A program made the position numbers and the translations under genes. This document shows, in pieces, positions 1 through 64,000 of a stretch of DNA of 64,000 bases. The notes under the pieces were generated by a model. The model worked only from the letters and a program-made list of their open reading frames with translations. It ran no database searches and had not been told where the DNA came from. The first letter of the stretch is position 1; every line of letters starts with the position of its first letter. Origin of the DNA: an uncultured Bacteroidota bacterium (GTDB taxonomy: Bacteria; Bacteroidota; Bacteroidia; Chitinophagales; Chitinophagaceae); the NCBI GenBank assembly GCA_903906365.1, contig CAIVKC010000002.1, forward strand, positions 1-64,000. Reading direction: 5' to 3'.

Positions 1-43
1 GCCGTATTTTTTCCGATTCCTGCTTCCAAACAACACCCAAAAA

Positions 44-1114
44 ATGTCTATGTCAGCGCTATTTACGCCTTTAACCATAAGGGAAGTAACTTTCAGGAAC
101 CGCCTGGGTATTTCCCCCATGTGCCAGTATAGTTCCACCGATGGATTTGCCAGCGACTGGCACCTGGTTCACCTGGGGAGCAGGGCAGTAGGCGGCTCGG
201 GACTCATCATCCAGGAAGCCACCGCCGTTTCCCCGGAAGGCCGCATATCGTCCTCAGATGCAGGTATTTATTATGATGAACATATCCAGAAATGGAAAGC
301 AATAACCCAGTTCATACGCCAACAGGGTGCAGTTGCCGGCATCCAGCTGGCACACGCGGGCAGGAAAGCCAGTGTGCAGGAACCCTGGAACGGGGGCAAA
401 CAAATCAGATCCGTCTCCGGAGGATGGGACACAGTGGCCCCCTCATCCATTCCATTTTTGAATGAGGATGCCCCCCCGCGGGAACTGGACCCCTCGGGGA
501 TCCGGAAAGTCATCGAAGATTTCAAAGCCGCTGCCCACAGGGCCTTGCAGGCCGGTTACCAGGTTATAGAGCTGCATGCCGCACACGGCTATCTTATCCA
601 CGAATTTCTCTCCCCTTTGTCAAACCACCGAACCGACGAGTATGGGGGAAGTTTTGATAACCGGGTCCGCCTGTTGGTGGAAATCACCAAAGCCGTCCGG
701 GGCATCTGGCCGGAAAGCCTTCCCCTTTTTGTGCGGATTTCGGCTACGGACTGGACCGAAGGCGGCTGGAATGAAGAGGAGTCTGTAAAACTTGCCCAAA
801 TTCTCCAAAAGTTGGGTGTTGATCTGATCGATTGTTCTACAGGAGGGCTGGTAGCCCATGCCAGGATCCCGGCCGGCCCTGGTTATCAGGTTCCTTTTTC
901 AAGTCGCATCAAAAAACAAACCGGAATGCTGACCGGAGCAGTTGGTCTGATCACCAGCCCCCAGCAGGCCGAAGAAATACTTCATAATCAGCAGGCGGAT
1001 CTCATCTTCATCGCCAGGGCTTCCCTGAGAGACCCCTATTTCGCGCTGCACGCGGCTGAAGCATTGGGGGATGGGCAGCCCTGGCCCAACCAGTACCTTC
1101 GGGCCAGGCATTGA
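44..1114 (+). CDS. namA: NADPH-dependent flavin enoate reductase, old yellow enzyme family, YqjM/NamA class
   Basis: Cytosolic FMN enzyme expected to reduce activated C=C bonds (enones and similar electrophiles) with NADPH. The complete TIM barrel is present. The N-terminal SPMCQYSS segment carries the redox-tuning cysteine (Cys27) typical of the YqjM class. The HAAHGYL motif places the substrate-binding histidines at 178 and 181, followed by the SPLSNHRTDEYGG signature and a C-terminal FIARASLRDP phosphate-binding segment. The 356 residues compare with about 340 in YqjM. ATGs at 44 and 50 are both possible starts. Upstream context is cut by the window edge. The gene converges with the nuclease-like gene at 1203. 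The family is certain; the physiological substrate cannot be read from sequence. Confidence 0.93.
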   Translation: MSMSALFTPLTIREVTFRNRLGISPMCQYSSTDGFASDWHLVHLGSRAVGGSGLIIQEATAVSPEGRISSSDAGIYYDEHIQKWKAITQFIRQQGAVAGIQLAHAGRKASVQEPWNGGKQIRSVSGGWDTVAPSSIPFLNEDAPPRELDPSGIRKVIEDFKAAAHRALQAGYQVIELHAAHGYLIHEFLSPLSNHRTDEYGGSFDNRVRLLVEITKAVRGIWPESLPLFVRISATDWTEGGWNEEESVKLAQILQKLGVDLIDCSTGGLVAHARIPAGPGYQVPFSSRIKKQTGMLTGAVGLITSPQQAEEILHNQQADLIFIARASLRDPYFALHAAEALGDGQPWPNQYLRARH

Positions 1115-1202
1115 GTCCATTTTTTGGTCTGGTTCCAGTTTATACCAACGGGAAACCAGCCGGTCTTAGGTCATTGGGAGGTTTAGTGATTCGCTGGTAA
1201 TA

Positions 1203-2603
1203 CTAACCAAGACCAATTTCATAATGAAGTGCAGGTATTTCAACATCTACAAAGCCCTTCTTAATCAACTTTTCCCGGAAGGCCTGCTGCACTTCATATT
1301 CACCGTGCACAATGAAAACTTTTTTCACGGCAGCGGTGTTTTGACAGGAAAGAAACTGGCTTAGATCCTGGTAATCTCCGTGGGCACTCATGCTCCGAAT
1401 GCTGCCGACTTCTGCATTTACCTCATGGAGCACATCAAAAATGGTGACCTCCCTGGCTCCTGCCATTAAACGCCCTCCCAGGGAATGGGGTTCACAGTAT
1501 CCCACCAGCAAAATTGTATTGCGGCTGTTTTCAATATTATTGCTGATATGGTGTTTTACCCTTCCGGCATCAGCCATTCCACTGGCAGAAATAATCACGC
1601 AGGGCTGGTTTCGGTAATTAAGGCCCTTGGATTCTTCTACGGAGCGAATGTATTTGAGCCCCTTGAAGGCAAAAGGGTCCTGATCTGTTTGCAGTATTTT
1701 TTGTATCCTGTCATTAAAGAGGGCCGGAAAATGTTTCACGATCTCTGTAACCGCAATGCTCAGCGGGCTGTCCACAAAATAATCGAGGTCAGGAAGCCGG
1801 TTTTCCAATTCAAGCTGGTTGAGAGCAAACAGGATTTCCTGGGTTCGACCTACACTGAAGGCGGGTATAATCAGCTTTCCTTTTTTGGTAATACAGGTCT
1901 TTTCTACCCATTCCAGCAAAAGGTCCGGTGTGGAAACGTCCGGGTCATGCAGGCTGTTTCCGTAAGTTGACTCAATGAGGATATAGTCTGCCTGGGGAAA
2001 CTTTTCTGGGGAATTGAGAATCACATCCCGGTAACGCCCAACATCCCCGCTGAAAGTAAGACGGGTCTCCTTTCCGTTTTCCAGGATCTTCAGATGTACG
2101 GCCGCACTGCCGATGATATGGCCTGCATCCGTATACATAAACTGGACCTGTTCATCTATTTTGAACCACTTTTCATATTCAACCGTTTCAAATTTGTCAA
2201 GGGCTGCCTTGGCATCCTGCTGATCATATAGGGGTTGGTTGGCACTGGAGGGCATGCCATGCCGCTTGGCGATAAAGCGGATTTCTTCTTCCTGTATGGC
2301 AGCGGAATCTTCCAGTAAAACGGAGGTAAGTTCCCGGGTGGCCGGTGTACAAAAGATCCTCCCGGAAAACCCGTCCTTGACCAGTTTCGGAATCAGTCCG
2401 CTGTGGTCTATATGGGCATGGGAAAGTATCAGGTGGTCCACCTCAGCGGGGTCAAACCCCCATGTCCTGTTCAGTACATCGGTTTCCGGGCCCATTCCCT
2501 GAAACATTCCGCAATCCAGCAGGTATTTCTTTCCGCTGGTCAGGGTGAGTAAGTGTTTAGAGCCGGTAACAACCCGGGCCGCGCCGTGAAAAGCAATTTT
2601 CAT
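1203..2603 (-). CDS. MBL-fold beta-CASP RNA-processing-type hydrolase
   Basis: Metallo-beta-lactamase-fold protein with an inserted beta-CASP domain and a C-terminal RMMBL segment, the architecture of CPSF73/Ysh1-like ribonucleases. The zinc motif HAHIDH lies at residues 62-67. A beta-CASP segment with PAFSVGRTQE lies near the middle. ISASGMADAGR, SAHGDY and a late VHGE motif complete the metal and substrate site. It is a 466-residue cytosolic protein with no signal peptide. Family members cleave RNA endo- or exonucleolytically, but many bacterial relatives of this short type have no proven substrate, so RNase activity is inference. The gene stands alone, convergent with the reductase gene and divergent from the adhesin gene. 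It ends in TAG, which shows that amber is a normal stop here. Confidence 0.88.
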   Translation of the reverse strand: MKIAFHGAARVVTGSKHLLTLTSGKKYLLDCGMFQGMGPETDVLNRTWGFDPAEVDHLILSHAHIDHSGLIPKLVKDGFSGRIFCTPATRELTSVLLEDSAAIQEEEIRFIAKRHGMPSSANQPLYDQQDAKAALDKFETVEYEKWFKIDEQVQFMYTDAGHIIGSAAVHLKILENGKETRLTFSGDVGRYRDVILNSPEKFPQADYILIESTYGNSLHDPDVSTPDLLLEWVEKTCITKKGKLIIPAFSVGRTQEILFALNQLELENRLPDLDYFVDSPLSIAVTEIVKHFPALFNDRIQKILQTDQDPFAFKGLKYIRSVEESKGLNYRNQPCVIISASGMADAGRVKHHISNNIENSRNTILLVGYCEPHSLGGRLMAGAREVTIFDVLHEVNAEVGSIRSMSAHGDYQDLSQFLSCQNTAAVKKVFIVHGEYEVQQAFREKLIKKGFVDVEIPALHYEIGLG

Positions 2604-2697
2604 ACTGCTGGTTTAAAGATTACGAAGGCCTATGAAGATAATCAAGATAGTTGGATTCCCTCGTTAAAAAAAGGATTTATGACTGGCCTGATTTCCT

Positions 2698-2728
2698 TTT
2701 GAATTGAAGGGATTAATAAATACTTTTA
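2698..2728 (+). promoter_or_regulatory. Bacteroidota-type promoter for the T9SS adhesin gene
   Basis: TTTG at 2698-2701 is followed after 19 bases by TACTTTTA at 2721-2728. This matches the Bacteroidota primary-sigma pattern TTTG-N19-21-TAnnTTTG except for the last base. Expected transcription start is about 2735, some 25 bases before the ATG at 2761, which also favours that start over the upstream TTG at 2704. Confidence 0.6.
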
Positions 2729-2760
2729 TATGCCAAAATTGCCTTCATTACCGGTCATCC

Positions 2761-5559
2761 ATGAATATACTTTCAGTTATTTCCTACCCCTTATTGATAA
2801 GGGGCCTGTTGGCATTGATGCTGGCCACTTTTTCCACTCCAAACAAGGCAGCTGGCAGGAAATACGGCAAATCATTAAAAGCTCCCATCCCCGAAGGGGG
2901 AATTGTTATAGGTTCAGGGGCCCCCGGCAACGGGATCCCGGTAGGCAGCCCCGGGGGGAGCCTCCAAATCAGCCTGTCAACCAAGGGAACCACCTGCGGA
3001 CTCAACAATGGAACGATCCTGGTAGCCGCCGTCGGTGGCAGACCACCCTACACTTATTTCCTGGGTAATAATGTACCCACCAATTCTCCCTATTTTAACG
3101 GACTGGCCTCGGGAACTTATTCTGTGGGTGTTACCGATTCTCTGGGGAATTCGATAACAGCCAATATCCAGGTGGCTAATACGTACTCCTCCCCTTCGGT
3201 CTCCATCCTGAGCTACAAATACCCCACCGGCTGCAATACGGCCGACGGAAGTTTCACCCTGGGGGGAACCGGGGGAATGCTTCCTTATGTATTCAGCATG
3301 GACAATATTCATTTTCAGGCCGACCCTACCTTTTCCAATCTGACGGGTGGCCAGTATTACCTGACGGTCCGGGACGGCAACGGCTGCCAGGCCTCAGTCC
3401 CGCCCACGGGATTTCACCTGCTTCCTGCCCTGGGCAACTGTATTGCCTTCCGGTTTTCCGGGTCCGATTTTTCGTGCTCAACAGGACCGGGAGTCATTGA
3501 CATATCTTCTGTCTCCCCGGGGGATCCCTGTACCTATTCTCTGGACGGAATACATTACCAGCCCACCGGGCATTTCCCCAATCTTTCTGCGGGCCTGTAC
3601 ACGGTATATCTTAAGGACGCATCCGGCTCCATTGCCCTATTCAGTGACGTCATTCTTTCAGTCTGCCCGGTTTCTTTTGACTTTGTGGTTAAGGACCGGC
3701 AGTGCAACCTGCAAGACGGATCCATCCTGGTAAATCCAACAGGAGGGCTTGCTCCCTTTACCTATACCCTGGATGGAGTGCATTTTCAATCAAGTCCTGC
3801 CTTTAGCGGCCTGACGACAGGCAACTATACAATCACCGTGATGGATGCCAATGGGAATGCTGACTCGCGCATTATAACGGTTGGAAGCAGATGTCCTGCC
3901 GTGACGGTCAAATCCTCCAACGCAACCTGCGGAGTATCTGATGGAATATTAACCGCATCAGGTTCTGGAGGAAATGCGCCGTTCCAATATTCCCTGGATG
4001 GAATCCATTTTCAGACCGATACGGTATTTACCGGCCTGGCTCCCGGAAAATATATCCTGGTCATCCGGGATGCGGGCGGTTTTACCAATCAGGTGCAGGC
4101 AATCGTTGGCGACAATTGTATCAGTTTGCATATAGTGGTCAGGGATGCCACCTGTGGATTAAAGAACGGAAAAATCATACCGGAAACCGCCGGAGGGTTT
4201 CCCCCCTATAGTTATAGTCTGGACGGAACAAATTTTGAAGTAACCGATAGCCTGACCGGTCTATCTGCAGGCACCTACCAGTTGACCGTGAGGGATGCCA
4301 AAGGACAGATCACCGTCTCCACGCTCACCATCGGAAAGGAAGACGCTCCTGCCATGGAGGTGGCCGTGAGCCCGGCGAGCTGCATGAACCATGACGGGCT
4401 GGTCAGCATCACCGCCTCAGCCGGAACGGCACCCTATCGCTATTCGGTCAACGGGACCCTGTATTTGAACAGCAATCAGTTTGGTAATCTGGATACCGGA
4501 GCCTACCAGGTCACCATCAGGGACTTCAACGGCTGTATCGCAACCAGGTCAGTCACAGTGCCCCTGTTGGACAATCTATATCTGCTTACAGGCGGCAATA
4601 GCCAGATATGTGAGGGGTCTCCAACCCACTTACAGGTAAATTCCAACGGGAGTTCCTTTAGCTGGTATCCCGCTGGCGGACTGGACGATCCCTCCCGCCA
4701 AAGCCCGGTGGCTAGCCCGACGGAGACCACCCTCTATCATGTGTGGGCCACACTTGGAATCTGTAATGCCCAGGATTCTGTCCTGGTTAACATCCTGCCC
4801 TTACCCAGGGCCAGCGCAGGCAATGGTGCCTCCATCTGTTTTGGCAAATCGGTACAGTTATCCGGAAGCGGCGGGCTTTCCTACCATTGGTCCCCTCCGG
4901 ACTACCTGGATGATACAGCCTCCTCCAACCCCACCGTGCGACAGCCCTCCCATACGACGACCTATTTTCTATGGGTGACCGACCAAAATGGATGCACTTC
5001 AGCCAAAGCCGATTCGGTGATGGTGGTGGTTTCGCCGCCGGCCAAACTGTTTGCAGGAAACGACACTTCGGTGGTGACCAACCAAACCATTCAGCTTCGG
5101 GCAGAAGATATTGACAATACCGGATTCATACAATTCAACTGGTCGCCATCCAGGGGGTTGAATAATCCCAATATTGCAAACCCGTTGGCTACCATCAGCA
5201 GCGACATCACCTATATGGTCGTTGCCAGCTCAGCGGATCTATGCGTAGGTGCGGACAGTATTCATATACGTGCCTTTTCTGAGGCTGACCTATTTGTGCC
5301 AAACGCATTTTCTCCCAACAGTGATGGCAGAAATGATGTCCTGAGGCCCGTGGCGGTAGGCATCCGGGAGTTTAAGTTTTTCGCTGTGTATACCCGCTGG
5401 GGACAGCAGGTGTATTACTCCGCCAATCCTTCAGCGGGCTGGGACGGAAAATTCCAGGGAAGGACCCTCAATGCGGGAACCTTCGTGTGGATGTGTTCTG
5501 GCGTTGATTTTAATGGAAACAGCCTGGTTAGGAAAGGTACCGTGGTTTTGGTCAGGTAG
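2761..5559 (+). CDS. T9SS-secreted surface protein with seven SprB-like repeats and type B sorting domain
   Basis: Large secreted protein (932 aa from the ATG at 2761). An N-terminal hydrophobic signal peptide of about 30 residues is followed by seven SprB-like repeats of roughly 70-75 residues, spanning about residues 55-600. Each has a Cys-x-x-x-(D/N)G entry, a PY.YSLDG..F core and an ending such as GTYT.TVRDANG. Three PKD/Ig-like units with SW.P..GLDD and TTxYxVW segments follow. The last 90 residues (FVPNAFSPNSDGRND ... YTRWGQQVY ... GWDGKFQG ... AGTFVW) are the gliding-motility-associated type B C-terminal domain recognised by the type IX secretion machinery. Attachment to the surface or release is expected after cleavage. 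SprB-type repeats suggest adhesion or motility, but no binding partner can be assigned. A TTG start 19 codons upstream would put extra polar residues before the signal peptide and is less likely. Confidence 0.87.
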   Translation: MNILSVISYPLLIRGLLALMLATFSTPNKAAGRKYGKSLKAPIPEGGIVIGSGAPGNGIPVGSPGGSLQISLSTKGTTCGLNNGTILVAAVGGRPPYTYFLGNNVPTNSPYFNGLASGTYSVGVTDSLGNSITANIQVANTYSSPSVSILSYKYPTGCNTADGSFTLGGTGGMLPYVFSMDNIHFQADPTFSNLTGGQYYLTVRDGNGCQASVPPTGFHLLPALGNCIAFRFSGSDFSCSTGPGVIDISSVSPGDPCTYSLDGIHYQPTGHFPNLSAGLYTVYLKDASGSIALFSDVILSVCPVSFDFVVKDRQCNLQDGSILVNPTGGLAPFTYTLDGVHFQSSPAFSGLTTGNYTITVMDANGNADSRIITVGSRCPAVTVKSSNATCGVSDGILTASGSGGNAPFQYSLDGIHFQTDTVFTGLAPGKYILVIRDAGGFTNQVQAIVGDNCISLHIVVRDATCGLKNGKIIPETAGGFPPYSYSLDGTNFEVTDSLTGLSAGTYQLTVRDAKGQITVSTLTIGKEDAPAMEVAVSPASCMNHDGLVSITASAGTAPYRYSVNGTLYLNSNQFGNLDTGAYQVTIRDFNGCIATRSVTVPLLDNLYLLTGGNSQICEGSPTHLQVNSNGSSFSWYPAGGLDDPSRQSPVASPTETTLYHVWATLGICNAQDSVLVNILPLPRASAGNGASICFGKSVQLSGSGGLSYHWSPPDYLDDTASSNPTVRQPSHTTTYFLWVTDQNGCTSAKADSVMVVVSPPAKLFAGNDTSVVTNQTIQLRAEDIDNTGFIQFNWSPSRGLNNPNIANPLATISSDITYMVVASSADLCVGADSIHIRAFSEADLFVPNAFSPNSDGRNDVLRPVAVGIREFKFFAVYTRWGQQVYYSANPSAGWDGKFQGRTLNAGTFVWMCSGVDFNGNSLVRKGTVVLVR

Positions 5560-5589
5560 CCTGGATGGGGTAGACGGTTACCGAACTTT

Positions 5590-6078
5590 TCAGTGTTTTC
5601 TGGTTTTGAACGACCAGGTGACCAAAAAGGTGGCAATTGTTTGGCCTTGCGCATCGAGACCCTCTGACCTGGCAATTACCTCCTGGGATTCTCCGGTCAG
5701 TATGGCTTTTTCCACCGCGTTGAAAATAGCGGCCCCATCCCGGCAGGTAAAAAAAGTGGGGCGGACAGCCTTTTTGAAAAAGGATGCCTCCAGGTGCCGA
5801 ACCAGCATGGAGACGCCCGGCTTCCTGTTATGGATATGCATAAGTCCCAGAACGCCGGTGCTCATTTCCGCAGCCATGGAAAGACAGGCGAAATAAGTGG
5901 AGCCGAAAGGGTTTTTGGAAAACCAGGTAAATGGCACCGATACTACGCAATGCGCTTCATCCAGGGCACGGACACGCAATCCGGAAAAAAAAGCACTCGG
6001 AAGTTTGGTAAACAGGAATATCCTGAATTTCAGGGGGTGCCTGGTAAATTGAATAAATTTCGATGTTTCAGCATTCAT
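5590..6078 (-). CDS. DUF4442 hotdog-fold thioesterase-like protein
   Basis: 162-residue protein of the DUF4442/YiiD C-terminal type, related to hotdog-fold acyl-CoA thioesterases. Recognisable segments are the N-terminal RHPLKFRIFLFTKLPSAFF stretch, VPFTWFSKNPFGSTYFACLSMAAEMSTG in the centre (helix of the hotdog fold), and the terminal QTIATFLVTWSFK strand. Family members are presumed to act on acyl thioesters. No catalytic assay is implied, and the natural substrate is unknown. The gene begins 5 bases downstream of the thioredoxin-like stop, so the two are probably co-transcribed, and it ends 31 bases from the convergent adhesin gene. Confidence 0.75.
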   Translation of the reverse strand: MNAETSKFIQFTRHPLKFRIFLFTKLPSAFFSGLRVRALDEAHCVVSVPFTWFSKNPFGSTYFACLSMAAEMSTGVLGLMHIHNRKPGVSMLVRHLEASFFKKAVRPTFFTCRDGAAIFNAVEKAILTGESQEVIARSEGLDAQGQTIATFLVTWSFKTRKH

Positions 6079-6083
6079 GACCT

Positions 6084-6572
6084 TTATTTATACTGAGCCG
6101 CATCCAGGGCCTGTGGAGACCATTGAAGCAGGAATTCATAAACTTTCTGAGCATGATAGCTCTTTCCCAGTTCCAGGTATTCGGAATTTTGGGTGTGTAT
6201 GCGGTTGCCGGCGGCGTCCAGGACTATAAAAACCGGGAAACCAAATCGCTGGGGATATCCATATTGGGCAAATAGGTCAGCGTTCGTATTCTCTTTGCTA
6301 TAATTGAGATGGTATACCACATAATTCCTGTCAATGAGTGAGTCTATGCTTTTGTTAAGGTGCGTAAAGCGGTCAAAACTGATACACCAGCTGCACCAGT
6401 TGCCCCCCGCCTGCAACAGAACATGTTTGTGCTGCGCCCTGGCTTTCTTCAAAGCAGCCTCAATGTCCTGCCTGGCAGGCGCCTGCGGATGATAAAGCAG
6501 CGAATCACCGGACTGTCCCAATGACCGTAAAAATGCAAAAAGCATCAAAGCGATCCACCACATTTTTTTCAT
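6084..6572 (-). CDS. Exported thioredoxin-like protein with CxxC motif
   Basis: Periplasmic thioredoxin-fold protein of 162 residues. The chosen start (ATG at 6572) gives MKKMWW and a hydrophobic signal peptide. An upstream start at 6626 would add 18 residues before it and would abut the neighbouring stop. The redox motif is GNWCSWC, resembling the thioredoxin_7/DUF255 group in which a small nearby domain is reduced or in which the protein acts as a thiol oxidoreductase. A cis-proline segment GFPVFIVLD follows, as in thioredoxins. It lies between the papain-like protease and the DUF4442 gene on the same strand, so a shared transcript is likely. A role in disulfide handling of exported proteins is inference. 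Confidence 0.8.
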   Translation of the reverse strand: MKKMWWIALMLFAFLRSLGQSGDSLLYHPQAPARQDIEAALKKARAQHKHVLLQAGGNWCSWCISFDRFTHLNKSIDSLIDRNYVVYHLNYSKENTNADLFAQYGYPQRFGFPVFIVLDAAGNRIHTQNSEYLELGKSYHAQKVYEFLLQWSPQALDAAQYK

Positions 6573-6626
6573 GGTAAGCGGTTTATTTATGAGGGTATGG
6601 GTACAAAAGGGGGAAAGGTAGCTCAT

Positions 6627-8231
6627 TTACTGTTTATCTATGGCCACCAGGCAGGCTACCACACCGCTTTTTGTGCCATCCACCCTGAAATGAATGTTTC
6701 CTTTGGGCGATGCTTCGAAGCGTACCCCCTGCATCAGTTTATCACCCAGGGCGGCGTGCAGCCTCTCTGCGTAATCCTGCTGGGGGTTTCGGCTAATCTG
6801 GGCGTTGATGGCATTCCAGTCCAGCGAATCCCGGCTGACCACAACCGCCATATAGTCCCGGTTTCCAAGGCTGTCCGGGGTCATATGCTTGTCTTTGGGG
6901 AAAAGGCGGTATCCTGCGATACCGCAAAAGGGAGAATACCTGGACCTGGCAGGGTCCTCCGGGGCAGGATAAGGAAAAAGGGTATAGCTTCTTCCGTCGG
7001 TCTCCTTGCCAAAAACATATATATAACATTCACCGGAATTGCGGATTTCCATCTTGAATTTTGTGCCCATTTTTACAGGCGATGCTGTCTGGAACAGGTC
7101 TCCCGAATTGTTCCGAAGGGGAATATATCCTCCAGCCAGGGTCTTACCCCCAGTTAGACTGACCGATACCAGGCCTATTTCGCAGTCAAATGGCGCACTG
7201 GCAGCTGCCCCTACCCTGGCCATCCCTTCCAGTCCGTAGGCCTCCTTCACAAAGTCCCTGAAATCCGGGTAACGCACCCAGGCAAAACCATTATTTCCCC
7301 ATTGGGAACCCCAGCTGTTCATAATCAGGAAAGCCCCGCCGTATTTGGCATCATCGTATCCGACCACGCACTGTGCATGCCCCCCGAACCCCTGCATGGA
7401 CCTGTCATCGTCTGTGGGATTCCATACATCCTGGCCCATCATAGGCTGCATGTAGGAGCCTCCTACCATCATCCCGATGACCACCGGTGCACCCTGGGCA
7501 AGATTTTCTTTGATGGCACGCAGATCTATGACATCGTTGCGGTCCCCTCTGGAGAGGCGGTTGAATCCCTGCATGCGGTACCGGGCAGCATTTTGCAGCA
7601 ATGGCTGGCTGGGCTGCCTGGAACAGTCCTGGTCATTGTAGGGAAACTGATCGTAGGGAACGGACCCCTTATTGGTCATAAATTCCATAGCCTTTTCGAC
7701 ATAGGATCCGTCACAACCCTGCAGACCTATCTGGTTATACAGGAAAGAAGGGCTGAACCGAAGGCTGTTGGGATCCTGGCCGGTCCTTGCAGCTTCCACA
7801 ATCGTTCTGGCCCCATAGGCGCTGCTCCATGCCACGCAACTGCCCTGATGCCCCTGGTCGCCGACAGCCGGGGCGAACTTTTGCAGGTTGGCGGACTCAG
7901 GCAGCGGATTCTTGGCATTATCCTCCGAGAGTGGCTCATAAATTTTTGCTTTTTCAAATTGCCGTGGGTCAAGAAATCCGCCCGTAGCGAGCTGGGAGAC
8001 CTGCTGCAGGGCGGATGAATTGCATCCGCCTCCACGGCCAAGGAAAAAATAACCGCCGGCCAGGATGGCCAGCAGCAGGATAATTTTAGGGCCCCGGAAC
8101 AACATCAACAGCAAGGGCAGCAGCTGAAAAAGCCCGCCTCCGCCCCCACCTCCGCCTGGAAGGCCTCCTCCCCCCTGGTCACCGCTGTTCTGTTCGGAAT
8201 CCTGGGGATCATCCTCCATTCGAATCGGCAT
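6627..8231 (-). CDS. Membrane-anchored C1-family (papain-like) cysteine peptidase with DUF4384 domain
   Basis: 534 residues. An acidic N-terminus is followed by a run of glycines (residues 20-33), hydrophobic segments at about 35-65 (one or two membrane passes), and a papain-like catalytic domain from about 120 to 340. The catalytic residues are all present: oxyanion Gln126, Cys132 in HQGSCVAWS, His285 in GFGGHAQC and Asn305 in IMNSWGSQWG. A DUF4384-like domain follows (about 370-475; YIYVFGKETDGRSYTLFPYP). Such proteins are common in Bacteroidota, but their substrates are unknown. No propeptide of the cathepsin type is visible. The DUF4384 domain may sense or bind a partner, which is inference. 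It is first in a likely protease, thioredoxin-like, DUF4442 transcript. Confidence 0.88.
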   Translation of the reverse strand: MPIRMEDDPQDSEQNSGDQGGGGLPGGGGGGGGLFQLLPLLLMLFRGPKIILLLAILAGGYFFLGRGGGCNSSALQQVSQLATGGFLDPRQFEKAKIYEPLSEDNAKNPLPESANLQKFAPAVGDQGHQGSCVAWSSAYGARTIVEAARTGQDPNSLRFSPSFLYNQIGLQGCDGSYVEKAMEFMTNKGSVPYDQFPYNDQDCSRQPSQPLLQNAARYRMQGFNRLSRGDRNDVIDLRAIKENLAQGAPVVIGMMVGGSYMQPMMGQDVWNPTDDDRSMQGFGGHAQCVVGYDDAKYGGAFLIMNSWGSQWGNNGFAWVRYPDFRDFVKEAYGLEGMARVGAAASAPFDCEIGLVSVSLTGGKTLAGGYIPLRNNSGDLFQTASPVKMGTKFKMEIRNSGECYIYVFGKETDGRSYTLFPYPAPEDPARSRYSPFCGIAGYRLFPKDKHMTPDSLGNRDYMAVVVSRDSLDWNAINAQISRNPQQDYAERLHAALGDKLMQGVRFEASPKGNIHFRVDGTKSGVVACLVAIDKQ

Positions 8232-8331
8232 AAAAATAAAGTTTGGTTATCCTAAAAATAGGCAGTTTTTCCCAATAAATTCAGGGGTATACAAGGCTCG
8301 CCCGGTACGGAGATGGCGGGCTCCAAAGGGG

Positions 8332-9546
8332 CTATAACACCTCCAGCTGGTTGCGCAGCAGGTCTTCAAAAACATCCCTTCTTCGAATCAGGTAGCCTTC
8401 TCCGCCTCGAACAAGTACCTCTGCCGGCTTAAACCGCGCATTGTAATTGGAGGACATCTCAAAACCATATGCGCCCGCATTCCGGAACATAAGCAGGTCG
8501 CCTTCGTTGATCTGGGGCAGGGGCCGGTTTTCAGCAAAAGTGTCGGTTTCGCATATATTTCCGACGACGTTATAGGTTCTAAGGGGTCCGTGGGGATTGG
8601 AAAGATTCTCAATGATATGATAAGCTCCATAAAACATGGGCCTGATAAAATGGTTCAGCCCGCTGTCAACGCCGGCAAAAACTGCGGTGGCCGATTCCTT
8701 CAGAACATTTACCCGGGTAATGAAGTAGCCTGCCTCACTTACCAGGAACTTGCCTGGTTCAAACCATACCTTCAGTCTTTTGCCGGTCTTTTTTTCAAAC
8801 ATATCAAATTCCTCGGCGACCTTTTGACCCAACCGCTCAATATCGGTGACAGCCTCGCCTTCCCTGTAGGCCACCTTAAAGCCTCCACCCAGGTCAATGA
8901 TTTCCAGGTCCGGGAAATTTCCGGCGATGTCAAAGAGTACCTCGATGCCTTTAGCAAAGACTTCAACATCCTTGATTTCACTGCCGGTATGAATATGCAG
9001 GGCGTTGACGCAGACCCTGGTATCTTTCATCACCCGGACTACCTGGTCGATTTGTTCCAGGGGAATGCCAAATTTACTGTCCTGGTGACCGGTGGATATC
9101 TTCAGGTTGCCGCCGGCCATGATGTTGGGACGTAACCTGATGCCCACCGGGTAGGAATGACCAAATTTTTTTCCAAATTTTTCCAGGTTGGAGATGCTGT
9201 CAATATTGATGCTCACGCCGTAGCCCTGGGCAGCCTCGATCTCGGCAAAGGCAATATTGCTGGATGTATATAAGATTTGATCGGGGGTAAAACCCGCCCT
9301 GAGGGCCAAAAGCACCTCATTGATGGAACTGCAATCCACCTGGCAGCCGATTTCCCGTATGTATTTAAGTACGTTTATATTGGTAAGTGCCTTTCCCGCA
9401 TAGAAGAACCGGGCCCCCGATCCTTTAAATGCCTTCAGCAATCTTTCATATTGTTCCTTAATTTTTTCAGCATGGTAAACATAGAGCGGCGTACCAAATT
9501 TATTGGCCAAATCAATGAGAAATTCCCTGGATAATTGCTGTACCAT
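8332..9546 (-). CDS. lysA: Diaminopimelate decarboxylase
   Basis: PLP enzyme converting meso-2,6-diaminopimelate to L-lysine and CO2, the last step of lysine synthesis (404 aa). It has the alanine racemase-like barrel plus C-terminal beta domain. The Schiff-base lysine is Lys52 in FYAGKALTN. HIHTGSEI, LGGGFKV and EPGKFLV bind PLP phosphate and substrate, and CETDTF supplies the active-site cysteine from the partner subunit. The reading frame is open to 9606, but those extra residues translate a perfect terminator hairpin at 9575-9600, so the ATG at 9546 is the real start. The gene is the last of its strand group before the protease gene and probably has its own promoter between the hairpin and the ATG. 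Confidence 0.95.
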   Translation of the reverse strand: MVQQLSREFLIDLANKFGTPLYVYHAEKIKEQYERLLKAFKGSGARFFYAGKALTNINVLKYIREIGCQVDCSSINEVLLALRAGFTPDQILYTSSNIAFAEIEAAQGYGVSINIDSISNLEKFGKKFGHSYPVGIRLRPNIMAGGNLKISTGHQDSKFGIPLEQIDQVVRVMKDTRVCVNALHIHTGSEIKDVEVFAKGIEVLFDIAGNFPDLEIIDLGGGFKVAYREGEAVTDIERLGQKVAEEFDMFEKKTGKRLKVWFEPGKFLVSEAGYFITRVNVLKESATAVFAGVDSGLNHFIRPMFYGAYHIIENLSNPHGPLRTYNVVGNICETDTFAENRPLPQINEGDLLMFRNAGAYGFEMSSNYNARFKPAEVLVRGGEGYLIRRRDVFEDLLRNQLEVL

Positions 9547-9564
9547 AGCCTGCGAATATACTGT

Positions 9565-9600
9565 AAATAAAAAAAGGATGACCATTACCCTGGTCATCCT
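9565..9600 (-). terminator. Rho-independent terminator of scpB
   Basis: A perfect 10-base-pair stem (arms 9575-9584 and 9591-9600, loop TTACCC) is followed on the minus strand by a run of seven T residues. It lies between the scpB stop at 9628 and the lysA ATG at 9546, so it ends the scpB transcript. Confidence 0.85.
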
Positions 9601-9627
9601 ATTCAAATATTTTAGCCCCTTTGACGG

Positions 9628-10359
9628 CTATTCCTGTTTGTTTTCATCTTCCGGCGAATCCTGTGGTGCAGGGTTATCGGCGTGTTCAATCAGTTCACCG
9701 TCTTCACTTACTATGAGCACGGTCTCTTCTATTACTTCCTGTTCTATTATTTCCAGGGGCTGGGATTCTTCGGAAATAACCGGGTGGATCATGGTAGGCT
9801 GCGCCATGGCTTCTGCAAAAACTTCCTTTAGTTTGGGGAGATCCTCGGGGGAATTGATGCCAAAATAATCCATGAAGGACTTGGAGGTTGTGTAAACCAG
9901 GGGTTTGCCGGGCAATTCTTCATTTCGTCCGGTAATGATTATAAGGTCCTTTTCAAGTAATTTCTGAATGGAATAATCACTGTTTACCCCCCGGATCGAT
10001 TCAATTTCCCCCTTGGTGATGGGCTGCTTGTAGGCAATGATGGCAAGGGTCTCCAGTGCGGCCGTAGAAAGACGCTTCAGGAATTTTTCCCCATTGAGTT
10101 GGGCCACGGTCCTGTGAAAGTCCTTTTTGGTCAAAAACTGCCAGCCACCGCCACTTTCCCTCACTTCAAAAGGATAGAACTCAGAGGCATATTTTTCCAC
10201 AATACCATCCAGGGCTGTCTGGATCTGCTCCAAAGTCAGTTTTTCCTCCATGAACCCAAAGGCATTATTGATGAGCTCGGTCAGTTCCATGGAAGTAAGG
10301 GGCTTATCACTTGCAAATACAAGCGCTTCAATATGGGGGATGATATGTCCGATTTCCAT
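9628..10359 (-). CDS. scpB: SMC-Scp complex subunit ScpB
   Basis: Winged-helix kleisin-associated protein that, with ScpA and Smc, organises and helps segregate the chromosome. Two winged-helix domains are visible within the first 180 residues: the N-terminal HIEALVFASDKPLT segment and the LETLAIIAYKQPITKGEIESIRG signature, followed by TTSKSFMDYFG. The acidic tail beyond about residue 185 (243 aa total) is longer than the minimal B. subtilis protein of about 197 residues. This is common in Bacteroidota. It lies 71 bases downstream of atpG on the same strand and is closed by the terminator at 9565-9600. No scpA is present in the window. Confidence 0.93.
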   Translation of the reverse strand: MEIGHIIPHIEALVFASDKPLTSMELTELINNAFGFMEEKLTLEQIQTALDGIVEKYASEFYPFEVRESGGGWQFLTKKDFHRTVAQLNGEKFLKRLSTAALETLAIIAYKQPITKGEIESIRGVNSDYSIQKLLEKDLIIITGRNEELPGKPLVYTTSKSFMDYFGINSPEDLPKLKEVFAEAMAQPTMIHPVISEESQPLEIIEQEVIEETVLIVSEDGELIEHADNPAPQDSPEDENKQE

Positions 10360-10390
10360 GTGATTGATTTAGTTGCAGAAACCCTGTTTG

Positions 10391-10419
10391 AAAAAATCCC
10401 TGTTTGCCCCAACAAACGG
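10391..10419 (-). terminator. Weak terminator-like element after atpG
   Basis: On the minus strand a GTTTG/CAAAC stem (10413-10417 with 10402-10406) is followed by AGGGA and six T residues (10391-10396). It sits between the atpG stop and scpB. The stem is only five pairs, so it may be partial or non-functional. The direct repeat CCCTGTTTG (10382-10390 and 10398-10406) overlaps it. Confidence 0.35.
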
Positions 10420-10430
10420 CCATCCCCGCA

Positions 10431-11312
10431 TCAACCCTGGAGGGCCGCTGCACCACCCACAATTTCTGTCAATTCAGTGGTAATGGCAGCCTGCCTGGCC
10501 CGGTTGTAGGAAATACGCAGTGAACGCAGGATCTCATTGGCATTTTCACTGGCCTTGTCCATGGCAGTCATTCGGGCGCCGTGCTCAGATGCATTGGCAT
10601 CCAGTACGGCTTTAAAAAGCTGGGTATTAAGTATTTTGGGCATGAGCTCCGCGATGAGCTGTTCACGCTGGGGTTCAAATATAAAATCACTTCTGGTAGC
10701 GCCGTCCTTGCCAGCCACCCGGGGAATGGGAAGAAATGGTTCGGTAACAAACTTCATGGTAGCCGCATTCTTGAATTCACTGAACACCAATTCTACCGCA
10801 TCGAATTCCTTGTTTGAAAAGGCCTGCACGGCTGCCTGGGCACAGGCCTGCACGTTTTCAAAACTTAAGGAAAGGAAAATATCCTTGTAGGTTTCACTTA
10901 CTTTATAACCGTTTTTTGCAAAATGCTCATAGCCTTTCTTTCCAATGCTCCAAATATAAACCTGGCCTTTTGCAGCCTGGCTGGCATATTTTTCCTGTAT
11001 GGTGGCTTTGGCGAGTTTGATAATATTTGAATTATAAGCCCCGCAGAGTCCGCGGTCGCTGGTAATGACTATCATCAGGACTTTTTCCACCGGCCTGACA
11101 ACGGCCAGGCTCGTTCCTGATCCCCCTTCGGCATTGCTGACGATATTACTGAGTACCTCCTGTAATTTCTTGGCATAGGGGCGCATCTGCAGGATGGCAT
11201 CCTGTGCCCGGCGCAGTTTTGCCGCGCTGACCATTTTCATGGCTTTGGTAATCTGCTGGCTGCTTTGTACGGACTTGATCCGGTTTCGAACTTCCTTGAG
11301 TTGTCCTGCCAT
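10431..11312 (-). CDS. atpG: F1 ATP synthase gamma subunit
   Basis: Central rotor stalk of the F1Fo ATP synthase, coupling proton flow to ATP synthesis (293 aa; E. coli 287). The N-terminal coiled coil shows EVRNRIKSVQSSQQITKAMKMVSAAKLRRAQ, and the C-terminal helix shows SYNRARQAAITTELTEIVGGAAAL, both diagnostic. The central Rossmann-like domain (VITSDRGLCGAYN) is intact. Upstream is the divergent surE gene and downstream is scpB, so no other ATP synthase gene is adjacent. In many bacteria atpG follows atpA, so either the operon is split here or atpA ends elsewhere. A minus-strand TACCTTTG box at 11334-11341 is a plausible promoter element. Confidence 0.96.
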   Translation of the reverse strand: MAGQLKEVRNRIKSVQSSQQITKAMKMVSAAKLRRAQDAILQMRPYAKKLQEVLSNIVSNAEGGSGTSLAVVRPVEKVLMIVITSDRGLCGAYNSNIIKLAKATIQEKYASQAAKGQVYIWSIGKKGYEHFAKNGYKVSETYKDIFLSLSFENVQACAQAAVQAFSNKEFDAVELVFSEFKNAATMKFVTEPFLPIPRVAGKDGATRSDFIFEPQREQLIAELMPKILNTQLFKAVLDANASEHGARMTAMDKASENANEILRSLRISYNRARQAAITTELTEIVGGAAALQG

Positions 11313-11333
11313 AATTCTGATTTAAATCGGCCG

Positions 11334-11341
11334 CAAAGGTA
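11334..11341 (-). promoter_or_regulatory. Promoter -7 box for atpG
   Basis: The minus-strand sequence TACCTTTG matches the Bacteroidota TAnnTTTG element exactly and lies 22 bases before the atpG ATG. It overlaps an inverted repeat GGTAGC...GCTACC (11339-11355). No clear TTTG partner at -33 is visible. Confidence 0.45.
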
Positions 11342-11456
11342 GCGGTTTGCTACCGGAATTCCATTGGGATGTGGAAAAATCCGGTCCCCCCATGGTTAAT
11401 ATTAGATTAATGCGAATATCCGAAATATTACAGACTTTTGCCTCCTTTAAGGTGCT

Positions 11457-12257
11457 ATGGCAAAGAGAAAAATCAAGGAACAACCTGTTATACTGATTAC
11501 CAATGATGACGGAGTGACCTCACCCGGCATAAGAAGCCTTGTTGAAGCAGTCAGGGGACTGGGAAAAATCGTGGTCGTGGCACCCGATAAACCCCAGTCG
11601 GGCATGGGACATGCCATAACCATCGGGGTTCCCCTGCGGCTCTACCCCGTGGATATCTTTGAGGGAATCGAGGCCTGGCAATGTTCAGGTACACCCGTAG
11701 ACTGCGTAAAACTGGCTGTGGACAAGGTATTGCACCGCAAACCGGATCTTTGCCTGAGCGGCATCAACCACGGCTCCAATCATTCCATCAATGTCATTTA
11801 TTCCGGAACCATGTCCGCCGCCGTGGAAGCAGCCATTGAAAGCATCCCTTCCGTGGGGTTTTCCCTGATGGATTACAGTATGGAAGCAGATTTCAGCGCC
11901 GCCCGCAAATATGCTCGCATCATAGTGGAAAAGCTGCTGAAGGACCCTATTGACAAACATCTTATCCTCAATGTCAATATACCTATGGCCGATGAAAAGC
12001 AGATCAGGGGCATGAAGATATGCAGGCAGGCTTATGCCAAATATGAAGAAGATTTTGTGGAACGCCACGACCCCAATAACAGGAAATATTACTGGCTTAC
12101 GGGTAAATTCGTCAATTTCGACGCCGGAACCGATACGGATGTCTGGGCATTGGAAAACCATTATGTAAGCGTGGTACCCGTGCAGTTCGACCTTACCAAC
12201 TATTCGATCAAAAGCAAAATTGAAAAAACTTGGAATTCCCATGCTAAAAAAAGATAA
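11457..12257 (+). CDS. surE: 5'/3'-nucleotidase SurE
   Basis: Metal-dependent nucleotidase that dephosphorylates nucleoside 5'- and 3'-monophosphates, implicated in stress survival. The N-terminal LITNDDGVTSPGI motif supplies the paired aspartates that bind the metal. DKPQSGMGHAIT, CSGTPVDCVKLAV and SGINHGSN complete the conserved site. The 266 residues match the family. The ATG at 11457 is the first in frame, and the gene diverges from atpG. Its last 17 bases overlap the start of the next small membrane protein in another frame, which suggests translational coupling, with lpxB close behind. Confidence 0.95.
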   Translation: MAKRKIKEQPVILITNDDGVTSPGIRSLVEAVRGLGKIVVVAPDKPQSGMGHAITIGVPLRLYPVDIFEGIEAWQCSGTPVDCVKLAVDKVLHRKPDLCLSGINHGSNHSINVIYSGTMSAAVEAAIESIPSVGFSLMDYSMEADFSAARKYARIIVEKLLKDPIDKHLILNVNIPMADEKQIRGMKICRQAYAKYEEDFVERHDPNNRKYYWLTGKFVNFDAGTDTDVWALENHYVSVVPVQFDLTNYSIKSKIEKTWNSHAKKR

Positions 12258-12534
12258 CCTTAAATTCGGCATCCTCCTTGGTTTCCTCGCCCCCCTGCTG
12301 AGCCTCGTTATTTATTATTTTGTCAAATTTTATCCCCTGTTCACCATCAGGGATTTCATGCATTTTATAAGCACGAACCGAAATCAGGTTACCGCCATTT
12401 CTGTGCCCTGTCTGGTGCTCAATATTGCCCTGTTTACCTATTATATAAATACCCACCGGGATCAGACCGCCAAGGGCATTTTTACCATTACCCTGCTCTA
12501 TGCCATTGCTTCTCTCGCGGTAAAGTTTTTTTAA
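12241..12534 (+). CDS. Small integral membrane protein of unknown function
   Basis: 97 residues with three predicted hydrophobic spans (about 13-33, 55-72 and 79-96). The ATG at 12241 lies inside the end of surE (overlap of 17 bases). A TTG at 12220 would extend the overlap and add no conserved feature. I recognise no family. Its position between surE and lpxB is a familiar arrangement in this phylum and hints at an envelope-related role, but no function can be assigned. Confidence 0.7.
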   Translation: MLKKDNLKFGILLGFLAPLLSLVIYYFVKFYPLFTIRDFMHFISTNRNQVTAISVPCLVLNIALFTYYINTHRDQTAKGIFTITLLYAIASLAVKFF

Positions 12535-12575
12535 CCCGTACCAGCCGTCTACACAAGGCAGAATACCCAAGGGGC

Positions 12576-12604
12576 TTTGAAAGACGCAGATTCAACTAAT
12601 TTTG
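12576..12604 (+). promoter_or_regulatory. Bacteroidota-type promoter for lpxB
   Basis: TTTG at 12576-12579, 17 bases, then TAATTTTG at 12597-12604, an exact TAnnTTTG match. The lpxB ATG at 12632 lies 27 bases further on, so lpxB probably has its own promoter in addition to any read-through from surE. Confidence 0.55.
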
Positions 12605-12631
12605 TCCCAATTACCCAACCCCATTGCTACT

Positions 12632-13780
12632 ATGCGCTATTATATCATCGCAGGCGAGGCATCCGGAGACCTCCACGGCAGTAACCTGATCAGGGAACTG
12701 GTCAAACTCGATAACCAGGCAAATATCCGATGCTGGGGTGGTGACCTGATGCAAGGGGCGGGGGGCGAACTGGTGAAACATTACCGCGACCTGGCTTTTA
12801 TGGGATTTACAGAAGTACTGGCCAACCTGGGCACCATTTTCAGGAACCTGGCATTCTGCAAGGAGGATATCCTTGGTTTCCAGCCCGATACCCTGATTTT
12901 AATTGACTATCCCGGCTTTAATCTGCGCATCGCCAAATGGGCCAGGAAAAACGGGTTCAGGGTCATTTATTATATTTCACCGCAGGTCTGGGCCTGGAAG
13001 GAAAACAGGGTAAAACTGATTAAATCCTGCGTGGATAAAATGCTGGTAATCCTGCCATTCGAAGAGTCGTTTTACCGCAAATGGCAATATCCTGTAGAGT
13101 ACGTGGGTCATCCCCTGGTGGAAGTAGTGGACTCTTTCCGCAAACAATGGGAAAATCAGCCTTCTCCGGTACCCCAAATCAGTCATGCGGAAAAACCCAT
13201 CATTGCCCTGCTTCCAGGCAGCAGAAAACAGGAGATCCTTCAAAAACTTCCGGTCATGCTGGCGGCCAGCCGTTATTTTCCCCAATACTGCTTTATAGTT
13301 GCCCAGGCCCCTGGACTGGAGTCCTCCTTTTACCAGGATCTGACGGCTGGATATCCCAATGTCTCCTTTGTAAGTAACCAGACCTACCAGCTGCTCCTGC
13401 ATGCCAGGGCCGCCTGTGTCACCTCCGGCACAGCGACCCTGGAAACAGCCCTGTTTGGCGTCCCTGAAGTAGTATGTTATAAAGGGAGCAGCCTGTCTTA
13501 TCAAATCGCCCGACGCCTTATTAAAATAAAATACATTTCCCTGGTCAACCTCATCATGGACAGACTGGTGGTCAGAGAGCTGATTCAGCATGATTTGACG
13601 GTAGAAAATCTAAGGTCTGCCTTATCAGAATTGCTGGAAAATGGGGGAATGAGACAAAAGATGGAACAAGAATTCCTGGAACTGAGGGCTTTATTGGGAA
13701 AAGGAGGACATGCTTCTGCCAACGCAGCCAGGAGCATCTTTGCCTTCCTTTCTACTGGTGATGGCGAAATAAAAGCCTGA
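12632..13780 (+). CDS. lpxB: Lipid-A-disaccharide synthase
   Basis: GT-B glycosyltransferase (family GT19) joining UDP-2,3-diacylglucosamine and lipid X to form the lipid A disaccharide on the inner face of the inner membrane. The N-terminal YYIIAGEASGDLHG motif, DYPGFNLRIAKWAR, YYISPQVWAWKE and the C-terminal SGTATLETALFGVPEVVCYK nucleotide-binding segment are all present. The 382 residues from the ATG at 12632 equal the E. coli length. An upstream TTG at 12602 adds ten residues before the conserved start and is rejected. The 3' end overlaps the convergent small gene at 13752. Confidence 0.95.
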   Translation: MRYYIIAGEASGDLHGSNLIRELVKLDNQANIRCWGGDLMQGAGGELVKHYRDLAFMGFTEVLANLGTIFRNLAFCKEDILGFQPDTLILIDYPGFNLRIAKWARKNGFRVIYYISPQVWAWKENRVKLIKSCVDKMLVILPFEESFYRKWQYPVEYVGHPLVEVVDSFRKQWENQPSPVPQISHAEKPIIALLPGSRKQEILQKLPVMLAASRYFPQYCFIVAQAPGLESSFYQDLTAGYPNVSFVSNQTYQLLLHARAACVTSGTATLETALFGVPEVVCYKGSSLSYQIARRLIKIKYISLVNLIMDRLVVRELIQHDLTVENLRSALSELLENGGMRQKMEQEFLELRALLGKGGHASANAARSIFAFLSTGDGEIKA

Positions 13781-13925
13781 CAAAAATAACCGCCAGGGCA
13801 AAAAGAAACATGAAAATGGAAATCCGGTTGATTCCATGCATATATTTAATCCAACCGCTATGGGGAGCATTCGGGTCTTTCTTCCTGATATAGAGATATT
13901 CAGCTATTTGTTTCCATAAACCCAT
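13752..13925 (-). CDS. Short single-pass membrane protein (possibly DUF6728-type)
   Basis: 57-residue protein (64 if the ATG at 13946 is used). A charged N-terminal part WKQIAEYLYIRKKDPNAP is followed by HGINRISIFMFLFALAVIFVRLLF, a single membrane helix. The pattern recalls a small conserved Bacteroidota family that I believe is DUF6728, named from memory and not checked. Its last 29 bases overlap the end of lpxB on the opposite strand. Function unknown. Confidence 0.6.
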   Translation of the reverse strand: MGLWKQIAEYLYIRKKDPNAPHSGWIKYMHGINRISIFMFLFALAVIFVRLLFRHHQ

Positions 13926-14031
13926 ATAAAAGTATTTATCTTTCAAATCTAGTTAACAATGAACGCTTTTAATTTGTTTGCAAAAAAGGTTTGCAATAAA
14001 AAAATACCGCTTCTGTTTTTGTTAAATCTCC

Positions 14032-14039
14032 TATATTTG
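14032..14039 (+). promoter_or_regulatory. Promoter -7 box upstream of tRNA-Ala
   Basis: TATATTTG matches TAnnTTTG exactly about 74 bases before the tRNA. A TTTG partner at normal spacing is not present, so only the -7 element is claimed. Confidence 0.4.
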
Positions 14040-14112
14040 CAATCCCTCAGGTTTTAGGGCTGCAAACCGGCTATTTTTAACCCGTTTGATACCCTGGTAC
14101 CTGGTTACAAAT

Positions 14113-14186
<74 letters not shown>

Positions 14187-14198
14187 CATAATGATTAT

Positions 14199-14235
14199 CA
14201 GGCTTTTAGATTAATTTCTAAAAGCCTGTTTTTGT
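14199..14235 (+). terminator. Rho-independent terminator of tRNA-Ala
   Basis: A perfect 12-base-pair stem (14199-14210 with 14217-14228, loop TTAATT) is followed by TTTTTGTTGTG. It begins 13 bases after the tRNA 3' end. Confidence 0.88.
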
Positions 14236-14453
14236 TGTGTGTACAATATAGGTACAGCCGGCAGATCCTGAAGGGCTTTTTGCGGCGGTCCGTAAAATGC
14301 CGGTGTTTTAAGGTTTCAAAAATTACAGGAAAACAACCAGGTAATTGATTATATACCAATTGGTTAACATGCCCTTCTGAATTTTACCCAGATTTATTAA
14401 ACACTTCCTTTGGTTTGGGCAATTGATACTGGAAGCAAGAAAATCCGGCAGCT

Positions 14454-15368
14454 TCAATTAAACTGACTTCTGTATTCTCCCGGCGAAACATTCATTTTAT
14501 TTTTAAACAGCTTACTGAAAGATTGTGAATATTCAAATCCTAAACTATAAGCGATCTCACTGACAGACAAATTAGTCGTCGTCAGAAATTCTGTTGCTTT
14601 TTCTATAATCTTATTATGGATGTGCTGACGGGTATTTTGCCCTGTCAAGGTTCTTAACATATCGCTTAAGTACGGAGGGGACACATTCAATGAAGAGGCT
14701 ATTTTCTCAACCGTCGGCAATTTGGAATCGGAATTACCCTGAAAATGATCTTCCAGGATTCTTTCAAACCTTACCAACAAATCGTTTGATGCCATCTTTC
14801 GGGAAATGAATTGCCTGTTGTAAAACCGGTTGCAATAATTTAACAGAAGTTCTAAATTGGACACGATCACATCCTGACTAAATTGATCTAACCTCAAATC
14901 AATTTCATTTTGAATGTTTTGAACGATATTTTCAATGGTCTGCTGCTCAAGGCCTGAAAGATGCAAGGCCTCATTGACGGCATAAGAAAAAAAACCATAC
15001 TGTTTGATCGCTTTCCCCAAGGGGTATGACCTGATCAGATCCGGGTGAAATAGGAGTGTCCAGCCATCTGTGTTTCTGTCTTCTTTACTATCGATACTAA
15101 TTAATTGCTTCGGGGCAACAAAGGACATAATACCTTCATCAAAGTCATAGTGATTCTTGCCGTATACCAATTTTCCCTTAAAGCTTTGTTTGATGGTAAT
15201 ATTATAAAGATTCATCAATAATTTTTGCTGGACAGGCAAATGGAGATCCTGGGTCTGTGCATGATCAATAATAGTGATCAGGGGACTTAAAGGAACAGGT
15301 AAACCCATCAATGAATGGACTTCTTTGACGGTATCCAGGTTAAGGATGCTTCGCTCTTGACTATTCAT
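14454..15368 (-). CDS. AraC-family transcriptional regulator
   Basis: 304-residue regulator from the ATG at 15368 (a GTG at 15410 would place an inverted repeat inside the coding region). The C-terminal 100 residues hold the two AraC/XylS helix-turn-helix motifs: TVEKIASSLNVSPPYLSDMLRTLTGQ, and LSVSEIAYSLGFEYSQSFSKLFKNKMNVSPGEYR. The N-terminal part (about 1-190) is a cupin-like effector domain as in regulators that respond to small molecules. It follows the aldo/keto reductase on the same strand by 58 bases, so it probably controls or is co-expressed with that enzyme. Base composition is A/T-rich relative to the core genes on either side of the block. Confidence 0.9.
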   Translation of the reverse strand: MNSQERSILNLDTVKEVHSLMGLPVPLSPLITIIDHAQTQDLHLPVQQKLLMNLYNITIKQSFKGKLVYGKNHYDFDEGIMSFVAPKQLISIDSKEDRNTDGWTLLFHPDLIRSYPLGKAIKQYGFFSYAVNEALHLSGLEQQTIENIVQNIQNEIDLRLDQFSQDVIVSNLELLLNYCNRFYNRQFISRKMASNDLLVRFERILEDHFQGNSDSKLPTVEKIASSLNVSPPYLSDMLRTLTGQNTRQHIHNKIIEKATEFLTTTNLSVSEIAYSLGFEYSQSFSKLFKNKMNVSPGEYRSQFN

Positions 15369-15380
15369 AACTAAATAATC

Positions 15381-15413
15381 AGGGTGGACTATCCCAATTT
15401 TTCTGTCCACCCT
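15381..15413. promoter_or_regulatory. Inverted repeat between aldo/keto reductase and AraC gene
   Basis: A perfect 9-base inverted repeat (15381-15389 AGGGTGGAC; 15405-15413 GTCCACCCT) with a 15-base spacer. There is no T run after it on either strand, so an operator or a processed hairpin is more likely than a terminator. It lies directly before the AraC start, which would fit autoregulation. Confidence 0.5.
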
Positions 15414-15426
15414 AATTTACTGTAAT

Positions 15427-16464
15427 TTAAGCATTTAAAAAATCAACCCCCTCCCTTCTGTCCATGGTCATCACTTCAATCACATTGCCGGGATATTCAA
15501 CCGGTAATTGACTGATTTCATTCAGCAGGCTTAGTTCATCCGGCGTAAAGGCAACGTCAACAGCCTTTAGGTTGTCCTGCAACTGATGCAATTTGGTCGC
15601 CCCGATAATGACACTGCTGACTACAGGGCGATGTAACAACCAGGCAAGTGCTAACTGAGAAACGGATACCTTCTTTTGTTCTGCCATTGGGATGAGCACG
15701 TCCAATACATCGTAGGCCCGTTCTTCGTGAAAAGGAGGAAATGGAAAACTTCTGAGTCTCCCTTCTTCCTTTTGTACTCCTCTCGTGTATTTGCCGGTAA
15801 GCAAGCCGCCACTCAAGGGGCTCCATACCATCATACCCACCTTTTGATCCTGCAAAACGGGAACGATTTCACGCTCTATGTCTCTTACATCCAATGAATA
15901 ATTCACCTGAAGCGAAGCGAACCTGTCTAAATGGTTGTATTGAGAATAGGCTAGTCCTTTCATCAATTGCCATGCTGGGATATTGCTTGCACCAAAGTAC
16001 CTGATCTTTCCGCTCCTCACCAGGTCATCCAAAGTTCTGATGGTTTCTTCTATGGGAGTCAACGGGTCTGCTGTATGAATCTGATAGAGATCGATATAAT
16101 CAGTCCCTAACCTCCTCAAACTTCCCTCAATTTGATGAAGGATATGCTTTTTTGATAGCCCCCTGTCATTTTCACCTTTGCCCATCGAGCCTCTGACCTT
16201 TGTCGCCAAAACCAGATGGTGTCTCGGTATAGACAGGTTTTTGATCGCTTGCCCTATCATCATTTCTGAAAGGCCCTCTGAATAAATATTTGCCGTATCG
16301 ATAAAATTAACACCGGCCTGCATCGCCGTGTTGACCTGCTCATCTACTTTGTCCTGTGACAGATCACCCATATAGCCAAAAAACCCTTTCCCGCCATAAT
16401 TCATTGTACCTAAACAAAGAACCGATACTTTTAAACCTGTGTTTCCTAAAATTCTGTATTTCAT
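15427..16464 (-). CDS. Aldo/keto reductase
   Basis: 345-residue NADPH-dependent TIM-barrel oxidoreductase. The catalytic tetrad is visible: Asp and Tyr in DTANIYSEG, Lys in LATKVRG and His in LYQIHTAD. SALAWLL-type and VIIGATKLHQLQDNLKA segments bind the cofactor. It belongs to the YajO/Tas-like subgroup of single-domain reductases with broad carbonyl substrates. The ATG at 16464 begins the conserved MKYRILGNTGLKVS start, and the longer open frame to 16554 adds unconserved residues. It is followed by an AraC regulator gene, a pairing often seen with inducible detoxifying reductases. The substrate is not predictable. Confidence 0.92.
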   Translation of the reverse strand: MKYRILGNTGLKVSVLCLGTMNYGGKGFFGYMGDLSQDKVDEQVNTAMQAGVNFIDTANIYSEGLSEMMIGQAIKNLSIPRHHLVLATKVRGSMGKGENDRGLSKKHILHQIEGSLRRLGTDYIDLYQIHTADPLTPIEETIRTLDDLVRSGKIRYFGASNIPAWQLMKGLAYSQYNHLDRFASLQVNYSLDVRDIEREIVPVLQDQKVGMMVWSPLSGGLLTGKYTRGVQKEEGRLRSFPFPPFHEERAYDVLDVLIPMAEQKKVSVSQLALAWLLHRPVVSSVIIGATKLHQLQDNLKAVDVAFTPDELSLLNEISQLPVEYPGNVIEVMTMDRREGVDFLNA

Positions 16465-16663
16465 ATTCGAGTAATTATTGAAATACAAAGGTCTTCGGTT
16501 CCTATTGCCTGGTTGTATCCAAATCCAAGTACCTTGTGTCCAAAATGGAGCCAATAGCAGATTTAACCCTAGCCGGTGGTGACAATTTGCTGATTTAATA
16601 TAAAGCTAGGAAAGGATCCTAATTTTAGGTCTTGAATCACTAAAATCATTTTATTCCAACAAT

Positions 16664-17155
16664 ATGGAAACAGGTATAAAACAATGGGTTATATACAATG
16701 TTATTGTTTGCTTCGCTATCTACTGGTTGTCGAATCTCATATTATGGTATCCTTGGAGCATAAATGAACAGTTAGGGCAAATATTAATGCTGACGGTTAA
16801 TCCGCTATTATGGGGATTTGCTACTTATTCCTGCATCAGAACATATCCCGATAGGGATTTATTTAAAGGCGTTCTTTTAAATAGCCTTATTTTTATTTCA
16901 GAGGCCATCATTTCTGACTTGATACTCTTTGTAGGCATCCAAAAAGCGGCGGACAAACTATTGCAGCCGACAACCTTTTATGGCTGGGGCTTTGTGGCGA
17001 CCGTTCCTTTTATTATTTACTGGTTATTTAAAAATCGAATTAGAAAAAATAAAGAGGTGCTTATACGGCAGGATTTTAAAATTCCATTGACTATTGGTTT
17101 GTTTTCGCTTGCAATCATTACAATTATTTTGGTGTTTAATATACGTTTTCATTAA
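16664..17155 (+). CDS. Four-helix membrane protein of unknown function
   Basis: 163 residues with hydrophobic spans at about 8-28, 38-58, 68-92 and 104-122, plus a C-terminal span at 138-160. There is no signal peptide cleavage site and no recognised family. The gene is strikingly A/T-rich (a 60-base line at 17041 is 30 percent G+C against about 53 percent at 17581), like the adjacent AraC/reductase pair from which it diverges. This suggests the block was acquired. No function is proposed. Confidence 0.72.
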   Translation: METGIKQWVIYNVIVCFAIYWLSNLILWYPWSINEQLGQILMLTVNPLLWGFATYSCIRTYPDRDLFKGVLLNSLIFISEAIISDLILFVGIQKAADKLLQPTTFYGWGFVATVPFIIYWLFKNRIRKNKEVLIRQDFKIPLTIGLFSLAIITIILVFNIRFH

Positions 17156-17459
17156 ACACCCTCCGGCGCCTTTTTTTCCTTATACCAGCCAATTTAGGGC
17201 CGGTTGAACTCAAATAAGCCCCTGTTCGTTGTAAAGCCATGGCAGGCAATAGCGCGTTGACTTTTGTTTGAACCGCTCAATTAATTTGCCGCTGATTGTT
17301 TTAGCAATGGTTTGGTTTGGAAAGGGGCCCTAACAGGTATTAGAATATTTTTTAAGTTATTGGTAGTTAATATTATTTTTATTGCCAAAACATGTAAAGC
17401 CGGATATGCCCGGGTAAGATCCCGGGAGCCCATTTCAATTCACTCCGAAATTTAAAAAT
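17156..17459. other. Intergenic region without a gene
   Basis: 304 bases between the membrane protein and the DUF1080 gene. A GGCGCC followed by seven T residues at about 17165-17177 may end the upstream transcript, but the stem is too short to call. The last 120 bases are A/T-rich and should contain the DUF1080 promoter, yet no clear TTTG/TAnnTTTG pair was found. Confidence 0.5.
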
Positions 17460-18440
17460 ATGACAACAGTTTCCCTTTTCAGACCGCCTTATTTTTCTTT
17501 CAAATCGATGATGCTCGTTTTTCTGTGGGTGCTAACTATGCCTGCAACCCAGGCCGCCCCCCTGTCGGGATCAAACTGGTCCGCCGGCACGTTGGAAGGA
17601 CGATGGGACATCAATATGATGAAAGACGGGCAGGTTTTACCTTCCTGGCTTGAAGTAAATCATTCCGGTAACCATACCCTGGTAGGTCGCTTTGTCTATG
17701 CTTTTGGCAGTGCCCGGCCTATTTCGAAGATCAATTACAGTGATGGTAAATTTAGTTTTTCCATCCCTCCGCAATGGGAACAGGGAACCAGTGACATGGT
17801 ATTCGAAGGGACTTTCCTGGGTGACAGCCTTTACGGCACCATGATCTACACGGATGGAAAAAAATATGACTGGACTGCTGTAAGGGCTCCCCTGCTTCAC
17901 CGCCAGGCCAACCCGGTTTGGGGAAAGCCGATCACCCTTTTCAATGGTTCAAACCTGAAGGGCTGGCATGCCATGGGTGAAAACCAGTGGGTGGCAGTCA
18001 ATGGCATTTTACAAAGTCCGCACTCGGGTTCCAACCTGGTCACCGACCAGACCTTTACAGATTTCAAGCTCCATATAGAATTCAGATACCCAAAGGGAAG
18101 CAACAGCGGCGTATATCTGCGTGGACGGTATGAAGTCCAGATTGAGGATGGAAAAGGCAAGGAACCCCTAAGCGACCTGTTCAGCGCCATTTACGGTTTT
18201 TGCGCCCCCAGTGAAATGGTTGCCAGAGATCCGGGGGTATGGCAGTCCTTTGACATTACGTTGGTAGGAAGGTTGGTCACCGTGGTTGCCAACGGAAAAA
18301 CGGTCATCTGCCACCAGCAGATCCCCGGTATAACCGGGGGGGCCATCAACAGCCAGGAAGGTGAACCAGGTCCCATACTTATCCAGGGTGATCACGGCCC
18401 GGTGGATTTCCGCAATATCATTCTGACACCGGCCAAATAG
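17460..18440 (+). CDS. Exported DUF1080 (3-keto-disaccharide hydrolase-type) protein
   Basis: 326 residues with a signal peptide (about 1-32). An N-terminal beta-rich domain (about 38-145; GRWDINMMKDGQ, GRFVYAFGSARPIS) is followed by a DUF1080 concanavalin-like sandwich (about 155-324; LFNGSNLKGWHAMGENQWVAVNG, GVYLRGRYEVQIED, DFRNIILTP). DUF1080 proteins include enzymes acting on 3-keto-glycosides and many uncharacterised periplasmic glycan-binding proteins, so carbohydrate action is family knowledge and specificity is unknown. The gene ends in TAG. The very strong hairpin at 18555-18605 lies downstream. Confidence 0.85.
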   Translation: MTTVSLFRPPYFSFKSMMLVFLWVLTMPATQAAPLSGSNWSAGTLEGRWDINMMKDGQVLPSWLEVNHSGNHTLVGRFVYAFGSARPISKINYSDGKFSFSIPPQWEQGTSDMVFEGTFLGDSLYGTMIYTDGKKYDWTAVRAPLLHRQANPVWGKPITLFNGSNLKGWHAMGENQWVAVNGILQSPHSGSNLVTDQTFTDFKLHIEFRYPKGSNSGVYLRGRYEVQIEDGKGKEPLSDLFSAIYGFCAPSEMVARDPGVWQSFDITLVGRLVTVVANGKTVICHQQIPGITGGAINSQEGEPGPILIQGDHGPVDFRNIILTPAK

Positions 18441-18502
18441 AAGAAAGGGTACAAGCAGGTTACCGGGCAACCATTTACTGGCCCTGCCAGTTTGAAAGAA
18501 TC

Positions 18503-18530
18503 GTTAAAGCCGGTTAAAGGCGGGTTAACC
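18503..18530. repeat. Three phased GTTAA repeats
   Basis: GTTAA starts at 18503, 18513 and 18524, spaced 10 and 11 bases, so all three fall on one face of the helix. They precede the hairpin at 18555 and the YxWxPGxW gene. A protein-binding site is possible but unproven. Confidence 0.4.
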
Positions 18531-18554
18531 TATGGCCTGCAACCTAGAAAAAAC

Positions 18555-18605
18555 GCGCCGGAAAGAGGCGATGGAGCAATCCATCGCCTCTTTCCATATT
18601 GGCGC
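18555..18605 (+). terminator. Very strong hairpin with GCAA tetraloop, terminator-like
   Basis: The arms 18560-18575 and 18580-18595 pair perfectly over 16 bases around a GCAA loop (GNRA class). A further GCGCC/GGCGC helix (18555-18559 with 18601-18605) continues after a five-base bulge. There is no T run on the plus strand. Six T residues follow the helix on the minus strand. It may end the DUF1080 transcript or act as an RNA stability element. Confidence 0.55.
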
Positions 18606-18784
18606 TCAGACTGAATTTCAGGTCCCCATTAATTCTGGAGGGGAAAATTTTCCCCATACAGGGCCCAAGCAACGGATTCCATGTTTACCTATTCCTGGTT
18701 TAAATTTTGAGTTCATATAGCTGTCTATTGACAAAGGGCATTCCCTTCACCAGGGACATCCTGGAAATTTCAAAACACAGCAAT

Positions 18785-19861
18785 ATGAAAGTTTTAAAAA
18801 TTGCCACATTTTGCCTTATCCTGCTTCCTGCTTTCTGCATCCATTCCCAGGCACAGGTCAGCATTGGAATCAGCATACATGCCAGCATAGCCCCACCGCC
18901 GCTTCCGGTATATGTCCAGCCACCCTGTCCATACGATGGGTATATTTGGAACCCGGGTTATTGGGCCTATGGGGATAATGGATACTACTGGGTACCTGGT
19001 GTCTGGGTGATGCCGCCTCAGATTGGATACCTTTGGACGCCCTGTTATTGGGGATATGAAGGCGGTTATTACGGCTGGCATCCCGGTTACTGGGGACCGC
19101 ACGTCGGTTATTACGGAGGAATTAATTACGGTTACGGCTATAGCGGCGTGGGATTCTGCGGGGGCATGTGGCAGGGCCGCTCCTTCCGGTATAATACAGC
19201 CGTAGTGAATGTAAATACCAGGGTGGTCCGTAACACCTATATTGACCGGACGGTCATTAACAATACGGTGGTCAATAACAGGTATAGTTATAACGGTCCC
19301 GGGGGTGTAAATGCCCGGCCAAGGCCCGAAGAACAGGCCGCAATGCGAGAAAACCATATCCGCCCCACCCCAGATCAACTGTCTCATCAGCAATCTGCTG
19401 CCAGGGACCGAAACCAGTTTGCGGCTTTTAATCACGGAAGGCCTGCCACGGCCTCGCTGAGCACAATAGGGGCCTCAGGTACGGTGGCACAGGTCAGGAC
19501 GCCCTCTTCCGGCAATTACACCCGCCAGGGCAGTAGGTTCAGTCAGCCTGCAGCTGGCAGAAACCAGCAACATGAATCAGCTCCCAATCCGGCCTCCCGG
19601 ATCAATCAGCCGCAGCATAACCAACGATCTTTCCCGGACGCAAGACCGGTCTCTCATACACCTCCGACCCGGATACCGCAGGTCCGCCAGCAATACCAGC
19701 CGCAGCGCCCAGCTCCCCAGCAGTACAGGGCTCAGCCGGTGTTTCATCAACAGCCGCAGCATCTCCAGCAAGCAGGGCCCCGCCCCGCTGCAAGACCGCA
19801 GGTCCAGATGCAGCCTCACAATCAGCCGCCCAGGCCCCAGGGTCCCGAAAGACACCGGTAA
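18785..19861 (+). CDS. Exported YxWxPGxW-repeat protein with Pro/Gln-rich tail
   Basis: 358 residues from the ATG at 18785. The signal peptide (about 1-23) ends near SQAQ. Residues 40-120 carry several aromatic repeats of the YxWNPGYW / YYWVPGVW / YGWHPGYW type (WXXGXW-repeat family). These are followed by a tyrosine/glycine stretch, an asparagine-rich region and a long low-complexity Pro/Gln/Arg tail from about 190 to the end. Such proteins are found in the envelope of many Gram-negative bacteria without known function. The aromatic repeats may bind glycan or other surface polymers, which is inference. The upstream TTG start at 18707 precedes the signal peptide by 26 residues and is unlikely. 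Confidence 0.8.
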   Translation: MKVLKIATFCLILLPAFCIHSQAQVSIGISIHASIAPPPLPVYVQPPCPYDGYIWNPGYWAYGDNGYYWVPGVWVMPPQIGYLWTPCYWGYEGGYYGWHPGYWGPHVGYYGGINYGYGYSGVGFCGGMWQGRSFRYNTAVVNVNTRVVRNTYIDRTVINNTVVNNRYSYNGPGGVNARPRPEEQAAMRENHIRPTPDQLSHQQSAARDRNQFAAFNHGRPATASLSTIGASGTVAQVRTPSSGNYTRQGSRFSQPAAGRNQQHESAPNPASRINQPQHNQRSFPDARPVSHTPPTRIPQVRQQYQPQRPAPQQYRAQPVFHQQPQHLQQAGPRPAARPQVQMQPHNQPPRPQGPERHR

Positions 19862-19997
19862 GCGGATCAGCCTGCCCTTTGGCCGGAAAAAGTCCGGTAC
19901 TCACCCCGGGAGGCAGTATCCGGGCATTTCATTTTGCCTGGCTGGCTGCAAAACAGGGGAGTACCCCATTAACCATCCTGCTGTTTGGGCGAACGCC

Positions 19998-20028
19998 ACA
20001 ACCCAACTGCAGGGCTGCAACAGGTTGT
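19998..20028. terminator. Possible bidirectional terminator between convergent genes
   Basis: ACAACC (19998-20003) pairs with GGTTGT (20023-20028), with an inner TGCAG/CTGCA helix. It is followed on the plus strand by an A/T-rich stretch TTATTTTATAAAG. It sits between the convergent aromatic-repeat gene and the response regulator. The stem is interrupted, so confidence is low. Confidence 0.3.
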
Positions 20029-20063
20029 TACCTTATTTTATAAAGAATAGCAGCCGGACAAAT

Positions 20064-20438
20064 TCAGGGCGAAGCAAAGGCAGCCTTCACCTTGTCGAGG
20101 AAATCGTCGATATCAAAGGGTTTTGAAATGAACTGATCGGCCAGGGCCGAACGGCAAAGCTGCTCGGCGTCGGGGTGGGCGGACATCATAATGATCTGGA
20201 TGCCGGAAGTATGGGGGTCGCTTTTTAGTTTCCTGCATATGTCAGTACCATCCATCCCGGACAGGAACATATCCATTACAATCACACGGGGCTTTAGGGT
20301 AAGTACATACTGGTGGACCCGCTCGGGGGATAAACAATACTGAACGTGGAAACCTGCCTGCTTTAGGATGGACTCCATCATGCGGCATATGTCCCTGTCA
20401 TCATCGATCAATAAAACCTCCGGGTTATTTGCATTCAT
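20064..20438 (-). CDS. Receiver-only response regulator
   Basis: 124-residue CheY-like REC domain without an output domain. The acidic pocket is LLIDDD (Asp12-14), the phosphoacceptor is Asp56 in VIVMDMFLSGMDG, the switch residue is in MMSAH, and the conserved lysine is in FISKPFD. The ATG at 20438 lies 2 bases after the kinase stop codon at 20441-20443, so the two are translationally coupled. An alternative start at 20456 would overlap the kinase. The lack of an output domain means it probably relays phosphate or acts by protein contact. Its downstream target is not in the window. Confidence 0.93.
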   Translation of the reverse strand: MNANNPEVLLIDDDRDICRMMESILKQAGFHVQYCLSPERVHQYVLTLKPRVIVMDMFLSGMDGTDICRKLKSDPHTSGIQIIMMSAHPDAEQLCRSALADQFISKPFDIDDFLDKVKAAFASP

Positions 20439-20440
20439 AA

Positions 20441-23149
20441 CTAAATAATTGAACAAACCGGCAGTGAAAAATGAAATACAGCACCTTTATCCTTTTCACT
20501 TTCTACCCAGGTTTTACCATTGTGCAGGGAAATGATTTCATGGACAATAAACAGGCCTATCCCAAAACCAGGATAGGTCTTTTCATCTTTACCGGAAACG
20601 CGGTAGAACCTTTCAAATACTTTCTTATGATCCGCGGTTGCAATACCGATTCCGAAATCCTGGACAGAAAAATCGACCTCGTGTCCGGACCTTCTGATGT
20701 CTACCAGGATTTTACCGGCTTTGGGAGAATATTTGATTGCGTTGGTGAGCAGGTTAATAATGACCTGCTCCATTTTATAACGATCAGCATAGACAAATAG
20801 CGTCTCTGGATCCTGCAGGGAAATGATATGGCTCGGGGTAGTCGCCTGAATCTCTTTAATGACTTCCTGCACGAGGGCATTGATCGATATTTTTTCTTTT
20901 CGCAACTGAAGATTTCCTGTTTCAATTTTGGTGATATCCAGTAAATCAGCAATGAGTTTTGTCAGCTTGGAAACCTGCTTTTCAATCGTTAACAGGGACT
21001 CTGCCAGAAATACATCATCGCCCTTGCCATGTGTTTTGAGTAATAGCTGGGCATACCCCTTTATGGTCGTTACCGGGGTTTTTAATTCGTGACTGGCAAT
21101 TTTGATGAAATCGTCCTTTTGCTGTTCGTGCCTTTTGATTTCATCTATATCAGTGCTGCTTCCTACCCACATCTGAATGTTCCCGTCCAGGTCCTTGGAA
21201 GGGACGGCCCGGCTCAGGTGCCAGCGGTATAGGCCATCATGTCTGCGAAAACGGTGTTCAAAAAGAAACGGCTCTCCATTAGCCACCGAATGTTTCCACT
21301 GATGCAAGTTCTCTTCCAGGTCTTCAGGATGAACTACCACATGCCAGCCGTTTTCTTCCAGTTGTTCTGAAGTCAGGCCGGAAAATTCCATAAAAGTGCG
21401 ATTGAAATATTGAAGACCACCAGAGGGATTACCGGTCCAGATGAACTGCGGCATTATGTCAGCCAGCAGCCGGAATTTCTCCTCGCTCACGCTGACCAGC
21501 CGCTCAATCCGCTTTTGGGAGGAAATATCCCTGGCAATCTTGGAAGTCCCGATTATTTCACCACCGGCGCCCCTTACCAGCGAAATGGTCAGGGATATGT
21601 CTAAAATATCATTACTCTTGGTCTTCCGCTGGGTTTCAAAATGTTCCACCCGCTCCCCATTCCTTAATCTTTTCAGTATATTTTGTTCTTCCTCCATTCG
21701 GTCATCAGGAATAAGCCAGGTAATGGGTTGGCCGATTATTTCTTCCGGGCTGAATCCAAAAATCCGGCGAGCCGCATTATTCCAGGAGGTGATCCGTCCT
21801 TCGAAGTCTTTGGTAATAATAGCGTCCTCTGAGGACTGGACAATGGCGGCCATCATGGCCACCTTATCCTGAATCTCCTTTTGGTCGGTTATGTCCATCA
21901 TAGTACCCAGCATGCGAAGCGGTCTTTTTTCGGCATCAAAAATGACTTTACCCCTGGTGCGAATCCAGCGTATGCCATTTTCTGAATGGAAAATACGGGC
22001 TTCATATCCGTATATACCGGTTTGCAGGGCGCTGGCAAATGCCTTGCCCACAACAGCATCCATATCGTCCGGATGGGTCAGTCCCTGCATTTCCTGGTAA
22101 TTAAGCGCTGTTGATCCGTGATAACCAAATATCATGGCCAACCGTGGAGAATAGACGAACTGGCCATTTTGAAGATTTAAGTCCCATATGGCCAGATGGG
22201 TACCTTCCGTTGCCAGTTGCAGGCGTTCCTCGGAATCTTTGATCTGCTGTCTGGCCTCCACCTGATCGGTTACATTGATGACAGTAACCATGATACCATA
22301 TACGGTTTTATCAGGGTTATACAATGGCGCATATTCATAATCCAGGTAAAACTTCTTCATCCCTGAATGGGTATCAATATAAGCAACCGCGCCATTTTCA
22401 ATATGTGACCGGCCTGTTTCAAAAACTTCCTTCAGCAGTTGAGGAAATATCTGGGTGGCCAGTTCCGGAAATACTTCCATCAGGGGGCGACCAAGAACGT
22501 CCTGCCTTTTCTTAAACCAGATTTTTTCCAGCAGGCTGTCATTGGCCGTATCTATCATAAAATCCTTTCCTTTGAATATGGCCATGGCTACAGGAGACTG
22601 GGTAACCAGGTTAAGGAACTGCCTTTCGTGTTCGACGGCCTTATTCAATCCCATTATCAGGGCCGTATTATCAATACAAATCAGCAAGACCCCCGCGACG
22701 GCGCCCTGTTCATCTCTAACCGGACTGTAATTAAAGGTCCAATTGGAATCAGCCCCGCCGGCCAAGCCGTAAACCGGGTTAGGCTGATTCACGGCCCCAA
22801 CAGATATGCCTTTGTGGATAACAAGCTCAATGGCAGGGGATAAGACGGGCCAAAGGTCCCTCCGGGCTTCCTTTGCCGGGCAGCCCAACATTTCCAGGTG
22901 ACTACCTGCATCGGCAGGATCCGCCAGGCAGGCATCATTAAAAAAACAGATGAATTCGGGTCCCCAGAATAAAAACATGGGAACCCCGCTAGCAAGCAGC
23001 ACGTTAAGGAGATTAACCAGGACCGGGGACCAATCCGGTATGGCTCCCATGGCATTATTTTCCCAGTCCTTGGACTGAATCAGGTCGTACATTTGCCCGC
23101 TTCCCTGAATACGCCGCTCATTTGGCCGGGGCTGTATGTCTGAATGCAT
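20441..23149 (-). CDS. Cytosolic multi-PAS sensor histidine kinase
   Basis: 902 residues and no membrane segment. About five PAS/PAC units occupy residues 30-690: the first resembles the degenerate N-terminal PAS of light/redox kinases (WSPVLVNLLNVLLASGVPMFLFWGPE), and later ones show clear PAS boxes such as SSEDAIITKDFEGRITSWN. HisKA follows with the phosphorylated histidine in IASHELKTPVTTIKGY, then HATPase_c with the N box NLLTNAIKYSPKA, G1 box DFGIGI and G2 box GFGIGLFIV. It is coupled to the receiver-only protein downstream. The many PAS domains suggest several cytosolic signals, but no ligand-defining residues (for example the flavin-binding GNCRFLQ motif) are seen. A shorter start at 23092 is possible. 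Confidence 0.92.
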   Translation of the reverse strand: MHSDIQPRPNERRIQGSGQMYDLIQSKDWENNAMGAIPDWSPVLVNLLNVLLASGVPMFLFWGPEFICFFNDACLADPADAGSHLEMLGCPAKEARRDLWPVLSPAIELVIHKGISVGAVNQPNPVYGLAGGADSNWTFNYSPVRDEQGAVAGVLLICIDNTALIMGLNKAVEHERQFLNLVTQSPVAMAIFKGKDFMIDTANDSLLEKIWFKKRQDVLGRPLMEVFPELATQIFPQLLKEVFETGRSHIENGAVAYIDTHSGMKKFYLDYEYAPLYNPDKTVYGIMVTVINVTDQVEARQQIKDSEERLQLATEGTHLAIWDLNLQNGQFVYSPRLAMIFGYHGSTALNYQEMQGLTHPDDMDAVVGKAFASALQTGIYGYEARIFHSENGIRWIRTRGKVIFDAEKRPLRMLGTMMDITDQKEIQDKVAMMAAIVQSSEDAIITKDFEGRITSWNNAARRIFGFSPEEIIGQPITWLIPDDRMEEEQNILKRLRNGERVEHFETQRKTKSNDILDISLTISLVRGAGGEIIGTSKIARDISSQKRIERLVSVSEEKFRLLADIMPQFIWTGNPSGGLQYFNRTFMEFSGLTSEQLEENGWHVVVHPEDLEENLHQWKHSVANGEPFLFEHRFRRHDGLYRWHLSRAVPSKDLDGNIQMWVGSSTDIDEIKRHEQQKDDFIKIASHELKTPVTTIKGYAQLLLKTHGKGDDVFLAESLLTIEKQVSKLTKLIADLLDITKIETGNLQLRKEKISINALVQEVIKEIQATTPSHIISLQDPETLFVYADRYKMEQVIINLLTNAIKYSPKAGKILVDIRRSGHEVDFSVQDFGIGIATADHKKVFERFYRVSGKDEKTYPGFGIGLFIVHEIISLHNGKTWVESEKDKGAVFHFSLPVCSII

Positions 23150-23450
23150 GGAACCAATAATTTAAAGACCAATTTGAGCGCCACAATAGGCCTTCCAACC
23201 TCCACTTCATGGCAGCGCGTAATTTATTCAGGCTGCTTTTCAGCCAGATTGAAGTTTGGTTTGTTTAAAGGTAACTGTTAATTGCCTGATTATTGTAAAT
23301 CAATCGGGCAAGCCGGGAGTTGGTCAGGCCATCTGAGTTGCCTGATGGGTAAGGCAGTGGGACCAGCCGGTCAATGGGCCGAATTATTAGGAAAAAACCC
23401 GGGGAGAACCAACAGAGTGTCTCCATGAAGAGGGCTGCAACGGGCGCCCG
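23150..23450. other. Intergenic region without a gene
   Basis: 301 bases between the CBM9-like gene and the kinase, both on the minus strand. The kinase promoter should lie here. A minus-strand TACCTTTA at about 23264-23271 resembles a -7 box, but a TTTG partner is absent. No hairpin with a T run is visible. Confidence 0.4.
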
Positions 23451-24173
23451 TTACTGGAAACGGATTTGCCTGAATTTTTCAAATTCATGAAAGGATTGTA
23501 CAACCGGAGACCAGGCCCATTTTATCATCTGTCCACTATCATAATCCAATCTGTAAAAATTTGCATTCCAAATGCTACCAGGTGCAGGCGGGACCTTATT
23601 GAGTGGAAAAAACAGGGCAAAGGGAATAAACAGCTCTGCTGTCCAGGAACTGATGGTGGCGCCCGGAGCGGATTTCCCTCCCTGGACATGAACCATTTTT
23701 TTTACCCGCCGGTCACCACTGTAGTGAAACGGAAGCCAGCCATAATTTTTCCCGTTTATATGGGGAACCATCAAAACAAGTTCCTTGTTCAGCGGGCTGA
23801 TTTCATACTCCAGATAAAGGGGAATGGACGTATCAGGATGAAAAAAAGCCTCAAAGACATCCCCTTTGAACAAATCCTGAAAGTCCTGATCGAAGTCAGA
23901 ACTGATGTGATTGTCGATGCCTGAAAAGAGCAGGTAGATGCCCGCAGCAGAATATAAGATCTTGAACTGTGAGGTATAATCTGCCTCACCGGAATCCAGC
24001 CGGGTCAGGCTGTTCCAGCTGGTCTTTTGCCACTGGATGTTATTGCCCTGGCCATCAGGCTCAAAATCTGCGCATTTGACCACGCCCAATGGAACCATGG
24101 ATACCGGAACCTCCTTTTGGGAAAAACCGCCAAGGGCACCCATTAGTAACCCCAGTAATATTAGTATTCTCAT
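23451..24173 (-). CDS. Secreted carbohydrate-binding family 9-like protein
   Basis: 240 residues with a short signal peptide (about 1-18). The rest fits a single DOMON/CBM9-like beta sandwich: YTSQFKILYSAAGIYLLFSGIDN, FKGDVFEAFFHPD, YLEYEISPLNKELVLMV and the terminal WNANFYRLD segment. Proteins of this family in Bacteroidota are usually annotated as carbohydrate-binding, and some bind heme or sugars. No catalytic domain is attached. It follows the Nramp-related gene by 59 bases on the same strand and may share its transcript, although no functional link is evident. Confidence 0.82.
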   Translation of the reverse strand: MRILILLGLLMGALGGFSQKEVPVSMVPLGVVKCADFEPDGQGNNIQWQKTSWNSLTRLDSGEADYTSQFKILYSAAGIYLLFSGIDNHISSDFDQDFQDLFKGDVFEAFFHPDTSIPLYLEYEISPLNKELVLMVPHINGKNYGWLPFHYSGDRRVKKMVHVQGGKSAPGATISSWTAELFIPFALFFPLNKVPPAPGSIWNANFYRLDYDSGQMIKWAWSPVVQSFHEFEKFRQIRFQ

Positions 24174-24232
24174 ACGATGTAAATTACTATTTATGGAAGA
24201 ATTATGTTATTGTAAATGAAGTTTGGGGACCC

Positions 24233-25498
24233 TTACCTGAACTGCAGATAGACCAGGGCGACGGCTGCTGCTGTCATCAAAACAAAAGTAATGATGCTCA
24301 TTATATTGGACAGGCGGTTATTGGTAAAAGCTCCCATGATCTTTTTGTTATTGCAGATATGAATCAATACCAGGATCATTACCGGAGCAGTCAGTCCGTA
24401 TAGAACGGCTGTATATATGAGAGCCTGAATAGGGCTGATGCCCAAAAAATCAAGGCATAGTCCAACCAGCAGGGAAACGATCATGGTCAGGTAGAAACCC
24501 TTTGCTTCCCTGAATTTCTTGTCAAGTCCCTGTTTCCAGTTAAAGGTTTCGGCGATAATATAGGAAAGCGAACCTGCCAGTACTGGTACGGCCAGCAAAC
24601 CGGTGCCAATGACTCCGAGAGCGAATAAGAGGTAGGTCAATTCGCCTGCCAGGGGTTCGAGTGCCTTGGCAGCCTGTCCCACCGTATCAATTTGGCGGAC
24701 CCCTGCTTTATAGAGAACGGCTCCTGAAGTAAGAATCAAAAAGTACATGACCAGGTTGGAGAAAAGCATACCCATATTGACGTCCAGGCGCATTTCCCGG
24801 AGCATGCGGCTACTGACCACTGCAGTTCGCGGCTTGTGTGCCATATTCTCGGCCTCCATGGTAGTCTGCCAGAAAAAAAGGTAGGGCGAGATGGTGGTTC
24901 CCAGAATGGCAACCAGGATTTCAAAAAAATTCCTGTTTAAATGGATCACCGGAATAAGGGTATTGCGGAAGATGGCTTTCCAGTCAGGGTGTACCAGAAA
25001 GGGAACAAGGAGGTATAATAGCAGGCTGATGCAAAGCCATTTCAGTACGGCGGCAATTTTCCTGTACGGATATTTGATAATAAACCAAATCAGCACAACG
25101 GTAAAGCCGATGGAAAAAGCAAAAGTGGGAATTTTGGGTACTAGCAGATTTGCCACCGCCCCCATGCCTTCAATATCAGCACCAATGTTAAGGGTAATGG
25201 CCGGAAAACTAAGGACCATCATGATGTAAAGCAGGGATTTGGGATAGTGAACCTTCAGAACGCCGGTCAGACCTGTCTTAGTCACAATGCCAATTCTCGC
25301 GCACATGCCCTGAATGGTTGCCATCAATGGGAAGGTGAGCAGGGCAGTCCAGAGCGTTGAAAATCCAAATCCCGCGCCGGCCTGGGAATAGGTAGCAATG
25401 CCGGACGGGTCATCATCACTGGCGCCGGTAATAAGCCCCGGGCCGAGAACACGTATATATCTCTTCATCCGGGCAACCAATTCTGTTGAAATCTTCAT
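24233..25498 (-). CDS. Nramp (SLC11)-related divalent metal transporter with altered metal-site motifs
   Basis: 421 residues, about eleven membrane helices, LeuT-fold. The first helix has D30-P31-S32-G33 where canonical Nramp proteins have Asp-Pro-Gly-Asn, so the metal-binding Asn is Gly. The sixth helix has ISPYLFFW (203-210) where Mn/Fe transporters have the Met-Pro-His-Asn motif, so the selectivity methionine is Ser. These changes are seen directly. Loss of the soft Met ligand points away from classical Mn2+/Fe2+ selectivity and toward Mg2+ or another cation, as reported for Nramp-related magnesium transporters, but that is inference. It is 33 bases downstream of the glycerate kinase and probably co-transcribed. 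Confidence 0.88.
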   Translation of the reverse strand: MKISTELVARMKRYIRVLGPGLITGASDDDPSGIATYSQAGAGFGFSTLWTALLTFPLMATIQGMCARIGIVTKTGLTGVLKVHYPKSLLYIMMVLSFPAITLNIGADIEGMGAVANLLVPKIPTFAFSIGFTVVLIWFIIKYPYRKIAAVLKWLCISLLLYLLVPFLVHPDWKAIFRNTLIPVIHLNRNFFEILVAILGTTISPYLFFWQTTMEAENMAHKPRTAVVSSRMLREMRLDVNMGMLFSNLVMYFLILTSGAVLYKAGVRQIDTVGQAAKALEPLAGELTYLLFALGVIGTGLLAVPVLAGSLSYIIAETFNWKQGLDKKFREAKGFYLTMIVSLLVGLCLDFLGISPIQALIYTAVLYGLTAPVMILVLIHICNNKKIMGAFTNNRLSNIMSIITFVLMTAAAVALVYLQFR

Positions 25499-25531
25499 GT
25501 TTCCTGATTATTCAGCCACCGCCAAAACAGC

Positions 25532-26710
25532 CTAAAGTGTGCCAACAAATGAATTTATCTTATTTCGCCTGATTCCTCCTTTGCCCAGGGCCATGAGGTT
25601 GCCCATCTCACAGGCCGTTCTCTGAAGATTTTCTGCTGCATGCTCCATGGCATCCTGCAGACCGGAGGGTTGGTTACCGGTTGAAATCAGCACATCAAAA
25701 TAGGCTTTCAGCGCCGGCTCAGCTGCTACCGGTACCTGTCCTGCCAAACCAATCACCGGAACACCCCGTTGCCTGGCACGTCTGGCCACCCCATAGGGTC
25801 CTTTGCCAAAGAGGGTCTGGATATCAATACTGCCTTCCCCGGTTATAAGGATATCGGATCTGTCCAATGCCTCACCGAAAGCGGTTATATCCAGAAAATA
25901 TTCAATGCCGGATACCAGCCTGGCACCCAGAAAACAGTGCAGGGAGGCTGCCACCCCGCCCGCTGCTCCGCCATGAACAATGCCTCCCAGATCCAGTCCG
26001 GTCTGGAGCCTGGTGATATCTGTTAATTGCTGAAGAGATGCTTCCAGTCTGTCCACTACCTGGCTGGTAGCCCCTTTTTGGGGTCCAAATACCCCGGCCG
26101 CCCCATCCTTTCCCAGTAATTTATTTTCCACATCACAAAGAATAATCAGTTCAATGTCCCGTATTGCCGGATCGAGCCCTGAGAAATCTATCTGTTCCAG
26201 CTGGACCAGTTCCGCTGGTAATATATTCAACGGCTTACCCGAGGAACCCAGAAATCGGATTCCCATGGACTGTAATATACCGCACCCCCCGTCCACGGTC
26301 GCAGAACCTCCTACCCCCAGGAGGATCTTTTTTGCCCCCTTCTGCACCGCATCCCTGATCAGTTCGCCCGTTCCACGGGTGGAAGCCGCCAGGGGATTAT
26401 ATTCACTCTCTTTGAGCCATTTCAGGCCCGACGCCTCGGCCAGGTCCAATACGGCGGTCCTGCCACCATCGAGCATTCCATAGGATGCGGTTATTTCCCT
26501 TCCCAAAGGATCATGCACCTGCGCCACCCCAACGGCTCCTTTGCCGTAAAGATTGATCAGCCGGGCCGTACCATCCCCTCCATCCCCTATGGGAAAGGTT
26601 TCCATGGTGCACTCCAGTATGCTTTCCTGCAGGCCGCTGGCAATCAGGTCGGCAGCCTGGGGCGCCGACAGGGAGTTCTTAAAGGCGTTGGGTGCAATTA
26701 GAATATGCAT
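25532..26710 (-). CDS. Glycerate 2-kinase (GarK/GlxK family)
   Basis: 392 residues of the family I glycerate kinase fold. It phosphorylates D-glycerate with ATP to 2-phosphoglycerate for lower glycolysis. Motifs are APNAFKNSLSAPQAADLI at the start, FPIGDGGDGTARL, LLGVGGSATVDGGCG and LITGEGSIDIQTLFGKGPYGVA near the end. The gene starts 7 bases after the GntP-family transporter stop, so uptake and phosphorylation are encoded together. The C-terminal extension past about residue 375 is short and basic. No glyoxylate carboligase or tartronate semialdehyde reductase is nearby, so the source of glycerate is likely external. Confidence 0.92.
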   Translation of the reverse strand: MHILIAPNAFKNSLSAPQAADLIASGLQESILECTMETFPIGDGGDGTARLINLYGKGAVGVAQVHDPLGREITASYGMLDGGRTAVLDLAEASGLKWLKESEYNPLAASTRGTGELIRDAVQKGAKKILLGVGGSATVDGGCGILQSMGIRFLGSSGKPLNILPAELVQLEQIDFSGLDPAIRDIELIILCDVENKLLGKDGAAGVFGPQKGATSQVVDRLEASLQQLTDITRLQTGLDLGGIVHGGAAGGVAASLHCFLGARLVSGIEYFLDITAFGEALDRSDILITGEGSIDIQTLFGKGPYGVARRARQRGVPVIGLAGQVPVAAEPALKAYFDVLISTGNQPSGLQDAMEHAAENLQRTACEMGNLMALGKGGIRRNKINSFVGTL

Positions 26711-26717
26711 AGGCTGT

Positions 26718-28049
26718 TTACTTCAATAGCAGTGAATACAAATAAACCATGGCCAAAGTTATGAGTCCCATCCACAGGGTCGCCACCGAATAGACCCGGA
26801 GCATTGATTTCATGGCAATGCCCGAAAACCGTGCAATCACCCAAAAATAGGCGTCATTGGCATGGGAGATCATCATGGAACCGGCCCCCATGGCCAGCAC
26901 ACAGAGGAGCCTGCCGTTGCTGTTATCCAAACCCAGGAGCGGCAATAAGGGTACGATGATGGCCGATGCTGTAATAATGGCAACCGTGGAAGAACCCTGT
27001 GCGGTTTTTAGGATACAGGTGACCAGAAAAGGGAAAAAAATACCGGTACCCTCCAGGTGGATGGAACGGCTGAATACTTCCCCCATCCGGCATGCTGCCA
27101 GTACAGCACCGAAAGCGCCGCCGGCACCGATAATCACCAGGATCCCGCCGGCTTTCTCTGCGGCTTCTTCCAGCAGAGACCCGATCTTTCCGGAGGTCCA
27201 GAGCGCGCGGTTACCCAAGGCCAGTATTACCCCTACTGAAAGGGCAATGACCGGATCTCCCAGAAAAAGCAATCCGCTGATCTGCGTTGGCAGGCTTCCT
27301 GCACGCATCAGCAGCATGGACCGCAGGGCGATGAGCAGTATGGGAATGACCACGGGCAAAAAAGAGTACAAGGCCCCAAGCGAACTCACTTTTTCCCCGC
27401 GGTCCGTCACGCGCTCCCCCTGGGTGGAGGGAAATTGTTTGCAGGCTCTGAGAGCCCATAAATATCCGGTAAGCATGGCAGGAATGGAAATAAGGATTCC
27501 GGCCATCATTAATTTCCCGAGATCAACCCCCAGGGCTGCGGCTGCAGCCGCCGAACCTGGGTGGGGAGGCACCATACAATGCACGGATAACAGGGCAGTG
27601 GAAAGGGAAACGCCCAGCACCAGCATCGGTATTCCGGTTCTTTTTGAAAAAGAATGGGTTAGTCCGCTCAGAACAATGAAACCGGCATCGCAAAAAATTG
27701 GCAACCCTATGATAAACCCGGTTATGCTGATACCCAGGGCCGCATGCTTCTCCCCAACTTTTTGAAGAATAAAATCAGCCATGATCCGGCTGCTGCCTGT
27801 ATACTCGAGCAATATACCCAGTACCGTCCCCAATACAACGATCAGCCCCAATGATCTCATCACGCCGCCAAAACCTTCTTTGAGGTCATTGAGGATATCG
27901 GCCACGGGCATATGGACCCCCAGGCCTACCACCCATGCTGCAATCAGGATGGGGAAAAAAGCATGCAATCGGAATTTAGCCGTCAGGATCACGATAAGGG
28001 ATATACCTGTCAGTAAAAACAGCAAAGCCTGCGGGGCGGAATAATTCAT
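26718..28049 (-). CDS. GntP-family sugar-acid:H+ symporter
   Basis: 443 residues, about twelve hydrophobic helices of the gluconate permease family. Diagnostic segments are GFGGVMRSLGLIVVLGTVLG, GLPIFCDAGFIVLSGLTHSF, HCMVPPHPGSAAAAAALGVDLG, GAGGAFGAVL and GAGSMMISHANDAYFWVI. The family imports gluconate, glycerate or related acids with protons. The adjacent glycerate kinase makes glycerate the most likely substrate here, which is inference from context. It is first in a transcript with the kinase and probably the metal transporter. It diverges from the membrane protein at 28213. Confidence 0.9.
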   Translation of the reverse strand: MNYSAPQALLFLLTGISLIVILTAKFRLHAFFPILIAAWVVGLGVHMPVADILNDLKEGFGGVMRSLGLIVVLGTVLGILLEYTGSSRIMADFILQKVGEKHAALGISITGFIIGLPIFCDAGFIVLSGLTHSFSKRTGIPMLVLGVSLSTALLSVHCMVPPHPGSAAAAAALGVDLGKLMMAGILISIPAMLTGYLWALRACKQFPSTQGERVTDRGEKVSSLGALYSFLPVVIPILLIALRSMLLMRAGSLPTQISGLLFLGDPVIALSVGVILALGNRALWTSGKIGSLLEEAAEKAGGILVIIGAGGAFGAVLAACRMGEVFSRSIHLEGTGIFFPFLVTCILKTAQGSSTVAIITASAIIVPLLPLLGLDNSNGRLLCVLAMGAGSMMISHANDAYFWVIARFSGIAMKSMLRVYSVATLWMGLITLAMVYLYSLLLK

Positions 28050-28157
28050 TTAATTGGATTGATTTCAGCCATTTAATGTACGCAGATTATCTGGTTTTGG
28101 TCCATACCTGTTTTTGGGTGACCCCAGCAAAGCGATGGCTTTTCCAGGGCAGCCCCA

Positions 28158-28189
28158 TTTGAAGTTGATGATAATTGTTCGTAACTTTT
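28158..28189 (+). promoter_or_regulatory. Bacteroidota-type promoter for the membrane protein at 28213
   Basis: TTTG at 28158-28161, 20 bases, then TAACTTTT at 28182-28189 (one mismatch in the final G). The ATG lies 23 bases further. The same spacing and near-identical -7 box occur before citrate synthase. Confidence 0.55.
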
Positions 28190-28212
28190 AGGTTAAACCA
28201 AAAACAACCAGC

Positions 28213-28758
28213 ATGAAAAAGTTAATTATTGGGGCCCTTGTAGGCGGCCTCATCATTTTTCTTTGGCAAACCCTTTCCTGGACAGTACTGAATCTCCATC
28301 ATGCCTCCCAGGAATACACGCCCAAACAGGATAGCATCCTGAATTTCCTGAATACCCAGTTTTCGGAAGACGGGTCCTATTTGCTTCCCAGCTATCCTAA
28401 AAATACTTCCTGGGATGAGATGCAAAAGGAAATGCCAAAATATAAAGATAAACCCTGGGTCCAGATTCAATACCATAAGTCGCTCAGCGTAGACATGGGG
28501 GCTAATATCGCGCGGGGATTTCTGGTTAACATCATCATGGTCGGGCTGATGTGCTGGATCCTGATGCGGATATCCACTGCAGGTTTCGGAGTGATCTTTA
28601 CGGCCTGCCTGCTGACAGGGCTGATTGTTTTTATTAACTCCCCCTATACAGTGCATATCTGGTACCAGAAGGCTGATATCATGGCCCATCTCTGGGATGC
28701 ACTGATCAGCTGGGGGCTCTGCGGGATTTGGCTTGGCTGGTGGCTGAGCAGAAAATAA
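28213..28758 (+). CDS. Membrane protein of unknown function
   Basis: 181 residues. An N-terminal hydrophobic helix (about 5-25) is followed by an extracytoplasmic loop of about 70 residues, and three further helices (about 96-116, 120-140 and 158-177). No catalytic motif and no recognised family. The gene has a good promoter at 28158 and ends near a shared hairpin with the convergent amidohydrolase. Nothing links it to either neighbouring operon. Confidence 0.75.
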   Translation: MKKLIIGALVGGLIIFLWQTLSWTVLNLHHASQEYTPKQDSILNFLNTQFSEDGSYLLPSYPKNTSWDEMQKEMPKYKDKPWVQIQYHKSLSVDMGANIARGFLVNIIMVGLMCWILMRISTAGFGVIFTACLLTGLIVFINSPYTVHIWYQKADIMAHLWDALISWGLCGIWLGWWLSRK

Positions 28759-28774
28759 ATATGAATTCCTGTTC

Positions 28775-28806
28775 AACCCCTGGAGCAAGCGCCGGCTTCA
28801 GGGGTT
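28775..28806. terminator. Bidirectional terminator-like hairpin
   Basis: AACCCCTG (28775-28782) pairs with CAGGGGTT (28799-28806), extended by a G-U and three more pairs, with an eight-base loop. It lies between the convergent membrane protein and amidohydrolase genes and overlaps the amidohydrolase stop codon. CTTTT follows on the plus strand. Confidence 0.5.
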
Positions 28807-30390
28807 CTTTTCCCATACGCACTTCCCATTAACATAGGTTTTTTCGACCCGAATACCGGTAAGCTGCTCGGGTTTGGTTTCCAACGGATCCCCGTCGATC
28901 ACAATGAAATCTGCCAGCATCCCCTCTTTGAGGGCACCTATGAGCGGAGTCCCGCTCAGGGCAGCTGCATCGCTGGTGTAGGCCTTTAAAGCCTCCCTGA
29001 TACCGATGCTTTCATGAGCGGCTATTATATTCCCTTCATTGTCCCTCCTGGTTATGGCAGCTTCCATTCCTTTGAAAGGATTGAACTCCCTGACAACAGG
29101 GGCATCCGAGGAAAGGGCCATTAAAATGCCATGCTCAAGCACAGAACGAACCGGATAACAATGATCCAGATATTCCTGGCCCAGGTATTTGATGAAATTC
29201 TTTCCCAGTTCACTGATAAAAATGGTTTGCATCGAAGCCGCGATATGATAGGCTGACATATCGACCAGATGTTTTTTTTCCGGGAGGCCCAGGTGTTCGA
29301 TGCGCTTCATGATTCCCGGGAATTGGGCCCCAAGCTGTTTATACTCTTCAATGACAAATTCAATGGCGGCATCCCCTATGGCATGGGTGGCAATGCCAAA
29401 ACCCTTCGCCATGGCCTGTTTACCCAGCGCGCGGAATTGGTCCCTGTCCAATCGGAGCACCCCCTGTTCATGGGAATTTTTATAATATCCTTTAAGGGCT
29501 GAAGTTTTTCCACTCAGGCCCCCGTCACTGAAAAATTTCACCATATTTACCTGCATAAACGATGAGGAGAAACAGTCTCCCACCGGATAGGGCCTGCCTC
29601 CGCCATCGGGCAGCAGAATAGGTATGGCATTGAGGCGAAAGCCGAGTTCCCCGTTGCGGTCCATTTCCCGGTAAGTGTCCAATAACAACGGATCCACAGC
29701 AGGATCAGTCGCCGCGGTTATTCCCTTTGCATACAATTGCTCCCGGGCTGCCTCAATCATCTTTTTCAACTGAAAGGAATTGTAAGGCGGAATATGACCA
29801 GAAATCAGGCCAAGCGCGGTTTCGGAAAATATTCCGTTTAATTTTCCGGCATGGTTCCGGTAGATCATCCCGCCAACAGGAGCGGGTGTTGTCTGGTCAA
29901 TACCGGAAATCTCCATTGCCCTGGAATTGGCAACAGCGATATGGGCGCAGGTTCGGATCACAAATACCGGCCTGGATGGGATTACCCGGTCCAGGTCATC
30001 GCTGGTGGGCATTTGACCTTTTTCCCATCCTGCCTCATTAAATCCCCTGGCCGTAATCCAGGGCGCCTCCGGATAGGCCCTGGCATATTGGTCCAGCATC
30101 TGCAGCATTTCCTCCAGGCTACCGGCTGCCCGCACATCCAGCATATAGGTCCGGAGGTTCCCTACTTTCCAAATATGGATATGGGTATCGTTAAAACCCG
30201 GCAGCAGCGTTTTTCCCCTGGCATCCAGCACCTCCGTCTGCGGGCCTATCAGGGGCTGTAGAAACTCCCATTTGCCCACAGCCTCAATCTTATTGCCGCT
30301 GATGGCAAGGGTATCGGCCTGGTTTTCCTTCCACCCCTGGTGAAAGGAATGCAAGCGGGCATTACGTATAATGAGATTAGCGATGGCCAT
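28798..30390 (-). CDS. Metal-dependent amidohydrolase, YtcJ-like
   Basis: 530 residues of the amidohydrolase superfamily (amidohydro_3, YtcJ / N-substituted formamide deformylase type). The metal-binding THIH motif lies near residue 70 in LLPGFNDTHIH. KFFSDGGLSGKTSALKG, THAIGDAAIE, RIEHLG and LSSDAPVV provide the remaining metal and substrate residues, with LADFIVIDGDPL at the end. No signal peptide, so cytosolic. It probably hydrolyses an N-acyl or amide bond; the real substrate is unknown. It is the last gene of the minus-strand amine cluster, 133 bases after the second gabT-like gene, so it may have its own promoter. A role in deacylating amides within that pathway is inference. Confidence 0.88.
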   Translation of the reverse strand: MAIANLIIRNARLHSFHQGWKENQADTLAISGNKIEAVGKWEFLQPLIGPQTEVLDARGKTLLPGFNDTHIHIWKVGNLRTYMLDVRAAGSLEEMLQMLDQYARAYPEAPWITARGFNEAGWEKGQMPTSDDLDRVIPSRPVFVIRTCAHIAVANSRAMEISGIDQTTPAPVGGMIYRNHAGKLNGIFSETALGLISGHIPPYNSFQLKKMIEAAREQLYAKGITAATDPAVDPLLLDTYREMDRNGELGFRLNAIPILLPDGGGRPYPVGDCFSSSFMQVNMVKFFSDGGLSGKTSALKGYYKNSHEQGVLRLDRDQFRALGKQAMAKGFGIATHAIGDAAIEFVIEEYKQLGAQFPGIMKRIEHLGLPEKKHLVDMSAYHIAASMQTIFISELGKNFIKYLGQEYLDHCYPVRSVLEHGILMALSSDAPVVREFNPFKGMEAAITRRDNEGNIIAAHESIGIREALKAYTSDAAALSGTPLIGALKEGMLADFIVIDGDPLETKPEQLTGIRVEKTYVNGKCVWEKNP

Positions 30391-30523
30391 ATGATTCTAA
30401 CCTGTTTGGTAAATTGATCCCTTCACGAAACAAAACGGCTTCAAAAATAACCGAACAATGTACATTACGCCCGGTCTGCTTGTCATGCCTGTTGTTACCG
30501 GACCTGCCAGCATGCCCGGCTGT

Positions 30524-31873
30524 TTATCTGCCGGCCCTTTTTGACTGGGCCCTGGCAATGCAGTCCTCCAATACCCCGAGCCCTTCGCGAAGCTGCTCAT
30601 CAGTGATGACAATGGGCGGCAGGAGCCTGATACAATTGCTGAATAAGCCGGCCCTGATCATTACCAGACCCCTTGAAACAGCATCCTTGATCACTTCAAG
30701 GGTCACTTCCGCGTCGGGTTCCTTGGTGTGGCGGTCCCTGACAAATTCCACCAGCCGCATGGCTCCTATTCCGCGAACATCTCCTATAATGGGGTATTTC
30801 CCTTTCCAATCCTCCAGGGTCAGCCGGATTATTTCCCCCACCTCATGGACCCTATTTAGAAAAGCCTCGCTTTTGAGGATCTTCAGCGCTTCAATGGCCG
30901 CCACGCAGGCCAGGGGGCTGCCCCCATAGGTTCCCCCTACCCCACCCAGGTGGGGGGCATCCATTATTTCAGCCTTTCCGGTTACTGCACTTATAGGCAT
31001 ACCCGCTCCGATGGACTTGGCGCTGACAATGATATCCGGAATTACACCGCTGTGCTCCACGGCAAATAGTTTTCCGGTCCTTGCAGCCCCGCACTGAATC
31101 TCGTCTGCTATAAAGACAATCCCGTATTTATCGCAAATTTCCCTTAACCTTTTCAGGTACTCGGCGGGGATCGGGAGGAATCCGCCCTCCCCCTGTACCG
31201 GTTCAATGATGATGGCAGCCAGTGATTCGGGATCCACCTGTGAAATGAACGCCTCATCCAGTTTGGCCAGGCAATGCTGCAGATAATCCGCCTGGCTCAT
31301 TCCCTGAATGCCGCGGTACATGTTGGGTGCGGCTATCCTGTATATATCGGAAACGTAGGAACCGAATCCCTTTTTGAACAATGCGTATTTACTGGTCAGA
31401 CTTAAGGTAAGCAGCGTGCGTCCGTGGTAAGCTCCTTCAAAACAGAGTACTGCATTTCGCTTGGTATAATACTTGGCGATATTGACTGCGTTTTCAACGG
31501 CCTCGGATCCCGAATTGGCCAAAAGGGTCTTTTTGGGAAAGTCCCCCGGCGTCAGGCTGTTGAGCAATTCCGCCAGTTCAAGATAGGGTTCCATGGTAGT
31601 AACCAGTGAGCAGGTATGAATATACTTATCGAGCTGCTCCCTGATGGCATTAACCACCCTTTGGTCCCGGTGCCCCACATTGATCATGCCGATTCCGCCG
31701 GCAAAATCAATGAGCTGATTGCCATCGATATCCTGAATAAGGGCGCCTTCCGCACTGGCCACCACCACGTCTGTTGATTTAGCAAGGCCGGAGGGCAGGG
31801 CATTCTTTCTCCTTTCAAGGGCTGCCTGGCTCCTGGGGCCAGGTAATGCTGTTTTTAGTTGTATGTAAGACAT
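30524..31873 (-). CDS. gabT: 4-aminobutyrate-type aminotransferase (second copy)
   Basis: 449-residue class III PLP aminotransferase, close in layout to GabT: transfers the omega-amino group of GABA or a related amine to 2-oxoglutarate. Motifs include DFAGGIGMINVGH, LLANSGSEAVENAVNIA, FEGAYHGRTLLTLSLT, IIEPVQGEGGF, IADEIQCGAARTG, and the Schiff-base lysine in SAKSIGAGMPISAV. The ATG at 31873 begins eight bases after the upstream acetyltransferase stop; starts further upstream overlap that gene. It is paralogous to the copy at 35962, so the cluster carries two similar aminotransferases, perhaps for different omega-amino acids (GABA, beta-alanine, ornithine), which sequence alone does not resolve. 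Confidence 0.9.
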   Translation of the reverse strand: MSYIQLKTALPGPRSQAALERRKNALPSGLAKSTDVVVASAEGALIQDIDGNQLIDFAGGIGMINVGHRDQRVVNAIREQLDKYIHTCSLVTTMEPYLELAELLNSLTPGDFPKKTLLANSGSEAVENAVNIAKYYTKRNAVLCFEGAYHGRTLLTLSLTSKYALFKKGFGSYVSDIYRIAAPNMYRGIQGMSQADYLQHCLAKLDEAFISQVDPESLAAIIIEPVQGEGGFLPIPAEYLKRLREICDKYGIVFIADEIQCGAARTGKLFAVEHSGVIPDIIVSAKSIGAGMPISAVTGKAEIMDAPHLGGVGGTYGGSPLACVAAIEALKILKSEAFLNRVHEVGEIIRLTLEDWKGKYPIIGDVRGIGAMRLVEFVRDRHTKEPDAEVTLEVIKDAVSRGLVMIRAGLFSNCIRLLPPIVITDEQLREGLGVLEDCIARAQSKRAGR

Positions 31874-31881
31874 AATATTCC

Positions 31882-32301
31882 TTATATGGTTTTTGAAAAA
31901 TGATGACAATTTAGGGTAAACCCCTTGTTGAGATAGAGCCGGTGCGCATCATGGCGGAGGTATCCGGAATCCAGGGTAACTGTTTTAAGACCCATTTCGG
32001 TAGCCTTTGAAACAACATAATCAATCAACAAACCGCCCAGTCCCCTGCCCCTCGACTGAGGAAGGGTAGAAAGGTCATCGATGTAGAGATGCTTGCCATT
32101 GTAAAGAAACTGCTGGTACCTGAATCCCACAGCAGCCACTGCCCTGCCTTCTTCTTCAATAAAAGCAAGGTGGTAGCCTTCGTTGATCATTTCAAGGACG
32201 GTTTCTACAAAAGTCTCCTTAAGGAGATGTGGCCTCAGTTCCATCAGGCAATCCCAGCATTTAAGGATATCATGTCCGCTCCGGGCGATTTGAATTTTCA
32301 T
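31882..32301 (-). CDS. GNAT-family N-acetyltransferase
   Basis: 139-residue single GNAT domain. The acetyl-CoA pyrophosphate loop is in LPQSRGRGLGGLLIDYV (Q/R-x-x-G-x-G/A pattern), preceded by the LYIDDLSTL strand and followed by VTLDSGYLRHDAHRLYLNKGF, the typical motif B end. Family knowledge says it transfers acetyl to a primary amine. The acceptor is not predictable. It is sandwiched between another GNAT and a gabT-like gene with gaps of 42 and 8 bases, so it is certainly part of the amine cluster. Acetylation of amines or polyamines is the most natural reading, but it is inference. Confidence 0.88.
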   Translation of the reverse strand: MKIQIARSGHDILKCWDCLMELRPHLLKETFVETVLEMINEGYHLAFIEEEGRAVAAVGFRYQQFLYNGKHLYIDDLSTLPQSRGRGLGGLLIDYVVSKATEMGLKTVTLDSGYLRHDAHRLYLNKGFTLNCHHFSKTI

Positions 32302-32343
32302 GTCAGATGTTAATCTATTGTTTTAAATACACTTAAAATACAT

Positions 32344-33012
32344 TCATACTTGCTTGTCAATATCAAGTCTGATAAGAACTCCGTAATTGCCGCATACGGG
32401 ATCATTGACATAGTCAGGGATAAGGGCCACGGGCTCAAAACCAATCTTTATTTGGGTGCTGATGGTCGGATCAAACCGCCTTCCGCTGGTCAGTTCCTCA
32501 TAATATTGCTCCCCGCTCATCTGACCCTGCAGTGCTCCATAACCGCTCATCATCCCCACCGTCAACTGACCTTTCAAACCCAATTCCCTGGCTACATCCT
32601 GTCTTGCCCTGTAGAGCACCCTGGCAAGTCCCAAACCGCGGTAATCAGGGTGAACCCCGATATCAAGTCCGTAGAGCCAGTCACCCTGGGGGTCATGGTT
32701 GGTCATCCATCCGCCGGCAATGGTCTCCTTAAACGTATGGTGGTATTCGGAGAAATCAAACCGGCTTCTCATGGTGGTAGTCATACCGATCACCCGGTCA
32801 CCATCTGTAATGACAAACTGCCCCTGCGCAAATAATTCCAGGTGCTTCAGGTAATGCTTTGCTTTAATGAGTTCATCCTCCGAAAGGGTGGGAAAGACAA
32901 TTTTCTGAAGCGCTTCGAGCCGCTCCGCGTGTGCTGGTTCCATATTGGATACCACTAATCGTTCGCCGATTTTTTTAAAGTATGGCATTTTTTTTACAAG
33001 CATATTATACAT
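32344..33012 (-). CDS. GNAT acetyltransferase of the type usually fused to a nitrilase domain
   Basis: 222 residues. The segments KETIAGGWMTNHDPQGDWLYGLDIGVHPDYRGLGLARVLY and GMMSGYGALQGQMSGEQYYEEL resemble the N-terminal GNAT half of bacterial GNAT/carbon-nitrogen-hydrolase fusion proteins. The acetyl-CoA loop is HPDYRGLGLARVLY. Here the protein stops about where the nitrilase half would begin, and the next gene is a different GNAT, so the domain stands alone. The ATG at 33012 directly abuts the antiporter stop, and ATGs at 33003 and 32988 are alternatives. The acceptor is unknown; context suggests amines. Confidence 0.85.
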   Translation of the reverse strand: MYNMLVKKMPYFKKIGERLVVSNMEPAHAERLEALQKIVFPTLSEDELIKAKHYLKHLELFAQGQFVITDGDRVIGMTTTMRSRFDFSEYHHTFKETIAGGWMTNHDPQGDWLYGLDIGVHPDYRGLGLARVLYRARQDVARELGLKGQLTVGMMSGYGALQGQMSGEQYYEELTSGRRFDPTISTQIKIGFEPVALIPDYVNDPVCGNYGVLIRLDIDKQV

Positions 33013-34398
33013 TTAGGAAGTCAGATAACCCAGTACGACATAGCTTATACAGGACAAGCCAAAGGCAATCAGGGCAAAGGGTAATTGGGATAAGCCATGA
33101 TCGAGGTTACTGCATTCCGTTGATTGGCCTGTCAGGACCGTGGCATCGGAATATAAACAGGCATTTGCACCAAATACCCCCGCGCTAATAACGGCGCCGC
33201 AATTAAGCAATATATTTGAATGGAGGTGCTGGGCAAGCGGTACAATCAGCGGAATGGCCACCGCATACAACCCCCAGGATGATCCGGTCGTAACAGATAT
33301 TACCGACAGGGAGGCAAATACAACGAATGGGAGCATTTGCCTGTTTACATAAGGGGAGACACTGTGCAGCACATAGAGGGTCAGGCCCATTTTATCATTG
33401 ACATCTTTCAGAACATAGCTCATCATGAGGATAGCCAGGGCGTACACCATGCTATTGAACCCCCCGAATACGGTCTCGGAAAGTTGTTTAAATGTTCCGA
33501 CTCTGATGACACGGTAATATAGAAAAGTAAATGCAACGGCTATCATGACCCCCTTCAGCGCATCAATATTAAAATAAATGGTAGCAGCCAGCAGCACAAG
33601 GATTGGCACCAGAAAATACGTTACCCTGGGCGTTTTTACGGGGTTCATGACAGAGATATCCAGGCCAGCCGTTACGTTTAATTCCCCTTCAGTCAGTTTG
33701 CCGGTTTTTTCGGTTCTCTCGGAAGCCCTTTTCATTCTGCCAAACCAGGGGAGCACTCCGTATATGAACAGAGGAATGATCAAAACTGATATATAGCCAT
33801 AGCAGACGTAGGGAATCATTCTCCAGTAGGTAGATAATCCCTTACCGGCCTGAGCCACATGTGATTTTTCCAAGACGGCCCCAATATAGATGGTCCAGGT
33901 GGAAATCGGAACGATGACACACCAGGGCGGAGCGGTGGTGTTGACGATGTAGGCGAGCATTTCCCTGGGGACCTTAAAGGCATCCGTTATCTTCCGCATA
34001 GATAATCCCACGGTAAGGGCGCTCAGGTAGTCATCCAGGAAAATCCCCAGGCCAAGACCCCATGCTCCCATCAGGGCGCCCCTTTTGGTTTTTATCCTGG
34101 TTAAAGCCCATTCCCCAAACTTCAGGGTACCCCCGCTTCTAACCATAAGCCCAATGAGCGAGCCATACAGTCCGCATACCAAAATGACCCAAACCGCTCC
34201 CCCGGAACTCGGATCGCCGATGGTGCTCATCATGGAATCGACAAAACCAGAAAAAAAATTGGCCCCTCCGTGAAAACTAATGATGATAAATCCTACCAGG
34301 CAACCTATAAGCAACGGCTCAAAGGAGGTGCGCATGATAATTGCCAGTATGATTACAACCAGCGGGGGTATTAATGCCAATGCGCCATAATCAGTCAT
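33013..34398 (-). CDS. NhaC-family Na+/H+ antiporter-like transporter
   Basis: 461 residues, about eleven membrane helices. Recognisable segments are GGAVWVILVCGLYGSLIGLMVRSGG, LGIFLDDYLSALTVGLSMRKITDAF (acidic residues in a helix), NTTAPPWCVIVPISTW, TTGSSWGLYAVAIPLIVPLA and SDATVLTGQSTECSNLDH. NhaC relatives exchange Na+ for H+ or, in several operons, an amine or organic ion for a cation. Between an aldehyde dehydrogenase and amine acetyltransferases, inner-membrane transport of the locus substrate is more plausible than pH control, but this is inference. There is no gap to the GNAT gene downstream and 129 bases to the dehydrogenase upstream. Confidence 0.87.
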   Translation of the reverse strand: MTDYGALALIPPLVVIILAIIMRTSFEPLLIGCLVGFIIISFHGGANFFSGFVDSMMSTIGDPSSGGAVWVILVCGLYGSLIGLMVRSGGTLKFGEWALTRIKTKRGALMGAWGLGLGIFLDDYLSALTVGLSMRKITDAFKVPREMLAYIVNTTAPPWCVIVPISTWTIYIGAVLEKSHVAQAGKGLSTYWRMIPYVCYGYISVLIIPLFIYGVLPWFGRMKRASERTEKTGKLTEGELNVTAGLDISVMNPVKTPRVTYFLVPILVLLAATIYFNIDALKGVMIAVAFTFLYYRVIRVGTFKQLSETVFGGFNSMVYALAILMMSYVLKDVNDKMGLTLYVLHSVSPYVNRQMLPFVVFASLSVISVTTGSSWGLYAVAIPLIVPLAQHLHSNILLNCGAVISAGVFGANACLYSDATVLTGQSTECSNLDHGLSQLPFALIAFGLSCISYVVLGYLTS

Positions 34399-34527
34399 AT
34401 TCGTTCTAATTTTACATTTATTGCAAGCACCTGCCCTGCGGAATTTACCAAAAGACCCATCAGAAAGTACAACAAACCATGGCTGGTAACCGCCCGACCA
34501 GGGAATCCACGGCCCGTCCTGCAGGGA

Positions 34528-35958
34528 TTATAAGCCGCCAATGCTGATCAGTTTTTTCTCCATATACTCATATAAGCCCTCCGAACCGCTTTCATGACCC
34601 TGGCCGCTGTAGTTCCATCCTCCAAAAGGAGATTCAGTGCCATGTGGGGCCCACTCATTGACCCCTACCATACCAAAATCCAGGCGCTCCGATGCATAGA
34701 TGGCCGTTTTCAGGCTGTTGGTGAAGACGTAGGCTGCCAAACCATATTCCGTATCATTGGCCATTTCAATGCCATCATCAAGATCATCGAAGACAAATAA
34801 GGGCAGTACAGGTCCGAAAATCTCATTGCGTGCAAGCGGGGAAGACTGATTTAAGTTCGTCACTACGGCAGGCTGGAAAAAATACCCCTTTTCCAAATGA
34901 TGGGGAACATACCCGCCGGTGAGTATCCTGGCATTTTCCTGTCTTGCTTGGTCCAGCAGGTTCATTACCGATTCGCGCTGGCGTTTTGTGATAAGTGGTC
35001 CCAGCTGGACACCCTGTTCGAAACCGCCTCCAACTTTCAGGTTTGATACATAGCCGCTTAGAAGTTCTGCAAATCGGTCAAATATGGGCCTTTGCACATA
35101 AAATCGCTGAGGAGCTATGCATACCTGTCCGTTATTTCTGAAGCGGGCTATGGAAGCAGCCTTTGCCACGGCATCCACGTCCGCATCCTCAAACACCAGT
35201 ACTGGCGCGTTACCACCCAGTTCAAGGGAGAGCTTGGTATGCGTTTTGGATGCACCATCCATCAATATTTTGCCTACCCTGGTACTTCCCGTAAAACTGA
35301 TTTTCTTAAGGGCCGGGTTATCCAGGAATGCAGTACCGATGGACTGGGCATCCCCCACCACAACGTTGATTACCCCTTTTGGAATCCCCGACTCGGCCAG
35401 GGCCCGGGCCATATGGTAGGCCGATAGGGGGGTGTTTTCGGATGGTTTAGCCACCACCGTGCACCCGGCTGCTAGTGCTGCCGCCCAGGCACGGGCCGGG
35501 TTGTAAGCCGGGAAATTCCAGGCTGTAATAATCCCGATGACGCCCATAGGCTGCCAAATGACGGAGCTCCTTTTGTCCGGACGGTTTGTTGGAATGACCC
35601 TGCCATAGGCCCTTTTTGCCTCCTCAGCATACCATTCAAACAAATTGGCAGCGACAGCCCATTCGCCTTTCGCCTCTCCAAGCGGCTTACCGCTTTCCAA
35701 TACCATGTCACGGGAAAGGTCGTCCATATGCTCGCGCAAATAGTCGGCTGCTTTTTTTAATATCGTAGCCCGCTGGTAGGGTGTGGTCCTGCTCCACGAC
35801 TTAAAAGCCGCCTGGGCAGCACCGATGGCCAGGTGTGCATCCTGGCCACTGGCTGCACTGATAGTATCGATCATTTCTTCGGTAGCTGGGTTGATGAGTG
35901 GAAGGTGCTGTCCGTCTTGGGAAAGAGTCCACTCCCCATTGATAAAGAGTTTATGCAT
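34528..35958 (-). CDS. gabD: NAD(P)-dependent succinate-semialdehyde-type aldehyde dehydrogenase
   Basis: 476-residue ALDH superfamily enzyme oxidising an omega-semialdehyde to the acid; with GabT it would turn succinate semialdehyde into succinate. It may also oxidise 4-aminobutanal to GABA. The N-terminal cofactor segment is GIITAWNFPAYNPARAW, the general base lies in LELGGNAPVLVFEDAD, and the nucleophile is Cys280 in NNGQVCIAP; EIFGPVLPLF follows. All catalytic residues are present. The ATG at 35958 is 3 bases after the gabT-like stop, showing tight coupling. Exact aldehyde specificity is not settled by sequence, so the gabD symbol is by context. Confidence 0.9.
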   Translation of the reverse strand: MHKLFINGEWTLSQDGQHLPLINPATEEMIDTISAASGQDAHLAIGAAQAAFKSWSRTTPYQRATILKKAADYLREHMDDLSRDMVLESGKPLGEAKGEWAVAANLFEWYAEEAKRAYGRVIPTNRPDKRSSVIWQPMGVIGIITAWNFPAYNPARAWAAALAAGCTVVAKPSENTPLSAYHMARALAESGIPKGVINVVVGDAQSIGTAFLDNPALKKISFTGSTRVGKILMDGASKTHTKLSLELGGNAPVLVFEDADVDAVAKAASIARFRNNGQVCIAPQRFYVQRPIFDRFAELLSGYVSNLKVGGGFEQGVQLGPLITKRQRESVMNLLDQARQENARILTGGYVPHHLEKGYFFQPAVVTNLNQSSPLARNEIFGPVLPLFVFDDLDDGIEMANDTEYGLAAYVFTNSLKTAIYASERLDFGMVGVNEWAPHGTESPFGGWNYSGQGHESGSEGLYEYMEKKLISIGGL

Positions 35959-35961
35959 ATG

Positions 35962-37266
35962 CTACGCTTTTTTGGTAAGTGTTTCCAATCCCTGTTCAAT
36001 AATATCAAGCCCTTTGTTCAGCAATTCCTCTTCAATGACCAGGGGACTCAGGATGCGTATCACATTGCCGTTGACCCCGGCATTAATTACAATTAGCCCC
36101 TTTGAGGCACAATACGAAATTAATTCCCGGCATAAGGCGGCATCGGGCTGAAAAGGATCCCTGTTCCTGACAAGTTCAAATGCCATCATCGCCCCCAGGC
36201 CCCGGACATCCCCAATGGCAGGAAACTTAAGCTTGAAAGCCTCAAAGCGTTCCCGTACAATGCTGCCAACCCTGGCACCCAGGGCATTGATGTTAACCTG
36301 CTCCATGTAATTGAGCGTCGCCAGGGACGCCGCACAGCAAACAGGGTTTCCCGGATAGGTGCCCCCGATGGTAGATGGCTTGCATGAATCCATGATATGG
36401 GCCTTACCGATTACAGCGCCGATGGGCATTCCGCTTCCCATGCTTTTAGCCCAGGTAGAAATGTCGGGGATAACGTTATAATGCTGGTAGGCAGCCCATT
36501 TCCCGGTTCTACCAAAACCACTCTGGACCTCATCAAGTATCAGCATGATGCCGTACCTGTCACATATTTGACGGACACCTTCCAGGTACTTCTGAGGAAC
36601 CACATTGAAACCTCCCTCCCCCTGAACAGGCTCCAAAATAATGGCGGCCACCTGTTCGGCCGGTACATTGGTATGAAAGAACGCTTCCAGATCAGCCAGA
36701 TGCTTATCGGAGAATTCATCCAGGTTCAGGCCGCTGCCATGCCGGTAATAATCCGGAAAGGCTATACGGTAAATCTCCGGGGCAAAAGGACCGCAACCCA
36801 ATTTATAACCGACCTTGGAGGTCAGTGTCATGGCCATCATAGTGCGTCCATGAAAGGCACTGTCATAACAAATGACGGCCTGCCTGCCGGTAGCCTGCCT
36901 GGCGATCTTAACGGCGTTCTCAATACTTTCAGCACCCGAATTGGTAAGCATTACCTTGGTATGCTCCCCATGGGGAAGCAGCCCGGCCAGTTTTTCTGCA
37001 AGCTGCATGTACAGATCATAGGTGGCGACATTAAAACTGCAGTGGATCAGGCTGGCCGACTGCCTGGCAATGGCTTCCACCACAGGCTGGGGGCAGTGCC
37101 CCGCATTGACCACGCCTATGCCGCCTGCAAAATCGATCATTTCCTTTCCGTCAGCATCCACAATAACGCTGCCTTTGGCACTGACGGCCGTGGAAGGATT
37201 AAATATCCCAATGGCATTGGGAACAAATCTTTTTCTTCTTTCCAGTAACTGTTCTGATTTTTTCAT
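35962..37266 (-). CDS. gabT: 4-aminobutyrate-type aminotransferase (first copy)
   Basis: 434-residue class III PLP aminotransferase; E. coli GabT has 426. The start at 37266 (MKKSEQLLERRK) matches the beginning of GabT; open frame continues to 37338 and overlaps the amine oxidase stop, so longer starts are possible but less likely. Motifs are DFAGGIGVVNAGHC, MLTNSGAESIENAVKIA, YDSAFHGRTMMAMTLTSK, IILEPVQGEGGF, LDEVQSGFGRTG, and the Schiff-base lysine in WAKSMGSGMPIGAV. It converts GABA (or a similar omega-amine) and 2-oxoglutarate to the semialdehyde and glutamate. It is directly coupled to the dehydrogenase gene (3-base gap), the usual gabT-gabD partnership. Confidence 0.91.
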   Translation of the reverse strand: MKKSEQLLERRKRFVPNAIGIFNPSTAVSAKGSVIVDADGKEMIDFAGGIGVVNAGHCPQPVVEAIARQSASLIHCSFNVATYDLYMQLAEKLAGLLPHGEHTKVMLTNSGAESIENAVKIARQATGRQAVICYDSAFHGRTMMAMTLTSKVGYKLGCGPFAPEIYRIAFPDYYRHGSGLNLDEFSDKHLADLEAFFHTNVPAEQVAAIILEPVQGEGGFNVVPQKYLEGVRQICDRYGIMLILDEVQSGFGRTGKWAAYQHYNVIPDISTWAKSMGSGMPIGAVIGKAHIMDSCKPSTIGGTYPGNPVCCAASLATLNYMEQVNINALGARVGSIVRERFEAFKLKFPAIGDVRGLGAMMAFELVRNRDPFQPDAALCRELISYCASKGLIVINAGVNGNVIRILSPLVIEEELLNKGLDIIEQGLETLTKKA

Positions 37267-37337
37267 GGTCGCATGCATTAGACTAAAGTAATTGTAATTG
37301 TTCATTGTCCTATAAGTCCTCCGGAGTAAAGGATTCA

Positions 37338-38930
37338 TTACTGAGAACCGCTTCCAGCGTGTTTTATTATGTGCCCCCTCTTGAGAGCAAGGGCTATGGA
37401 CGCTGCGGCCTGACGGCCGGTTTGGGCCGCGCCGTTCATATATCCCTGAAAATCGCGGCTGACATGCTCACCTGCAAAATGGATGTTTCCGACCGGCACA
37501 CCCTCCCATCCTGCCAGTCTGGAACATTGCCCTTTCCTGTAAGCGCTGTAACCGGCGAGGCTGAAGGGGTTCTGCCGCCAGTAATAAGAAATATTTTTAT
37601 GATTATAGGCCAATTTGGCTCCCGGATAGATCGTTTCAAGGCCCTGTACAAATTCGCCGGACAGGTCTTCATTGCGGGTATTGAGTATCCGCTCGCCGAA
37701 ATCCCCCCCGCCAAAAACCGTGAAGCTGCCCTGTTTGTCAGACTGGCTCTGGGTACTGTCCCACCCGCAGCCAAATGAGATATCCGTAAACGTATATCCC
37801 TGTCTGCCGGCATCCCGCCAGGGCTTGCCGTTAAAACCCATGATAAACTTGCAACTGTTGCCATACCCCAGTTCGTCAATACATTTTCTCTTTTCTGCGG
37901 GCATCGGGACATTGAGCTGTATCTTCCTTAAAACCGTAAAGGGCAGGGTCAGCAGCACCTGATCAGCCTCAATGACCGATGGGGTCTTCCCGTTTTCAAA
38001 GGAAAGGGCGTATCCTCCCGCCGGCAGGGTGGAAATGGAAACAAGCTTCTTTCCAAGCGTTACATGATCCTTTACTTTGTCATAGAGGGTATCGACCAGA
38101 TGCTGGCTTCCCCCTTTTATTTTGTATACTTCATGGTCATCACCAAACATCTCATAATAGGAGCCTGCAGCAGCAGGCGGAGTAAACATGATCAGAAAAT
38201 TAATGGCCGATTGTTCGGAGGATTCCATTCCATATTCCCTGGTAAGTACCACCTGAATGAAATCGTATAGCCATCCCCGGATACCGATGGACCCGAGGTA
38301 TTCTGTGATGGACAGGTTATCCAGGCGGCTGAAGGAGGCGCCGGTTTTATAATTGATGGAATGCGGCAGCGAACCGATATCCATGACCAATTGTTTAATA
38401 TGAGGTTTGAAAGCGCTGATTAAGTCCCTGTTTGACAGGTGGGCGCCACCAAAATACAGCTCCTTGGGCAGGAGTCTATCCTTTCGCAAATCATATAATT
38501 CCAGGCCCAGTTCCTTTACCAGGTGCAGGATCTCGGCATGAGAGGTGTCCACAAACTCACCGCCGACATCGGTTGTAAGACCAGGCCAGAAAGCATCTTT
38601 GAGCGTATACATCCTGCCACCGGTTCTGCCGGAGGCTTCATATATCCTGGAGCGGATGCCCATTTTCCCCAACTGGTAGCAGGCGTTCAGTCCTGCCATG
38701 CCCCCTCCTACTATGGCAACCTCCCTGCGCTGGGAGGAATCCTGGTCCGGGTTCCTGTGCCTGAACAAGGCAGGGGCTGCCAGCAGGCCCCCAGCGGTGT
38801 AAGCTGTATCGCGGAGGAATTTTCTACGGCTTTCCAGGTTCCTGCAAAACAATTCCTTTGACTGCGGGTCATTGCTGAGTGCATCGGAAAACATTTTTTT
38901 TAGCAGGCTGGCAATTGGGCTATGCGACAT
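37338..38930 (-). CDS. Tat-exported flavin monoamine oxidase
   Basis: 530-residue FAD amine oxidase. Residues 34-40 read SRRKFLR, a classical twin-arginine export motif, followed by a hydrophobic stretch to about residue 56, so the folded flavoprotein is expected outside the cytoplasm. The dinucleotide motif is VAIVGGGMAGL near residue 72, with YEASGRTGGRM next and the C-terminal FAD segment IHFAGEHVSRDFQGYMNGAAQTGRQAA. It oxidises a primary or secondary amine to an aldehyde plus H2O2. Putrescine, other polyamines or aromatic amines are candidates. It lies 27 bases downstream of susD, so uptake and oxidation appear to be co-expressed. The substrate is inferred from the neighbours. Confidence 0.9.
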   Translation of the reverse strand: MSHSPIASLLKKMFSDALSNDPQSKELFCRNLESRRKFLRDTAYTAGGLLAAPALFRHRNPDQDSSQRREVAIVGGGMAGLNACYQLGKMGIRSRIYEASGRTGGRMYTLKDAFWPGLTTDVGGEFVDTSHAEILHLVKELGLELYDLRKDRLLPKELYFGGAHLSNRDLISAFKPHIKQLVMDIGSLPHSINYKTGASFSRLDNLSITEYLGSIGIRGWLYDFIQVVLTREYGMESSEQSAINFLIMFTPPAAAGSYYEMFGDDHEVYKIKGGSQHLVDTLYDKVKDHVTLGKKLVSISTLPAGGYALSFENGKTPSVIEADQVLLTLPFTVLRKIQLNVPMPAEKRKCIDELGYGNSCKFIMGFNGKPWRDAGRQGYTFTDISFGCGWDSTQSQSDKQGSFTVFGGGDFGERILNTRNEDLSGEFVQGLETIYPGAKLAYNHKNISYYWRQNPFSLAGYSAYRKGQCSRLAGWEGVPVGNIHFAGEHVSRDFQGYMNGAAQTGRQAAASIALALKRGHIIKHAGSGSQ

Positions 38931-38957
38931 ATAATAATCTTAGATTCTTGAATCAGT

Positions 38958-40322
38958 TCAATACCCCGGATTTTGTTTTACGATATTATTGGTACCCTCT
39001 ATTTCACGCTGGGGGATGGGCATGATTGGATTGACGCCGGCTCCGAGTATGGAGCCTACGTTGCCAGTCCGGGCCAGGTCAAACAACCGGTGTCCTTCAA
39101 AATTCAATTCTGCCCTTCTTTCATCGAGCACCGCATTGAGAAAACTGGTGCTGTCCGGCACGTCGGCGCCCGTCAAATCAGCCAGACCGCGGCTTTCCCT
39201 CAGGGTATTGAGATCAGGGAGTCCGGCTGATCTTCCGCTGGCTTCTGCACGAATGAGATAGACTTCAGCCAGACGGAGGACATAACCCGAGTTGTCTTTG
39301 GTCTGCTCCCCGCGGTATTTCTGGGTTCGTCCATCCGGCATGATGGAAGGATCCTCATTGACAAAGTCAACCAGGGCACCTCTTACATCCCCGGGCCGGC
39401 CCTGGAAGAAGGTATTCAATCCTGCGGAGGCAAGAAAAGCCACATCCGTTCTAAGGGCGGTGGTCCTTACGTAAGTCAGCGTATTATAGGCGCTGGGATT
39501 TTGGAGGTCGAATTTCAATTCAAACACGCTCTCCGGGGTCAGCCGGCTGGAATAAACCTGAGGCACCGAACCAGGCCCGAACAAGGCAAAATTGTTATCA
39601 TTGATGACATCGGTGGCAAGGGAGTCCGCATGGGCGTAATCCCCATAATACAGGTCAACCCTTGCAAGCAGTGCCTTGGCGGCAGAAAGGGAAATATACT
39701 GGTTTCCGTTAAAGGTATTCAGGGATGTGATGGCCGACTGCAGGTCCGCTATAATCTGCTTGTAGGAAGCGTCCACAGTACTGCGGGCTATGGGGACCTT
39801 TGGCTGGCCGATGGTCACAACAATGGATATTCCGTATTCGGATGATTTATTCCAGTGTTCCCCATAGAGCCTGAGCAGGTCAAATTCACCCAAGGCCCTT
39901 ACAAAAAGCGCTTCGCCAAGAATGTTACTTCCTTCGGTGGGGTCCAGATTGGGCACTTTGGAGATGTTGTTGATGATGGAATTGGCCGTATAGATACTGT
40001 TATAAATGGCCTGGTATATTCCCGTGGTGTAGAGGTTGGCTGTCTGGACCGTCCTGGAGGCTATATCATTGAGATCAATCACATCATAGCCGCCCGTCGT
40101 TCCATTGTCTGCATAACATTCTGACAGCAGGGGGAAATAACCTCCGTAGTAATTCTTGTCCTGCAGGGTGCTGTACATGCCTATACGCGCATTTCTAAGG
40201 CCATTCACGCTGGTAAATATGGTACTGTTGTCAACAGCATTGGGCGAAGTAACGTTCAGTATCTTATTACAGGAAGATAAGGCGATCAGGCAAAGAACCC
40301 CTGATATAATATATTTAATCAT
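38958..40322 (-). CDS. susD: SusD/RagB-family nutrient-binding outer-membrane lipoprotein
   Basis: 454-residue surface lipoprotein that caps the SusC transporter and delivers ligand. The signal ends in a lipobox with the lipidated cysteine at 18 (ALSSCNK). Helical TPR-like regions include ILGEALFVRALGEFDLLRLYG, and the C-terminal domain holds LAEVYLIRAEAS, LDERRAELNFEGHRLFDLARTG and the PIMPIPQREIEGTNNIVKQNPGY terminus typical of SusD. It starts 10 bases after susC, the universal susC-susD order. No surface glycoside hydrolase follows; instead an amine oxidase does, so the ligand is probably not a polysaccharide. Confidence 0.94.
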   Translation of the reverse strand: MIKYIISGVLCLIALSSCNKILNVTSPNAVDNSTIFTSVNGLRNARIGMYSTLQDKNYYGGYFPLLSECYADNGTTGGYDVIDLNDIASRTVQTANLYTTGIYQAIYNSIYTANSIINNISKVPNLDPTEGSNILGEALFVRALGEFDLLRLYGEHWNKSSEYGISIVVTIGQPKVPIARSTVDASYKQIIADLQSAITSLNTFNGNQYISLSAAKALLARVDLYYGDYAHADSLATDVINDNNFALFGPGSVPQVYSSRLTPESVFELKFDLQNPSAYNTLTYVRTTALRTDVAFLASAGLNTFFQGRPGDVRGALVDFVNEDPSIMPDGRTQKYRGEQTKDNSGYVLRLAEVYLIRAEASGRSAGLPDLNTLRESRGLADLTGADVPDSTSFLNAVLDERRAELNFEGHRLFDLARTGNVGSILGAGVNPIMPIPQREIEGTNNIVKQNPGY

Positions 40323-40332
40323 AACTTGATTT

Positions 40333-43300
40333 TTAGAAATTAAAGTTTAATCCAAAGGTCAGTGTCCGGGCCTGGGGATAGGCTGCGTAATCAACCCCGG
40401 CCGTTTGGGGGTTGCTGCCTCCGTTGGAGGAGACCTCCGGGTCAAATCCATAATATTTTGTCAGCACCCATAGGTTTTGTACCTGCAGATACAGTCTGAG
40501 CGAGTTGTATAATCCGGGATGCTTGGGGCGCAGGGTATATCCCAGGTTTACGGTGCGAATTCGGAAAAAGGAAGCGTCCTCCACGAACTGGGATGATTGC
40601 TGGTTATAATTCTGAAAAATCAGGGAAGCCCTGGGGATATTGGTAACATCTCCGGGTTTTTCCCATCGCTTGTTCACGATGGTGGCGTTGTTGGCATATA
40701 CCTGGAATAGATTGTTATTCGCATCCCATCCGCCCGGGCTGTATCCGAGGGTTTGGTAAGTGGTTCTGATCAGATTGTAGACCTTATTTCCCAGGCTGAA
40801 CTGGGTGGAAATGGACAGATCAAAGTTCCTGTATTTAAAATCATTGGTCAGACCCCCAAAATAATCCGGGGTGGCCTTACCCAAAATCTGTGGATCATTG
40901 GAATAACTAGGGTTACCGGTTTTGGGATCAACACCCAGGTACTTATATCCCCAGAAGGATCCCACAGCCTGGCCGACTTTCAGTATATGGGTAGGGAACA
41001 GGTCAGCGTAGGCGAAAATCAGTTCATTGTCGCTGTAAAGGCTCTTGATCTTATCCTGGATATAGCTCATGTTGAAACTGATGGCCCAGGAAAAATGCGG
41101 GTTCTTCACAGGATAGGCCATCAGCGAGAACTCGACCCCTTTATTTTCTATGTCTCCTGCATTGGTGGTGTAGGAAGCAAAGCCGGAAGTGGCTGGCAGT
41201 ACCGCGTTGGCCAGCAGTTTGGTCCTGTCACCCCTGAAAAATTCCAGGGAGCCGCTTAATTTACCATGCTGAATTTCAAAATCAGCCCCGATATTAAACA
41301 TTTTATTGCGCTGCCAGGTCAGTCCCGGGTTACCAATATTGGTGGGACGTAGTCCCGCATTTCCGTCATACCTGGAAGGCGTCCAGTAGCGCTGAAACTG
41401 GAAATCACCAATTTCCTGGTCACCGGTCAGCCCGTAACTCACCCTGAGTTTTAAGTTGGTGATGAATTCGGATTTTTCCATGAATTTTTCCTTGGACAGG
41501 ACCCAGCCGGCAGAAAAGGCGGGAAAAAGGCCCCAACGGTCGGAAGGATCAAATCGGGAGGATCCGTCATACCGGGCAGATAAGGAAAACAGGTATTTTT
41601 CATCATAGGCATAGTTTATCCTGCCCAGGAAAGAAGCGAGCCCCCATCCAAAATTCTGTGCGGAAGCGGAAGTGACCGTGGAGGCGCTGGAAATATTTTC
41701 CAGGCCACTGCCTTCCGGGAAACCCTGTGCCTTTACGGCCGTTTTTTCATACCGCGAGGACTGGGCGGTAAAGCCGCCTACCGCCGAAAGACTGCTTTTG
41801 CCGAAATTATTGGTATAGGTCAGTATATTTTCATTGAGCCAGGTCAGGTTGCGGTAAGTCCCTTCTATGGCTTTGCCTCCGACGGGAGCCCCATCAGAGG
41901 TAATGGGATCAAAAAATTGGTTATCAATCAGGTTGGTATAATCCGCCGTAAATGAACTGCGGAACTTCAGGCTTTTTAGCAGCTGGATATCTGCAAAAAC
42001 AGTTCCTATGAATCTGTAGTTGGTGGTAAATGCCTTGATTTCTTTGGCTGATTTAACCGGATTATCGCTTAACCAGCTCGCCTGGTAGAGGGTGTAATCG
42101 GCATAACTACCGTCTGCATTATACACCGGCATGAGGGGAGAAGCACCCAGGGCATTGGTAACAATGCCGGTATAGGTGTCATCATTGAAACTCCTTCGGT
42201 TTCGCCCATAGGTAAACGAAGTATTGGCTCCCAGGCTGATGCGGTCGTTTACTTTATTGTCCAGGTTCATCCGGAAGGAAGCCCGTTTATAAAAATTCTC
42301 GATGACGATGCCCTGCTGATCAAAATAATTGCCGGCCAGGAAGAATTTGGTCTTTTCATTGCCGCCTCTGGCCGATAACTGCAGATTGCTGATGGGAGCA
42401 GTCCGGAAGATCTGGTTTTCCCAATTGGTATTGACGCCCGTATTCCAGGAGGAGGGCAGGGGGGTTGTCAGCACGCTGGGGTCAAATCCCGGATACAGGT
42501 TGTTGAAGGGGGTCGGATCCTGATTATAGGCGATGAGATCCTGTTTTCTGGCGTCCTCTTCCAGGGCTACAAAACCCTTGCTGTCCAGAAATGGGATCTT
42601 CCGGGACACATTTTGTATGCCGGCAAAACTGTTGAACCCGAACTCCGTTTTCCCGTTTTTACCCCTTTTGGTAGTGATCAGGACCACGCCGTTGGCGGCC
42701 CTGGCTCCGTAAATGGAAGCGGAGGAAGCATCCTTGAGTATTTCAATAGATTCAATGTCATCTGGATTGATATCACTGATAGAGCTGATATTTTGTCCGC
42801 TTCCCTCCTCATCTCCGGTAGTATTATAAGAGGTGGACAGGGAGGAATTACTTTCACTGAGCATGGGAACGCCATCCACCACATAGAGGGGATTATTGGC
42901 ACCCCGCACACTTACCAGCAAACCGGCCCCCGGAGTACCCGATGGTGTCGTCACCAGGATTCCGGCTACCTTCCCCTGTATGCTTTGTGCCAGGTTACTG
43001 ACCGGCTGGTCCTTGAATTCCTTGTTACGCACGCTGGAAATAGCACCGGTGATATCGCTTTTTTTCTGGGTTCCATATCCCACCACGACCACATCACTGA
43101 GCTGACTTTTTGCTTCCTCCAGTACAATATCCAGGAGGATGCGTCCTTTTATCTCTACCAACCTGGATCTGTAGCCTACAAAGGAAACTTCCAGTATCTC
43201 GTCGCCTTTTCCCACCACGATGGAATAGGTGCCGTCACTGCCGGAATTGGTGCCCTTCTTTGTTCCTTTGATGACCAGGGTGGCCCCGGCAACTGGCTTG

Positions 43301-43419
43301 CCCTCTGCATCTTTAATGGTGCCCTTTACAATTTGGTTCTGGGCAAAAAGTACGGTCGTGCATAATAAACAGCACATAAGAGCAGCAGTTGCCGCCAAGA
43401 ACTGAACGGTTCGATTCAT
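40333..43419 (-). CDS. susC: SusC/RagA-family TonB-linked outer-membrane transporter
   Basis: 1028-residue TonB-dependent transporter. Signal peptide about 1-26; a carboxypeptidase D regulatory-like domain (about 30-100; GTIKDAEGKPVAGATLVIKGT, VSFVGYRSR) precedes the plug (about 110-230; YGTQKKSDITGAISSV, LAQSIQGKVAGI, VRGANNPLYVVDGVPM, SASIYGARAANGVVLITTKRGK). The rest is the 22-strand barrel ending in aromatic residues (LTFGLNFNF). It imports ligand across the outer membrane with SusD. There is no STN domain, so no anti-sigma coupling is evident and no ECF sigma gene is near. It is divergent from the unknown gene at 43679 with repeated motifs in between. Confidence 0.95.
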   Translation of the reverse strand: MNRTVQFLAATAALMCCLLCTTVLFAQNQIVKGTIKDAEGKPVAGATLVIKGTKKGTNSGSDGTYSIVVGKGDEILEVSFVGYRSRLVEIKGRILLDIVLEEAKSQLSDVVVVGYGTQKKSDITGAISSVRNKEFKDQPVSNLAQSIQGKVAGILVTTPSGTPGAGLLVSVRGANNPLYVVDGVPMLSESNSSLSTSYNTTGDEEGSGQNISSISDINPDDIESIEILKDASSASIYGARAANGVVLITTKRGKNGKTEFGFNSFAGIQNVSRKIPFLDSKGFVALEEDARKQDLIAYNQDPTPFNNLYPGFDPSVLTTPLPSSWNTGVNTNWENQIFRTAPISNLQLSARGGNEKTKFFLAGNYFDQQGIVIENFYKRASFRMNLDNKVNDRISLGANTSFTYGRNRRSFNDDTYTGIVTNALGASPLMPVYNADGSYADYTLYQASWLSDNPVKSAKEIKAFTTNYRFIGTVFADIQLLKSLKFRSSFTADYTNLIDNQFFDPITSDGAPVGGKAIEGTYRNLTWLNENILTYTNNFGKSSLSAVGGFTAQSSRYEKTAVKAQGFPEGSGLENISSASTVTSASAQNFGWGLASFLGRINYAYDEKYLFSLSARYDGSSRFDPSDRWGLFPAFSAGWVLSKEKFMEKSEFITNLKLRVSYGLTGDQEIGDFQFQRYWTPSRYDGNAGLRPTNIGNPGLTWQRNKMFNIGADFEIQHGKLSGSLEFFRGDRTKLLANAVLPATSGFASYTTNAGDIENKGVEFSLMAYPVKNPHFSWAISFNMSYIQDKIKSLYSDNELIFAYADLFPTHILKVGQAVGSFWGYKYLGVDPKTGNPSYSNDPQILGKATPDYFGGLTNDFKYRNFDLSISTQFSLGNKVYNLIRTTYQTLGYSPGGWDANNNLFQVYANNATIVNKRWEKPGDVTNIPRASLIFQNYNQQSSQFVEDASFFRIRTVNLGYTLRPKHPGLYNSLRLYLQVQNLWVLTKYYGFDPEVSSNGGSNPQTAGVDYAAYPQARTLTFGLNFNF

Positions 43420-43480
43420 AAGAGTCGTTTTGTGTTTATAAAGCAGTTTAGAACAATAAAGCGAGCAACCGTCTTTGAAA

Positions 43481-43493
43481 TATGAATTTCATA
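43481..43493. promoter_or_regulatory. 13-base palindrome upstream of susC
   Basis: TATGAATTTCATA is a perfect palindrome around its central T, 62 bases before the susC ATG. It may bind a regulator or mark the promoter region. Confidence 0.35.
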
Positions 43494-43495
43494 CA

Positions 43496-43635
43496 GTCAA
43501 ACCTGTCAAAACATTTTTGAACTTTTTTTTAAATAAAAGGAGGAGACATTGATTCCCAATTGCTTTTGTTTGGTCAGATTTTGGTAACTTGTTTGGTCAA
43601 ATATATCGCCGAAAATTACTTTTTGATTTGACCAA
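43496..43635. promoter_or_regulatory. Cluster of GTCAAA / TTTGGTCA repeats between susC and the divergent gene
   Basis: GTCAAA occurs at 43496, 43505 and 43596, and inverted as TTTGAC at 43627. Longer TTTGGTCA copies begin at 43569 and 43592, with a related TTTGGTAA at 43580, so three half-sites lie 11 and 12 bases apart, and TTTGACCAA (43627-43635) is the opposite orientation. Such phased repeats between divergent genes are typical of an operator. Binding is not shown. Confidence 0.5.
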
Positions 43636-43678
43636 GAAAAAACAAACATTATTTTTTTAATTAATATGATCGGAGTCT

Positions 43679-44707
43679 ATGATTTTATCTGAAAAAATCA
43701 AGCGGGCCATTGAGGTACATCCTGAAATAATAGCGGTCCTTCAGTCAAAAAGCCGGGTGCTGCATTGGGAACAATTTACAAGAACCCAGTTCAACCTGGT
43801 GGCCAGGGTCATCAACAAGTTCATTACCCGGGAAATCCAGGCCAACGAAGACCTGGTCGGCATGCATCTTATTGTGGGCAAACAGCAGCTCGAAAAGCAG
43901 TTATTCACCCTTCGTCAAAACAGCGTCCATGAATTCATCCGCTATATCGGCAATTACCGGGAATACCGGGTATTTAACTGGGTTAGCGGAAAAACACTGC
44001 AGAGTTACTGGAGCGGCGGTGAAGCCAAATATGTAAAAATCAACGCGCTACTTACCTTCCTGCAGGTGCCCTTCATTGAATGGGAAAACTGGCAGACCGA
44101 CCGCCGCAAAAGGGCCCCATCCAACAGAGCCGCCCTGTCCAGGCATACCCTGCCGGCCACGGGCCTATCCCAGTCTTCTTATTCCATCATCAAGAACTAT
44201 TACCTGGGCAATTACTTTTTGTATTACCAAAAAACCGATGGAAGCAGGCTGATCATTAAAACCCCCTTTATCATCAAGGAAAACGAAAACGGGCAAATCA
44301 TGGTCAAGTCGGTTTCAGAAGGCCATCGTTACAGCGGGCAGGTCAGCGGTATCAGGGAAGGCTGTTTATATATAAACTGCCAAAATCTCGACTTTGAGGA
44401 AGTGGAACAATATATTTTTAACATAGGGCTTGAAACGAAACCCCAGGTCCTTTTTGGGGTATCCAATACAGTCAGTGTAAGGAACAGGCAGGCGGTAGCC
44501 CTGAAAAACATACTGGTCAAACAGCAGTCCAACGACCCCGGATTTGAAAATATCCAGGAGGCGGAAATCCCCTTTACCAAACGCTACCAAAGCCAGACGG
44601 AAGAATGCCTGGTGGTCAACTACCTGAAGCAATCTACCAGCAATATCATCATCACATCCAGTTGCTGTAATCTCTCAGATCTCGGGGAACTGGCAAAACT
44701 TCCCTGA
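43679..44707 (+). CDS. Unknown protein divergent from susC, possible regulator
   Basis: 342 residues, no signal peptide and no membrane segment, so cytosolic. The N-terminal part (about 1-130) is mainly helical with basic stretches (RTQFNLVARVINKFITREIQ). A basic linker (about 130-160, TDRRKRAPSNRAALSRH) leads to a beta-rich C-terminal part (about 165-340, NYYLGNYFLYYQKTDGSRLIIKTPF). I recognise no named family. Head-to-head position with susC, and the repeated motifs between them, make a locus regulator plausible. A basic linker between a helical and a beta-rich domain would fit a DNA-binding protein with an effector domain, but this is inference. Confidence 0.72.
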   Translation: MILSEKIKRAIEVHPEIIAVLQSKSRVLHWEQFTRTQFNLVARVINKFITREIQANEDLVGMHLIVGKQQLEKQLFTLRQNSVHEFIRYIGNYREYRVFNWVSGKTLQSYWSGGEAKYVKINALLTFLQVPFIEWENWQTDRRKRAPSNRAALSRHTLPATGLSQSSYSIIKNYYLGNYFLYYQKTDGSRLIIKTPFIIKENENGQIMVKSVSEGHRYSGQVSGIREGCLYINCQNLDFEEVEQYIFNIGLETKPQVLFGVSNTVSVRNRQAVALKNILVKQQSNDPGFENIQEAEIPFTKRYQSQTEECLVVNYLKQSTSNIIITSSCCNLSDLGELAKLP

Positions 44708-44956
44708 ATGCACCCGGCTGGAACCCGTCCCGGCGCAGGCTCCGGATCTTGATCAGGGCGAAAGAAAGGCATCTATTCCCCTGAATCAAACAAAACGTCC
44801 ATTACCAAAAATCGCGCAATCGTTTGACTGGTCGTTGGGACGGGATAGTTTGTAAGTTTGGTTAAGCATTTAAGAAAGGTCACCGTAATTTCCATTTCAC
44901 GACCTCTTTTTGGTTACAATGGCAACAATCAGCATTTAACTATGATTGGTTTAAGG

Positions 44957-44990
44957 CAGGTACTTTTTGACAAAGTACCTGTTTTTTTTA
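44957..44990 (+). terminator. Strong rho-independent terminator
   Basis: Perfect 10-base-pair stem (CAGGTACTTT at 44957-44966 with AAAGTACCTG at 44972-44981) followed by eight T residues. It lies 250 bases after the stop of the unknown gene, so it ends either a long 3' tail or a separate small RNA. Confidence 0.85.
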
Positions 44991-45128
44991 CTCCGGCCTT
45001 GGGCCCTGCCCGGTCACCGGTCTTGTTTAGGAGCAATAATAACAAGGAACTTCTCTTTGGGAACAGCCGCCGGAATTTGTTTCACAAAGCCTTAAGGGAA
45101 CATAGGGCGGCCCTTCTGTTTTTTGTGC

Positions 45129-45136
45129 TACTTTTG
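45129..45136 (+). promoter_or_regulatory. Promoter -7 box for the LptF/LptG-family gene
   Basis: TACTTTTG is an exact TAnnTTTG match, 37 bases before the ATG at 45174. No TTTG partner at the expected distance. Confidence 0.4.
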
Positions 45137-45173
45137 CCCAGCAAAAAAAATTGCAATAAACCGGTGCGCCTAC

Positions 45174-46265
45174 ATGAAAATACTTGACTGGTATATACTC
45201 AAAAAATTCCTGACCACCTTTGTTTTCACCATGCTTGTCATAACGGTTATTGCCGTGGTTATTGACACAGAGGAAAAAGCGGACGATTTTGTGAGATCTG
45301 GGCTCAGCACCAGTCAGATCATCATGCGATATTATATCGGGTTTATCCCCTTTATCATGTCCATGATTTTTCCACTGATGGTATTTATCGCGGTCATTTA
45401 TTTTACATCCCGGATGGCCGGAAGGACCGAATTTGTGGCCATTATGACCGGAGGCGTGCGCTATAACCGCATGCTGAGGCCCTATATCATCGGGGCTGTA
45501 TTGCTGAGCATCATCTTCTGGTTCGCCAGCCGGGTATGGGTCCCCCGGGCAAATGTGATCCGAACCGATTTTCAGACCGTTTATGTTGACCGCAACAGCA
45601 GTTATAACCCCAATCAATTCATTGGAAGCAATTACTACCTCAGGGTCGATTCCGCCACCTTTGTCGGCATCCGTTCTTATGACACTTCTTCCAAATCAGC
45701 CTCTGCCTTTTTCCTGGAAAAGATCCGGGATAATAAAATGTATTATAACCTGCGCGCAGAAAGGCTTGTATGGGATACGGCCAGAAAGAACTGGAGACTT
45801 ACCAATGCCATCGAAAGGACCATCAACGGATTGAATGAAACGGTCCGTAAAATAGACACAGTCCGGCTCGATCTCCATGTCAAGCCAGGGGAATTAAAAA
45901 GGGATGAATACCTCAAAGACAAACTGACCACCCCGGAACTCAATGAGTTCATCCGGATGGAAGAGATCAGGGGAACAGAAGGGCTCAATACCTTTAAAGT
46001 GGAAAAATACCACCGGGACTCAACCCCCTTTTCGGTGATCATCATGACCATGATCGGGGCCATTGTTTCTTCCCGCAAAGTGCGGGGTGGCAGCGGATTG
46101 CATCTGGCCCTGGGGATAGTCATGGCGGCATTTTTTGTGGTGATGGATAAATTTGCCGTGACTTTTTCCATTAAGGGCAATATGTCCCCGATGCTGGCAG
46201 CCTGGACCCCCAATATCCTGTTTAGCGGGGTCGCCCTTTGGTTGTACATCAGAACACCCAAATAA
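45174..46265 (+). CDS. LptF/LptG-family lipopolysaccharide export permease
   Basis: 363 residues from the ATG at 45174 (MKILDWYILKKFLTTF, the usual start of the family). Three hydrophobic helices in the first 120 residues, a periplasmic jellyroll-like domain (about 130-280; VYVDRNSSYNPNQFIGSNYYLRVD) and three more helices at the end (about 285-360; PFSVIIMTMIGAIVSSRKVRGG, LGIVMAAFFVVMDKFA). The LptBFG complex extracts lipopolysaccharide from the inner membrane and pushes it along the Lpt bridge. In this phylum the two permeases are often encoded apart, and here no lptB or second permease is adjacent. The upstream frame to 45123 is not conserved. Confidence 0.88.
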   Translation: MKILDWYILKKFLTTFVFTMLVITVIAVVIDTEEKADDFVRSGLSTSQIIMRYYIGFIPFIMSMIFPLMVFIAVIYFTSRMAGRTEFVAIMTGGVRYNRMLRPYIIGAVLLSIIFWFASRVWVPRANVIRTDFQTVYVDRNSSYNPNQFIGSNYYLRVDSATFVGIRSYDTSSKSASAFFLEKIRDNKMYYNLRAERLVWDTARKNWRLTNAIERTINGLNETVRKIDTVRLDLHVKPGELKRDEYLKDKLTTPELNEFIRMEEIRGTEGLNTFKVEKYHRDSTPFSVIIMTMIGAIVSSRKVRGGSGLHLALGIVMAAFFVVMDKFAVTFSIKGNMSPMLAAWTPNILFSGVALWLYIRTPK

Positions 46266-46326
46266 TCTGGGGCAGGACGGGCCCTGGACAGGAATTGGAA
46301 ACATGGGCAACCACTGTTGTAAATCA

Positions 46327-46358
46327 TTTGTTGTACTTCATTGATTGCCCTAACTTTA
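46327..46358 (+). promoter_or_regulatory. Bacteroidota-type promoter for citrate synthase
   Basis: TTTG at 46327-46330, 20 bases, then TAACTTTA at 46351-46358 (last base differs from consensus). Expected start near 46365 gives a leader of about 52 bases. Confidence 0.55.
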
Positions 46359-46416
46359 TCTTGAAAACCGGATACGCCTATATCTAAAACATCCATACTG
46401 TATAAAATAGCTTCTC

Positions 46417-47742
46417 ATGGGTATAATAAAAGACAGGTTTAAAGCAAAAGCAGATGCACTGAGCCTGGAAATCAAAGAAATCATCAAGGAACACGGAAAT
46501 AGGAAAATAGGAGAAGTTACCCTGTCCCAGATATATCAGGGAATGCGCGGGATGACCGGCCTGGTCACCGAAACATCCCTGCTCGATGCCCAGGAAGGCA
46601 TCCGGTTCCGGGGCTACTCCATTCCGGAATTACAGCAAAAATTACCCAAGGCGCCACATGGCACCGAGCCGCTTCCCGAAGGCCTGTTCCACCTGATGCT
46701 CCTGGGGGAACTACCCACAGAGGACGATGTGCATCATGTGACCTCCGTATGGCAGCGCAGAAGCCATGTCCCCACGCATGTATTTAATTCCATAGAAGCC
46801 CTCCCGATCAGCGCCCATCCGATGACCCAATTCGTAGTGGCGGTCATGGCCCTCCAGACGGAAAGCCAGTTTGCCAAAAAATATGCAGCAGGGATGAATA
46901 AGAAGGATTATTGGGAAGCTGTATTTGATGACTCCATGGACCTGATAGCACGCCTGCCCAGGGTGGCCGCTTATATTTACCGCCGCAAATACAAGTTTGC
47001 AGAACATATTCAACCCAACGGTTTGCTCGACTGGGCAGGAAACTTTGCGCATATGCTTGGTTTTGAAGATGACTCATTCAAAGAACTCATGCGCCTGTAC
47101 ATGACCATTCACGCGGACCATGAAGGTGGAAATGTAAGTGCCCATACAACCCACCTGGTTGGATCGGCCCTGAGCGATCCTTATCTTTCCTTTGCGGCCG
47201 GCATGAACGGGCTGGCAGGCCCCTTGCATGGTCTGGCCAACCAGGAAGTGATTAAATGGATCCTGGAAATGTGCCGGGAACTGGAAACAGAACTTCCAAG
47301 CAAGGAGCAAATTGCAGCCTATGTGCATAAGACCCTCACCGAAGGTAAAGTAGTCCCCGGCTACGGGCATGCCGTGCTTCGCAAAACAGATCCCCGTTTT
47401 ACAGCCCAGATGGAATTCGGGAAAAAGCATTTACCCGAGGATCCGCTGGTGCAAACGGTCTGGAATATCTATGAGACTGTTCCCCCCATCCTGCAGACCA
47501 TTGGAAAAATTAAGAATCCCTGGCCTAATGTGGACGCGCACAGCGGTGCACTGCTGGTGCATTATGGCATGGTCGAATATGAGTTCTATACCGTCCTTTT
47601 TGGCGTAAGCAGGGCCCTGGGCGTGCTGGCCAGTCTATGCTGGGACAGGGCACTGGGTTTCCCCCTGGAAAGGCCAAAATCCGTTACCACGGAACTGGTC
47701 AAATTATGGCTGGCGGGAAAGGATGAAATATGGGGGGATTAA
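46417..47742 (+). CDS. gltA: Citrate synthase, eukaryote-type
   Basis: 441-residue enzyme condensing oxaloacetate and acetyl-CoA to citrate at the entry of the TCA cycle. The sequence follows the mitochondrial-type family rather than the E. coli hexameric type: [63 protein letters not shown] with the first catalytic histidine, [15 protein letters not shown] with the second, and [10 protein letters not shown] carrying the catalytic aspartate. The clear ATG at 46417 follows a promoter at 46327. It is monocistronic and converges with an outer-membrane protein gene. In this organism succinate from the amine locus would feed the same cycle. Confidence 0.95.
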
Positions 47743-47798
47743 GCAGTACTCCACTGCTTCGGGAACCCTAAAAAAAATGACCTCTACTTATTGGAAAG

Positions 47799-47818
47799 GC
47801 CCGCAGTATCATGCGGGC
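47799..47818. terminator. Weak hairpin after citrate synthase
   Basis: GCCCGCA (47799-47805) and TGCGGGC (47812-47818) pair over seven bases with a six-base loop. No T run follows on either strand, so termination is doubtful. It lies between the convergent gltA and porin genes. Confidence 0.35.
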
Positions 47819-47928
47819 TGCCTTAAACCGGCCCGGTGGCCTTCCCCATCAATGCATCCAACAATACATCTGTTGATGCTGACCTTTTCAAAGATAAGGT
47901 TCGGGGCCCATGCGCCGGTGAGGCTCCA

Positions 47929-48579
47929 TCACAACAAGATTCCCAGTCCAAACTGAAGAACCTGGTTCTTATAGGAAGGCGTTGTGGAAGTGCCGTCGCC
48001 ATTGTTGTTCCTGAAATCAAGGGAATATCTTCCATAAATAAACAGATGTTCGTCTAATTGAACCTCCGCCCCGATGACACCTCCAAGCAGGTTTTTTTGA
48101 ATATTGCCATTGTTGTTGTTGACGTCCTCCACGATGGTGTTATTGCCAGTCTTAAAGGTGGTATGTGTTCCAAGCAGATAGGAATACTGCGGCCCGATCA
48201 GGATGCCAAATGCCCTGGAGGCATTGATTCTCAGCAGCAGGGGAATATCCAGGCAGTTCAGATAACGCCTGTAGTCATAGTCGTTTCCAAACGCAGTTCC
48301 GGTGGTCCTGTACCCTTTCTGGGAAAAAAGGACTTCGGGCTGAATGGATAAAACCCTTCCGAGCGGTAACTGAAGCTCAAGGCCTCCATGGAATCCCAAT
48401 AAAGGGGTTGATGAAAAACTGTTGTCACTGGTTTTAATGACGCTGGCAATACTCAGCCCGCCTTTGATTCCCACCTGTACCCCGGGCTCCGGATGCCGGC
48501 TTAAGGGTGTCTGCTGTTGGGCCCCCGCGGAGCCGGCCAGGGCTGAAAGGAGCAGGGCAAAAACCGTTTTTTGAATCAT
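47929..48579 (-). CDS. Outer-membrane beta-barrel protein, PorT-like
   Basis: 216 residues from the ATG at 48579, which starts a signal peptide (about 1-21, ending SAGAQ). The remainder is an eight-strand-type barrel: QVGIKGGLSIASVIK, LLGFHGGLELQLPLG, SIQPEVLFSQKGYR, YLNCLDIPLLLRINA and a terminal NQVLQFGLGILL strand. This is the outer-membrane protein beta-barrel family (PF13568), found in many copies in Bacteroidota. It includes PorT-like proteins, but this one has no feature that fixes a role. A longer frame to 48666 would precede the signal peptide by 29 residues. Confidence 0.85.
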   Translation of the reverse strand: MIQKTVFALLLSALAGSAGAQQQTPLSRHPEPGVQVGIKGGLSIASVIKTSDNSFSSTPLLGFHGGLELQLPLGRVLSIQPEVLFSQKGYRTTGTAFGNDYDYRRYLNCLDIPLLLRINASRAFGILIGPQYSYLLGTHTTFKTGNNTIVEDVNNNNGNIQKNLLGGVIGAEVQLDEHLFIYGRYSLDFRNNNGDGTSTTPSYKNQVLQFGLGILL

Positions 48580-48821
48580 AACATTTTTTTTAAGCGGACA
48601 TAATGATCCCTCCATTGAAATAATGATTCCAAAAAGCAGGTGAATTTTCAACAAATTGATTGACAATTATATCCGCTTGTTTCCTTTAGGCCACCCGGGG
48701 GGAAGCGCGGAAAAAATTCCTCAGCCTTCCACAATGGCCGGGAAATGGCATACCAGGGCCCGTCGCAACGGAACAATCAAAGGGGGACAGGAATTTATCA
48801 GCGGATCGGCAGGCCTTGGTT

Positions 48822-49991
48822 TCAGCATTTATCCAGGGTCTGTAAAATATCGGAGAGGATATCATCCCGGTGCTCAAGGCCTACGGATATGCGGATAAGA
48901 CCGGGTGTGATGTTGACCGCCTGCCTTTCCTCTTCGGTAAGTTTGGCATGGGTGGTACTTGCCGGGTGGGAAGCAATGCTTCTGGTATCACCCAGGTTTG
49001 CCGTCAGGGACAACATGTTCAGGTTATTGAGAAACCGGCGCCCGCTTTCCACCCCGCCCTTTAGGTCAAAGCAGATGATACCACCCCCGTTTTTCATTTG
49101 TTTGCGGGCAATTTCATGCTGTGGATGGCTTTTCAGCCAAGGATACCTCAGCCAGGAAATGGCCGGATGGTTTTCCAGCTGCTGGGCAATATAGAGGGCA
49201 TTGGAGGAATGCCTTTCCATCCGAACATCCAGGGTTTCGAGGCTACGGCTCAGCACCCAGGCATTAAAAGGGGACATGGAAGGACCCGTGCTCCTGCAAA
49301 AAAGGTATAATTCATGTATGAGCTCCTTTTTCCCCACCACGACGCCGCCCAGGACCCGGCCCTGGCCATCAATCCATTTGGTTGCAGAATGGACCACCAG
49401 GTCGGCACCGAAATCAATAGGGCGCTGGTTCACCGGGGTGGCAAAACAATTATCCACATTCAGCAGGAGGGCATGTTTGCGGGCCAGTTTACCGGCAAAT
49501 TCAAGGTCAATGATATCCAGCCCGGGGTTGGTGGGAGACTCCAGGTATATCATTTTTGTATTGGGCCTGATGGCTGCCTCCCATTCCTGGGGTCTTCCCG
49601 CCGGCACATAAGTGTATTCAATGCCGAAGCGGGGAAGGTATTTTGTAATGATGGTATGGGTGCTTCCAAAAATGGCATTGCAGGAGATCAGGTGATCCCC
49701 CTTTTTGAGAAAACTCATAAAGCTTGCGAAAACGGCGCTCATCCCCGAAGCGGTGGCAAAACCGGCTTCGGCTCCTTCCAGCGCGCACATCCGGTCTGTG
49801 AACTCCTGCACCCCCGGATTGGAAAACCGGCTGTAAATATTATCATCCGTTTCGTCCGCAAAGGCAGCCCTCATTTCTTCGGCATTATCAAAACAAAAGC
49901 TACTGGTCAAAAAAAGCGGCGAAGAGTGTTCCATCTCATCGGTGCGCGGTGTTTGAATACGGATGGCCTGGGTTATGGGGTGCTGCGGCAT
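48822..49991 (-). CDS. metZ: O-acyl-homoserine sulfhydrylase (MetZ-like), trans-sulfuration family
   Basis: 389-residue PLP enzyme of the Cys/Met metabolism family. It would replace the acyl group of O-acetyl- or O-succinylhomoserine with sulfide to give homocysteine. The Schiff-base lysine is in HSATKWIDGQG, with the SRFSNPGVQEF entry, ATASGMSAVFASFMSFLKKGDH, YLESPTNPGLDIIDL and SLTANLGDTRSIASHP segments. It could instead be a cystathionine gamma-synthase or lyase, but the nearby metX makes sulfhydrylation more likely. It lies 54 bases downstream of the OsmC gene on the same strand, both divergent from metX. Confidence 0.85.
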   Translation of the reverse strand: MPQHPITQAIRIQTPRTDEMEHSSPLFLTSSFCFDNAEEMRAAFADETDDNIYSRFSNPGVQEFTDRMCALEGAEAGFATASGMSAVFASFMSFLKKGDHLISCNAIFGSTHTIITKYLPRFGIEYTYVPAGRPQEWEAAIRPNTKMIYLESPTNPGLDIIDLEFAGKLARKHALLLNVDNCFATPVNQRPIDFGADLVVHSATKWIDGQGRVLGGVVVGKKELIHELYLFCRSTGPSMSPFNAWVLSRSLETLDVRMERHSSNALYIAQQLENHPAISWLRYPWLKSHPQHEIARKQMKNGGGIICFDLKGGVESGRRFLNNLNMLSLTANLGDTRSIASHPASTTHAKLTEEERQAVNITPGLIRISVGLEHRDDILSDILQTLDKC

Positions 49992-50045
49992 AATTCGCTG
50001 ATAAAAAGGTTTTAAATAATGGGTGCTGGTTTAGCCAGGTTGCTG

Positions 50046-50468
50046 CTATGGTACAATCCTCACTTCCCAGGAAATGCGGGCGCCTGCCTTTCGAAGGGTG
50101 GCAGCTGCCGAACAGTATTTGTCCATAGACAATTCGCAGGCCCTTTTGGCCTTCTCCAGATCAATATCTCCTTTGAGTTCAAAAACTATGTTGATGGTAG
50201 TCCACAGCGAGGGTTCTGTGCCCTGCTCCCTATCCCCCTCTATAAACATGTTAAACCCTTCAACCACCTGGCGCTGTTTTTTCAGGATCGATACAATATC
50301 AATCCCGCTGCATCCCCCCAGGCCCATCAGCAGCATCTGCATGGGGCGGACCCCAAAATTCTCGCCGCCGCTTTCCGGGCTTGAATCGAGTCTTACTGTA
50401 TGGCCGTAGGCATCCCTGGCTTCAAAGCCAAAATCACCCTGTACGCGTTTAACTTCAATATTTATCAT
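50046..50468 (-). CDS. OsmC/YhfA-family protein
   Basis: 140 residues of the OsmC/Ohr fold. Peroxidatic-type cysteines are present: Cys53 in GLGGCSGIDIV and Cys119 in MDKYCSAAAT, plus Cys111. Ohr proteins reduce organic peroxides, while the YhfA branch, which this resembles in length and spacing, has unclear activity. It sits between metZ-like and metX genes, which is suggestive of a sulfur-related role but not proof. An exact TACATTTG box (50483-50490, minus strand) lies just before its start. Confidence 0.87.
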   Translation of the reverse strand: MINIEVKRVQGDFGFEARDAYGHTVRLDSSPESGGENFGVRPMQMLLMGLGGCSGIDIVSILKKQRQVVEGFNMFIEGDREQGTEPSLWTTINIVFELKGDIDLEKAKRACELSMDKYCSAAATLRKAGARISWEVRIVP

Positions 50469-50537
50469 TGAAAAGATTTTTGCAAATGTAATTCATACAA
50501 GGCCTTATTTTGCATCCTGAACAAGAGAATCTGGCCA

Positions 50538-51563
50538 ATGCAATCATTTCATCATACAAAACCATTTGAACTGGAATGCGGGGAAACGCTGCCGGCCATA
50601 ACAATCGCCTACCATACCTATGGCAAATTAAATGCCGATAAAAGCAATGTGGTATGGGTTTGCCATGCCCTTACCGCCAATGCGGATGCCGCGGCCTGGT
50701 GGCCGGGGGTCGTAGGTCAGGGATCTGTGATCAACCCGGAATCCCATTTCATTGTCTGCGCCAATATTTTGGGCTCCTGTTACGGTTCTACAGGCCCTTT
50801 AAGTACCAATCCGCTGACCGGAAAACCCTATTTCAGTGATTTCCCCATCATCACCATCCGGGATATGGTGCGCGCCCACATACTGCTGCGAAAGCACCTG
50901 GGAATAGAGAGCATCTACCTGCTGATGGGTGGCAGTATGGGGGGATACCAGGCCCTGGAATGGTCTGTGATGGAGCCCCTGGTGATCGAAAGGTTATTCC
51001 TGGCGGCCACTTCCCCCACCGAAAGTGCCTGGGGGATTGCCGTTCACAGTACCCAGCGGCTGGCCATTGAGGCGGATGCCACCTGGAGGGACCATTCCCC
51101 GGCTGCGGGGCAAAAAGGGCTCAAGGCAGCCAGGGCCATCGGTATGCTGACCTACCGCAACTATGGCATACTGGTGAAAAAGCAAACCGATCCGGACCCC
51201 GAAAAAATTGATCATTTTAAAGCATCATCCTATATTGATTACCAGGGCGATAAGCTTATGAAGCGCTTCAACGCCTATTCCTACTGGATCCTTACCAAGG
51301 CCATGGACAGCCATCACCTGGCCAGGGGAAGGCATCAACCTGTGGGGGAAGTGCTGGGAACCATCAGCCAGCCAACCTTGGTTGTCGGAATCAACAGTGA
51401 CATTCTATGCCCGGTGGAGGAACAAAAATACCTGGCTGCCCATATGCCCGGTGCCCGGTATAAAGAGATAGACTCAGCCTACGGTCATGACGGATTCATG
51501 GTGGAAGTGGAAAAGATTTCCCGCCTTCTGGGTACCTGGCTAATGGAAAATACCCCGCATTAA
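50538..51563 (+). CDS. metX: Homoserine O-acetyltransferase
   Basis: 341-residue alpha/beta-hydrolase-type acyltransferase that activates homoserine for methionine synthesis. The nucleophile is Ser133 in LLMGGSMGGYQALEWS, the aspartate lies in INSDILCPV, and the histidine in YGHDGFMVE. WVCHALTANADAAAWWPG and GSCYGSTGPLS are family signatures. Whether acetyl- or succinyl-CoA is used cannot be decided by eye, and acetyl is assumed from the family name. It diverges from the osmC-metZ pair by 69 bases, so the three are probably regulated together. No SAM riboswitch fits in this gap. Confidence 0.93.
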   Translation: MQSFHHTKPFELECGETLPAITIAYHTYGKLNADKSNVVWVCHALTANADAAAWWPGVVGQGSVINPESHFIVCANILGSCYGSTGPLSTNPLTGKPYFSDFPIITIRDMVRAHILLRKHLGIESIYLLMGGSMGGYQALEWSVMEPLVIERLFLAATSPTESAWGIAVHSTQRLAIEADATWRDHSPAAGQKGLKAARAIGMLTYRNYGILVKKQTDPDPEKIDHFKASSYIDYQGDKLMKRFNAYSYWILTKAMDSHHLARGRHQPVGEVLGTISQPTLVVGINSDILCPVEEQKYLAAHMPGARYKEIDSAYGHDGFMVEVEKISRLLGTWLMENTPH

Positions 51564-51621
51564 ACGGATAAAGCCCTGCCCCTGGTCAGGCGCACCCGGC
51601 CGGGCCATAGGCCTGGGCAGC

Positions 51622-53070
51622 TCAGAACCTCAGGCTCCCCCTGTAATAATCCAGAATCCTGGCCCGGAAGGTGAGGTTATACCTGGCTGCCACCAGGTTG
51701 AGACTGGCCCGGTCTGCATTATTTTTGGCAATTACATAATCTACAGAAGTAATGGCTCCTGCGCGAAACTTGACGTCCGCTGCACGCAGGGACTCATTGT
51801 AAGCGGCAAACTGTTCGGTATAAGAGGCAAACTGTCCCCGGGCGGCAATCATGTTCTGATAGGCCAGTTCAACATTCTGCTGCAGCTGCAGCCGGGTATT
51901 GTCAGCCACGTACACGGCGTTTTTCAGGTTGACTTTTGCCTGTTTGATATTATTGCGTACGTGCAGGTAATTCAGGATGGGGATCTGAAGGGATAACCCG
52001 ATCTGGGTATACCGGTTGTTTTTGAACTGGTCACCAAAGGAGGTCTTGACGTAGGTAGCCTCCTGTTGCTGGGTAATGACGTTGTAATTGGTCCCGTTTA
52101 CCGTCACATAGTCCCCAGTGGACACCGGTAAAACCGTCCCCGCTATCCGGGTTGTAGACAGGTCCGAATAATTGGAACTGACGCTCCCATAAAAAGACAG
52201 GGTGGGGAAATACTGTCCCCGGTTTACCTGAATGGCTTTCTGCTGGGCCTTAATCCTGAGATCGACGCTTTTAATGACCGGCAGCGTATGCAGCGCCGTT
52301 TGATACAGGCTGTCGGAACCCGGTTGATAATCGGCCACTGAAATATCGGTCGGGATTTTTTCAAAAACAATGTCCCTTTGATAGGGTATGTTCAGTATCT
52401 GAAAAAGGAAAATTTTGGCGGATTCCAGGGCATTTATCCCGTTGATGATATTGACCTGGTCATTGGCAAACTGTCCTTTCAGGTCATAGAGGGTGGAGGG
52501 GGCAATAGCCCCTTCCCTGTTGAGTATTTCCAGCCTTTCCACGTTTTTGGCATCTACGGCTGCCTGTTCCCTGGATATTCCCAGCAGTTCCCCGCTGCTG
52601 AGCACCTGCAGATAGGCCAGCAGGACATTGAGGGTAATATTGTCCTTTTGCTGCTGCCAGTCCATTTTACTGGCATCATACATATACTGGTTCATTTTGA
52701 TGGCATTTTGCAAGGTCAGCCCGCTGAACAGGGTAATGCCCGCGTTTAATCCATAATTACCTGTATTCTGCGTCTGGTTAATATAGGTATAGGTTGTAGG
52801 GTTGATGCTTTTGCCGAAATTGGTACCCTGGTTGGCCGACGCATTGACGGACGGCAACAGATTCGATAAGGCCTGGTTCCGGGAAATGCCGCTGGACTGC
52901 ATGGTCAGTTCGCTCTGGGCAACCTGAAGGTTGTTCTTTAAGGCAATTTCCACGCATTGGGACAGGGTCAGGGTCTGCCCGGGGGACAGCCTGGCTGTAT
53001 CCTGCGGGTAGCTGGCGGTACTGCATAAAAAGAGGCAAAACAACAGAAAGGAAATTTTAATACTCTGCAT
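51622..53070 (-). CDS. TolC-family outer-membrane efflux protein
   Basis: 482 residues with a signal peptide (about 1-22). Two OEP repeats of alternating coiled-coil helix and beta strand are visible: LSQCVEIALKNNLQVAQSELTMQ, LLAYLQVLSSGELLGISREQAAVDAKNVERLEIL, and the matching second half NLKNAVYVADNTRLQLQQNVELAYQNMIAARGQFASYTEQF. It forms the trimeric outer-membrane exit duct of a tripartite efflux system. The ATPase gene lies 22 bases upstream on the same strand. A membrane-fusion protein is absent from the window, so the system is not complete in this stretch. Confidence 0.92.
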   Translation of the reverse strand: MQSIKISFLLFCLFLCSTASYPQDTARLSPGQTLTLSQCVEIALKNNLQVAQSELTMQSSGISRNQALSNLLPSVNASANQGTNFGKSINPTTYTYINQTQNTGNYGLNAGITLFSGLTLQNAIKMNQYMYDASKMDWQQQKDNITLNVLLAYLQVLSSGELLGISREQAAVDAKNVERLEILNREGAIAPSTLYDLKGQFANDQVNIINGINALESAKIFLFQILNIPYQRDIVFEKIPTDISVADYQPGSDSLYQTALHTLPVIKSVDLRIKAQQKAIQVNRGQYFPTLSFYGSVSSNYSDLSTTRIAGTVLPVSTGDYVTVNGTNYNVITQQQEATYVKTSFGDQFKNNRYTQIGLSLQIPILNYLHVRNNIKQAKVNLKNAVYVADNTRLQLQQNVELAYQNMIAARGQFASYTEQFAAYNESLRAADVKFRAGAITSVDYVIAKNNADRASLNLVAARYNLTFRARILDYYRGSLRF

Positions 53071-53092
53071 GGAAACCTGTTTTGATTTGATT

Positions 53093-53764
53093 TTAGGACA
53101 CTGATTCTATTCTGCCATCCAGCAGGTTTATGATCCTGGAGCCATAGGCTGCATTCTTTTCTGAGTGGGTCACCTGCACGATGGTAACCCCGTCCTGGCT
53201 GTTGAGTTCCCGGAATACTCCCATTATCTCCTCGCCCTGCTTTGAATTGAGGTTTCCGGTAGGCTCATCTGCCAGCAGTAATTTGGGTTTGGCAACCAGG
53301 GCCCTGGCTATTCCCACCAACTGCTGCTGGCCCCCGGATAACTGGGTCGGGAAAAGATCCTTTTTCCCTACCATATGAAAGCGATCCAGCGCATCGGCTA
53401 CGATGGCCTGCCTTTCGGAGGATTTGATATTCTGGTAGATCAACGGGGTTTCAATATTCTCATACACCGTTAATTCGTCGATGAGATGATAGGCCTGAAA
53501 CACAAAGCCGATATGCTGCTTATATAGTTGCGCACGCTGCTTTTCCTTCAGGGTTTGAACCGCCTGGTTGAGGAAAATATATTCCCCTTCGGAGGGTTCA
53601 TCCAACATGCCCAGCACATGGAGCAGGGTGGATTTTCCAGACCCGGAAGGCCCCATGACCGAGATGAATTCGCCTTCCCCGATGTGCAGGTTAATGTCCT
53701 TTAAAAGAAAAGTCCGTACCCCGCCAACGGTTACCCATTTTGAAATATGCTGCAGTTCTATCAT
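53093..53764 (-). CDS. LolD/MacB-type ABC transporter ATPase
   Basis: 223-residue ATPase subunit (start ATG at 53764). Walker A is GPSGSGKST at 38-46, the Q-loop lies in VFQAYHLIDE, the signature is LSGGQQQ, Walker B is LLLADEPTG, and a conserved histidine is in VTHSEKNA. This group powers FtsX-like permeases that act by mechanotransmission (MacB, LolCDE). It pairs with the separate permeases encoded upstream on the same strand (54773 and beyond) and with TolC downstream. The longer frame to 53860 adds non-conserved sequence. Confidence 0.93.
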   Translation of the reverse strand: MIELQHISKWVTVGGVRTFLLKDINLHIGEGEFISVMGPSGSGKSTLLHVLGMLDEPSEGEYIFLNQAVQTLKEKQRAQLYKQHIGFVFQAYHLIDELTVYENIETPLIYQNIKSSERQAIVADALDRFHMVGKKDLFPTQLSGGQQQLVGIARALVAKPKLLLADEPTGNLNSKQGEEIMGVFRELNSQDGVTIVQVTHSEKNAAYGSRIINLLDGRIESVS

Positions 53765-54095
53765 AATTTCTGACTTTACATGTATTTTCCCATATAGACC
53801 CACCCTAATCAGGTTTCCGCACCCTGGATAAGGTCGGTAAACCATGCGCGCCTGTTGCATCCTCCTGCATCTTCCTTTGCCCCATCCATGACAATGACCG
53901 AAATGACGTGCCGGAAAGACATCGCTTTGATCTTCAATATAATATATAGCCTCATCCAGCCGGTCAGTTCGTTATTGATACAAGAACTGTACGTTTTTGA
54001 TACATCCTGATCAGGCAGGCCTTCCTGCCCCGCCCCGGTCTACCCGCCTCGGCCATACGGAATGAACCAAAGCCCGCTTTGCGTGTTAGGACTTC
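53765..54095. other. Divergent intergenic region with two TTGATACA repeats
   Basis: 331 bases between the ATPase gene (minus) and the gene at 54096 (plus). TTGATACA occurs at 53975-53982 and 53997-54004, 22 bases apart (two helical turns). Otherwise no ORF and no certain promoter. A minus-strand GGCAC element near 53910 only weakly resembles a sigma-54 promoter. Confidence 0.45.
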
Positions 54096-54725
54096 ATGAA
54101 ATTTCGAGCCTTATTGCTGATCCTTTTTGCAAGTCATTGCCTGGCCTATGGCCAGTCCGGATTTAACGACAGTATTTCCGCTTCCAGGAACCAGCTGACC
54201 CGTCAGGCCATGGTCGTGTTGGGAAGCTGGTCTGTTGCAAATATAGCCTCCGGTTTCCTCATCGCAGGCACCACCCAAGGCCAGGACAAATATGTCTGGA
54301 GAATGAATGCCTACTGGAATATCTTCAACCTGGGCATTGCGGGGCTGGGCTACCACAGCCTGATAAAAACGGCCGGCAGGAAATGGAGCCTCGCTGAGAA
54401 CAATACCAGCCAGCAGGCCATAGAAAAACTATACCTGTTCAACGCAGGCCTTGATTTGGTCTATATTACCGGGGGGCTTTACCTGCGGGAAAGCGGAAAA
54501 AATCAATCAAGGCCGGATAAAAAGGCCCAACTCAGCGGATATGGAACTGCCGTCATCCTCCAGGGCACCTTCCTGCTGGCAATGGACGCTGTCCTGTTCA
54601 GCCTGCATCATAAAAACACAACAAGGGTCAATAACCGTATACGGGAGCTGGATCTAAAGGCCGGGCCGGGATCTTTCAGCCTGACCTACTCTTTCTGTTC
54701 TGCCCGCGGGATTGCCACCAAATAA
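54096..54725 (+). CDS. Exported or membrane protein of unknown function (possibly DUF6992-type)
   Basis: 209 residues with a signal peptide (about 1-20, ending AYGQ) and several hydrophobic segments after it (about 40-60, 70-90, 112-130 and 150-172). Segments such as LTRQAMVVLGSWSVANIASGF and YWNIFNLGIAGLGY recall a small Bacteroidota family I believe is DUF6992, from memory. It stands between the efflux ATPase and the permease array on the opposite strand. A link with efflux is not shown. It converges with the interrupted permease gene 47 bases away. Confidence 0.7.
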   Translation: MKFRALLLILFASHCLAYGQSGFNDSISASRNQLTRQAMVVLGSWSVANIASGFLIAGTTQGQDKYVWRMNAYWNIFNLGIAGLGYHSLIKTAGRKWSLAENNTSQQAIEKLYLFNAGLDLVYITGGLYLRESGKNQSRPDKKAQLSGYGTAVILQGTFLLAMDAVLFSLHHKNTTRVNNRIRELDLKAGPGSFSLTYSFCSARGIATK

Positions 54726-54772
54726 GGCAGGACCTGTTTACTCTACCCAAAGCAACCCCCAGGGGGGTACCT

Positions 54773-57232
54773 TCACTCCGACCTCAGGCTTTTTACGGGA
54801 TTGGCCGTCGCCGCGCGCAGGGTTTGCAGGCTGATGGAAACCAGGGCAGCCAGGAGCATCAACAGTCCGCTTGCCCCAAATAACCACCAGCCCAGAGGCA
54901 CTTTATAGGCAAAATTATCCTGCCATTTGTGACCAGACCACCAGGCCAGCGGGCAGGCTATAGCAAAGGCAACCACGACCAGAATTACAAAATCAACCGA
55001 CAGCAGCGATACTATCTGAACGGATGAAGCCCCCAGCACTTTACGAACACCTATTTCTTTGACCCGCTGATTGGTGGTATAAATGACCAGTCCCAGCAGA
55101 CCAAGGGAGCTGATAAAAAGGGCCAGCGCGGTTGCCCATTTCAACAACCGCGAAATGTCCTGTTCACTTTTATAAAATTTGGCAATGCTGTCATCCAGAA
55201 AATTATACTCGAAGGTTTCATCCGGATAAGTCTCTCCGAAAGCCTTTTTGATCTGCCCGATGGTTCCTGTCCAACCGGTCCCCTCCCTGTTTTCCGGAAG
55301 CAGGGAAACATTGATGGTAAGTTCCTGCCGGAGCTGGCTGGCCAGCACCATGGGTTTAATAGGTTGACGCAGGGAATTTAGGTGGAAATCAGATAATACC
55401 CCTGTAATGATTTCATGCCTGTTATTCCATTCAATATATTTTCCGATGGCCTGGCCCGGGTCCTGGAAGCCAAGTATATGGGCATAGGTTTCATTGATCA
55501 ATACCTCACGGGGCGTGTCGCTGCTGGTCAGGTTGGCTCCGGCCAGTATTTTCATTTTATACAAACCGACAAAAGCGGTATCCGCATACTTGATCTGCAC
55601 GCTGGATTCTTTTTCTTTTTTGCCGTCTCTGTATATCATGGTAGAGCTCCACGATCCCCCCGAAATAGGCGGATAATTGGAGAGGCTTACCGAAGCTATG
55701 CCTGCCAGGGATTTCAGGCGGTTTACCAGCTGGGTCCTGTGCAATACCAGGGTGTCGGAATAGGGCAGCTGGAAAAAGACAACTGCATCCTTTTTGAAGC
55801 CAAGGTCTTTGGTAAGGTTGAAATGTATCTGATTACCCACAATGAAGGTGGCCATTATAAAAAACTGGGCAATAACGAACTGGAAGACCGTCAGGGTTTT
55901 GCGCAGTCCCAGGTTACTAAATCTGCGCGGTACTGTAAAAAACTGCCCTTTTAATACATGCGCGGGCTTATAGCCCGACAGTACCATGGCGGGGTAAAAG
56001 CCGGAAAAAACACTTACTACCAGGGTGAGCAAAAGGAGCATGAGTATGACCTGAGGCTGGTGAAGGTAATCAGTATGGATACCAGCGGGCATGAAATCAG
56101 CGAATACCTTCAGCAAAAGGGGTGTCACCGCAATGGATAAAAAAGTGGCCATCAGCGTCAGCAGAAAGGTTTCTGAAAGGAATTGCAGGATCAGCTGATT
56201 TCTTGTGCTGCCCATGGTCTTTCGCACGCCAATCTCCTTAGCCCGCTGGGTGGCCTGGGCCGTCGTGAGATTAATAAAATTAATGCACCCGAGCAGCAAC
56301 AGGAAAATAGCCAGTATAATCAGCCCATACAGGGTGGGTTTATGGGCCTGATGGCCGCCGTAGTTTTCATAGAAGGAATTAAAATGTACATCCTCCAAAG
56401 GCTGCAATTGAAAGGATGCCTCATTTTGGCTGTCCCACTTCTGATCCGTATTGTATTGATGGAGTAAAGCGTTGAGCTGCCTTTCCACACCAGAGGGGGT
56501 AATTCCTTTGGCGGTCTTTACATAGAGTTGGGAATTACTGCTGGTATTGCCCCAGTCAACCCCATAATAGTCAGTTTTCCAGGAAGTAGCGGTCAGGGTG
56601 GACTGGGAAATAAATTCCTAGAAATCAAAATCAGTTTGTTTACCCGGGTCCCTGACAATCCCGGTTACCTTCACATGTACGGAATCATTGTAATCCAGCA
56701 TCCTTCCGACCATGTCTGCATACCCCAGGTTGTTGAAATAAGACTTTGCGCGGCTTTCTGTTAATACGACACAATAGGGTTCCCTTAGAGAAGCCTGCGG
56801 GGAACCGGCCAGCCAGTGATAACTGAAAAAACCAAAATAGGCAGCATCGGCAAATACGATATTTTGCTGGCGTTTAAAGACAGCCTCTTTCATATTAGCT
56901 CCGGCAGGAACAGATACTTTCACATCAAAATTGGGCATGTGAAAGGGTACCGCCGCTTCAACGCCCGTTACTTTTTGACGAATGGCACCTACCAGCGCTT
57001 CGGTTACCCCCGAGTTATGGACTACATCCCCAGAAAACTTAAAATTCGAGACCACGCGGAATTTCCGGTCAGTGTCCCCGTGATAGCGGTCAAACCCGAA
57101 TTCAAAGGTCACCAGCAGAAATATTACCAGCGAGGCGCTGATACCAATAGCCAGACCCAGTATATTGATGATGGAAAATATCTTATTACGTCTGAGGTTT
57201 CTAAAGGCAATCGTTAAATAATTTTTTATCAT
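54773..57232 (-). pseudogene. MacB/FtsX-like ABC permease interrupted by an in-frame TAG
   Basis: One continuous frame of 820 codons holds a complete two-domain permease except for a single TAG at 56618-56620, after DPGKQTDFDF. Translation resumes with EFISQSTLTATSW without frame change. Before the stop: MIKNYLTIAFRNLRRNKIFS and the first helix plus half of the MacB periplasmic core. After it: the first FtsX region (LLLLGCINFINLTTAQATQRAKEIGVRKTMGS), a second periplasmic core, the second FtsX region and the terminal NPVKSLRSE. A GTG start at 56488 would give only a headless 571-residue product. A CAG or AAG to TAG change fits. TAG is an ordinary stop in neighbouring genes (1203, 2761, lysA, scpB), so genome-wide readthrough is unlikely. 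A base-call error is the alternative. Confidence 0.88.
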
Positions 57233-57281
57233 TTTTTATTTCATTAATAGAGTGGATAAAAGGCCGTACTTAACTGTCCGG

Positions 57282-57295
57282 GCTGTCTAGACAGC
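57282..57295. promoter_or_regulatory. 14-base perfect palindrome upstream of the interrupted permease
   Basis: GCTGTCTAGACAGC reads the same on both strands without a loop, so it suits a dimeric DNA-binding protein better than a hairpin. It lies 50 bases before the permease start at 57232. Confidence 0.4.
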
Positions 57296-57302
57296 GCCTT
57301 GC

Positions 57303-57587
57303 CTATTGCGCTTCTATGCTTTCTGCCCGATTGGCTAAGGCGGCCCGCAGGGACTGCCATCCGGTGGTGAGCAGCGCAATGACCAGGGCCGGCAGGCACG
57401 CAAATACAAACAACTGCACCTGTATAAAAATCCGCAAGGCAATAGAGCCAAGCCCGTTGCGGGGGTAAAATCCAGTGAGGATAGCACCGGCCAGGGCCAC
57501 GTAAAGTCCGCTCAGATTATCAATGCTATGGACCCGGTTATGCATCATGTTTTTCCAGGCTGTAATCAGACAATCAACCGGCGCCAT
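57303..57587 (-). pseudogene. Remnant of an FtsX-like permease (N- and C-termini fused)
   Basis: 94 residues. The first 38 (ITAWKNMMHNRVHSIDNLSGLYVALAGAIL) match the start of the neighbouring permeases (cytosolic amphipathic stretch and first helix). The last 40 (FVFACLPALVIALLTTGWQSLRAALANRAESIEAQ) match their end (last helix and the AALANPVKSLR tail). Some 700 residues between are missing, with the frame preserved. It is probably the scar of a large internal deletion in a sixth of the array's history, not a working transporter. It could still be translated as a two-helix protein. Confidence 0.72.
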
Positions 57588-57838
57588 TTTTTGAATTATT
57601 TAAAATGAAAAGATGCCCCCACACCCAACGCCCAATCGGCGTGCCGGAGATTATACAGCTGATAAACAATCATATCCATGCTATGGCCCCTGCCCATACG
57701 TGCGCTAACGATACAGGCTCCGTCCGCTTTTGATACAACATGTATCCCTATCATGGAGTTACCCATTGGGGTTAACGGGTCCATGAAACAAAGTCAAAGG
57801 GGTTCATGCAGGGTGGCCCATTACAGGGAAAAAGCACC

Positions 57839-60271
57839 TCACTCTGTCCGGAGGCTTTTTACCGGATTCATCAGGGCCGCCCTGATTGCCTGAAAACTAA
57901 CGGTGGCAAGCGCAATCACCATGGCCAGTATGGCCGCCAGCGCAAATATCCACCAGCTGATCTCAACCCGGTAGGCAAAATCCTGCAGCCATCTATTCAT
58001 AAAATACCAGGCAAGCGGGGCCGCCAGAATAAAAGAAAATCCCACTAATTTGATAAAATCCCCCGAAAGGAGCCGCACCATGCCAGCTGCCGTTGCGCCC
58101 AGTACCTTACGAATTCCTATTTCCTTGGTCCTTTGCTCTGCAATGAAGGTGGAAAGGCCAAAGAGGCCCAGGCAGGCAATCAGGATGGCCAGGGCGGAGA
58201 ATATCAATATGATTTTACCTATCCTGCGTTCGTTATTGTACATATCGTTGAAAGCCGCATCCAAAAACCGGTAACTGAATGGCATTCCCGGCGCGAGGGA
58301 CTTCCATTTGTTTTCCACCTGTTTTACCAAATCAGCTGCATTGCCGGCGCCCGTCTTAAAACAAACAGACCCGGTGCTCTTTCCTAAAAAAAGGCTGACG
58401 GGGCCCACCGTTTGCTTCAGGGATTCATAATTAAAATTTTTCACCACTCCAATGATGGTATACCCCACACGATGGTTATCCGGGCTATTATATGTCCCAT
58501 ATATTTTCTTTCCTATGGGATCCTTCAGACCCAACTGTTTGACTGTGGATTCGTTTATAACCACGGCCAGCGAGTCACTGCCATAGTCCTTTGAAAAAGT
58601 CCTCCCCATCGATAGCTGAATACCCATGGTTTTAAAGTAATCATAATCTACGGCCCAGGTTTGCATATCAATGCCGTTTTTGGCATCCATAACCGGGCTG
58701 GTCGAAAAAGTGTTGTCATTGCGATAGGAACTCACCGGCAAATAGCCACTGATGGTTGCGCTGACCACACCCGGAACCTGGAGTACCTCCTCTTTGAACG
58801 CATTCAAATTCTGATTGAGGGCATAGGCGTCATTTACTATGAGAACCTGGCCCTTTTCGAATCCGATATTCTTGGTCTGTATATAATGAAGCTGCCTGTA
58901 GATAACAAGGGTGCCTATGATCAAAATGATGGAAGTGGCAAACTGCAATACCACCAGGATACTCCTCAGGCTTCCGCTTCTTGAACCCAGGTTTAACTTG
59001 CCCTTAAGGGATTCAATGGGCTTGAAGGAGGAGAGAAAAAAAGCAGGATAACTGCCAGCCATAAGGCCAACGGCAAATGGCAGGACAACCAACAAAGGCA
59101 ATAACATGGGGGAAAAAAGGCTTTGGATATGCATGGTCTTATCAGCAACCGCATTAAACAAGGGCAGGACCAGCTCAGCCATTCCAATGGCCAGCAGGAG
59201 GGACAACATAACCATCAGGGTGGACTCAATAAGAAACTGAACCACCAGTTCCCTTTTTTCGGTACCGAGCACTTTTCGGATTCCGATTTCCTTGGCACGG
59301 TTGGCTGAACGGGCCGTAGTCAGATTCATGAAATTGATACAGGCAATAATGAGTATAAAAATGGCAACGGCAGAAAATATATACACATACTGTATGTTTC
59401 CGCCTGGCAAAAACTCGTACTGAAGGGAAGAATACAGGTGTATGCGGTTCAGCGGGGTCAGGTAGTATTCGATCTTATTGCCGGATTTACGGAAATCATC
59501 CATGGTATTGATCTTCATGTACTGTTTTGCCTCAGGAAGGCAGTACCGGTCAATATAGTCAAAAAGCTTTTTATCAAATGCCTGAATGTCCACCCCCGGC
59601 CTCATCAGGAGATAGGTATGGAAATTATGACTCAGGAAAGTCCCCCAGTTGTATTGCACATTTTTCATCGAAAAATAAAAATCAAAGTTGAAATGTGAAT
59701 TGTGTGGCATATCCGCAATGACGCCGGTTACTTTATAGAGTGTTTTGTTATTATCGTTGGTTTCCAGGGTCTTGCCCAACGCATCGGCAGCTCCAAAGTA
59801 CTTTTTTGCGATTTTTTCGGTTATAACCACCGAATTGGGTTCGTTTAGTGCATTCCGAATGTCACCATAGAGGGAAGGAAGTTCAAAAATGCGGAAAATG
59901 GTTGAATCGGCATGGCAGACATTTCTTTCATTGATATAATCCGCCCCCTTTTTTACCAATTTATTTCCGTTTGAATTATAGATCCTGGTGTATCCTTCCA
60001 CTTCGGGATAATCCTTTTTCAGCATCTGGCCCATCATATCGGAGGTGAGCGGAAAATTGAGGTCGGATCCGCCAAACCGAATACTGGCGTTGATCCTGTA
60101 AATCCGCTCCGCATTGGGGTAGAATTTGTCAAAGCTCAGCTCATCGAGTACATACAGCGCAATTAACAGAAAACAGGCCAGGCCGATGGCCAGGCCAATA
60201 ATATTGATGAAGGAGTATACCTTATTTTTTCTAAGGCTTCTCAAAGCGATTTTTATATAATTTTTAAACAT
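57839..60271 (-). CDS. MacB/FtsX-like ABC transporter permease
   Basis: 810 residues, intact. Layout: first helix (about 20-40, INIIGLAIGLACFLLIALYV), periplasmic MacB core (about 45-275), FtsX region 1 (about 285-425; IIACINFMNLTTARSANRAKEIGIRKVLGT), second helix set and core (about 430-670), FtsX region 2 (about 680-810; IFSALAILIACLGLFGLSTFIAEQRTKEIGIRKVLGATAAG) and the PVKSLRTE tail. It has no ATPase domain, so it would use the separate LolD/MacB-type ATPase at 53093. The start at 60271 gives MFKNYIKIALRSLRKNKVYS; the frame runs 16 codons further without conservation. Substrates of such systems (peptides, antibiotics, lipoproteins) are unknown here. Confidence 0.9.
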   Translation of the reverse strand: MFKNYIKIALRSLRKNKVYSFINIIGLAIGLACFLLIALYVLDELSFDKFYPNAERIYRINASIRFGGSDLNFPLTSDMMGQMLKKDYPEVEGYTRIYNSNGNKLVKKGADYINERNVCHADSTIFRIFELPSLYGDIRNALNEPNSVVITEKIAKKYFGAADALGKTLETNDNNKTLYKVTGVIADMPHNSHFNFDFYFSMKNVQYNWGTFLSHNFHTYLLMRPGVDIQAFDKKLFDYIDRYCLPEAKQYMKINTMDDFRKSGNKIEYYLTPLNRIHLYSSLQYEFLPGGNIQYVYIFSAVAIFILIIACINFMNLTTARSANRAKEIGIRKVLGTEKRELVVQFLIESTLMVMLSLLLAIGMAELVLPLFNAVADKTMHIQSLFSPMLLPLLVVLPFAVGLMAGSYPAFFLSSFKPIESLKGKLNLGSRSGSLRSILVVLQFATSIILIIGTLVIYRQLHYIQTKNIGFEKGQVLIVNDAYALNQNLNAFKEEVLQVPGVVSATISGYLPVSSYRNDNTFSTSPVMDAKNGIDMQTWAVDYDYFKTMGIQLSMGRTFSKDYGSDSLAVVINESTVKQLGLKDPIGKKIYGTYNSPDNHRVGYTIIGVVKNFNYESLKQTVGPVSLFLGKSTGSVCFKTGAGNAADLVKQVENKWKSLAPGMPFSYRFLDAAFNDMYNNERRIGKIILIFSALAILIACLGLFGLSTFIAEQRTKEIGIRKVLGATAAGMVRLLSGDFIKLVGFSFILAAPLAWYFMNRWLQDFAYRVEISWWIFALAAILAMVIALATVSFQAIRAALMNPVKSLRTE

Positions 60272-60347
60272 GATGTTGGTTTTTATGGAATATGATAAAA
60301 AGGCTATCAATACAAACAATCAATGGGACCATCATCACCAATGCCGC

Positions 60348-62789
60348 TTATTCGGCCCTTAAACTGGTAACCGGATTTGCCAAGGCGGCCCTGGCAGCCT
60401 CGAAGCTGACGGTAACCAGGGCAATCAGCACTGCCAGCAAGCCGGAAGCCGCAAATATCCAGACCCCCAATTCCACATGGTAGGCAAAATTCTGCAGCCA
60501 TTTATTCAATACCAGCCAGGCTATCGGTGCTGCAATAAAAGTTCCCGCCACAACCAGTTCCAAAAACTCCCTGGACATTAAAACAAACAGGGAAGAACTG
60601 CTTGCTCCCAGGATTTTACGGATCCCGATTTCCCTGATCCGGCGCCTGGCCGTAAAGACCGACAGACCTATCAGGCCCAGGCTGGCTATGACAATCACCA
60701 AAACCGACAAGCTCAGCGCTATTTTACCGGAGCGCTGGTCCTGGGCGTATTGGGCATTATAGGCGTCCTTAACCAGGCTGTACCCGAAAGGATTGCCGGG
60801 AAACAGTTTTTCATAAACCGCTTTGATGTCCGATACGCTTGTTTTAAAATGATCCGGGGTTACCTTGAGCGTAAAAAATGCCATATTATGCTGGGGAACA
60901 AACAAAATGGGCTCTATTGGATCCTTCAGTCCGCGGTGATGATAATCTTTGACCACACCCAGAATTTCCCAGTTCCGGTCGTTCCATTTGATCATTTGGT
61001 GTTCGGCCAACAGGGGGTTGATTCCAAGTGAAAGGGCAGCGGTTTGGTTTATTATGACCTTTCCCGCCTTGAATCCAAGGTCGACTTCAGCCGGCGTGAA
61101 GGTCCTTCCGGCGGCAAAGCCAATTCCGTAGGTGTCAAAATAACGCTGGTCGGTGAGGGTTACAAAATAGTTCTTCTTATCGTCTCCCCTGGATGGATGC
61201 AGGCTGGTTACCCCGTCTGCTCCGAAATTATGCGTAAAGTCCGCTCCCGGAATACTACCCGTAGCGGTTATCTTATCTATAAAAGGGATTTTATCCATTT
61301 CATGGACAAATACCGCCGCGTTATTGGCAGAGGTGGAATCCCTGATTTGGGGGCCGCTCACCACCATCAGGTTGTTTAAGTTCATTCCCAAATCGTGGGC
61401 CTTCATAAAATCCACCTGCTTGTAGGCTGCTATGGTACAGGCCATGAACAGGATGGAAATGACGAACTGAAAAACGACCAGTCCCTTTCGCAGCAAAAGG
61501 CTGCCCCTTGTACCGGGCAGCTGGGAGCGAATGGCCTTGAGTGGTGTAAACCTGGCGAGTACCAAACCCACATATCCACCGCACAACAACACCCCGAAAA
61601 TCAATATAGCAGCAGCCAATAGCCAGATATCAAGCCTGTCAATGTATTGGAAAGACAGGGGTTTTGCAGTCAGGTAATTAAAAAGGCCCTGTGTCAGCTG
61701 AACCAGGCTAAAGGACATGATCAGGCTAAAACCGTTAAGCAGGATCGACTCGGTAACATATCGAAGCACAATTTGGCTGCCCCTGCTTCCTACAATTTTC
61801 TGAATGCCGATTTGGCGGACCTGGCTAAGGGCATGGGCGGTAGAAAAATTGATATAATTGATCCAGGCCATGGCAAGAACCAGTATACCCAGGCCGAAAA
61901 TGAGATAAACCATGAACCTGGAGCCAAAGGTGGGATTACTGTCCGTGAGTCCGGATCCAAGGTGTATCTGGCTGATGGGCTGCAGGGAAAGCCTGCCATC
62001 CTCTTTTTTGTAATCCGGGTTGGACTTTGCCCAGAGATTCGTCGCCATGCTGGCCACCCTGTCCGGGTCCGCACCCTCTTCCAGCCAAACGAACGTGGTA
62101 TATGAAGAGTTATTCCAGTTATCCAGCCTGGCCCAATCCGCGCCATAGGTATAGGCCCTGCTTTTAAGGATTTCATTGGAAAACAGAAAATCAAACCGGA
62201 TATCACTTTGGACCGGAACATCCCTGAGTACGCCGGTGACTTCGCAGGGGAGGACCCCAAATTGATTATGCAGCTCAATAATTTTACCCAAAGCCGGTTC
62301 CCGTCCAAACAATTTTAAGGCAGCAGACGCAGTGACCAGGACCGTATTTTCAGATCCGAGCCGATTGGTGCCTTCCAGCAGGGGGAAACTAAAAGTGCCG
62401 ATAAATGAACTGTCTACAAAAACACAACCTTGTTCCCGAAAAGAGACCACCCGGGATTTATCGTGGCCAGGCTCGTAGGTAACGATGGCTCCGCTGTTGA
62501 AATTGTCCATAAATCGGGGGGCTGCCTTTACGCCGGGTACACCCTTTTCCATAAGGGGGGCCATATTGGGAACGGTATTGCCGGATTTTCCGTCAGCAAA
62601 CACGGTATTTACCCTGTAGAGGCGGGAAAGGTTCTTATGAAAGCGGTTGTACCCTGTTTCAAAGGAAAAATATTCGAGGCTCAGCAGGAATACACAGGTC
62701 CCGATAGCAAGTCCGGTGATATTCAGGGCAGAAAAAATTCTTTTCCGGCGGATACTTCGAAAAGCTGTTTTAATATAATAATAAAACAT
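60348..62789 (-). CDS. MacB/FtsX-like ABC transporter permease, divergent paralogue
   Basis: 813 residues, intact, same two-fold architecture as the neighbour at 57839. N-terminus MFYYYIKTAFRSIRRKRIFSALN, first helix about 22-42, periplasmic core to about 275, FtsX region 1 (MAWINYINFSTAHALSQVRQIGIQKIVGS), second core, FtsX region 2 (VLVIVIASLGLIGLSVFTARRRIREIGIRKILGASS) and the NPVTSLRAE tail. The two repeats of IG(I/V)(Q/R)K(I/V)(V/L)G mark the coupling helices that contact the ATPase. It lies 76 bases upstream of the 57839 gene on the same strand. Sequence divergence from the other copies suggests an old duplication. Confidence 0.9.
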   Translation of the reverse strand: MFYYYIKTAFRSIRRKRIFSALNITGLAIGTCVFLLSLEYFSFETGYNRFHKNLSRLYRVNTVFADGKSGNTVPNMAPLMEKGVPGVKAAPRFMDNFNSGAIVTYEPGHDKSRVVSFREQGCVFVDSSFIGTFSFPLLEGTNRLGSENTVLVTASAALKLFGREPALGKIIELHNQFGVLPCEVTGVLRDVPVQSDIRFDFLFSNEILKSRAYTYGADWARLDNWNNSSYTTFVWLEEGADPDRVASMATNLWAKSNPDYKKEDGRLSLQPISQIHLGSGLTDSNPTFGSRFMVYLIFGLGILVLAMAWINYINFSTAHALSQVRQIGIQKIVGSRGSQIVLRYVTESILLNGFSLIMSFSLVQLTQGLFNYLTAKPLSFQYIDRLDIWLLAAAILIFGVLLCGGYVGLVLARFTPLKAIRSQLPGTRGSLLLRKGLVVFQFVISILFMACTIAAYKQVDFMKAHDLGMNLNNLMVVSGPQIRDSTSANNAAVFVHEMDKIPFIDKITATGSIPGADFTHNFGADGVTSLHPSRGDDKKNYFVTLTDQRYFDTYGIGFAAGRTFTPAEVDLGFKAGKVIINQTAALSLGINPLLAEHQMIKWNDRNWEILGVVKDYHHRGLKDPIEPILFVPQHNMAFFTLKVTPDHFKTSVSDIKAVYEKLFPGNPFGYSLVKDAYNAQYAQDQRSGKIALSLSVLVIVIASLGLIGLSVFTARRRIREIGIRKILGASSSSLFVLMSREFLELVVAGTFIAAPIAWLVLNKWLQNFAYHVELGVWIFAASGLLAVLIALVTVSFEAARAALANPVTSLRAE

Positions 62790-62880
62790 GGTAAAAATAT
62801 TTTAGGCCTCCGGGGAAAGGATATCGATTCCCGCAGCCATGAAAAATGGTACCATCCACTTAACATCATCCCCCATAGGC

Positions 62881-64000
62881 TCATTCCGACCGGAGGCTCC
62901 TGACCGGATTGGTCAGGGCAGCCCTAAAAGACCTGAAGGAAACCGTACAGGCAGCTATGAAGAATGTAATTAATATGGCCAGCAGGAAAATACCAGCACC
63001 CAGATGGATCCGGTATTTGAAATCCTGCAGATACGTAAACATGGCAAACCATGCAATTGGCGCCGCAATCAAAAAAGCGATTATAAGCAGCCGGATAAAC
63101 TCCTTTCCAAAAATCCACAGGATATCCGCAATGCTGGCGCCCAGCACTTTGCGAACGCCGATTTCTTTGGTCCTGCCAACGGCCATAAAAGAAACCAGCC
63201 CATACAAACCCAGACACCCAATAAAAATGGCAATGCCGGCAAAAGCCTATATGAGTTGCAGCATGATATCATCGAGCTCATAAAAACGGGCAATGGCTTG
63301 ATCCAGAAACTGAAAACTGTAGACGTATTCAGGATAGGTTTCATTCCAGATTTTTTCAAAGGAAGCAAGCGCGGGTTTTGCATGCAGGAGGCTACATTGT
63401 ATGGCACATTGCTGATACTGGGGGTAGGAGGAAAATAAGGCCACCGGGTCGACCTCATCCCTAAAGGAGTAATTGTAAAAATCCCTGACTACTCCCACTA
63501 TAAGGGCCTTTTTTCCATTAATAGTGGCTGTTTTGTTGATGACTTCTTCGGGGGAGGACAGGTTCAGTTTCTTAACAAATGTCTCGTTGACCAAAAATTC
63601 CCGCAGGGTATCTGACCGGCTCAGGTTACGGCCGGCTGCCAGTTTCAAATTAAAGACCTTTAGATAATCCTGATCCGAACACTTAATGTTAACAGACCAC
63701 AGTTCGGGCTTTGGCCTGTTGCCAAAAGTGATATCCATTTTATTGTTTGCATCAGAGGCGGGAGCCTGGGAACAAAAGGATACATTTTCAACGCCTGAAA
63801 CGGAAGCCAGTCTGTTGCGAAGGGTTTCCATTCTGGTACGGCCTGCCGAATCGCTGATGGGGACTGGTAACAGGACGATGCCGTCCTTTCTAAACCCCAG
63901 GTCGGATGTTTTGGAATAATGCATCTGAGAGGCAATGACAATGGTGCCAATAATAAGTATCTGGGAGATGGCAAACTGGGCAACCACCAACAGGCGCCTT
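62881..64000 (-). pseudogene. MacB/FtsX-like ABC permease with an in-frame TAG, cut by the window edge
   Basis: The frame entering from position 64000 covers the second periplasmic core (LLVVAQFAISQILIIGTIVI ... FQFLDQAIARFYELDDIMLQLI) and then meets a single TAG at 63247-63249. The same frame continues at once with [38 protein letters not shown] and ends in NPVRSLRSE at 62881. So the last membrane helices and the second coupling region lie behind the stop. Related permeases commonly have Gln at this site, so CAG to TAG is likely. The 5' half is outside the window. Whether readthrough occurs is unknown. It is the second amber-interrupted copy in the array. Confidence 0.85.

Follow-up and report, generated by a model that had tools for sequence, protein, structure and literature searches.

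A conserved SusCD-headed amine-catabolic locus in Bacteroidota with a probable role in polyamine utilisation

Results and discussion

We describe a ten-gene locus, probably an operon, in which a SusCD outer-membrane transporter pair heads a set of amine-catabolic genes. It lies in the window, a 64,000-nucleotide stretch of contig CAIVKC010000002.1 from an uncultured soil bacterium of the Chitinophagaceae. We propose, with a probability of about 60 %, that the operon serves the utilisation of di- or polyamines of the putrescine/spermidine class via GABA-type intermediates. The gene set is more than a chance neighbourhood, since 16 further loci keep the core susC-susD-oxidase-aminotransferase-ALDH-NhaC-GNAT-aminotransferase in identical order. 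A literature search that left aside preprints and many subscription papers found no paper describing such a locus.

Gene content and layout

Ten minus-strand ORFs, from susC to the amidohydrolase, were confirmed between positions 28798 and 43419, in the same-strand order named by an earlier sequence-only reading (Table 1). All ten fall in named Pfam families. NCBIfam adds further detail for nine of the ten gene products and has no match for GNAT222.

Table 1. Features of the operon and its upstream region (positions in the window)
Feature	Coordinates	Strand	Notes
SusC/RagA TonB-dependent outer-membrane transporter	40333..43419	-	1028 aa; TIGR04056
SusD-family lipoprotein	38958..40322	-	454 aa; SusD-like_3 + SusD_RagB (Pfam)
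FAD amine oxidase, RR-x-F-L Tat-type signal	37338..38930	-	530 aa; PF01593
AT1, class III aminotransferase, GabT-like	35962..37338	-	PF00202
Aldehyde dehydrogenase (ALDH), distinct SSADH-like subfamily	34528..35958	-	476 aa; TIGR01780 below cut-off
NhaC-type inner-membrane transporter	33013..34398	-	461 aa; PF03553 71.9 bits vs 23
GNAT222, acyltransferase-like, GNATL clade, conserved	32344..33012	-	222 aa; PF00583
GNAT139, accessory acetyltransferase	31882..32301	-	139 aa; PF00583; some loci only
AT2, class III aminotransferase, GabT-like	30524..31909	-	TIGR00700
Amidohydrolase family 3 protein	28798..30390	-	PF07969 267 bits
REG, divergent gene, candidate regulator, no family match	43679..44707	+	linkage + conservation
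REG-susC intergenic region, conserved TYTGAC direct repeats	43420..43678	.	comparison of 15 loci
TTTGAC-N17-TCTGAC pair, candidate operator	43573..43601	-	
Two more TTTGAC repeats, 9 bp apart, susC-proximal	43496..43510	-	

From susC to the amidohydrolase the ORFs are separated by 10, 27, -1, 3, 129, 0, 42, -28 and 133 bases. The true starts of AT1 and AT2 probably lie 3' of the longest-ORF starts, since related proteins have N-termini like ...KKSEQ and MSYIQLKTALPGP. AT1 probably starts about 60-75 bases inside the longest ORF and AT2 at a probable ATG near 31873, in which case the ORF overlaps would vanish. The 129- and 133-base breaks, put forward earlier as places for extra promoters, are real. 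The 129-base ALDH-NhaC gap becomes an overlap in L115, about 10 bases in L022 and about 2 kb in L029, and this variation leaves a conserved internal promoter there unsupported. Scans for sigma-70 sites (24 vs 21.3 in shuffles) and for terminator-like sites (31 vs 18.9 in shuffles, scattered within coding sequence) were uninformative.

As in SusCD-headed polysaccharide utilisation loci (PULs), the susC-susD pair stands first among genes directed at a particular substrate, and a candidate regulator is linked to them. The enzymes differ: they belong to families acting on amino, aldehyde and amide groups, and Pfam finds no glycoside hydrolase, lyase or surface glycan-binding protein among the ten genes. 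That the locus holds no glycan enzymes, as first read, is borne out by the absence of CAZyme families from the ten genes (Pfam, NCBIfam) and from REG (Pfam).

A SusCD pair linked to amine genes

SusC scores 792.5 bits against TIGR04056 (cut-off 368.25) and 65.8 against TIGR04057 (46.2). The adjacent SusD shares 44-80 % identity with its 17 locus partners and has an invariant Cys18 (18/18 sequences), so that curated cut-off and conserved lipoprotein Cys together identify a SusCD transporter. The nearest solved relative of SusC is 8aa4 (440 bits), the SusC of a dextran transporter (PMC7618045).

This relationship would fit a glycan SusCD that has come to lie beside an amine operon by chance, a reading already disfavoured and in our view very improbable: the linkage of SusC-SusD to amine genes is repeated in 17 loci outside the window (the 16 above and L106), and among 19 genomes tested, close SusC relatives (E<=1e-190) occur in 9/9 that bear the locus and 0/10 that do not. 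A susCD pair conserved without the amine genes, named beforehand as grounds for abandoning the sequence-only reading, was looked for and did not appear in the 10 locus-free genomes. These results support a SusCD dedicated to the amine-catabolic gene set. The amidohydrolase is present in 14 loci outside the window and GNAT139 in L020, L021, L033 and L106. Around more distant oxidases (L034-L052 and L055-L074; the in-locus L053 aside), the neighbouring genes include no relatives of other locus genes at 40 % or above; those that match do so at about 28-35 % and are of ALDH, aminotransferase or amidohydrolase type.

The amine oxidase

Fifteen of the 16 in-locus oxidases in alignment A3 carry the RR motif, L024 having RC instead, and the genome encodes TatC (206 bits). 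By the twin-arginine motif definition used, the proposed Tat-type signal is supported, and export of the enzyme is predicted. K361, Y461 and Y497, which we take to be the catalytic Lys and cage Tyr of monoamine oxidases (MAO), align with the MAO positions and are invariant in 30/30 sequences. The enzyme shares family, catalytic Lys and Tyr cage with NicA2-/MAO-type FAD amine oxidases, and 7khn also shows an SRR-type N-terminus in the alignment. The similarity is only distant (best E 2e-22, single sequence), and the locus oxidases differ in having no Cys before Y461 (absent in 30/30), so that their FAD is probably non-covalent. Scores are about equal against NicA2-type, MAO and putrescine oxidases, with L-amino acid oxidases close behind.

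L106 has SusCD and aminotransferases without an oxidase in the locus, and a 40 % oxidase relative is encoded elsewhere in that genome. In all four related genomes with no oxidase gene in the locus or core (three of the four from one genus), an oxidase of 38-40 % identity is encoded elsewhere, versus 7 of 88 searched genomes without a close oxidase.

The L106 arrangement, together with a four-gene core found without SusCD and oxidase (below), would suit a system scavenging GABA, other omega-amino acids or peptides, in which SusCD would take up peptides or polymers of amino acids, with the oxidase as a side activity. The model would be RagAB of Porphyromonas gingivalis, a SusCD-type complex for a nitrogenous, non-glycan (peptide) substrate (PMC11817032). 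To that extent RagAB resembles what we propose here, and SusC has RagA among its relatives of known structure. RagA scores lower than 8aa4 (294 vs 440 bits), and the SusCD studied here sits with amine oxidase and aminotransferase genes. The scavenging explanation is improbable in our judgement: Pfam assigns none of the ten genes to a peptidase family, and beyond the window 17 SusCD loci could be read from end to end, of which 16 have the oxidase directly 3' of susD.

Aminotransferases and aldehyde dehydrogenase

Against the GABA aminotransferase model TIGR00700 (cut-off 506.65), AT2 scores just above (508.2) and AT1 below (482.9). The relatives fall on both sides, with L020 AT2 (508.3) and L106 AT1 (509.1) above and L020 AT1 (483.1) and the L107 aminotransferase (461.4) below. 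Of the eight class III matches in the genome, only AT1 and AT2 are GabT-type; the remaining six share 25-34 % identity with them.

The ALDH reaches 507 bits against TIGR01780 (cut-off 646.35). SSADH contacts the substrate carboxylate through Arg213, Arg334 and Ser498 in human numbering (PMC11681614). Arg156, Arg274 and Cys280 of the ALDH are present in 22/22 sequences, the window included, and the position of Ser498 holds His or Gln in all 22 and Ser in none; the two Arg are there and the full SSADH residue set is not. The same Arg pair is known in sulfolactaldehyde dehydrogenases (PMC10599462). A Sad-type SSADH query of the same genome found no close relative, the best match being the locus ALDH itself (31 %). 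A Sad-type SSADH-like gene occurs in six relative loci: L106, and L023, L025, L026, L054 and L116 (52-62 % identity to that of L106).

The earlier amine-to-succinate route stands in so far as the amine-catabolic genes form a coherent set with a SusCD of their own, an oxidase bearing a Tat-type signal and, by family, a GABA-type end. It is weakened by the ALDH without the succinate-semialdehyde-binding Ser and by the L106 locus without an oxidase.

Relative loci as clues to the substrate

In a Lentimicrobium MAG (L054), a polyamine-type PotABCD transporter lies between relatives of five of the locus genes (amidohydrolase, aminotransferase, ALDH, GNAT and oxidase), and SusCD and NhaC were not seen in that locus. 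The order is amidohydrolase (40.5 %, partial, matching residues 303-527 and beside AT1), AT1 (58.6 %), ALDH (57 %), GNAT222 (44 %), PotD-like, CaiB-like, PotB, PotC, PotA, ALDH, Sad-like and oxidase (33 %). PotA lies above the polyamine transporter model (TIGR01187, 364.9 vs 355.6). The binding protein matches the YdcS, PotF and PotD models, all below cut-offs, and PotF, PotD and SpuD-type structures. PotABCD was found in this one locus only, where the aminotransferase frame contains two TAG stops in the assembly.

In three genomes of another genus (L107-L109), ALDH-NhaC-GNAT222-AT2 stands divergent from genes resembling agmatine deiminase (AguA) and N-carbamoylputrescine amidase (AguB), with no SusCD, oxidase or AT1 beside this four-gene core. 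The AguA/AguB-like genes of L107 score below model cut-offs, and the L108 and L109 copies are 88-93 % identical to them. This exchange of components, PotABCD in one lineage and agmatine-to-putrescine neighbours in another, is the best clue to the substrate and lends the earlier polyamine idea indirect support.

The same Lentimicrobium locus hints at C5 diamines, the CaiB-like CoA-transferase being closest to succinate-glutarate CoA-transferase. Cadaverine, 5-aminovalerate or lysine-derived amines would then be degraded to glutarate by an aminotransferase and an aldehyde dehydrogenase of the kinds named DavT and DavD, which would also accord with an ALDH unlike SSADH at the Ser498 position. We regard this as unlikely, since the CoA-transferase score is far under the cut-off (253.9 of 750 bits), the agmatine-to-putrescine-type neighbours in three genomes indicate C4, and AT2 is narrowly above the GABA aminotransferase cut-off.

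Transporter, GNAT and amidohydrolase

One NhaC-family transporter, from Halobacterium, works as an arginine/ornithine exchanger (PMC5300872). The GNAT222 structure model (pLDDT 88) has SxtA, GphF and CurA GNATL as its nearest folds (Foldseek), and profile and fold matches to these GNATL decarboxylase domains extend across most of the protein. The catalytic dyad of malonyl-CoA/GNATL decarboxylases is His-Thr/Ser (PMC3701320). It is absent from GNAT222 by alignment, where CurA His389 and Thr355 correspond to the invariant Gln187 and Gly153. The idea that GNAT222 is a malonyl-CoA decarboxylase of a beta-alanine branch, prompted by the Foldseek result and the nearby L054 CoA-transferase, was rejected because the dyad is missing.

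Small polyamines have no obvious need of SusCD, which counts against our reading. A SusCD serving a small-amine pathway would be explained if it imported a larger polyamine compound (a plant phenolamide, acyl-polyamine or polymer) from which the amidohydrolase, present in 14 loci outside the window, frees the amine. The N-terminus of that enzyme, MAIANLIIRNARL, has no export signal visible by eye, which would restrict its action to compounds already taken up across the inner membrane, and we give this version a slim chance.

A linked candidate regulator and its repeats

REG has no Pfam match and none in NCBIfam at E<=1e-20, and is 55-74 % identical in 13 other loci. Of the 33 genomes in the genus, 10 carry it, and these are also the ones with the oxidase; among 58 genomes it occurs in 10, again those with an oxidase of at least 53 % identity. 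TYTGAC repeat pairs 23 bp apart are found in 12/15 REG-susC intergenic regions, while 500 shuffles gave at most one locus with a pair at any spacing of 8-60 bp. A genome scan for the repeat pair returned two exact matches (one local) and the backwards-pattern control three, so that scanning one genome proves nothing by itself and the weight rests on the locus comparison. The Bacteroidota -33/-7 promoter consensus had no full match on either strand of the 15 intergenic regions. The REG model is too poor (pLDDT 60) and its weak fold matches, the best at E 3e-3, are lipocalin-like barrels; REG may resemble a helix-turn-helix protein. Linkage and conservation suggest that REG is probably a ligand sensor controlling the operon at the TYTGAC repeats. 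REG and the repeat array upstream were absent from the sequence-only reading.

Proposed function and meaning

In the polyamine route that we favour, SusCD would carry the amine, or a larger amine-containing compound, across the outer membrane and the oxidase would act on the amine in the periplasm. The NhaC-type transporter and other carriers would bring amines or omega-amino acids inwards, and AT1, AT2 and the SSADH-like ALDH would convert amino groups and aldehydes to a dicarboxylate, passing through GABA and ending in succinate or a near homologue. The E. coli Puu putrescine pathway comprises an importer, acyl protection, aldehyde dehydrogenase, amide hydrolysis, GabT and SSADH-type steps, each of which has a counterpart in the locus, one for one, on paper. 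The families of PuuA (gamma-glutamylputrescine synthetase) and PuuD (hydrolase) were not found among the ten genes (Pfam, NCBIfam). GNAT and amidohydrolase would stand in for them, probably adding and removing an acyl group, and SusCD and the exported oxidase would be extra.

For polyamines we count the core order, SusC and REG tracking the locus, the PotABCD and AguA/AguB-like neighbours, the Sad-type genes, the Lys/Tyr cage, the arginine/ornithine NhaC, the sole GabT-type pair and the unlinked oxidases. We count against them the dextran SusC as nearest solved relative, the ALDH without Ser498, the sub-cut-off AT1 and L107 aminotransferase, the non-discriminating oxidase scores, the C5 hint, L106, the reduced core of L107-L109 and the single PotABCD locus. 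More tentatively, and doubtful as a whole, SusCD may be a dedicated TonB-dependent importer whose cargo, polyamines or their conjugates, would add a third class to glycans and peptides, with an undescribed REG family acting at 23-bp-spaced TYTGAC and an acyl-protected putrescine route in which a GNATL-clade GNAT and the amidohydrolase replace PuuA/PuuD.

SusCD is commonly read as a marker of glycan use, and a conserved amine-linked SusCD would be a case in which it misleads. A natural comparison is offered by the related enzymes that accompany PotABCD in one lineage and SusCD elsewhere, and REG, itself without a Pfam match, comes paired with a directly testable candidate operator. The importer type is best known for sugar capture; if our reading is true, the TonB-dependent nutrition of soil Bacteroidota extends to polyamines.

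Gene content and conservation

The ten minus-strand ORFs of the locus lie where the sequence-only reading had placed them and, by family searches, belong to the families it named; its inter-ORF breaks of 129 and 133 bases were also reproduced when the gaps were recomputed. Comparison with homologues indicates that the true starts of the two GabT-like aminotransferases, AT1 and AT2, probably lie downstream of the longest-ORF start.

At E<=1e-60, the oxidase matched 17 of 98 genomes, own genome included; within the genus it is present in 10/33 genomes, all ten at 53 % identity or higher. The oxidase search of genome contigs gave 56 loci, and all window proteins were mapped onto 75 loci. Outside the window, 13 loci carry SusC, SusD, oxidase, AT1, ALDH, NhaC, GNAT222 and AT2 in order (see table). 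Three further genus genomes (L114, L115, L116) have the ordered core, bringing the total to 16, and a seventeenth locus is divided between two contig ends (L111 and L151); L030 and L032 are truncated by contig ends. Judged by record title, carriers include Mucilaginibacter (L023, L026, L027) and Foetidibacter (L025). Another, L024, is a Bacteroidota-type locus in a record titled Beijerinckiaceae, perhaps a mislabelled metagenome bin.

The second GNAT protein, GNAT139, was found outside the window only in L020, L021, L033 and L106, and the amidohydrolase in 14 loci (L020-L024, L026, L027, L033, L053, L106, L111, L114, L115, L116). In L028 the stretch beyond AT2 showed no amidohydrolase; those of L025, L029 and L031 stop too early to judge its presence. 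The ALDH subfamily is rare: at E<=1e-150 it matched 6 of the 395 genomes sampled from the phylum, one of them the own genome. The GntP permease, glycerate kinase and Nramp-type genes beyond the locus were not found among the conserved genes. Elsewhere in the window, as in L117, there is a long-ORF array (see table).

Features and loci of the analysis
Feature	Position or loci	Strand	Description
REG	43679-44707	plus	divergent gene, candidate regulator, family-less by Pfam and NCBIfam searches
Genes beyond the locus	24233-28049	minus	GntP permease, glycerate kinase, Nramp-type genes
Long-ORF array	57839-62789		resembles FtsX-type ABC permeases (NIFGLAIGM-like N-termini, by eye)
Ordered loci	L020-L029, L031, L033, L053		13 loci, window-protein mapping on 75 loci
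Lentimicrobium variant	L054/L173		amidohydrolase, AT1, ALDH, GNAT222, PotD-like, CaiB-like, PotB, PotC, PotA, ALDH, Sad-like, oxidase (models and structures)

Specificity of the SusCD pair

We searched 19 genomes for SusC at E<=1e-190, scoring at most 42 candidates per genome. All nine genomes with a match are locus carriers (in G192 the match sits on a second contig piece), and none of the 10 non-carriers has a close SusC despite at least 40 SusC candidates in each. The susCD pair was thus not found kept elsewhere without the amine genes, an outcome that had been named as grounds for abandoning the reading, and the comparison favours linkage between SusCD and the locus. By identity to the window, both proteins fall into two groups, at about 68-87 % (near) and 51-58 % (far) for SusC and at about 57-80 % and 43-50 % for SusD.

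Two observations count against a di/polyamine role of the locus. Among solved structures the closest to the window SusC is that of the dextran utilisome, an entry identified from PMC7618045, and polyamines are small. SusD proteins binding synthetic polymers are the subject of PMC11267923, whose keywords include nylon 6.

A linked divergent gene and its repeats

REG has no match in NCBIfam at E<=1e-20 and none in Pfam, where one homologue gave two weak matches at E about 0.1. It is present in 13 further loci at 55-74 % identity. Across 58 genomes, counting the own one, REG occurs in 10, and these are the ten that have the close oxidase. No second copy was found in these carriers, although G016 has REG as two pieces, each on its own contig. 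REG and oxidase are on different contigs in G030 and G019, where adjacency is therefore not visible. None was found within the 5-kb upstream stretch of L025.

The gap between REG and susC contains T[CT]TGAC repeats, with 60 occurrences over 15 loci compared to 4.8 in shuffles. Pairs spaced at exactly 23 bp are found in 12 of the 15 loci (missing in L028, L029 and L031); in 500 dinucleotide shuffles, no spacing from 8 to 60 bp turned up in more than one locus. Kinship among the loci inflates counts of this kind, but the 12 include Mucilaginibacter loci, where the spacers resemble the window in short stretches only. Since the exact pair occurs twice in the own genome and three times in a backwards control, the evidence for the repeats rests on the comparison of loci. 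The sole other exact pair in the own genome (G000:C22:86580-86608) is probably due to chance.

Predicted activities of the encoded proteins

The oxidase profile best matches monoamine oxidases, while the best single-sequence match is a NicA2-type entry. Lys361, Tyr461 and Tyr497 are invariant (30/30), and the FAD is probably non-covalently bound because no Cys precedes Tyr461 in any of the 30 sequences. An RR motif is found in 15 of 16 aligned in-locus oxidases, L024 having RC, and TatC is encoded in the own genome.

In 22/22 sequences the ALDH retains its catalytic Cys together with the two Arg that bind the carboxylate, counting a partial one (L054) and one that includes an X (L024, whose frame has one stop). 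The position of SSADH Ser498 is His in 19, Gln in 3 and Ser in none. Residue roles follow PMC11681614; the same Arg pair is discussed for sulfolactaldehyde dehydrogenases in PMC10599462. By these residues a semialdehyde bearing an acidic group is a plausible substrate, the exact compound not being fixed by them.

Fold and profile matches both put GNAT222 in the GNATL clade. By alignment it lacks the decarboxylase dyad defined in PMC3701320, and we rejected a role as malonyl-CoA decarboxylase for this reason. Related GNAT domains are common in the phylum sample (121/395 genomes at E<=1e-10), and most of them lie in long frames, of some 500 aa and upwards; the one such frame inspected (L152:3756-5315) has the GNAT fused to a carbon-nitrogen hydrolase. 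For the NhaC family, transport of arginine and ornithine is described in Halobacterium (PMC5300872).

Variant loci and the likely substrate

L054 and L173 form one contig (G484:C42) of a Lentimicrobium MAG, whose ends bound the view of genes further out. A polyamine-type ABC system occupies the position of SusCD and NhaC in other loci, in an operon with oxidase, aminotransferase, three ALDHs, GNAT and CoA-transferase. Two TAG stops interrupt the aminotransferase frame of this contig. In L107-L109 the ALDH, NhaC, GNAT222, AT2 core stands alone (the L109 stretch starts at GNAT222, leaving AT2 visible in L107 and L108 only). It is divergent from PAD_porph/agmatine deiminase-like and N-carbamoylputrescine amidase-like genes, both below NCBI cut-offs and 88-93 % conserved among the three loci. 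Of the 8 class III matches in the own genome, AT1 and AT2 alone are GabT-type, the other six being 25-34 % identical to them. This and the two variants point to putrescine-class amines that would be broken down through GABA. Against putrescine and GABA counts the CoA-transferase in L054, which hints at glutarate.

A further variant, L106, has SusCD with a Sad-type ALDH in the oxidase position, so that two of three variant types are without an in-locus oxidase, which also counts against. The four genomes of L106-L109 each have a 38-40 % identical oxidase elsewhere (L175, L176, L177 and G219:C77:234476-236014), and a distant oxidase is found in 7 of the 88 genomes without a close one in the 98-genome sample. 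This co-occurrence is only a hint, because three of the four genomes share one genus.

No paper on such a locus was found in the one open library searched. The gene content and general amine idea of the sequence-only reading stand, and its substrate and route we continue to infer. The locus is a real and conserved set of amine genes that has a SusCD of its own and, linked to it, a candidate regulator; most likely it serves the use of di- and polyamines.
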